A stretch of DNA of 20,229 nt from a virus, in IMG/VR virus record IMGVR_UViG_3300009537_000227, positions 1 through 20,229 of that record. One strand, 5' to 3'. The first letter of the stretch is position 1; each line of letters begins with the position of its first letter. A program made the translations under genes and the position numbers. Shown piece by piece: positions 1 to 20,229 of this stretch. A model generated the notes under the pieces. That model made no database searches, had not been told where the DNA came from, and saw only the letters and a list, made by a program, of their open reading frames with translations.

Positions 1-86
1 GGCGCGTTCTCGCAGCCTGCGCCGCTCACGATCTGCGCGCCGGCAATGCTCGGGAACATCACCAACGCAGCGATCAGGGCGCGCAC
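1..86 (-). CDS. Exported protein, N-terminal part only (cut by window edge)
   Basis: Reading leftward, a GTG at 86-84 follows a good ribosome site (GGGAGGA, about 4 nt upstream) and stays open to the window edge. The first 28 residues form a textbook Sec signal peptide: MRALIAALVMFPSIAGA followed by a Q, with a likely signal-peptidase cut after the AGA. The mature part begins QIVSGAGCENA and holds a cysteine. The start overlaps the end of the upstream small gene by 13 nt, which fits the tight packing of this strand. The function cannot be told from 28 residues. A phage-encoded periplasmic protein or a lysis accessory is possible. I am confident in the reading frame and the signal peptide, not in a role. 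Confidence 0.6.
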   Translation of the reverse strand, partial: MRALIAALVMFPSIAGAQIVSGAGCENA

Positions 87-196
87 GGCTTCCTCCCGGG
101 CCTGCCCAGCTTCAACGGCGGCTCGTCAAACAGCCTCTTGAAGTCCGTGTACACTGGGCCGAGTGCGTGCGCTTTCTTGATTTGAATGCGCAGCAT
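74..196 (-). CDS. Small basic protein, 40 residues, unknown function
   Basis: This is a short reading frame between the 82-residue gene upstream and the exported gene downstream. The chosen ATG at 196 lies 17 nt after the stop of the upstream gene. It begins MLRIQIKKAHALGPVYTDF and is rich in lysine and arginine. No strong ribosome site is seen before this ATG, so the start is uncertain. The frame extends further upstream, but those codons lie inside the upstream gene and look like its shadow. Its stop overlaps the GTG-started signal-peptide gene by 13 nt. I do not recognise a family. It is kept because it fills the gap and its spacing fits the operon. Confidence 0.45.
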   Translation of the reverse strand: MLRIQIKKAHALGPVYTDFKRLFDEPPLKLGRPGRKPCAP

Positions 197-213
197 GCCG
201 ATGGGCTTGGGCT

Positions 214-462
214 TTATTTTCTCAACCCGTCGAGAATGCCGAGCACGCTCCAGTGCCGCGACATGTCGCCCGCGTTGCGCTTTGCCTCCTTGCCGCGCAC
301 GCGCAGCCACTGCGAGAGCTGGAGCGCGGTCTCGTACGGCAGGTGGATGGTCGCGTTGCCGATGTCGAGCCGCACAAGCTCACCCTCGCATTCGACGGCG
401 ATGCGTTGCTTGGACAGGAGCGGCGAGGGCGCGGTCTTGCCGGGGATGATGACGTTCGACAT
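214..462 (-). CDS. Small virion-region protein, 82 residues, unknown function
   Basis: The start ATG at 462 shares one base with the stop of the upstream gene (TGATG), so translation is probably coupled. The protein begins MSNVIIPGKTAPSPLLSKQR. The middle alternates short strand-like stretches (IAVECEGELVRLDIGNATIHL) with a likely C-terminal helix (QLSQWLRVRGKEAKR). There is no signal peptide or membrane segment. A longer in-frame start at 543 exists but would lie inside the upstream gene, so it was rejected. Its position downstream of the portal and the tail-fibre-like gene suggests a small structural or assembly role, which is inference only. I do not recognise the family. Confidence 0.7.
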   Translation of the reverse strand: MSNVIIPGKTAPSPLLSKQRIAVECEGELVRLDIGNATIHLPYETALQLSQWLRVRGKEAKRNAGDMSRHWSVLGILDGLRK

Positions 463-686
463 CAGATCGCCTTCGCCTTCCCGGCCTTGACCAGCTTCTT
501 TCCCGTGGCCTCGCTCGCGGTGATGATCGTGCCCTTGAGCCACGCCTGCGGCTCGCGCGCCGAGCGCACAAGGGTCGCAACCTCCGACCCGTTCGGCTGA
601 CGCTGCATCTTTGTTTGCGCCGCGCGCCCGGGCGTGTACTTGAGTACGCCGCCCTCCATGAAGTCTTCCAACAGAACGATTTGCAT
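462..686 (-). CDS. Small virion-region protein, 74 residues, unknown function
   Basis: The ATG at 686 is preceded by GGGGGA about 6 nt upstream, and the stop overlaps the next start as TGATG. It begins MQIVLLEDFMEGGVLKYTPG and ends in a lysine-rich tail (TGKKLVKAGKAKAI). There are no cysteines, signal peptide or membrane segments. The upstream gene stops 13 nt before this start. Small proteins like this commonly sit between portal or capsid genes in phages, but I cannot assign one. The longer open frame extending to 1064 was rejected because its upstream part is antisense-like, arginine- and serine-rich shadow sequence of the 700-1140 gene. Confidence 0.7.
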   Translation of the reverse strand: MQIVLLEDFMEGGVLKYTPGRAAQTKMQRQPNGSEVATLVRSAREPQAWLKGTIITASEATGKKLVKAGKAKAI

Positions 687-699
687 CAGAGTCCCCCGA

Positions 700-1140
700 T
701 CAATCCAACGTGATGTCCAGAGCGCCGATCGCGAACTGCGGCGTGATGCCAGCGCTGACGGCCAAGCTCGCGGCGAGCGCGCCCCACAAGAAGAGATTGC
801 CAGCGCCGCTCGCGTCGCTGCCGATGCCGAAGTGGGTCTCGGTCTCACTGCCACCGGTCGCCGCAGGGAACGTGACCGCTGCGTCGTTATCAGCAACACC
901 TGCGGCGACCGACCAGCCCGCCGTCGATCTCGCGACGCTGACGCGCGCATAGCTCGTGTACGCGGCCTCGCTCGTCGTTTGGCTGCCCGTCTCGTTCGGG
1001 TTCGCGGTGTGCACGCTGATGTAGAAAACGCCCGCGGTGACAGAGCCGCGCAAACCACCGGCATCGCCGACGTTCGCGTAGTTCGCGTTCTCGAAGATCA
1101 GCGAAAGCAGCCCATTTTCCAGTACGTTCGTTGCGCTCAT
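700..1140 (-). CDS. Phage tail-fibre-like protein (Gp80-type)
   Basis: This 146-residue protein looks like the family usually annotated as putative phage tail fibre protein (Gp80-type). The family features I recognise are an N-terminal helix naming a locus end (ENGLLSLIFENANY), a strand reading FYISVHTANPNETG, then SYARVSVAR, a central AAVTFPAATGG motif, THFGIG, and a C-terminal run reading ASLAVSAGITPQFAIGAL. The low-charge, Gly/Ala/Ser/Thr-rich composition fits a beta-rich virion protein. The start ATG overlaps the portal stop as ATGA, with GAGGGG about 9 nt upstream. Tail-fibre naming for this family is weakly founded experimentally, so a capsid or tail decoration role is equally possible. 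Confidence 0.75.
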   Translation of the reverse strand: MSATNVLENGLLSLIFENANYANVGDAGGLRGSVTAGVFYISVHTANPNETGSQTTSEAAYTSYARVSVARSTAGWSVAAGVADNDAAVTFPAATGGSETETHFGIGSDASGAGNLFLWGALAASLAVSAGITPQFAIGALDITLD

Positions 1141-3638
1141 TGCAGTGTCCCCTCGGGCCGCTCGGCCCTCTTGTTGCGCTTGATTTCAACGCCGCTCGGC
1201 ATTCCATCCTCACCGTACTTGACCTCGCGCGGCGCGTCCATGAAGTCGCTCATGTCCTCGCTCAGCCCGGAGATCAGCCCCAACAACCTCTCCATCAGCC
1301 CGTTGAGCTGGAGCATTGCCTGCTCGAGGCTCTGGCGGTGTGCGGCCGCACCCTCGCGCTCAACCGCCTCGCCCTCCTTGGCCGCCTTCTCGTCCTCGGT
1401 CGCGCCCGCGTTGATCTTCGCGATCTCGATCTTGGCATCGCGCTCGGCTTGGATCCGCTCGCTCGCAATCGAGCGCTCGTTGTCCAGCTTGTCCTTGTCG
1501 AGCTGGCGCTGACGCTCGATCTCGGCCAGATCCTTCTCGTGCTCGCGAGCGGCCTTGGCATCTTCGTCGGCCGCCTGAGCGGCCTTGAGCTGATCTTCGC
1601 GCGCCGCGGCCTCGGCATCCGATTGTGCTTTCACCACCGCCTCCTGCTCCTTGGCCTGCGCCTTCTGGAGGGCCTCGGCCTGCTTGGCCATCTCCTCCTG
1701 CATCTGCTGCATCTGCTGCTGCAACTGCTGCAGCTGCTGCTGCGCCTCGGCCAGTTGGCGCCCCTCGCCACCTTCTTCGACCGGGGGGATCAGGCTGTCC
1801 ACATCGATCCTTTCCTCGAAGCGGCGGATGGTCTCGCGCAGGAGCTCGATCGCCGCGTTGGCCATGTCCAGATTGCCGGTCGCCCTTGCTTCACCCACGG
1901 CCGTGATCGCATCCCTGATGATGGGCAGAAGCTGCAGCCACTGCTCCTTGTCCTGAGCGCTGTTCGGTTTTCCCGAGCTGCCGGCGCGCACGCCGACGTC
2001 GACCATGCTGAAGATCTCCTCGACGGTCGTCTCCCCTTCTGGCCAGACGCAATCCTCGCCGCACATCTGCACCACTTCCTGCTTGCTGAAGCAGCGCATG
2101 CCGATCTCGAGCGCGGCGACGAACAGGTCGCTCATCAGATCCTCGGACACGTCGCGCCGTTCGTCAGAGCGGCTGCCCATCGCTTGGGCCATCAGCTCGG
2201 CCTCGGTCGCGGTCTTGGGCTTGATCAGGTTCGCCCGGCTCGCATCCGAGCGGCCGGCGACCATGTCGATATCGTTCCTGATCAGGCTCACGTCGTAGTT
2301 CTCGGGCTTGATCTGCTTGCCTTCGAGCTGCCCGAGATCCTGATCGATCGGTATCGTGGGGTTCCCGGACAGGCCGACCAGATCCCTGCGGCTCTTGGCC
2401 GCGCGCACGATCGCGTTCACGTCCTCCTCGGTCATGTTGCCCGACTTGCGGAAGAACCTGATCGGGCCGGCGTCCTTTCGATCCTCGGCGTATGCGGTGC
2501 GGGTCTCGTCGTACTCGTCCTGCAGGCCCATCAGCAGCTCGACCTGAGACAGCGGGCGCCAGCGCCCCTCGATCAAGTCGAAGCCGAGCACGAAGAACGG
2601 GTACCAGCGCTCGCTCGTGTAGCGCGGCGCCGCCGGCTCCTTCACCCAGCGCTGCGAGCCCTTGGCGATCGTGCGGATAACGCCAGCACTGCGATCCCAG
2701 ATCTCGATCAAGCAGACGTACTGGTCGTCGTCGCGCATGCCCTCGGGCAACGTGCTCGCCGCCTGAGGGATTCCGGCCTTGGACTTCTCGTCCGCGTAGG
2801 GCGTGTTGTACTTCTCGGCCTTCTCCGGGTAGTGGCCGAACTTGGTGCGGTATTCACGCACCGTGATGTACACCTTGTGCCCGAGCGCCGAAGCCTCGAC
2901 GTACTCGTCGAACTCGGTGATGCTCGCGTCGAGAACCAGAAAGTCCTCGGAGCGCACGCGATCGAGCACGAACCCCTTGAACATCTTCACTTCGTTCGAG
3001 GAGCGCAGCCCATCAAGGTTTGCCCGAAGCTCATCACGCTTGAGCGCCAGCTCGCTCGGGTCGCTCTCCTTTTTCAGGTCGAGCATGAGCGCCTCGACCC
3101 GGGACAGGTTGTCCTGCGTGTCCTGCACCCGGCGCACGCTCACCGGGTCGCCACGGTACTCCTCCTGCAGGCCCAGCTTGAGCACGCCGTACGAGGTGCC
3201 CAGAGCGCTGCGTATGTTCGCCTTGGCCCGCTTCTTCAGCTTGGCCTCGTCGATCACGGTCTCGTTCAGGAACTGCTCGGCCGTGCGCGCGAACTTCTTG
3301 ATGATCGGCAGGCGTTCCTTGGCGCAGCCCTTGCTGGGCTTGACCGCCACCTCCGGGTTCCTCGCGTAGATCTCGGGCACGATCCCGGCGATCGTCGCGA
3401 AGATCAGGTTGGTGCGCGTGAGCTTGGTCTTGCCGCCGTGCTTGGTGCCGGCGACGTATGCGCGCAGCTTGGACAGATCGTTGAAGAAGTCCTCGTTGTC
3501 CTTCTCGGCGCGAGTGACACGCGCCTGCCAGTGCTTGACCGCGGTCTTCTCGTCCTCGCTGGGCTCGTACGGATCCCGGCGCGGATCGTCAGCCGTTGAG
3601 GTGCTGGCCTTGGTTTTCGATGATTCTCGCGCGGCCAC
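1137..3638 (-). CDS. Portal protein with long C-terminal coiled-coil tail
   Basis: The 833-residue product has the size and composition of a podovirus-type portal (head-tail connector), the dodecameric ring through which DNA enters and leaves the capsid. Supporting stretches are an N-terminal NPEVAVKPS motif, LGTSYGVLKLGLQEEY, a central WYPFFVLGFDLIEGRW followed by LSQVELLMGLQDEYDETRT, and KTATEAELMAQAMGSRSDE in the clip/wing region. Residues about 629-760 are an exceptionally Gln/Glu/Ala/Lys-rich coiled coil, encoded by CTG/CAG-like triplets near 1690-1750. A second helical patch (about 770-800) and a basic tail follow. The start is GTG at 3638 with CGGAGAT upstream; no ATG is available nearby. 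It overlaps the upstream gene by 50 nt. A pure head-to-tail adaptor is less likely given the length. Confidence 0.85.
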   Translation of the reverse strand: MAARESSKTKASTSTADDPRRDPYEPSEDEKTAVKHWQARVTRAEKDNEDFFNDLSKLRAYVAGTKHGGKTKLTRTNLIFATIAGIVPEIYARNPEVAVKPSKGCAKERLPIIKKFARTAEQFLNETVIDEAKLKKRAKANIRSALGTSYGVLKLGLQEEYRGDPVSVRRVQDTQDNLSRVEALMLDLKKESDPSELALKRDELRANLDGLRSSNEVKMFKGFVLDRVRSEDFLVLDASITEFDEYVEASALGHKVYITVREYRTKFGHYPEKAEKYNTPYADEKSKAGIPQAASTLPEGMRDDDQYVCLIEIWDRSAGVIRTIAKGSQRWVKEPAAPRYTSERWYPFFVLGFDLIEGRWRPLSQVELLMGLQDEYDETRTAYAEDRKDAGPIRFFRKSGNMTEEDVNAIVRAAKSRRDLVGLSGNPTIPIDQDLGQLEGKQIKPENYDVSLIRNDIDMVAGRSDASRANLIKPKTATEAELMAQAMGSRSDERRDVSEDLMSDLFVAALEIGMRCFSKQEVVQMCGEDCVWPEGETTVEEIFSMVDVGVRAGSSGKPNSAQDKEQWLQLLPIIRDAITAVGEARATGNLDMANAAIELLRETIRRFEERIDVDSLIPPVEEGGEGRQLAEAQQQLQQLQQQMQQMQEEMAKQAEALQKAQAKEQEAVVKAQSDAEAAAREDQLKAAQAADEDAKAAREHEKDLAEIERQRQLDKDKLDNERSIASERIQAERDAKIEIAKINAGATEDEKAAKEGEAVEREGAAAHRQSLEQAMLQLNGLMERLLGLISGLSEDMSDFMDAPREVKYGEDGMPSGVEIKRNKRAERPEGTLQ

Positions 3639-3879
3639 GGCTGATCTCCGGATGACTCAGTATCGGCACACCAAGGATGATGGCGACGACCTCGTCGAGC
3701 GTGGGATCCTTCTCCCTGTCGTCGACCTTGTGCTTCTGGCCATCACCCTCGAGCTCGTCCTTGATGGAGTTCTTGTCGTGCGCCGAGAGCACGATCGCCC
3801 TCGGCACCCGCCCGGCCCGCCGCAGATCCTCGATCAACTCTCGAAGACCTGCGACGGTCAGGGTGGGCTCGGACAGCAC
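3589..3879 (-). CDS. Conserved small virion-region protein, 96 residues
   Basis: The reading frame starts at GTG 3879, only 5 nt after the stop of the upstream decoration-like gene, and overlaps the portal start by 50 nt. No clear ribosome site precedes the GTG, so re-initiation from the upstream gene is likely. The N-terminal half is helical (LTVAGLRELIEDLRRAGRV), then comes AIVLSAHDKNSIKDEL, a charged stretch, and the motif IILGVPILSHPEISRGRARI near the C-terminus. This last motif resembles small proteins seen beside terminase and portal genes in other phages, but I know no function for it. There are no membrane segments. The gene is credible from frame, position and composition; the role is unknown. 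Confidence 0.65.
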   Translation of the reverse strand: MLSEPTLTVAGLRELIEDLRRAGRVPRAIVLSAHDKNSIKDELEGDGQKHKVDDREKDPTLDEVVAIILGVPILSHPEISRGRARIIENQGQHLNG

Positions 3880-3884
3880 CGCAG

Positions 3885-4421
3885 TTACGCAGCCATGAAG
3901 GCGTTCGCGCCGCCCGAGGTGTAGGCCGATGCGCGAAAGCGCATGTACTTCGCGAGCACGATCTCCGCGCCCATGGCGATGCCCGCGGTGGCCGCCGGGA
4001 TGGCGATCGCTCCGGTGGGCAGTGCCGTGGCATAGGTCACGTGGTCGTCCGATCCCTCGAAGAGGGCGGTGCCCACGAAGACCGCGGCGCCCGGCGTGTT
4101 ACCGATGAAGCCCAGAGCGGTGTGACGCGGCAGGAACGGGGTGCGGTCGCACACCGCCGCCACGACTGCGGTGCCGCCGAAGGCACCGTTGCCGACCGAG
4201 CCGTCGAGCTTCGCGGTGGTCGCGGTCACGCCCTTCAGGGTCCACTCGCCGTTCATCGCCGTCAGGGTAGTGACCCCGCTGATGATGATCCGGTCTTCGT
4301 CCTTCAGGCGGTGGCCCGCGGTGACCGTCGCGACGATCGGTGTCGCGTTCGTTCCCCCGGTGATCAGGATGCCGGCCGCGGCCGACGCTACGCTACCCAA
4401 ACCCCTCGTTTTCATGCTCAT
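3885..4421 (-). CDS. Beta-rich virion decoration-like protein with FCCH-like motif
   Basis: The 178-residue protein starts at ATG 4421 behind a strong GAGGAGAA site. Residues about 25-90 contain a pattern known from phage surface proteins annotated as ubiquitin-activating E1 FCCH-like: IVATVTAGHRL, DEDRIIISGVTTLTAMNGEW, then TATTAKLDGSVGNGAF. The C-terminal half is Ala/Gly-rich with strand-like segments (AAVFVGTALFEGSDDHVTY, EIVLAKYMRFRASAY). A Gly/Ala-rich N-terminus (SVASAAAGILITGG) could be mistaken for a signal peptide, but the context is virion assembly. Its place between terL and the portal suggests a head or tail surface component. The domain call is by motif memory only. Confidence 0.65.
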   Translation of the reverse strand: MSMKTRGLGSVASAAAGILITGGTNATPIVATVTAGHRLKDEDRIIISGVTTLTAMNGEWTLKGVTATTAKLDGSVGNGAFGGTAVVAAVCDRTPFLPRHTALGFIGNTPGAAVFVGTALFEGSDDHVTYATALPTGAIAIPAATAGIAMGAEIVLAKYMRFRASAYTSGGANAFMAA

Positions 4422-4526
4422 GGCGTTTCTCCTCGACCGAGATAGGCCCGGTCAGCCCGCGGGATGGCACCTCCCGCTGGGTGCGCCAGCCGCGCGATCA
4501 TACGTGAGCCATCGACATCGTCAAGC
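4422..4526 (-). other. Intergenic gap with imperfect hairpin (4456-4480)
   Basis: This is the widest gap inside the leftward block. It contains an inverted repeat with arms 4456-4464 and 4472-4480 and a 7-nt loop. The arms pair over nine positions with one mismatch. There is no run of T on the transcribed strand, so it is not a typical intrinsic terminator. It could modulate read-through from the terminase genes into the decoration and portal genes. Confidence 0.3.
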
Positions 4527-5045
4527 TCACCACTTCCACGGCAGCCCGCCGATCACGTGGGCAAGCATGTGCCTCATCTTCGGGTCGCTCCTGAGCGTGC
4601 CGTCACCGCCCGCGCGCTTGCCGCCCACATCGGAGGAAAGGCCCGCGTTGATAGCCGTCGTGTCCGCCGCATCGCGCACGTTGAACTCGTCCTCGAGCAG
4701 CTCGATCGTCGAGGCGAGCCCGTCCTTGGCCAGCTTGAACGCGGACTCGAAGTTGCGGCCCTGAACGACTATGCACTCCCCGGCGAACATCGCACCGCGC
4801 ACCCAGCTGCCGTCGAGCATGCCATCGACCGAGAACATCCAGACGCGGTTTCGAGACCGGCTGTCCCCGGGGAGAGTGAAGTCCTTCTCCAGTCGCGGTC
4901 GAGCGTCCTTCAGGCGGTAGAGTTCGTCGGCCGTGAGGATCCGGCGCACCGCGTTCAGGTCGGTGCGCGCGCTGGCCACTGCCAGCTCGGTCGCCCCCGC
5001 TACTCCATCCGGTAGGTCGGTCGCTTGTACGGTGCTTTTTTCCAT
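4527..5045 (-). CDS. Unknown protein downstream of terL, 172 residues
   Basis: The gene starts at ATG 5045 behind a GGAGG site and overlaps the 3' end of terL by 46 nt. The product is soluble-looking and mixed alpha/beta. It has an N-terminal Ala/Asp-rich helix (ELAVASARTDLNAVRRIL), an EKDFTLPGDSRSRNRVWMF segment, a strand-rich middle (GAMFAGECIVVQGRNF), a helix (FKLAKDGLASTIELLEDEF), and a Gly-rich C-terminus ending IGGLPWKW. I do not recognise the family. Position between terL and the decoration and portal genes suggests a head-assembly accessory, but no motif supports this. A second open frame in the same place is arginine-rich and was treated as a shadow. Confidence 0.65.
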   Translation of the reverse strand: MEKSTVQATDLPDGVAGATELAVASARTDLNAVRRILTADELYRLKDARPRLEKDFTLPGDSRSRNRVWMFSVDGMLDGSWVRGAMFAGECIVVQGRNFESAFKLAKDGLASTIELLEDEFNVRDAADTTAINAGLSSDVGGKRAGGDGTLRSDPKMRHMLAHVIGGLPWKW

Positions 5046-6592
5046 CCCTCACCCTCCAGCCACGGGATCGTACCCGGTTTCGGTGTGTCGCCGCCCTCGG
5101 GCTTGGGAATGAACACCCTGCGCGGCCGGCTCATGCAGCCGTAGCGAAGCCCGTCAGGCGGGTGATCCTCGCCGTCGGTGTCCGCGTCCTCGGGCTTGAG
5201 CTCGTCGTGCTGCAGCCCCTCCAGCGTGCGGATCAGCGCCGGGCACGTGTCGAAGATGTAGAGCGTTGGCTCGTCAATCCCGTTCTCCGGGTCGTCCCCC
5301 TGCAGGCGCCCGCGGATCTGGTCCCAGCCGGGCATGCGCCGCTTGTCCGCCGGGCGCAACTCGAGCACCCGGCCCTTGCGCTTCACGCTCATCGCGGTCT
5401 CGGCCAAGCTCGGCCCGCCATCCTCATCGAACATGCTGGTGTCGACCACGTCGTACTCGATGATCTGGCCGGCCGATCGCGTGAGCACCCCGTCGGCCCA
5501 CTTCTTGACCGGCATCCTCACGCCCACGTTCTGCTGCTTCGGGTCGCACCCGTACCACTCGCGATAGACGATGAGCGCGCCGCGCGGGATCTTGATCTTG
5601 TTGCCGATCGTGCCCTCGGCCTTCATGTCGTCCTCGACGAGCGCGCCCCAGCCGGTCCAGAACGGTTTGGCCGAGCCCCAGTCGGTCATCGTGAATCGCT
5701 TCCACTCCTTGGGGATCTCGAACGGCTTGAGGCAGTGGCGCGCCCTCGAGAACTCAGGGAAGAAGCCGCCCGCGATCACGTTCCAGTCGCCCGACTCCAT
5801 CGCTTTCACCAGAGCCGGGTCCAGCAGGCCTCGCGTGCGCCGCACGTACTCGGGATCCTCGGCCATGCCGATCGGGTTGTCGCCCATCAGCGCCGGGATG
5901 AACTGGCGCACCATGCCACCCTCTTCGTCGGGCGTCTTCCACATGTCGTACGGGCGCGCCGAGTCGATGAATGCCTGCTTGACCCACTGGTGGCCGATGT
6001 TGCCCGGGTTCGATCCGCACAGCACGCGGGGAAACCAGTCCCACTCGTTGAGCTGACCATGCAGGCCCACCTCGCCCTTGCGGTAGTGCTTGGGGTAGCT
6101 GGGCTTGTAGGTCTTCAAGTCCTCCTCGAGCTTCACGCCGACCATGCGCGTGCGGAACCTGAGGTAGCGGTAGATCACCTCGAGGAACGTGGTCAGCTCG
6201 TCGACGATGAGCACGTGGATCTCGGCCCCGTGGTACTTGAAGCGGTGCGCCGGATCCTTGCAGTGGCACAGGAAGATGCGGCTGCCGTTCCAGAAGCGGA
6301 TCTCGGTCTCGACGATCTTGACCAAACCCTCGGCGACCCACACGGCGAGCATGTTGCGAAAGCCGTGCGGGCCCTCCATGTGGTTCTTGATCAGGTCGTC
6401 CTCGACCCGGCGGAAGATGTAGACGTTCAGCCCCGGGATCTCGTAGCACCAGCTGATGGCCGCGACGCGCTCGAGGTAGCTCTTGCCGCCGAATGCCGCG
6501 CCCCCGTACAGGATCTCGGTCGCCGGGCTCGAGAATGCGGTGTACTGCTTGGGCTGCAGCACCAGCTCGAGCGGAGCCTCACGCGCGCCCAC
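5000..6592 (-). CDS. terL: Terminase large subunit (DNA packaging ATPase-nuclease)
   Basis: The 530-residue protein is the motor that pumps DNA into the prohead and cuts it. The ATPase domain shows a Walker A-type loop GGAAFGGKS (residues 30-38), a Walker B VLIVDEL with D131 and E132, and a coupling motif GSNPGN (about 193-198). The C-terminal RNase H-like nuclease shows FTMTDWG with D304, VVDTSMFDEDGG near 385, and a late acidic segment DHPPDGLRYG near 488. Length is normal for the family. The start is GTG 6592, directly after an in-frame TAG, so it cannot be longer. It could begin slightly later at V11, and no good ribosome site precedes either. The terS gene lies upstream with three small genes between. 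Confidence 0.95.
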   Translation of the reverse strand: MGAREAPLELVLQPKQYTAFSSPATEILYGGAAFGGKSYLERVAAISWCYEIPGLNVYIFRRVEDDLIKNHMEGPHGFRNMLAVWVAEGLVKIVETEIRFWNGSRIFLCHCKDPAHRFKYHGAEIHVLIVDELTTFLEVIYRYLRFRTRMVGVKLEEDLKTYKPSYPKHYRKGEVGLHGQLNEWDWFPRVLCGSNPGNIGHQWVKQAFIDSARPYDMWKTPDEEGGMVRQFIPALMGDNPIGMAEDPEYVRRTRGLLDPALVKAMESGDWNVIAGGFFPEFSRARHCLKPFEIPKEWKRFTMTDWGSAKPFWTGWGALVEDDMKAEGTIGNKIKIPRGALIVYREWYGCDPKQQNVGVRMPVKKWADGVLTRSAGQIIEYDVVDTSMFDEDGGPSLAETAMSVKRKGRVLELRPADKRRMPGWDQIRGRLQGDDPENGIDEPTLYIFDTCPALIRTLEGLQHDELKPEDADTDGEDHPPDGLRYGCMSRPRRVFIPKPEGGDTPKPGTIPWLEGEGWKKAPYKRPTYRME

Positions 6593-6621
6593 CTACAGCC
6601 CCAAGCTCGCGCGCCGCCCCT

Positions 6622-6798
6622 TCACGGCACGAACCTCGCGCTGAAGTTCAGGAGCGTCTCGCCCACGGTGAGTGATGGGCACTCACGGTCGGCGAACTCG
6701 TCGCTCGTGCTCACCTCAGCCCAGACGACGACCGAGCACCAGTACTGCACCCGGCGCGGAAGACACCGCGCAAGCCAATGGCAGAATCGGTCTCTCAT
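6622..6798 (-). CDS. Small protein, 58 residues, unknown function
   Basis: ATG 6798 overlaps the stop of the upstream 79-residue gene as ATGA, which selects this start over a much longer frame reaching 7062 that would lie across that gene. The product begins MRDRFCHWLARCLPRRVQYW and continues with CSVVVWAEVSTSDEFADREC and an acidic, polar C-terminus ending NFSARFVP. It holds four cysteines (C6, C12, C21, C40). There is no signal peptide; the amphipathic Arg/Trp-rich N-terminus might associate with membranes. I do not recognise the family. It belongs to the terS-terL interval. Confidence 0.6.
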   Translation of the reverse strand: MRDRFCHWLARCLPRRVQYWCSVVVWAEVSTSDEFADRECPSLTVGETLLNFSARFVP

Positions 6799-7034
6799 GC
6801 GAGCCCCGGCTTGTCGATGTCGAGCCGCTGCGGTTGCAAGGGCCCACCAAACGTCCACGTCTGCAACCATATTCGCCCGGTGAAGAGGAGTTTGAGGCGC
6901 TCGGTCCAGCTCAGGCGCCAGCAGCTGGTGACGCAATGCTTCGGCGCCGGCCCGCGGTGAGCCGGCAGCGGCAGGTACTCGGGCTGATCCTTGGCGAAGA
7001 CAGTCGTGTGTCCCGGGAATTCGATCGGGTTCAT
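6795..7034 (-). CDS. Conserved small phage protein, 79 residues
   Basis: The ATG at 7034 overlaps the stop of the gene upstream as ATGA. The sequence has the look of a small conserved phage protein found near terminase genes: FAKDQPEYLPLPAHRG, then VTSCWRLSWTERLKLLFTGR, IWLQTWTF and LQPQRLDIDKP. It is Trp- and Pro-rich and lacks a clear membrane helix, although LLFTGRIWLQTWTFGG is rather hydrophobic. Function unknown. I recall proteins with the same DQPEYLPLPAHR and CW.LSW.ERL pattern in many unrelated phages, so the gene is very likely real. Confidence 0.8.
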   Translation of the reverse strand: MNPIEFPGHTTVFAKDQPEYLPLPAHRGPAPKHCVTSCWRLSWTERLKLLFTGRIWLQTWTFGGPLQPQRLDIDKPGLA

Positions 7035-7324
7035 GCGAGCGGGTCTCTACGTCCGATGGCACCCATCATCGGCCGATCGCTCGCGCCCATCGAGATCACG
7101 GGCTCACCGCTCTCGAGGTGCCGGTGCTCGCGCAGGTTCGAGCGCGTCTGGTACACCATGCCCAAGACGTCGCTCATCGATTGCGTGAGGGCGCGCACCT
7201 CGGAGCGCAGGATCTCCACCTTCTCCTCGAGGCCGCGCTCGCCCCACGTCTCTCGCTTGGCCGCCTCGATGCCTTCGGGGTATTTCTCTGCCATACCTGC
7301 CGTGCCTGCCAGCCTTTCGTTCAC
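7031..7324 (-). CDS. Coiled-coil small protein between terS and terL, 97 residues
   Basis: The start is GTG 7324 with AAGGAG exactly 6 nt upstream, a much better choice than the internal ATG at residue 11. The ribosome site overlaps the stop of terS. Residues about 30-70 form a charged heptad-like helix (LEEKVEILRSEVRALTQSM, then VLGMVYQTRSNLREHRHLE), consistent with a small coiled-coil oligomer. A flexible C-terminus with Met and Gly follows. The function is unknown. Its position suggests a packaging or assembly accessory, which is inference. Confidence 0.75.
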   Translation of the reverse strand: MNERLAGTAGMAEKYPEGIEAAKRETWGERGLEEKVEILRSEVRALTQSMSDVLGMVYQTRSNLREHRHLESGEPVISMGASDRPMMGAIGRRDPLA

Positions 7325-7327
7325 GGG

Positions 7328-7822
7328 TTACTCCTTTCTCACGGTGATGGACAGGACCGGCGTCGCTATCGGCGATCCGTCCGGATTGGCGACCGCGACG
7401 CGGTCACCGTAGAGCACGGGCAACACCTTGGCCACGAGCCACTTGCGGGTATCGACCCTCAACTTCATCCACTGCACGGCGGCACTATCGACGCGCACCA
7501 CCTCCTTGTCGCCCTTGCCGCCCGCATCGAGCGCGCTGAACGCAACCACCGGATCCTCGTCCGCGAGCTGCATCAATTCCTCGCTCTTGTGCGTCGCGTA
7601 GCTCGCGCGAGCCTCCCTGTCGGCCGCCTTGAGCATGTCGTTCGCGCTCGGCCCGCGCACGCGGCGGTAGAACGTGTTCCAGTCCGGCATCAGCGGATCG
7701 CGCAGGATGTTCAGGAGCGTCTCGCCCTGAGCATGGCGATGCAGAATCTCCAGCAGCACGTCGTCGGAATACTTCTCCTCGACGCCTCCGGGACCGGGCC
7801 CGCGTGGGGGGGTAGTGCCCAT
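7328..7822 (-). CDS. terS: Terminase small subunit (Sf6-type)
   Basis: The 164-residue protein has the pattern of Sf6-like small terminases, which recognise the phage DNA and load the large subunit. An N-terminal helix-turn-helix region covers about residues 20-60 (LLEILHRHAQGETLLNILRD, then MPDWNTFYRRV). A middle helix follows, ADREARASYATHKSEELMQL. The C-terminal motif LRVDTRKWLVAKVLPVLYGD is typical of the family. The start is ATG 7822; the ribosome site is weak (GAGGGG lies about 20 nt upstream). It is the first gene of the leftward block. The next gene follows after 3 nt. Confidence 0.9.
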   Translation of the reverse strand: MGTTPPRGPGPGGVEEKYSDDVLLEILHRHAQGETLLNILRDPLMPDWNTFYRRVRGPSANDMLKAADREARASYATHKSEELMQLADEDPVVAFSALDAGGKGDKEVVRVDSAAVQWMKLRVDTRKWLVAKVLPVLYGDRVAVANPDGSPIATPVLSITVRKE

Positions 7823-7847
7823 ATCCGGCTGAGTGTGCCTGCCCCTC

Positions 7848-7870
7848 GCTGTTCAGGCAAGCTGTTCAGG
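7848..7870. repeat. 10-bp direct repeat (GCTGTTCAGG twice, 13-bp period)
   Basis: GCTGTTCAGG occurs exactly at 7848-7857 and again at 7861-7870, separated by CAA. It sits 26 nt upstream of the terS start. It could be a protein-binding site for control of terS, or part of a packaging recognition site. Only the repeat itself is seen. Confidence 0.55.
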
Positions 7871-7885
7871 AATTCTCCCGGGGCC

Positions 7886-7906
7886 GGTCGCCGCCCTGTG
7901 GCGACC
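7886..7906 (+). terminator. Perfect 7-bp hairpin followed on + strand by TTTT
   Basis: GGTCGCC at 7886-7892 pairs with GGCGACC at 7900-7906 around the loop 7893-7899. On the + strand it is followed by TGCTGCTTTT (7907-7916), so it could be a weak intrinsic terminator for any rightward transcript. On the - strand it lies in the untranslated leader of terS, between the leftward promoter candidate and the gene, and may instead be a leader hairpin. Confidence 0.35.
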
Positions 7907-7912
7907 TGCTGC

Positions 7913-7941
7913 TTTTAACGAAGGCTACAACCCAAGATCAA
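7913..7941 (-). promoter_or_regulatory. Leftward sigma70-like promoter candidate for terS block
   Basis: On the - strand TTGATC (7941-7936) and TTAAAA (7918-7913) are separated by 17 bp. The -10 element is a poor match, so this is a moderate call. It would drive terS and everything to its left, with a leader of about 85 nt containing the hairpin at 7886-7906 and the direct repeat at 7848-7870. Confidence 0.35.
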
Positions 7942-7973
7942 CTACAAAGACTGAGATAGAGACGGGACAGGCC

Positions 7974-8021
7974 GTGACACCGTGACAGCACCGTGACCAT
8001 CCTGTGTGACACCAGCGTGAC
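7974..8021. repeat. Cluster of five GTGAC direct repeats (iteron-like)
   Basis: GTGAC begins at 7974, 7982, 7993, 8006 and 8017, with a related GTGA at 8037. Three copies are CCGTGAC or close to it. Spacings are 8, 11, 13 and 11 bp, close to one helical turn for most, so several could face the same side of DNA. The cluster lies just upstream of the rightward promoter candidate. It could be an operator array or an iteron-like binding site for the replication protein. Confidence 0.45.
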
Positions 8022-8025
8022 GCGG

Positions 8026-8054
8026 TTGCCTCCCGTGTGAAATGGTGGTAGGGT
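8026..8054 (+). promoter_or_regulatory. Rightward sigma70-like promoter candidate
   Basis: TTGCCT (8026-8031) and TAGGGT (8049-8054) are separated by exactly 17 bp. Predicted transcription would start near 8061, only a few bases ahead of the ATG at 8066, so the first transcript would be nearly leaderless. The -10 is imperfect. Confidence 0.4.
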
Positions 8055-8065
8055 CCCAGCCCACT

Positions 8066-8329
8066 ATGAGACGAAAAACGTGGGATGTTCTCGAGTGGGA
8101 TGACGAGCCCCAGAGCAAGGGCTGGACGAACCTGACCTGTGACTGCGGGGTTGATGCTGACGTTCCGTGCTCCTCGAGCGGGCCCAGCGTAATCGCCGGT
8201 ATGGGCATGTCGCTCGTGTTCGATCCTCCCGGGGCCGAGGCGCCAGAAAACTATCTCCCGACCAAGCTGCGCTGCCGCTACTGTCGCCGCATGTACAGCA
8301 GGAGCAAGAGGAAGGAGGCCACTACGTGA
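8066..8329 (+). CDS. Four-cysteine zinc-ribbon-like protein, 87 residues
   Basis: First gene of the rightward block. Cysteines at C25 and C27 (TCDCG) and C70 and C73 (CRYC) could bind one zinc ion, and C35 lies between. The C-terminus is basic (RRMYSRSKRK). A longer in-frame start at 8042 exists, but it overlaps the promoter candidate and has no ribosome site. ATG 8066 also lacks a good one and could be translated from a nearly leaderless mRNA. The stop overlaps the GTG start of the replication gene (GTGA). The role is unknown; DNA or RNA binding is plausible from the cysteine pattern and basic tail. The frame is well supported by coupling; the exact start is not. Confidence 0.65.
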   Translation: MRRKTWDVLEWDDEPQSKGWTNLTCDCGVDADVPCSSSGPSVIAGMGMSLVFDPPGAEAPENYLPTKLRCRYCRRMYSRSKRKEATT

Positions 8330-9120
8330 CTTGGGACCATGGTCAGATCTTCGCCCGCACATTCACGGGCTCGATGATAGGCAGGGGTGGTACGGTGTTC
8401 GCGGTCTGGACTTACGCGATCGCCAACAAGAGCCAGTACGGCAAGGTCGAGCTGAACCCACATCTTCTGGCGGCTGTTATCGGGGACCCGGTCGAGGAGA
8501 TCGGTAAGGCTCTGGATTATCTGTGCTCCCCGGACGAGCTTTCACGCACCAAGGATCACGACGGCCGTCGACTGATCAGGGAGGGGCAGTTCGACTACGT
8601 CGTGGTCAACGCCGCCAAGTACGGCTACGTGGTCGATCTCGAGGCGCGCCGGGCTGGTGACAGGGAGCGCAAGCACAGGGAGAGGGAGAGGGCGCGCGAG
8701 GGTCACACATCGAACGTGCCACGTGAAACATCACCACCGGCCGCGGCGCCGAAGCGCGCGAAGGCTGGGGCTCGTGGGTGCTCTCTGGAGAGCTGGCTCT
8801 CCGGGCACGGGGATCACCTCGAGGAGAAGGTGCGCCACATGGCCAACTGGTGCCGCACCTCTCGTGCGGATCTCAACCCGGCCGCCACGTTCGAGTCCTT
8901 CCGGGACTACTGGAAGGCGAACGCGAACCAGCGCACGGGCAAGAAGATCGACTGGGATGCGGCATGGCGCAACTGGGTCAGGAAGGAGCCTGTGGCCAAG
9001 CCCGGGCAGCAGGTGAGCGACGGCAAGATCACCTGCCGCGGCCTCCCGGGCAAGCCCTGCGGCAAGCGCGTCTCGAGCCACACGGACGGGCTGTGCGATG
9101 CCTGCTACCGCGAAAGATGA
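8326..9120 (+). CDS. Phage replication protein with N-terminal winged helix and C-terminal zinc motif
   Basis: Start GTG 8326 has GAAGGAGG 7 nt upstream and overlaps the preceding stop as GTGA, giving 264 residues. Residues about 10-105 look like a winged-helix domain found in phage replication initiators (FAVWTYAIANKSQYGKVELN, LLAAVIGDPVEEIGKALDYL, then FDYVVVNAAKYGYVVDLE). A very basic linker follows (about 107-125). Residues about 160-215 contain the C-terminal replication-protein pattern FESFRDYWKANANQRTG with DWDAAWRNWVRKE. The last 30 residues hold four cysteines (CRGLPGKPC, LCDAC) and form a probable zinc motif. It likely initiates replication or loads a helicase, as lambda O or DnaD-like proteins do; this is inferred. 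No helicase gene follows. Confidence 0.75.
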   Translation: MTWDHGQIFARTFTGSMIGRGGTVFAVWTYAIANKSQYGKVELNPHLLAAVIGDPVEEIGKALDYLCSPDELSRTKDHDGRRLIREGQFDYVVVNAAKYGYVVDLEARRAGDRERKHRERERAREGHTSNVPRETSPPAAAPKRAKAGARGCSLESWLSGHGDHLEEKVRHMANWCRTSRADLNPAATFESFRDYWKANANQRTGKKIDWDAAWRNWVRKEPVAKPGQQVSDGKITCRGLPGKPCGKRVSSHTDGLCDACYRER

Positions 9121-9335
9121 GCACCCTGCACCTCTACCGCGCCGGGGAGCAGCCGGCCACGCGCTACAGGGTTGGCCTGAACACGCGCAGCCCGTTCTGG
9201 GTGACGTGCCACCCGCGCACACAGCTGTGGGCGATGTGCTGCAAGCGTCGTCGCTACGCGAGGGGTCTCGTGGTGCAGGTGTACTACGACGCGATCTACC
9301 AGTGGTGCAAGCCCGGGCATGGATGCAAACGATGA
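9117..9335 (+). CDS. Small cysteine-rich basic protein, 72 residues
   Basis: ATG 9117 overlaps the stop of the replication gene as ATGA. The product is basic and has cysteines at C31, C41, C42, C64 and C70, with a run of arginines (CCKRRRYARG) and aromatic residues (VQVYYDAIYQWC). A small zinc- or nucleic-acid-binding protein is plausible. I recall small phage proteins with the same TR.P.W.TC.PRT.LWA pattern next to replication genes but know no function. Its stop overlaps the next start as ATGA. Confidence 0.75.
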   Translation: MSTLHLYRAGEQPATRYRVGLNTRSPFWVTCHPRTQLWAMCCKRRRYARGLVVQVYYDAIYQWCKPGHGCKR

Positions 9336-9643
9336 GCCAGCGCATCGTGCGCGACGACTCGGGGCTCCTGCGCTTCCCGTTCGATGCGACCAGCTGGGCC
9401 CGCGGCATGGCCCGCAGGAACCACTGGTGCAGCCTGTGCCAGCTCCTCGTGCCATCCGGGCAGATGATGTACCGCCCCATGCGCGGACGTCACGCGGGCG
9501 CCCGCGGCGGCTACCTCAGGCTGTGCTGGTGCTGCGCCCACTGGCTGATCGACGGCTGCCCCGACGAAGGCGTGAGCTCCACCCTCACCGCGCGCACCGG
9601 CCGCCTCCCGGGCTGGCTGGTCGGCGAGACCGAAAACACTTAA
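9332..9643 (+). CDS. Zinc-ribbon-like protein, 103 residues
   Basis: ATG 9332 overlaps the previous stop (ATGA). Cysteines C33 and C36 (HWCSLC) and C65, C67 and C68 (LCWCCAHW) with nearby histidines suggest a zinc-binding fold. The N-terminus holds RFPFDATSWARGMARRN and the C-terminus is polar (TARTGRLPGWLVGETENT). It is the last gene of the first rightward cluster; a long non-coding stretch follows. It may help the replication protein, judged only by position. I do not recognise the family. Confidence 0.7.
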   Translation: MSQRIVRDDSGLLRFPFDATSWARGMARRNHWCSLCQLLVPSGQMMYRPMRGRHAGARGGYLRLCWCCAHWLIDGCPDEGVSSTLTARTGRLPGWLVGETENT

Positions 9644-9675
9644 TCGATTCTTAAGACCTACTACAGGTTGTGGTG

Positions 9676-9704
9676 TTGCAATCGAGGATATTTTCGTGTA
9701 CACT
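9676..9704 (+). promoter_or_regulatory. Strong rightward sigma70-like promoter
   Basis: TTGCAA (9676-9681) and TACACT (9699-9704) are separated by exactly 17 bp. GTGTACAC (9696-9703), a perfect 8-bp palindrome, overlaps the -10 and could be an operator. Transcription would begin near 9711 and give a leader of about 415 nt before the first gene at 10128. This is one of the two best promoter matches in the window. Confidence 0.6.
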
Positions 9705-9770
9705 GGCGTCGTAGTTCGGTGGTCGGGCCCGGTGCCAGCCGGGTAGGAAAGAGGGAGTCTGGTGGGTCGT

Positions 9771-9811
9771 CCGGGAGCGCCGCCCTCCCGGGGTTCTCGG
9801 GACCGGGAACC
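9771..9811 (+). other. Two adjacent perfect hairpins
   Basis: Stem 1 is CCGGGAG (9771-9777) with CTCCCGG (9785-9791), loop 9778-9784. Stem 2 starts on the next base: GGTTCTCG (9792-9799) with CGGGAACC (9804-9811), one G-U pair and a GGAC tetraloop. Back-to-back stable stems with no gap suggest coaxial stacking in an RNA. Confidence 0.5.
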
Positions 9812-9850
9812 GCGGGCCGGAGTCAAGCCACGCAGTGAAGGGAGTCGTCG

Positions 9851-9865
9851 CGTGCATGATGCACG
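9851..9865. promoter_or_regulatory. Perfect 15-bp dyad (operator candidate)
   Basis: CGTGCAT and ATGCACG flank a single G at 9858. A one-base centre is a poor RNA loop but a normal shape for a dimeric repressor site. No second copy of the full sequence was found by eye. Confidence 0.35.
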
Positions 9866-9894
9866 TCACGGGCTCCAGCGAGGCAGCCTCAGGT

Positions 9895-9908
9895 GGTCAG
9901 TGGTCAGT
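9895..9908. repeat. Tandem 7-bp repeat GGTCAGT x2
   Basis: GGTCAGT at 9895-9901 is followed at once by an identical copy at 9902-9908. It is short and may be chance, but it lies in the gene-free leader. Confidence 0.3.
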
Positions 9909-9970
9909 CGGGATTCAGGTTGGGCCGGGGGTGTTGCTGCTGGGAGGGCCGGACTTCCGCAGGTCAGAGT

Positions 9971-10027
9971 CTCCCGGGTTCGCCCGGGGGTACTCGAGAG
10001 CGCCGCGTCGCGGTGTTCTCGAGTGCC
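9971..10027 (+). other. UUCG-capped hairpin followed by 15-18 bp hairpin
   Basis: CCCGGG at 9973-9978 and 9983-9988 enclose TTCG, an especially stable tetraloop; the stem can extend to 9971 and 9990. Next, ACTCGAGA (9992-9999) pairs with TCTCGAGT (10017-10024). The stem continues inward to 10006 and 10010 with two G-U pairs, leaving the 3-nt loop 10007-10009. It can extend outward to 9989 and 10027, which competes with the first hairpin at 9989-9990, so the two could be mutually exclusive at their junction. It is the strongest hairpin I found in the window. Confidence 0.55.
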
Positions 10028-10041
10028 TGTCGCTGCGCTGG

Positions 10042-10058
10042 GATCGTTCGGAACGATC
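10042..10058. promoter_or_regulatory. Perfect 17-bp dyad (operator candidate)
   Basis: GATCGTTC (10042-10049) and GAACGATC (10051-10058) flank one G. Length and centre fit a site for a dimeric helix-turn-helix protein, such as the one encoded at 18525-18728, though nothing links them directly. As RNA it could form a 7-bp stem with a CGG loop. Confidence 0.4.
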
Positions 10059-10127
10059 GAGCGGTGGCCACGCACTGGGGCTTCGCGCGCTGCCCTCGAA
10101 AGCGCGCTCCTCGAGAAGGAGATCACC

Positions 10128-10301
10128 ATGGAATCCGCAGTCAAGTCGTTCAACTCGCTCAGCGCGTTCGCCGCGTACGCCGCGGCCAGCAACCTCAGCA
10201 TCAAGGTCATGTCGGTCAAGGGCTCGCTCTACAGGCTCGCTGCGATCGACGCGTGGGGCAACAAGGTTGCCTACGCTTCCGGCTTCAAGGTGAAGTCGTG
10301 A
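10128..10301 (+). CDS. Small protein, 57 residues, first gene after structured leader
   Basis: ATG 10128 has AAGGAG 6 nt upstream. The product begins MESAVKSFNSLSAFAAYAAA, an Ala/Ser-rich helix, followed by strand-like stretches (SIKVMSVKGSLYRLAAI, GNKVAYASGFKVKS). There are no cysteines and no signal peptide. It is slightly basic. The family is not recognised. As the promoter-proximal gene behind a long leader, it is a candidate early regulator or host take-over protein, but this is position only. Its stop overlaps the next start as GTGA. Confidence 0.7.
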   Translation: MESAVKSFNSLSAFAAYAAASNLSIKVMSVKGSLYRLAAIDAWGNKVAYASGFKVKS

Positions 10302-10540
10302 TCGCCCGCGTGTTGTTCGTGCTCGCCCTGATCGCCGCAATGCTCGCGCTCCCCGACGCGATGTCGGTGGACGCGGTGTGCGGCAGTGACAGCGAGTGCA
10401 TGGAGATGCACGGCGGCGACGGTGGCCCCGTGCCCGTGTCGTTCGACAACCTGCACCCGAGCGAGTGGGCGGGTGGGCTGATGGAGCCCGCCGTGTACCA
10501 CTTCGAGGGCCCGATCGAAGTTCGCTACTGGGAGGCATAG
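10298..10540 (+). CDS. Small exported cysteine-containing protein, 80 residues
   Basis: Start GTG 10298 overlaps the previous stop (GTGA); AAGG lies about 9 nt upstream. Residues 1 to about 25 form a signal peptide: basic IAR, a hydrophobic run VLFVLALIAAMLAL, and a small-residue end. The mature part has two cysteines (CGSDSEC, C28 and C34) that could form a disulphide, then MEMHGGDGG, a Pro/Ser stretch and an acidic C-terminus ending PIEVRYWEA. Small exported proteins with a C.SD.EC.EMHGGDG motif occur in many phages, with no function I know. It probably acts in the periplasm. No lipobox is seen. Confidence 0.75.
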   Translation: MIARVLFVLALIAAMLALPDAMSVDAVCGSDSECMEMHGGDGGPVPVSFDNLHPSEWAGGLMEPAVYHFEGPIEVRYWEA

Positions 10541-10867
10541 ATGGCACGCAGCCCAAGCATCAAGGAGATCAACAGCGCGATGTCGCGCTCGATCCGCAGT
10601 TTCTGCAAGAAGCTCTCCCACCTTCGCCCCGAGCTGGCATTCCGCTCGGACGGCCGAGGCAAGTTCGTTTCGCGCATCAACGGTGTGAGCGTCATCGTGC
10701 ATGGCAAAGTCATCCGCGCCTCGAATGGTGAGGTGGCTGGCTGGCCGATCGCGAACGTGATCTCCGGCGAGACCGAGAGCGTGTTCTACAACCCGCCGTG
10801 GCTCGAGGGTGGATGCTCGCCCAGCGCGGTGATCGCTGCATACGACCACCATCGAAAAGGAGCCTGA
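10541..10867 (+). CDS. Conserved-looking small protein, 108 residues
   Basis: ATG 10541 follows the previous stop TAG directly, with GGGAGG 5 nt upstream. The N-terminus is a basic helix (SIKEINSAMSRSIRSFCKKL), followed by beta-like stretches (AFRSDGRGKFVSRINGVSVI, HGKVIRAS) and a C-terminal SPSAVIAAYDHHRKGA. It is soluble and basic. The family is not recognised. It belongs to the run of small early genes behind the promoter at 9676-9704. Confidence 0.75.
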   Translation: MARSPSIKEINSAMSRSIRSFCKKLSHLRPELAFRSDGRGKFVSRINGVSVIVHGKVIRASNGEVAGWPIANVISGETESVFYNPPWLEGGCSPSAVIAAYDHHRKGA

Positions 10868-10870
10868 CCT

Positions 10871-11125
10871 ATGGCCAAGAACCTGTTCGGCAAGGCCCGC
10901 AAGCCGGGCAACGCATACGCCAACTGCTACAGCAACGGCTGGCGCTGGGAGATCCTGAAGCTGTACAAGTCGCTCGAGGCCTCGCGCAACGACCCGTTCG
11001 CGCGTGCCTTCTGCTACGTCCACGGCATCGCCGACGAGTACGGTGATGTCTACCTGCGCGACATCCCGGGCGCGTTCTTCGCGCTCGACGCTGCCTACGC
11101 AGACCTGATGAAAAAGGAGGTGTGA
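10871..11125 (+). CDS. Conserved small phage protein, 84 residues
   Basis: ATG 10871 follows AAAGGAG at 8 nt. The sequence pattern NAYANCYSNGWRWEILKLYK, then DPFARAFCYVHG, EYGDVYLRDI, resembles a small family common in phages of proteobacteria with the shape NPYA....GW.W..LK.Y....DP.ARW.....EYGDTY..DI. The function of that family is unknown to me. There is no signal peptide or membrane segment. It is followed at 2 bp by the next gene. I am confident it is a gene. Confidence 0.8.
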   Translation: MAKNLFGKARKPGNAYANCYSNGWRWEILKLYKSLEASRNDPFARAFCYVHGIADEYGDVYLRDIPGAFFALDAAYADLMKKEV

Positions 11126-11126
11126 A

Positions 11127-11525
11127 ATGTTCCTGCTGCACAACGAGATGACCGGGATGCCGGTCACGGTGTACGCGAACCAAGCCGACCGCGAGGGCGT
11201 CGTGCTGGTCGGCTACTCGCACAACCGCAAGTCGTGGGCGCTCGCCGAGTACGTGATGCCCGCCGGGCGCACGTTCCTGCGCCTGCTCCCGCTGGATGAG
11301 CACGGCAACATGGACCCGGACGGTGGGCGCAGCGTGAGCTACAACGCGCTGCCCAAGGGCGCGCTCCTCGCGCTCAGGGCAAATGCGGACGCGGTGCTCC
11401 CGCTCATCAGGGGCGGCTTCGATCGTGAGGTTGCCCCGGACAGCAAGGGGTGGCATCGCCGCCGCATCGAGTCCGAACACACCAAGGCGGCCAACGTCAT
11501 CGCCAGCGTGCTCTACGGTAGCTGA
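11127..11525 (+). CDS. Unknown early protein, 132 residues
   Basis: ATG 11127 is preceded by AAGGAGGTG, a nearly full match to the end of 16S rRNA, 5 nt away. The N-terminus FLLHNEMTGMPVTVYAN resembles a beta-hairpin. A hydrophobic middle LAEYVMPAGRTFLRLLPLDE follows, and a charged C-terminus with two Arg pairs ends in ANVIASVLYGS. No known motif is recognised. It is the last gene before a gap with three hairpins, so it may end one transcription or processing unit. Confidence 0.75.
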   Translation: MFLLHNEMTGMPVTVYANQADREGVVLVGYSHNRKSWALAEYVMPAGRTFLRLLPLDEHGNMDPDGGRSVSYNALPKGALLALRANADAVLPLIRGGFDREVAPDSKGWHRRRIESEHTKAANVIASVLYGS

Positions 11526-11574
11526 GCGTTCAGCCTAGAGGGGCTTCGTGCCCCTCGTGGGTGGATGTTCCACC
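11519..11574 (+). other. Three tandem hairpins in the gap after 11525
   Basis: GCTGA/TCAGC (11521-11534, loop GCGT), GAGGGGC/GCCCCTC (11538-11556, loop TTCGT) and GGTGG/CCACC (11560-11574, loop ATGTT) follow one another. None has a U tail. The ribosome site of the next gene (GGAGG, 11586-11590) follows. They could be RNA-processing or stability elements. Confidence 0.45.
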
Positions 11575-11595
11575 GATCAACGAACGGAGGTTCAG

Positions 11596-11844
11596 ATGAA
11601 ACCGAAGTCAATGACCAACGAGGCCCTCATGCGCGACATGATGCGCTTCAGCAAGTACGGCGCGCTCTCCCAGATGTTCATCATCGACGCGCTGACCAAG
11701 GCATCCAACCGCGTGGTCGAGGCCGGGCTCGAGGTGGTGCGCAAGCAGATGGGCGAGAACTCGATGATCCACCCGGACGCGTGGTACGGCGTCGCCAAGG
11801 AGATCAAGGAGCGCATGGACGCCAACTACAGGAGGGCCGAATGA
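11596..11844 (+). CDS. Conserved small phage protein, 82 residues
   Basis: ATG 11596 has GGAGG 5 nt upstream; an in-frame ATG at 11548 lies in the hairpin region and was rejected. The product contains MTNEALMRDMMRFSKYGALS, then QMFIIDALTKASNRVVEAGL and an end reading WYGVAKEIKERMDANYRR. This overall pattern (helical, with YGAL.Q.F...A and W.GVAKEIK..MD) is one I recall in small genes of many tailed phages, with no known function. It is mostly alpha-helical. Its stop overlaps the next start as ATGA. Confidence 0.8.
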   Translation: MKPKSMTNEALMRDMMRFSKYGALSQMFIIDALTKASNRVVEAGLEVVRKQMGENSMIHPDAWYGVAKEIKERMDANYRRAE

Positions 11845-12131
11845 CCACCACCACCCGAAAGCCCGCAACGCCGCTGCCGTGCAACCTTGAGACGTTGCGG
11901 AATCCCGAGATGGTTAAACGGTGGTTCGATCAGATCGGGACCGATGCCGCAGACGAGATTGACCGCCTCCGCGCCGACCGCGCGCGCCTCATTGCCGCGC
12001 TGCGCGAGTGCAAGAACTATATCGAGCATATCGAGAAACCACGGGCAGGCACTAGCGCGGTGACTTATCGACAGCAAGCGGCTGCGCTGAATACCGCCCG
12101 CGCCCTCCTGCGCGAACTGGGGGAACTGTGA
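11841..12131 (+). CDS. Small coiled-coil protein, 96 residues
   Basis: ATG 11841 overlaps the preceding stop (ATGA) and follows AGGAGGG. The N-terminus MTTTTRKPATPLPCN is polar. Then comes a Trp-containing helix (PEMVKRWFDQIGTDAADEID) and a long heptad-like helix (RLRADRARLIAALRECKNYI) followed by QQAAALNTARALLRELGEL. It is probably a helical oligomer. Its first residues match those of the next gene (MTTTRKP), which hints at a local duplication. The family is not recognised. Confidence 0.75.
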   Translation: MTTTTRKPATPLPCNLETLRNPEMVKRWFDQIGTDAADEIDRLRADRARLIAALRECKNYIEHIEKPRAGTSAVTYRQQAAALNTARALLRELGEL

Positions 12132-12376
12132 CCACCACCCGCAAGCCACTGTACGACCGGATCCGCGACAACGATCCGTACGTGCGCCTGTACGCGCTGA
12201 TCGAGTTGGCGAAGCTCAGGCGCAGGGCGGAGATGGCCGATGATCTCGCGGACGCGCTCAGCAGGATGCTGGCGCAGGCGGCGCTGCCGCCAGACGCGCC
12301 CGCCGCGCCAGACGAGCCTTTCGACGAGTGCCGGGCGGCGCTCGATCGCTACGTTGAATTCAACAAGGAGGTGTGA
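12128..12376 (+). CDS. Small helical protein, 82 residues
   Basis: GTG 12128 overlaps the previous stop (GTGA); GGGGGAA lies upstream. The first residues MTTTRKPLYDRIRDN are related to the start of the preceding protein. A helix (VRLYALIELAKLRRRAEMAD) follows, then an Ala/Pro/Asp-rich low-complexity linker (AALPPDAPAAPDEPFDE) and a C-terminal helix. The function is unknown. It ends with AAGGAGGTGTGA, where the ribosome site of the next gene is read as codons. Confidence 0.7.
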   Translation: MTTTRKPLYDRIRDNDPYVRLYALIELAKLRRRAEMADDLADALSRMLAQAALPPDAPAAPDEPFDECRAALDRYVEFNKEV

Positions 12377-12378
12377 CC

Positions 12379-12822
12379 ATGAAAATTTCCGAGATGAAGA
12401 AGTCCCTGCACAACGACGTGCGGCGCAACTTCAACGCCGCGCGCGAGTGCGCGAGGGGCATCAAGGCATCGATGCCGGCGGCGGTGCGCCTGATGAAGGC
12501 GCTCAACCGCTTCAAGCTCGACCCGAGCATGTACGCGGGCGGCTCTGGCAAGGTCTACTTCACCATCTACCGCGACTACGAGAGCTTCAAGGATGCGGAG
12601 CTGGTGGCAATCCTCGAGGCGGCGATCGACGTGCTCGGCGAGGGCGACATCCGCTCCCACGACTTCCCCGAGATGGCCGTGCGTGAGTACAACATCTCGA
12701 ACGCGTTCTGCTCGTTCGAGATGAACGCCCGCCTCAAGGGTGAAGGTACGCCCACCTGCCGCCGGGTGAAGGTCGGTGAGTCGATCACGACCACGCCCAA
12801 GTACGAGTTCCGCTGCGACTGA
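12379..12822 (+). CDS. Unknown early protein, 147 residues
   Basis: ATG 12379 has AAGGAGG at 12365-12371, 7 nt away, which decides this start over the GTG at 12373. The N-terminal helix is basic (ISEMKKSLHNDVRRNFNAAR). Then come VRLMKALNRFKLDPSMY, strand-like GSGKVYFTIYRDYESFKDAE, helix LVAILEAAIDVLGEGD, a C-terminal beta-rich part (VREYNISNAFCSFEMNARL) and a KYEFRCD end. Three of its cysteines fall in the last 40 residues. It may be a mixed alpha/beta host-directed or DNA-metabolism protein, but no motif identifies it. Confidence 0.75.
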   Translation: MKISEMKKSLHNDVRRNFNAARECARGIKASMPAAVRLMKALNRFKLDPSMYAGGSGKVYFTIYRDYESFKDAELVAILEAAIDVLGEGDIRSHDFPEMAVREYNISNAFCSFEMNARLKGEGTPTCRRVKVGESITTTPKYEFRCD

Positions 12823-12879
12823 AGCGGCACGGCCCGCGCCGAGAACACACTGCAGCGCGAGGTCTACAAGGCCGCACTG

Positions 12880-12903
12880 CCCCGGGGCAATCACGCCCCG
12901 GGG
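12880..12903 (+). other. Perfect 9-bp hairpin next to ribosome site
   Basis: CCCCGGGGC (12880-12888) pairs with GCCCCGGGG (12895-12903) around AATCAC. The ribosome site of the next gene begins 2 nt later (AAGGA, 12906). No U run follows. A translational or RNA-stability element is likelier than a terminator. Confidence 0.5.
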
Positions 12904-12915
12904 ACAAGGAAGGAG

Positions 12916-13161
12916 ATGAGCATGGCGATGACGAAGAAGTACTACGAGATGATCGCCGGGATCTTGCGGTACCGGTTTGAGCACGCCACCTTGTGCATGA
13001 ACAACGAACGGTTGCCAGATCGCATCCGAGATGGCTGGGTGTGCAGGGCGTCCGAGGTGGACTGCGTGGCGGACGATCTTGCGCGAGCGTTCGCAGCGGA
13101 CAACCCGCGCTTTGACCGGGCGCGCTTTCTCAAGGCCTGCGGGCTGAAGGAGGTCGAATGA
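12916..13161 (+). CDS. Conserved small phage protein, 81 residues
   Basis: Three in-frame ATGs lie at 12916, 12922 and 12928. AGGAG ends directly before 12916 and 6 nt before 12922, so 12922 may be the true start. The core KKYYEMIAGILRYR, then ADDLARAFAADNPRFDRARF with LKACGL is a pattern I recall in many phage and mobile-element small proteins (KK.YE.IA..., ADDL..DNP.F.R.RFL.ACG). The function is unknown. It is alpha-helical, soluble. The stop overlaps the next start as ATGA. Confidence 0.8.
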   Translation: MSMAMTKKYYEMIAGILRYRFEHATLCMNNERLPDRIRDGWVCRASEVDCVADDLARAFAADNPRFDRARFLKACGLKEVE

Positions 13162-13412
13162 AATATCCGTGGATCGAGAAGGAGGAGGAGCTGCGCGACG
13201 GCGTGACGATGAAGACCGTGCAGGAGTTTCCTCACGGGCCGTGGAACTACACGATCCGCAGCACGGTTGGGCCCACCCCGGTCGAGCTTGTGATGGAGGG
13301 TCTCTTCAGGGACTGGCCGAAAGAGGGCTACGGGACCTACCTCGTGCGTTGGCTCGAGGGTGACAACGATGAAGTCGGCGCGATCGTGCGCCGGTACGAT
13401 TCCTGCGACTGA
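13158..13412 (+). CDS. Small acidic protein, 84 residues
   Basis: ATG 13158 follows AAGGAGG at 4 nt and overlaps the previous stop (ATGA). It begins MKYPWIEKEEELRDGVTMKT and continues VQEFPHGPWNYTIRSTVG, VELVMEGLFRDWPKEGYG, TYLVRWLEGDNDEVGAIVRR. It is acidic overall with several tryptophans and looks like a single beta-rich domain. The family is not recognised. Confidence 0.7.
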   Translation: MKYPWIEKEEELRDGVTMKTVQEFPHGPWNYTIRSTVGPTPVELVMEGLFRDWPKEGYGTYLVRWLEGDNDEVGAIVRRYDSCD

Positions 13413-13424
13413 AAGGAGGTGAGC

Positions 13425-13529
13425 ATGGCGAAGAAGTTCCCTTGGCCCTGCAAGGGCTACGGTGTGCCTCACGGCTGGGCGGCGGGCCGATGGTGGTTCG
13501 TGTGCAGCCGATGCCGCTGGAGCGTCTGA
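13425..13529 (+). CDS. Tiny zinc-ribbon-like protein, 34 residues
   Basis: This short gene fills the gap between 13412 and 13529. ATG 13425 has a full AAAGGAGGTG site 4-8 nt upstream. The product is MAKKFPWPCKGYGVPHGW, then AAGRWWFVCSRCRWSV. It is basic, Trp-rich, with C9 and C27/C30 (CSRC) plus H16, enough ligands for one zinc. The stop shares a base with the next start (TGATG), so it is coupled on both sides. The strong ribosome site and exact fit support a real gene despite its length. Confidence 0.65.
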   Translation: MAKKFPWPCKGYGVPHGWAAGRWWFVCSRCRWSV

Positions 13530-13771
13530 TGGCAACCAAGAGCGTGAGACCCGTGACGCGTGAGTCCAGCGCGTTTGTTCGGGAGCGTGGATTGCGACCT
13601 GTGATGGTCACGATCCACGACAGCCTCTTGCTGCTCAGGCCGAAAGGCCTGCGCCGCGAGGAGGTACTGGACGTGGCGGCCGCCTATCACACGGCGGTCA
13701 AGGTGCGGGTCTCGCGCGAGCGGTTCGAGCGCGCGCAGGCCCGCAAGGCGAAACGGAAAGGAGGTGGTTGA
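13529..13771 (+). CDS. Conserved small basic phage protein, 80 residues
   Basis: ATG 13529 overlaps the preceding stop as TGATG, with GGAG 6 nt upstream. It begins MATKSVRPVTRESSAFVRER, then GLRPVMVTIHDSLLLLRPKG, then LRREEVLDVAAAYHTAVKVR, and ends in a Lys/Arg-rich tail (ARKAKRKGGG). The VRPVTRE.SAFVR.RG...V.VTI......LR.KGLR pattern is one I recall from small genes in phages of Gram-negative bacteria, with no known function. The basic tail suggests nucleic-acid contact. Confidence 0.75.
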   Translation: MATKSVRPVTRESSAFVRERGLRPVMVTIHDSLLLLRPKGLRREEVLDVAAAYHTAVKVRVSRERFERAQARKAKRKGGG

Positions 13772-13774
13772 ATC

Positions 13775-14620
13775 ATGGAAGCTGAACGCATCACGCCGAC
13801 CAAGGCGAAGGAGTACCTGCTCTTGCGCGGCGCGAACCGTGTGCTCTCGGACGGCAAGGTCTTGGAGTACGCGATCGCGATGGAGCAGGGGCAGTGGTCC
13901 CTCAACGGCGAGACAATCAAGTTCGACGACGAGGGCAAGCTGTTCGACGGGCAGCACCGGCTCGAGGCCTGCGTGTTGGCCAAGGTGCCGTTCGAGACCT
14001 ACGTCGCGCGCGGCATCAGCGACGAGCGAGCGATGGCCACGGTCGACACGGGCAAGGCGCGAAGCCACACTGACGTGTGGTCGATCGCAGGGCACAAGAA
14101 CGCGGCAGCGATCTCCACGATCGCGCTGATGTTCTACATGGTCGAGCACGGACGCGTTTCGTGGTCCGGCTACGGTGGGCGGCGCATTCCGCGCAACTCT
14201 CCGGTGGCGGCCGGGCTGAAGAAGGTGCCGCAGTTCGCGGGCAACGTCCGCAAGGATGAACTGCTCGCGTGGGCCGAGCCGTTCATGCCCGAGCTGGATC
14301 GGGCGGCGTGCGCGGTGTACACGCACAAGCAGCGCATCGCCGGGCCTCAGGCGGCGGGCGCGTTGTACCTGTACGCCCATCGCAAGGATCCGGGGGAGGC
14401 CCTCTCCTTCCTCAAGGATCTCTCGCAGGGGGTCGGCCTGAACAAGGGCGACCCGGTGCTGACCGCGCGCGAGCATCTGATCGCTCGCTCGGTTGGCGCA
14501 CGACTGCCGCGCACGTACGTGCTTGGCGTTCTCATCAAGGCGTGGAACGCGCGCCGCGATGGTCGCCAGATAAAGGTGCTGCGCGTAGTCGACGGCGAGC
14601 CCTTCCCGAAGGTGAAGTAG
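13775..14620 (+). CDS. ParB-like nuclease-fold protein
   Basis: The 281-residue product starts at ATG 13775 with AAAGGAGG 10 nt upstream. Residues about 5-85 match a ParB/Srx-like family found in phages and actinobacteria: ITPTKAKEYLL, NRVLSDGKVLEYAIAMEQGQ, WSLNGETIKFDDEGKLFDGQ, and the hallmark DGQHRLEA with D58, Q60, H61 and R62. The remaining 190 residues are helical (ISTIALMFYMVEHG, HLIARSV, VLGVLIKAWNARRDG) and could bind DNA or partners. The family's biochemical role is unsettled. ParB folds bind or hydrolyse CTP and some phage members nick DNA, so a role in DNA handling is inferred. No ParA partner is present. Confidence 0.8.
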   Translation: MEAERITPTKAKEYLLLRGANRVLSDGKVLEYAIAMEQGQWSLNGETIKFDDEGKLFDGQHRLEACVLAKVPFETYVARGISDERAMATVDTGKARSHTDVWSIAGHKNAAAISTIALMFYMVEHGRVSWSGYGGRRIPRNSPVAAGLKKVPQFAGNVRKDELLAWAEPFMPELDRAACAVYTHKQRIAGPQAAGALYLYAHRKDPGEALSFLKDLSQGVGLNKGDPVLTAREHLIARSVGARLPRTYVLGVLIKAWNARRDGRQIKVLRVVDGEPFPKVK

Positions 14621-14625
14621 CTGGA

Positions 14626-14653
14626 CCGGGCCGCTATCCGGCGGCCCGGATTT
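14626..14653 (+). terminator. 8-bp GC hairpin followed by ATTT
   Basis: CCGGGCCG (14626-14633) pairs with CGGCCCGG (14642-14649) around an 8-nt loop, and ATTT follows. The T run is too short for a strong intrinsic terminator, so it is a weak or partial one at best. The ribosome site of the next gene is 8 nt further on. Confidence 0.4.
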
Positions 14654-14669
14654 CTCCAAGGAGATCTAG

Positions 14670-15767
14670 ATGAAAACAGGAAAGAGCTTGACCCAGCTGG
14701 CGCAGGAGATCGAGCGCCAGCGGGACGCGCGCAAGGATTACGTCGCTCCCACGGAAAAGATGACGATGATGGCGAGCGATGCGCAGCCCGGCGCGAGGCT
14801 GATGCTGAACGGCGGCAAGATCGCACCGCTGCCGATGTCTCTCAACCCGCTGGCGCACGGGCAGATGGCGGAGTACACGGGTGTTCCAAAGCCCTACTAC
14901 GACCTCATGCTGTCTCAGGCGCCGCAGCTGCTCGCGAAGAACGTCAACCACTGGCTGGCGGCTGCCAACGAGAAGCGCATGGTCCGCACGATGGACGGCA
15001 ACGTGCGGGCGATTCTGTCCGACCGCTACCGGCCGCTGGAGAACGCGGATCTAGCGGAGGCTGTGCTGCCCGTGCTGATGGAGCAGGAGCTGGTCATCGT
15101 CAGCTGCGAGATCACCGAGCGCCGGATGTACATCAAGGCCTTCGACAAGAGGATCGAGCGCGAGATCACCATGAAGGGCACCGACGGGGCGCACACATTC
15201 CTCAAGGATGTGGTCTTCCCCTCGATCGTCATCTCGAACAGCGAGGTCGGTTGCGGCGCTCTCTCGGTGGCTGCCGGGATCTTCACCGGCGGCTGCACCA
15301 ACTTCGCCGCGTTCAACGATAGCCGCATGCGCAAGTACCACGTGGGCGGCAAGGCGCTGGACAGCGAAGACGTGTACGCGCTGCTCAGCGATAAGACCAA
15401 GGAGCTGACCGATGCGGCTATCTGGTCGCAGACGCGCGACGTGGTGAAGAGCGCGTTCGAGATCGCCCGGTTCGAGGAGTTGGTTGGCCGGGTGCAGGAG
15501 ACCACGACCCAGAAGATCTCGGGCGACGTGGTCAAGGTGGTCGAGGTTGCCGGTGAGCGCTTCGGGATGAACAAGTCCGAGCGCGGGTCGGTCCTCAAGC
15601 ACCTGATCGAGGGTGGTGACCTCAGCCGTTACGGGCTGTTCAATGCCGTGACGCGCACCGCCGAAGACCTCGAGGATTACGAGCGTGCGACCGAGTTCGA
15701 GCGTGCGGGCGGCAAGGTGATCGAGCTGCCGCGCTCGGAGTGGGAAGCGCTCGCCAAGGCAGCGTAG
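14670..15767 (+). CDS. DUF932-type phage/plasmid protein
   Basis: The 365-residue product starts at ATG 14670 with AAGGAG 6 nt upstream. The core NEKRMVRTMDGNVRAILSDR then YRPLENADLAEAVLPVL, followed by ERRMYIKAFDKRIEREITM and a Gly/Cys-rich centre (NSEVGCGALSVAAGIFTGGC), matches my memory of DUF932 proteins. These are carried by plasmids and phages and have no established biochemical activity, though some are linked to conjugation or DNA transfer. The C-terminal half is helical and charged. Length is typical. The position next to a ParB-like gene suggests DNA maintenance, which is inference. Confidence 0.8.
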   Translation: MKTGKSLTQLAQEIERQRDARKDYVAPTEKMTMMASDAQPGARLMLNGGKIAPLPMSLNPLAHGQMAEYTGVPKPYYDLMLSQAPQLLAKNVNHWLAAANEKRMVRTMDGNVRAILSDRYRPLENADLAEAVLPVLMEQELVIVSCEITERRMYIKAFDKRIEREITMKGTDGAHTFLKDVVFPSIVISNSEVGCGALSVAAGIFTGGCTNFAAFNDSRMRKYHVGGKALDSEDVYALLSDKTKELTDAAIWSQTRDVVKSAFEIARFEELVGRVQETTTQKISGDVVKVVEVAGERFGMNKSERGSVLKHLIEGGDLSRYGLFNAVTRTAEDLEDYERATEFERAGGKVIELPRSEWEALAKAA

Positions 15768-15777
15768 GGTAGCAGTG

Positions 15778-15816
15778 CAGGCCTCGTGACAGGGGGCCTG
15801 AGCGGCAATCCTGCCG
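15778..15816 (+). other. Two hairpins in the gap after 15767
   Basis: CAGGCC (15778-15783) pairs with GGCCTG (15795-15800) around an 11-nt loop. CGGCA (15803-15807) pairs with TGCCG (15812-15816) around ATCC. The ribosome site GGAGG (15822-15826) follows. No U run. Confidence 0.35.
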
Positions 15817-15831
15817 GATACGGAGGTGCAC

Positions 15832-16173
15832 ATGGGTGACCGCAGAAACGTGATCATCAAGGACGACCCGAAGAAGGTGGGCGTGGCGCTCTACTCCCAC
15901 TGGGGCGGATCCGCACTGCCGGGCGTGCTGCGCTCGGCGCTGGTGCGCGGATTGGCGCGCTGGAACGACGCGCCATACCTCGCTCGCATCATATTCTGCG
16001 AGATGGTGAGGGGCGCGGAGATGGGCGAGACCGGCTTCGGCATTTCCGCCGGGGACGACATGTGCGAAGCGAGCGACATCGACATCGAGGTCGATGTGGC
16101 TGGCCAGCGCCTGAGGCTTGGCAAGGGAAAGCCGTGGAGTTCTTTCAGCGAGTTCATCAAGGGGGTCGGATGA
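15832..16173 (+). CDS. Conserved small phage protein, 113 residues
   Basis: ATG 15832 has GGAGG 5 nt upstream, better than the GTG at 15826. The sequence opens MGDRRNVIIKDDPKKVGVAL with YSHWGGSALPGVLRSALVRG, then RWNDAPYLARIIFCEMVRG, ETGFGISAGDDMCEASDIDI. This is a pattern I recall from many phages and actinobacterial prophages (MGDR.NV......V.LY.HW.G......L..AL.R..RWND..YL.RI.F..M). No function is known. It is a compact alpha/beta domain without a signal peptide. The stop overlaps the next start as ATGA. Confidence 0.8.
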   Translation: MGDRRNVIIKDDPKKVGVALYSHWGGSALPGVLRSALVRGLARWNDAPYLARIIFCEMVRGAEMGETGFGISAGDDMCEASDIDIEVDVAGQRLRLGKGKPWSSFSEFIKGVG

Positions 16174-16922
16174 AGAACCTGAAGCTGTGGGCCGCGTTCA
16201 TCGTGCTGCTGTTGCTGTCGGGGTTGATCATCATCAGCATCCCGGCGGCCGCGGCGGCCGGGATGCGCTTCGAGGCTCTGGGCGGGACGTGCCGCTACTC
16301 GGAGGTCGGCAACTACATCTGGCAGAACGACAAGTACGAGATCAACAAGAGCCTCTCGTCCGGGTGCGGCATGCTCGCGGTGTCGTCGGTCCCGAGGAAC
16401 GCTGGCACCGTCGCGTTCGGGTGGCGCGTGGCCTACACCGAGCTCGGGACTGCGAGCATCATGGGCGTGTACCCGCTGGTCGACGAGGAGCAAAAGCTGC
16501 CCGCGTTTGATGGGGCCGCGTGCAACCCATCGACAGCATCAGGGTGCCTCGGTCGCGGCTACGCCAGTCAGAGCGCGCGCGGCGTGAGTGCCGGGTGGGT
16601 GGGTGAGTGGCGCGCAGGACCGCTACTCGTCGGCGGTGAGCTTGGGCTCTACGTCTACGACGGCGAGTTCAACGTCACCCTCTATCCCGAGCCTAAGGGG
16701 GCGCGCAGCGTGGACTGGATGAGCGCCTCCGGGACGCACATCCGCTGGCGCGGCATCCAAGCCACGCCGTTCGTCGGCGTCACGCTTCGACACGAGTACC
16801 TCATGGCAATGGTGCGCGTCTACGGCAACGTGCGCGCGGCTGAGCACGGCTGCGGCTATTGCTCCGGGCTTGCCAAGGGGCCGCTGACGCAGGTTCTCGT
16901 TGGTCTCTCGATCAATTTTTGA
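16170..16922 (+). CDS. Predicted outer-membrane beta-barrel protein
   Basis: ATG 16170 overlaps the previous stop (ATGA), with GGGGG upstream, giving 250 residues. Residues 1 to about 30 form a signal peptide (KNLK, then hydrophobic LWAAFIVLLLLSGLIIISI and AAAAAG). The mature part alternates hydrophobic and polar residues in strands such as TVAFGWRVAYTELGTASIMG, GVSAGWVGEWRAG, LLVGGELGLYVYDGEFNVTL, IQATPFVGVTLRHEYLMAMV. It ends LTQVLVGLSINF, with the terminal phenylalanine typical of barrels recognised by BamA. Four or more cysteines lie in loop-like regions. It may alter the host surface, for example in superinfection exclusion; that is inference. A periplasmic beta protein is the main alternative. 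Confidence 0.65.
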   Translation: MKNLKLWAAFIVLLLLSGLIIISIPAAAAAGMRFEALGGTCRYSEVGNYIWQNDKYEINKSLSSGCGMLAVSSVPRNAGTVAFGWRVAYTELGTASIMGVYPLVDEEQKLPAFDGAACNPSTASGCLGRGYASQSARGVSAGWVGEWRAGPLLVGGELGLYVYDGEFNVTLYPEPKGARSVDWMSASGTHIRWRGIQATPFVGVTLRHEYLMAMVRVYGNVRAAEHGCGYCSGLAKGPLTQVLVGLSINF

Positions 16923-16935
16923 AAGGAGGTGCACC

Positions 16936-17244
16936 ATGATTCCAAACGTGAACGACATCATCGACTACGAGGAAGGCAATCTGGATCACGAGTCGGCTGC
17001 GAAGATGATGCAGGGCATGATCAACAGTGGCATGGCGTGGCAGATGCAGGGCTCGTACGGAAGGGCCGCGATGGCCGCGCTCGAGTCCGGCGACTGCATG
17101 CTCGGCGAGGTCGGCCACCGCGACTTCTGGGGCTCGTACGTGCCCAGCAGGAGCGAGGTCAAGGCCGGCACCAAGGGCAGCCGTGCGCTCGTCGTGGAAG
17201 CTCACGGCGAGGAATACGCGGCCATGCTCGAGAGCGTGTCGTGA
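16936..17244 (+). CDS. DUF7417-like small protein, 102 residues
   Basis: ATG 16936 has AAAGGAGGTG 5-6 nt upstream. The first 60 residues match a small family common in phages: NVNDIIDYEEGNLDHESAA, then MMQGMINSGMAWQMQGSYGR, then AAMAALESGDC (pattern: D.I.YE.GELD.......Q.LVNSGMAW.LQG.YGR.A..LIEAG). I recall this as DUF7417, with unknown function. The C-terminal 40 residues (PSRSEVKAGTKGSRALVVEA) are extra to that core. It is soluble. The stop overlaps the next start as GTGA. Confidence 0.75.
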   Translation: MIPNVNDIIDYEEGNLDHESAAKMMQGMINSGMAWQMQGSYGRAAMAALESGDCMLGEVGHRDFWGSYVPSRSEVKAGTKGSRALVVEAHGEEYAAMLESVS

Positions 17245-17582
17245 CGTTCAGAAGCCGCGGTGAGCTGGAGGCCGAGTACGGTGAGAGCGTGGTCGAGCTC
17301 GGCCTCATGTTGGCCAAGGGCACGAACACGCTGGCCGCGCTGCGCACGTACGCGGCCACGCTCGAGCCCGCCGATCAGGCCAACCTGCTGCTGATGGTCG
17401 ACCACATCGGCAACCTCATCTTCGGGCTGGTGTCATTCGGCGTGGAGAAGCTGAAGCTCGACCAGAAAAATGTCGTGGCGTGCGCGACCGCGATCGACGA
17501 GTCGGTCGATGTGCTGCAGGCGACCGAGCAGCAATTCAGTGAGCTGATGCAGCGTCTCGGCGGGTCCGGCAAGCCCCACTAG
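17241..17582 (+). CDS. Helical protein at operon end, 113 residues
   Basis: GTG 17241 overlaps the previous stop (GTGA); GAGAG lies about 7 nt upstream. The product is almost entirely helical: RSRGELEAEYGESVVELGL, TLAALRTYAATLEPADQANL, then LLMVDHIGNLIFGLVSFG and VEKLKLDQKNVVACATAIDE, DVLQATEQQFSELMQRLGG. The middle helix is hydrophobic enough to pack in a bundle; a membrane segment is less likely. Unknown family. It is the last gene of the rightward operon and ends 3 bp from the RusA stop on the other strand. Confidence 0.75.
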   Translation: MTFRSRGELEAEYGESVVELGLMLAKGTNTLAALRTYAATLEPADQANLLLMVDHIGNLIFGLVSFGVEKLKLDQKNVVACATAIDESVDVLQATEQQFSELMQRLGGSGKPH

Positions 17583-17585
17583 GGG

Positions 17586-17954
17586 CTACGACCGGGACCG
17601 CCAGATCTTCACCTCTGCACTACCGGCGGCATCGAGCGGCGGGAATCTCACCGCCGCCACCGCCACTACCTGATAGTCATCCCCCCAAGCCACCCCATTC
17701 AGTGAGTCCAGCAAGGCCTTCAGCCCGTTGTCCACGTCCCGTTTGCGCCCATCGTTTGGCGGAGACAGGTTGACCAGCACCATGAGCGGGCCGTCGAGCC
17801 TGCGCCCGCCAGCGGCCTTGTAGGCCCAGCCGGCGTCGGTCTGCCACTTGCGGGCCGCGGCAGTCTTCACCAGACCCTTGCCCGTCGGGCGCCAGATCTT
17901 GTTCACCGTCGGCGGATAAGGCAGGGTGAAGTTTATCTCCGGCTGACCCAGCAC
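17586..17954 (-). CDS. rusA: RusA-type Holliday junction resolvase
   Basis: Starting at GTG 17954 (AGGA 4 nt upstream) gives 122 residues, the normal RusA length; the longer frame from 18062 adds a Gly/Arg-rich stretch with no homology and was rejected. The family signatures are a PYPPTVNKIW strand near residues 12-21, then KRDVDNGLKALLDSLNG with the catalytic acids D73 and D75, conserved N76, K79 and D83, and GDD (D92, D93). RusA dimers cut four-way junctions made by replication and recombination, before packaging. It is the last gene of the leftward cassette. Confidence 0.9.
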   Translation of the reverse strand: MLGQPEINFTLPYPPTVNKIWRPTGKGLVKTAAARKWQTDAGWAYKAAGGRRLDGPLMVLVNLSPPNDGRKRDVDNGLKALLDSLNGVAWGDDYQVVAVAAVRFPPLDAAGSAEVKIWRSRS

Positions 17955-18055
17955 ACGATCCTGCCAGCCCGTACCTCCCCCTTTGCCGGCAGCACCGTCT
18001 CGGCCACCGTCTCGTACCGCCCCCGGCCCACCGAGTACGCATCCGAGATCCTCAC
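17933..18055 (-). CDS. Possible small protein, 40 residues, coupled to nuclease gene
   Basis: GTG 18055 overlaps the stop of the nuclease gene exactly as GTGA, and the stop at 17933 overlaps the rusA start by 22 nt. It begins MRISDAYSVGRGRYETVAET and continues VLPAKGEVRAGRIVCWVSRR. It looks beta-rich and basic. There is no clear ribosome site, so it would depend on coupling. It explains the otherwise unused 98 nt between the nuclease and rusA genes. I hold this at moderate confidence. Confidence 0.5.
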   Translation of the reverse strand: MRISDAYSVGRGRYETVAETVLPAKGEVRAGRIVCWVSRR

Positions 18056-18528
18056 CTCGCATGGGAAGGTGCGCTCAGGAGTGTCTCGCGCAAGGCTGGA
18101 GAAAAAGGCTCCACCAAAAAGGCCGAGTGCGAGACAAAGACCACAGGCTCCCTGTCCTGCTTGTCGCCACGGTCGTCTCGGCCGCCCACCCCGGGCTCGA
18201 CCCTCGCCTTGTCCAGACTGCATATCCCCACCTCCGCAACATCCAGCCACGCCACGATCAGCACCGGCAGGAACACGCCAGCCGCGCCCATCGTGAGCAT
18301 CGAGGTCATCTTGTGCAGCGACAGCATGTACGTGCGGTATCGCTGCTTCCTGACTTTCACCTCCACCAGCCAGTGCTCGCGCACGTTGTCGCCCATGGGC
18401 TCGAACACCCAGTCGCACGCGTAGTACTGCGGGGTGCGGTACGGGACCATCAGGCGGGGCGCGCTCACCTCGAGCGCCACCGCGCGCTCGCGCTCGCGGT
18501 CCTCCGGGGTCTCGTAGGTTGGCCTCAT
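18052..18528 (-). CDS. PD-(D/E)XK-like nuclease
   Basis: ATG 18528 overlaps the stop of the regulator gene (ATGA); the product has 158 residues. The core has the PD-(D/E)XK layout: YYACDWVFEP with D39, then HWLVEVKVRKQRY with E56 and K58 (the EVK motif), spaced as in small phage nucleases. A helix (YMLSLHKMTSMLTMGAAGVF) and a strand (FLPVLIVAWLDVAEVGICSL) complete the fold. The C-terminal 55 residues hold a charged linker and FVSHSAFLVEPF. It may process replication or recombination intermediates, in line with the adjacent resolvase. The activity is inferred from the motif. Confidence 0.65.
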   Translation of the reverse strand: MRPTYETPEDRERERAVALEVSAPRLMVPYRTPQYYACDWVFEPMGDNVREHWLVEVKVRKQRYRTYMLSLHKMTSMLTMGAAGVFLPVLIVAWLDVAEVGICSLDKARVEPGVGGRDDRGDKQDREPVVFVSHSAFLVEPFSPALRETLLSAPSHAR

Positions 18529-18728
18529 GGGCCCTCAATCCCGATCGTGATGCGCAGGCCCAGCGCTCGCCCGAGCTCCACCACCCGGCTGAACGCGGGC
18601 TCCCTGTTCTGCTGGTGGGCGAAGGCGACGATCCAGCGGTAGCTGATCCTGCCCCCACTCTTCAGGCCGCGGTGCAGCTCGCGATACTTCCCATACCCCC
18701 TCAGGGCGGCCCGCACCTTCTTAGTCAC
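18525..18728 (-). CDS. Small helix-turn-helix regulator, 67 residues
   Basis: First gene of the leftward cassette. GTG 18728 has GAGG 8 nt upstream; an earlier GTG at 18752 would add 8 residues. The protein is basic and helical: TKKVRAALRGYGKYRELHRG, LKSGGRISYRWIVAFAHQQN, then EPAFSRVVELGRALGLRITI. This fits the short Cro/CI-like domains of phages, in which SYRWIVAFAHQQ would be the recognition helix region. It probably binds the divergent promoter region at 18729-18809 and represses itself and the rightward genes. No dimerisation domain is present. Confidence 0.65.
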   Translation of the reverse strand: MTKKVRAALRGYGKYRELHRGLKSGGRISYRWIVAFAHQQNREPAFSRVVELGRALGLRITIGIEGP

Positions 18729-18746
18729 TTCCCTGACCTCATTCTG

Positions 18747-18776
18747 TTGCACGATGGTATCCGTTGGGGTTATGAT
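18747..18776 (+). promoter_or_regulatory. Rightward sigma70-like promoter
   Basis: TTGCAC (18747-18752) and TATGAT (18771-18776) are separated by 18 bp. The -10 is a five-out-of-six match. It would start transcription near 18783 and drive the coiled-coil gene, the exonuclease and beyond. It overlaps the 5' end of the leftward regulator gene, giving a back-to-back control region. Confidence 0.6.
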
Positions 18777-18787
18777 TGTGCACACAA
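18776..18787. promoter_or_regulatory. Dyad at +1 of promoter (operator candidate)
   Basis: TTGTG (18776-18780) and CACAA (18783-18787) are inverted around CA, and an overlapping perfect palindrome TGTGCACA lies at 18777-18784. Its placement over the transcription start is where a repressor would act. The flanks GGGTT (18767-18771) and AACCC (18786-18790) add outer symmetry. Confidence 0.4.
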
Positions 18788-18809
18788 CCCTACCAACCCG
18801 GAGGCAGAG

Positions 18810-18983
18810 ATGCAAGACCTGTGGAAAGCGCTCAAGATCTGGCGGCTTCGCGCCCGCCTGAACGCGCTGGACGACCGCACGTTCTACCTGCACCAAGAGC
18901 TTCGGGCAACCCAGCTGGAGCGCGATCGGCTGGCCGACCAACTCTTCCACGTGGAGAACGACCGATGGATCTCGAGCAACTGA
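18810..18983 (+). CDS. Small coiled-coil protein, 57 residues
   Basis: ATG 18810 has CGGAGG 5 nt upstream. The product is one long helix: MQDLWKALKIWRLRARLNAL, DDRTFYLHQELRATQLERDR, LADQLFHVENDRWISSN, with leucines at heptad-like spacing. It overlaps the exonuclease gene by 19 nt. A partner or modulator of the exonuclease is possible from position alone. The family is not recognised. Confidence 0.7.
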   Translation: MQDLWKALKIWRLRARLNALDDRTFYLHQELRATQLERDRLADQLFHVENDRWISSN

Positions 18984-19855
18984 AGGCCCGCATGGCCGGC
19001 ATCGGCGGCTCGGACGCGGCGGCCGTACTGGGCGTGCCCAGCGCGAGGAACAGCGCGCTCGAGGTCTACACGTCCAAGGTGGTCGAGCCCACCGAGGAAG
19101 ACCGGGCGCGCGGCGCGCTGCTCTGGGGCACCCTCCTCGAGGACGCAATAGCCGGGCACTACGGCAAGGAGCACGGGCTCAGGCTCAGGTCTCCCGGGAC
19201 GATCGTGCGCCCGGGCGAGCCCATGGTGGCCACGCTAGACCGGGTTCAATTCCCTGACCGTGGTGATGACCAGACCATGGAGCGCGGCCTCGAGGTGAAG
19301 ACCAGCGACCGCGGTCTGGCGTGGCGCTGGGGTCCAACAGGCGGGGACAAGATCCCGGAGGAGTACTGGGTGCAGGTGCAGCACTACTACCTCGTGGTTC
19401 CAACGCTGGTGCGCATCGACGTGGCCTGCCTGATCGGCGGCAACGACTACCGCGAGTACCAGATCCCCAAGGATGAGAGCTTCGTGCGCGACCTGCAGGC
19501 GGCCGAGCGCGCGTGGTGGGACCGTCACGTGACGCCCAAGCTGCCGCCGGAGCCGGGCGAGAGGGATCTCCAGACCATCAAGCGACTGTACCCGGGCACG
19601 AACGGGGAGACCGTCGACCTCTCGGGCATGGCGCACTGGCACGCGGTACGCGCTGACGCGATGAAGAACATCGGCGAGCTGGAGACCGTGCGCGATGTCG
19701 CGCTCGCTAAGATCCTGCTCGCTATGGGTGAGGCCGCGATCGGGAAGATCCCGGGCGGCGGGCGCTACGAGCGCAAGCTGGTCAAGCGCACGGGATACGA
19801 GGTTGCGCCCACCGAGTACATCGATGCGCGCCACGTCAAGGGTAAAGCCGCATGA
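18965..19855 (+). CDS. YqaJ-type viral exonuclease (lambda Exo-like)
   Basis: ATG 18965 with GGAG 8 nt upstream gives 296 residues. Family features in order are GIGGSDAAAVLG near residues 12-23, GTLLEDAIAGHYGKEHG with E59, MVATLDR with the catalytic D92, GLEVKTSD with E110 and K112 (the EXK motif), and VQVQHYYLV with glutamines near 137 and 139. YqaJ enzymes degrade one DNA strand from ends so that a phage single-strand annealing protein can recombine it. No RecT or Beta gene is in the window, but one may lie to the right. The C-terminal helical part (ADAMKNIGELETVRDVALAK) is typical. The stop overlaps the next start. Confidence 0.9.
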   Translation: MDLEQLKARMAGIGGSDAAAVLGVPSARNSALEVYTSKVVEPTEEDRARGALLWGTLLEDAIAGHYGKEHGLRLRSPGTIVRPGEPMVATLDRVQFPDRGDDQTMERGLEVKTSDRGLAWRWGPTGGDKIPEEYWVQVQHYYLVVPTLVRIDVACLIGGNDYREYQIPKDESFVRDLQAAERAWWDRHVTPKLPPEPGERDLQTIKRLYPGTNGETVDLSGMAHWHAVRADAMKNIGELETVRDVALAKILLAMGEAAIGKIPGGGRYERKLVKRTGYEVAPTEYIDARHVKGKAA

Positions 19856-20229
19856 CGTACGAGGAGGGATGGGTCATGACCGCGAGACAGGCCGCGCTGA
19901 AATGCGCGGAGATAGTTGAGACAGCACCCGATCTACTACAAGACTCCACCTTTAGTGGAGCTGCTAGGGCCATCCGCGCCTTCGCCGACACCCTGCGCGA
20001 CGCGCCAGAGGCGGGGGAGCAATGCGCTGGCCCGTTCGTGGACGCGCGTGACTGCCCGGTGCATCGCAAGGACACGCTGCCCGCTGGCCCGTTCGAGGCC
20101 GTGCGCGACGCCATCGCAGTGAGGATGGGGGGACACACCATCCCGGAAGCTTGGAACAAGGCTTGGCGCACATTCCTGTACCTGCTACGCGAGGTCAGGG
20201 CCGAGGAGTGCGCCCTCCGCGCCCACGGC
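19852..20229 (+). CDS. Unknown protein, N-terminal 126 residues (cut by window edge)
   Basis: ATG 19852 overlaps the exonuclease stop as ATGA and the frame is open to the window end. An alternative start is ATG 19876, which has GGAGG 8 nt upstream. The protein begins MTYEEGWVMTARQAALKCAE, continues with helices (GAARAIRAFADTLRDAPE) and two AGPF repeats (CAGPFVDARDC and LPAGPFEAVRDAI), then AWNKAWRTFLYLLREVRAEE. It is likely a small helical phage protein; the family is not recognised. No stop codon is seen, so the length is unknown. Confidence 0.65.
   Translation, partial: MTYEEGWVMTARQAALKCAEIVETAPDLLQDSTFSGAARAIRAFADTLRDAPEAGEQCAGPFVDARDCPVHRKDTLPAGPFEAVRDAIAVRMGGHTIPEAWNKAWRTFLYLLREVRAEECALRAHG

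Follow-up and report, generated by a model that had tools for sequence, protein, structure and literature searches.

A conserved structured leader RNA predicted at the head of a rightward phage operon

What is the role of 484 nt without a credible gene, located just upstream of a long block of phage genes? This question is raised by IMG/VR record IMGVR_UViG_3300009537_000227, a virus contig of 20,229 bases (hereafter the window, i.e. the whole stretch of DNA analysed) with about 65% G+C, which no phage record matches at the DNA level. The initial annotation described here a strong promoter followed by a long structured leader in an otherwise gene-packed phage, and proposed either a cis-acting antitermination or regulatory RNA for an operon of roughly 18 genes, or a replication origin. 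Two relatives were reached via TerL, namely L002 (TerL 75% identical) and L004 (TerL 68% identical), and both carry a homologous RNA. The main elements of the window are as follows.

1137-3638, leftward: portal (family match)
5000-6592, leftward: large terminase (family match)
7328-7822, leftward: small terminase (family match)
8329-9120, rightward: replication-initiation-like gene, upstream of the Cys-rich gene and the leader
9332-9643, rightward: gene for a small Cys-rich, zinc-finger-like protein without known family, adjoining the leader region
9644-10127, plus strand: candidate leader region, between the Cys-rich gene and ATG 10128
9676-9704, plus strand: predicted promoter, TTGCAA (9676-9681), 17 nt, TACACT (9699-9704), with a predicted +1 at about 9711
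10128-10301, plus strand: first operon gene, 57 aa, with homologs at 4919-5089 in L002 (56%) and 5352-5528 in L004 (30%)
14670-15767, plus strand: phrog_1362 gene, within the operon

The rightward operon (10128-17582) comprises about 18 predicted genes, as announced, most of them without a function assigned by PHROGs or Pfam; the 57-aa product of the first gene has no Pfam or PHROG match. The description of the genome as gene-packed is nearly right, one other large non-coding gap being present (7823-8166, 344 nt), which separates the divergent small terminase and replication genes. Several observations concern the surrounding genes. The Cys-rich protein has two relatives within L002 (5600-5884 and 6893-7105). 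A stretch of 80 aa (window 13442-13771, L002 1402-1641) is 89% identical between the two phages, the other matched early proteins showing 36-73% identity. A perfect inverted repeat, CCCCGGGG-CAATCACG-CCCCGGGG, is found at 12880-12903, without a U-run and shortly 5' of the gene at 12916. To the right of the operon (17586-19855) lie genes for a RusA-like resolvase, a PDDEXK endonuclease and a YqaJ/RecE-like exonuclease.

The 484 nt are indeed devoid of a credible gene. None of the reading frames of the leader stays open in the relatives, including the extension of the first gene from GTG 9762, since the candidate frames are interrupted by a stop or a frame break in L002, L004 or both; a protein conserved across the region, which the initial annotation named as a possible refutation, was thus looked for and no such frame is kept. 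The promoter was located exactly by the initial annotation, spacing and coordinates included, but "strong" is overstated: with 8 of 12 consensus bases it is moderate and falls below the cut-off of our promoter scan (9 of 12). Counterparts are present just 5' of the conserved RNA start in L002 (TTGCTT-18-TACCGT) and L004 (TTGACA-17-TAGCGT), and apart from these hexamers the promoter stretch upstream of the RNA start cannot be aligned with either relative. In two independent comparisons, blastn similarity to the leader begins at 9710 (L002) and 9706 (L004), i.e. at the predicted +1. From this point, the following elements of the leader RNA can be proposed.

9711-9811, plus strand: 5' domain with helices P1-P3, based on matches of covariance model R1 and on covariation
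9728-9743, plus strand: P1 hairpin, CCCGG[UGCCAG]CCGGG, with invariant UGCC in the loop; 5 pairs, 2 of them changed on both sides, paired in the three phages
9761-9769, plus strand: invariant linker GGTGGGTCG between P1 and P2, identical in the window, L002 and L004
9771-9791, plus strand: P2 hairpin, 7 bp, loop beginning with CGCYG; 3 of 7 pairs changed on both sides, paired in the three phages
9792-9811, plus strand: P3 hairpin, without spacer after P2; 2 of 7 pairs changed on both sides and 2 on one side, paired in the three phages
9841-9876, plus strand: P4, a long hairpin followed by invariant AGCGAGG (9877-9883), L002 and L004 having hairpins of another sequence at this position
9973-10058, plus strand: variable region with strong hairpins (CCCGGG-UUCG-CCCGGG at 9973-9988, a 19-bp stem at 9988-10028, and 10042-10058), its sequence not conserved in L002 and L004
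10085-10121, plus strand: 3' module, a hairpin (10085-10107) followed by a Shine-Dalgarno hairpin, CUCCU-CGAGA-AGGAG (10107-10121), in four copies in three phages

The 5' domain was recognised by model R1 at 9711-9811 in the window (95 bits), 5412-5516 in L002 (89 bits) and 6455-6559 in L004 (67 bits). For covariation, the first 101 nt of the three sequences were aligned, hand-checked and trimmed by hand to 97 gap-free columns. Across the three phages, all 57 cells of P1-P3 are paired and 7 of the 19 pairs have changed on both sides, while controls with slid partners give 37-68% pairing and 0-2 two-sided changes. The comparison with related phages suggested in the initial annotation thus shows pairing that is conserved with compensatory changes, and covariation from three sequences is good but not final evidence for P1-P3. 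Invariant bases cluster in the loops of P1 (UGCC) and P2 (CGCYG) and in the linker GGUGGGUCG. The P4 counterparts were matched by eye, with AGCGAGG identical in all three phages. A whole-leader RNAalifold prediction on a MAFFT alignment was discarded, the alignment being poor past the first 100-190 nt, and no global closing helix is claimed. The gene that follows is 10128 in both the window and L002 and a homolog of gene 10871 in L004, yet the RNA stays at the operon head.

Similarity starting at the predicted +1, three covarying helices and no conserved reading frame together support a structured leader RNA well. The comparisons indicate that this leader is a real, homologous and narrowly distributed family of structured non-coding RNA at the operon head, beginning at the predicted transcription start.

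Many hairpins are visible in the leader, at least eight, without U-runs, and a scan found no terminator-like site on the plus strand of the region; this agrees with the at least six strong hairpins lacking a U run that had been annotated. One of them, the 19-bp hairpin at 9988-10028 with a 3-nt loop, has a form absent from L002 and L004. The whole 417-nt leader has a lower fold energy on the plus strand than 100 of 100 dinucleotide shuffles (z -2.63), and its complementary strand shows no excess (z -0.64). Since the leaders of the relatives L002 and L004 reach only -1.28 and -1.64, and the first 175 nt of the window leader -0.67, fold energy by itself is weak evidence in such G+C-rich sequence.

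We then consider how widely this RNA is distributed. The Rfam search suggested in the initial annotation returned no family at gathering level in the window, nor in L002, L004 or L140 (a phage that shares gene 10871 and the phrog_1362 gene). At relaxed level no credible score was obtained for the region, the best being the Xanthomonas sRNA sX14 (RF02233). This RNA shares with the leader two G+C-rich hairpins of similar spacing, and the match was rejected as chance-level (score 19.8 bits, gathering cut-off 80, E 0.24, in a non-conserved part of the leader). Among 62 loci, the covariance model gave nothing above 18.3 bits beyond the three members. Relatives found via TerL, the gene 10871 protein and phrog_1362 yielded no further homolog of the RNA by blastn, nhmmer or covariance model. 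Phage records show no DNA-level similarity to the region at E 1e-5, and raising the limit to E 10 adds only short matches of chance level; plasmids gave no credible match. No match was found in 300 genomes from the order of a Roseateles genome and 289 from the class of an Afipia genome, a weak negative as this set is without positive control. Among viral contigs, a degenerate DNA pattern from the P1-P2 core matched only L002 and L004. For another pattern, GGAGTNAAGCCACGCAGTG, common to the window and L004, the remaining matches look like chance, without a comparable leader around them. Within the searches made, this candidate family is therefore absent from Rfam and has the window, L002 and L004 as its only members.

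More distant phages display other leaders. In L140, a leader of about 330 nt that cannot be aligned comes after TTGACA-19-TATAAT (fold z -2.74; -2.27 in a repeat run), and in L174, one of about 220 nt comes after TTGCAA-17-TATATC (fold z -5.05). The L174 leader (7662-7895), of very low fold energy for its composition, precedes a rightward gene block, with TerL leftward. Both phages thus have predicted structured leaders that cannot be aligned with the window RNA and stand at a comparable place. As many other phrog_1362 phages are without a long leader, it is a trait of a subset of them. The divergent gaps of L169, L181, L187 and L203 showed no convincing structured leader. In L050, an intergenic region near TerL (8343-8800) has a fold z of -5.4 on the minus strand and no Rfam match, with a tRNA nearby (7896-7967).

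The 3' module is separate from the 5' domain and lies directly 5' of the start codon. The window and L002 have one copy each and L004 has two, and the genes behind these copies are of two different kinds. Its stems vary between copies and CUCCU is constant (UCCU in one copy). In L004, one copy stays with the homolog of gene 10128, which is no longer the first gene, and the second ends the leader. Two two-sided changes were counted, and covariation of the module is only suggestive because 45 of 500 shuffles do as well.

Within the operon, strong terminator-like hairpins were found before the phrog_1362 gene in three phages.

Window 14626-14649, plus strand: terminator-like hairpin 20 nt before the phrog_1362 gene, with a weak U-tract (ATTTCT)
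L002 959-984, minus strand: terminator-like hairpin before the phrog_1362 homolog, with a weak U-tract
L140 9909-9928: terminator-like hairpin before the phrog_1362 homolog

The distance to the gene is 20 nt in the window, and 20 and 24 nt in L002 and L140, which would be too short to hold a promoter. Such hairpins are present at 4 of 78 other phrog_1362 loci and before 64 of 1167 control genes (5.5%). In L004, which also has the RNA, the phrog_1362 gene is not preceded by such a hairpin. In the window, the weak U-tract and the Shine-Dalgarno hairpin (CUCC/GGAG) that the hairpin abuts suggest that 14626-14649 may instead be a translation element. The association between leader and internal hairpins is a post hoc observation on few phages.

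The leader RNA probably controls transcription or translation of the gene block behind it. The direct evidence reaches only a conserved structured leader RNA, as read from sequence comparison, and the leading reading of its mechanism, held tentatively, is a cis-acting antitermination leader. Transcription from the promoter at 9676-9704 would open the rightward operon with a long structured 5' leader RNA, whose 5' domain (P1-P3 and P4) would most likely act in cis on the transcribing RNA polymerase and could make it resistant to pausing and termination across the roughly 18 genes, with no dedicated phage protein. A parallel can be drawn with the put RNA of phage HK022, to which this larger RNA would be unrelated, and the 3' module would probably tune translation of the first gene. 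Circumstances favour antitermination: no second plus-strand promoter was found in 10000-20229, no N- or Q-like gene was recognised, and a terminator-like hairpin precedes the phrog_1362 gene in three phages. The constant place of the RNA at the operon head despite a differing next gene, and the leaders of L140 and L174 at a comparable place, also count in its favour. It is weakened by the poor U-tracts in the window and L002, by L004 lacking such a hairpin and by the post hoc nature of the link. The initial annotation had recognised no N- or Q-like gene, and PHROGs and Pfam recognise no antiterminator among the predicted early proteins compared with them, most of which are without family in a record that may be a fragment; since the window is a 20-kb contig, an antiterminator could be encoded elsewhere in the genome. 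Of the original proposal, the structured leader is borne out by covariation and by a start at the +1, while antitermination itself is compatible with the data and circumstantially favoured rather than demonstrated.

Other explanations can account for part of these observations. The leader might act after transcription, by protecting the operon mRNA from nucleases or by controlling how the first genes are translated. The 3' hairpin and the Shine-Dalgarno hairpin would then form a translational operator, to which a phage protein, for instance the 57-aa product, might bind. The occurrence of the module in four copies whose stems differ while CUCCU is kept agrees with this, as does the copy that remains with gene 10128 in L004 while another ends the leader; nevertheless, this explanation seems doubtful, as it leaves unexplained why a 5' domain lying over 300 nt away from that start codon should be conserved, with invariant bases in loops and linker, and the Shine-Dalgarno hairpin has only 5 bp, with weak covariation of the module. 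A non-coding RNA processed or terminated from the leader could also act in trans on a host RNA or protein, the operon being downstream merely by arrangement. Conservation is highest in a compact 5' domain, where loop and linker sequences are invariant, and past this domain both the sequence and the following gene vary, as would be expected of such an RNA, but no plus-strand terminator follows this domain, the RNA is directly 5' of the operon in all three phages and other phages keep a structured leader at a comparable place, so that we regard action in trans as unlikely.

A DNA element, e.g. a protein-binding region or the annotated replication origin, could be invoked because of the replication-initiation-like gene just upstream. 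It is very improbable: no iterons occur in or near the region, conservation starts at the predicted transcription start and includes compensatory pair changes, and in L004 no replication-gene homolog adjoins the RNA. As for a missed protein-coding region, such as an N-terminal extension of the first gene, ORF 9762-10301 is open in the window, yet the interruptions in L002 and/or L004 and a strong ribosome-binding site immediately 5' of ATG 10128 leave it hardly credible and close to refuted.

How would an antitermination leader compare with known systems? Antitermination of the lambda nut/N type, which would fulfil this role at the start of an early operon, needs the N protein and boxA/boxB; no N-like gene is recognised here, and no boxA-like sequence was noticed by eye in the leader. 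The EAR (eps-associated) antitermination RNA of Bacillales resembles what is proposed here, being a structured RNA for which action in cis on RNA polymerase has been suggested in a long operon, whereas the leader has no credible Rfam match. To our knowledge, very few systems of protein-free RNA elements modifying RNA polymerase are known, chiefly put. The put RNAs of HK022 (putL and putR) are about 70 nt long, with two long bulged stem-loops arranged nearly side by side in a V with a triplex, and putL sits directly after its promoter (PMC9378689). They bind the zinc-binding domain of the RNA polymerase beta-prime subunit and suppress termination without a phage protein (PMC9378689). The leader is like put in being an RNA just 3' of a phage promoter, with stem-loops and no protein factor recognised, P2 and P3 being adjacent as the two put stem-loops are. 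It differs in its conserved domain, which spans 101 nt and has three stems that are short and perfect, with P4 in addition, within a leader of about 417 nt. The analogy drawn by the initial annotation hence holds for place and for the adjacency of two stem-loops, and is only loose for architecture. Judged by the description of put, membership is not supported: the two agree in location and perhaps in what they are for, but their form differs, and we do not class the leader as put. It is rather unlikely, though conceivable, that the leader represents a new class of phage RNA that alone makes the host RNA polymerase termination-resistant, a counterpart of put with an unrelated fold, of which group members would carry different, unalignable RNAs in the same place. 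In any case, the leader is a previously undescribed, compact and covarying candidate at an operon head. If it does not act on elongation, it would still be a structured phage RNA family that is new and has no Rfam entry; if it does, the class of which put is the chief known example would gain an independent fold.
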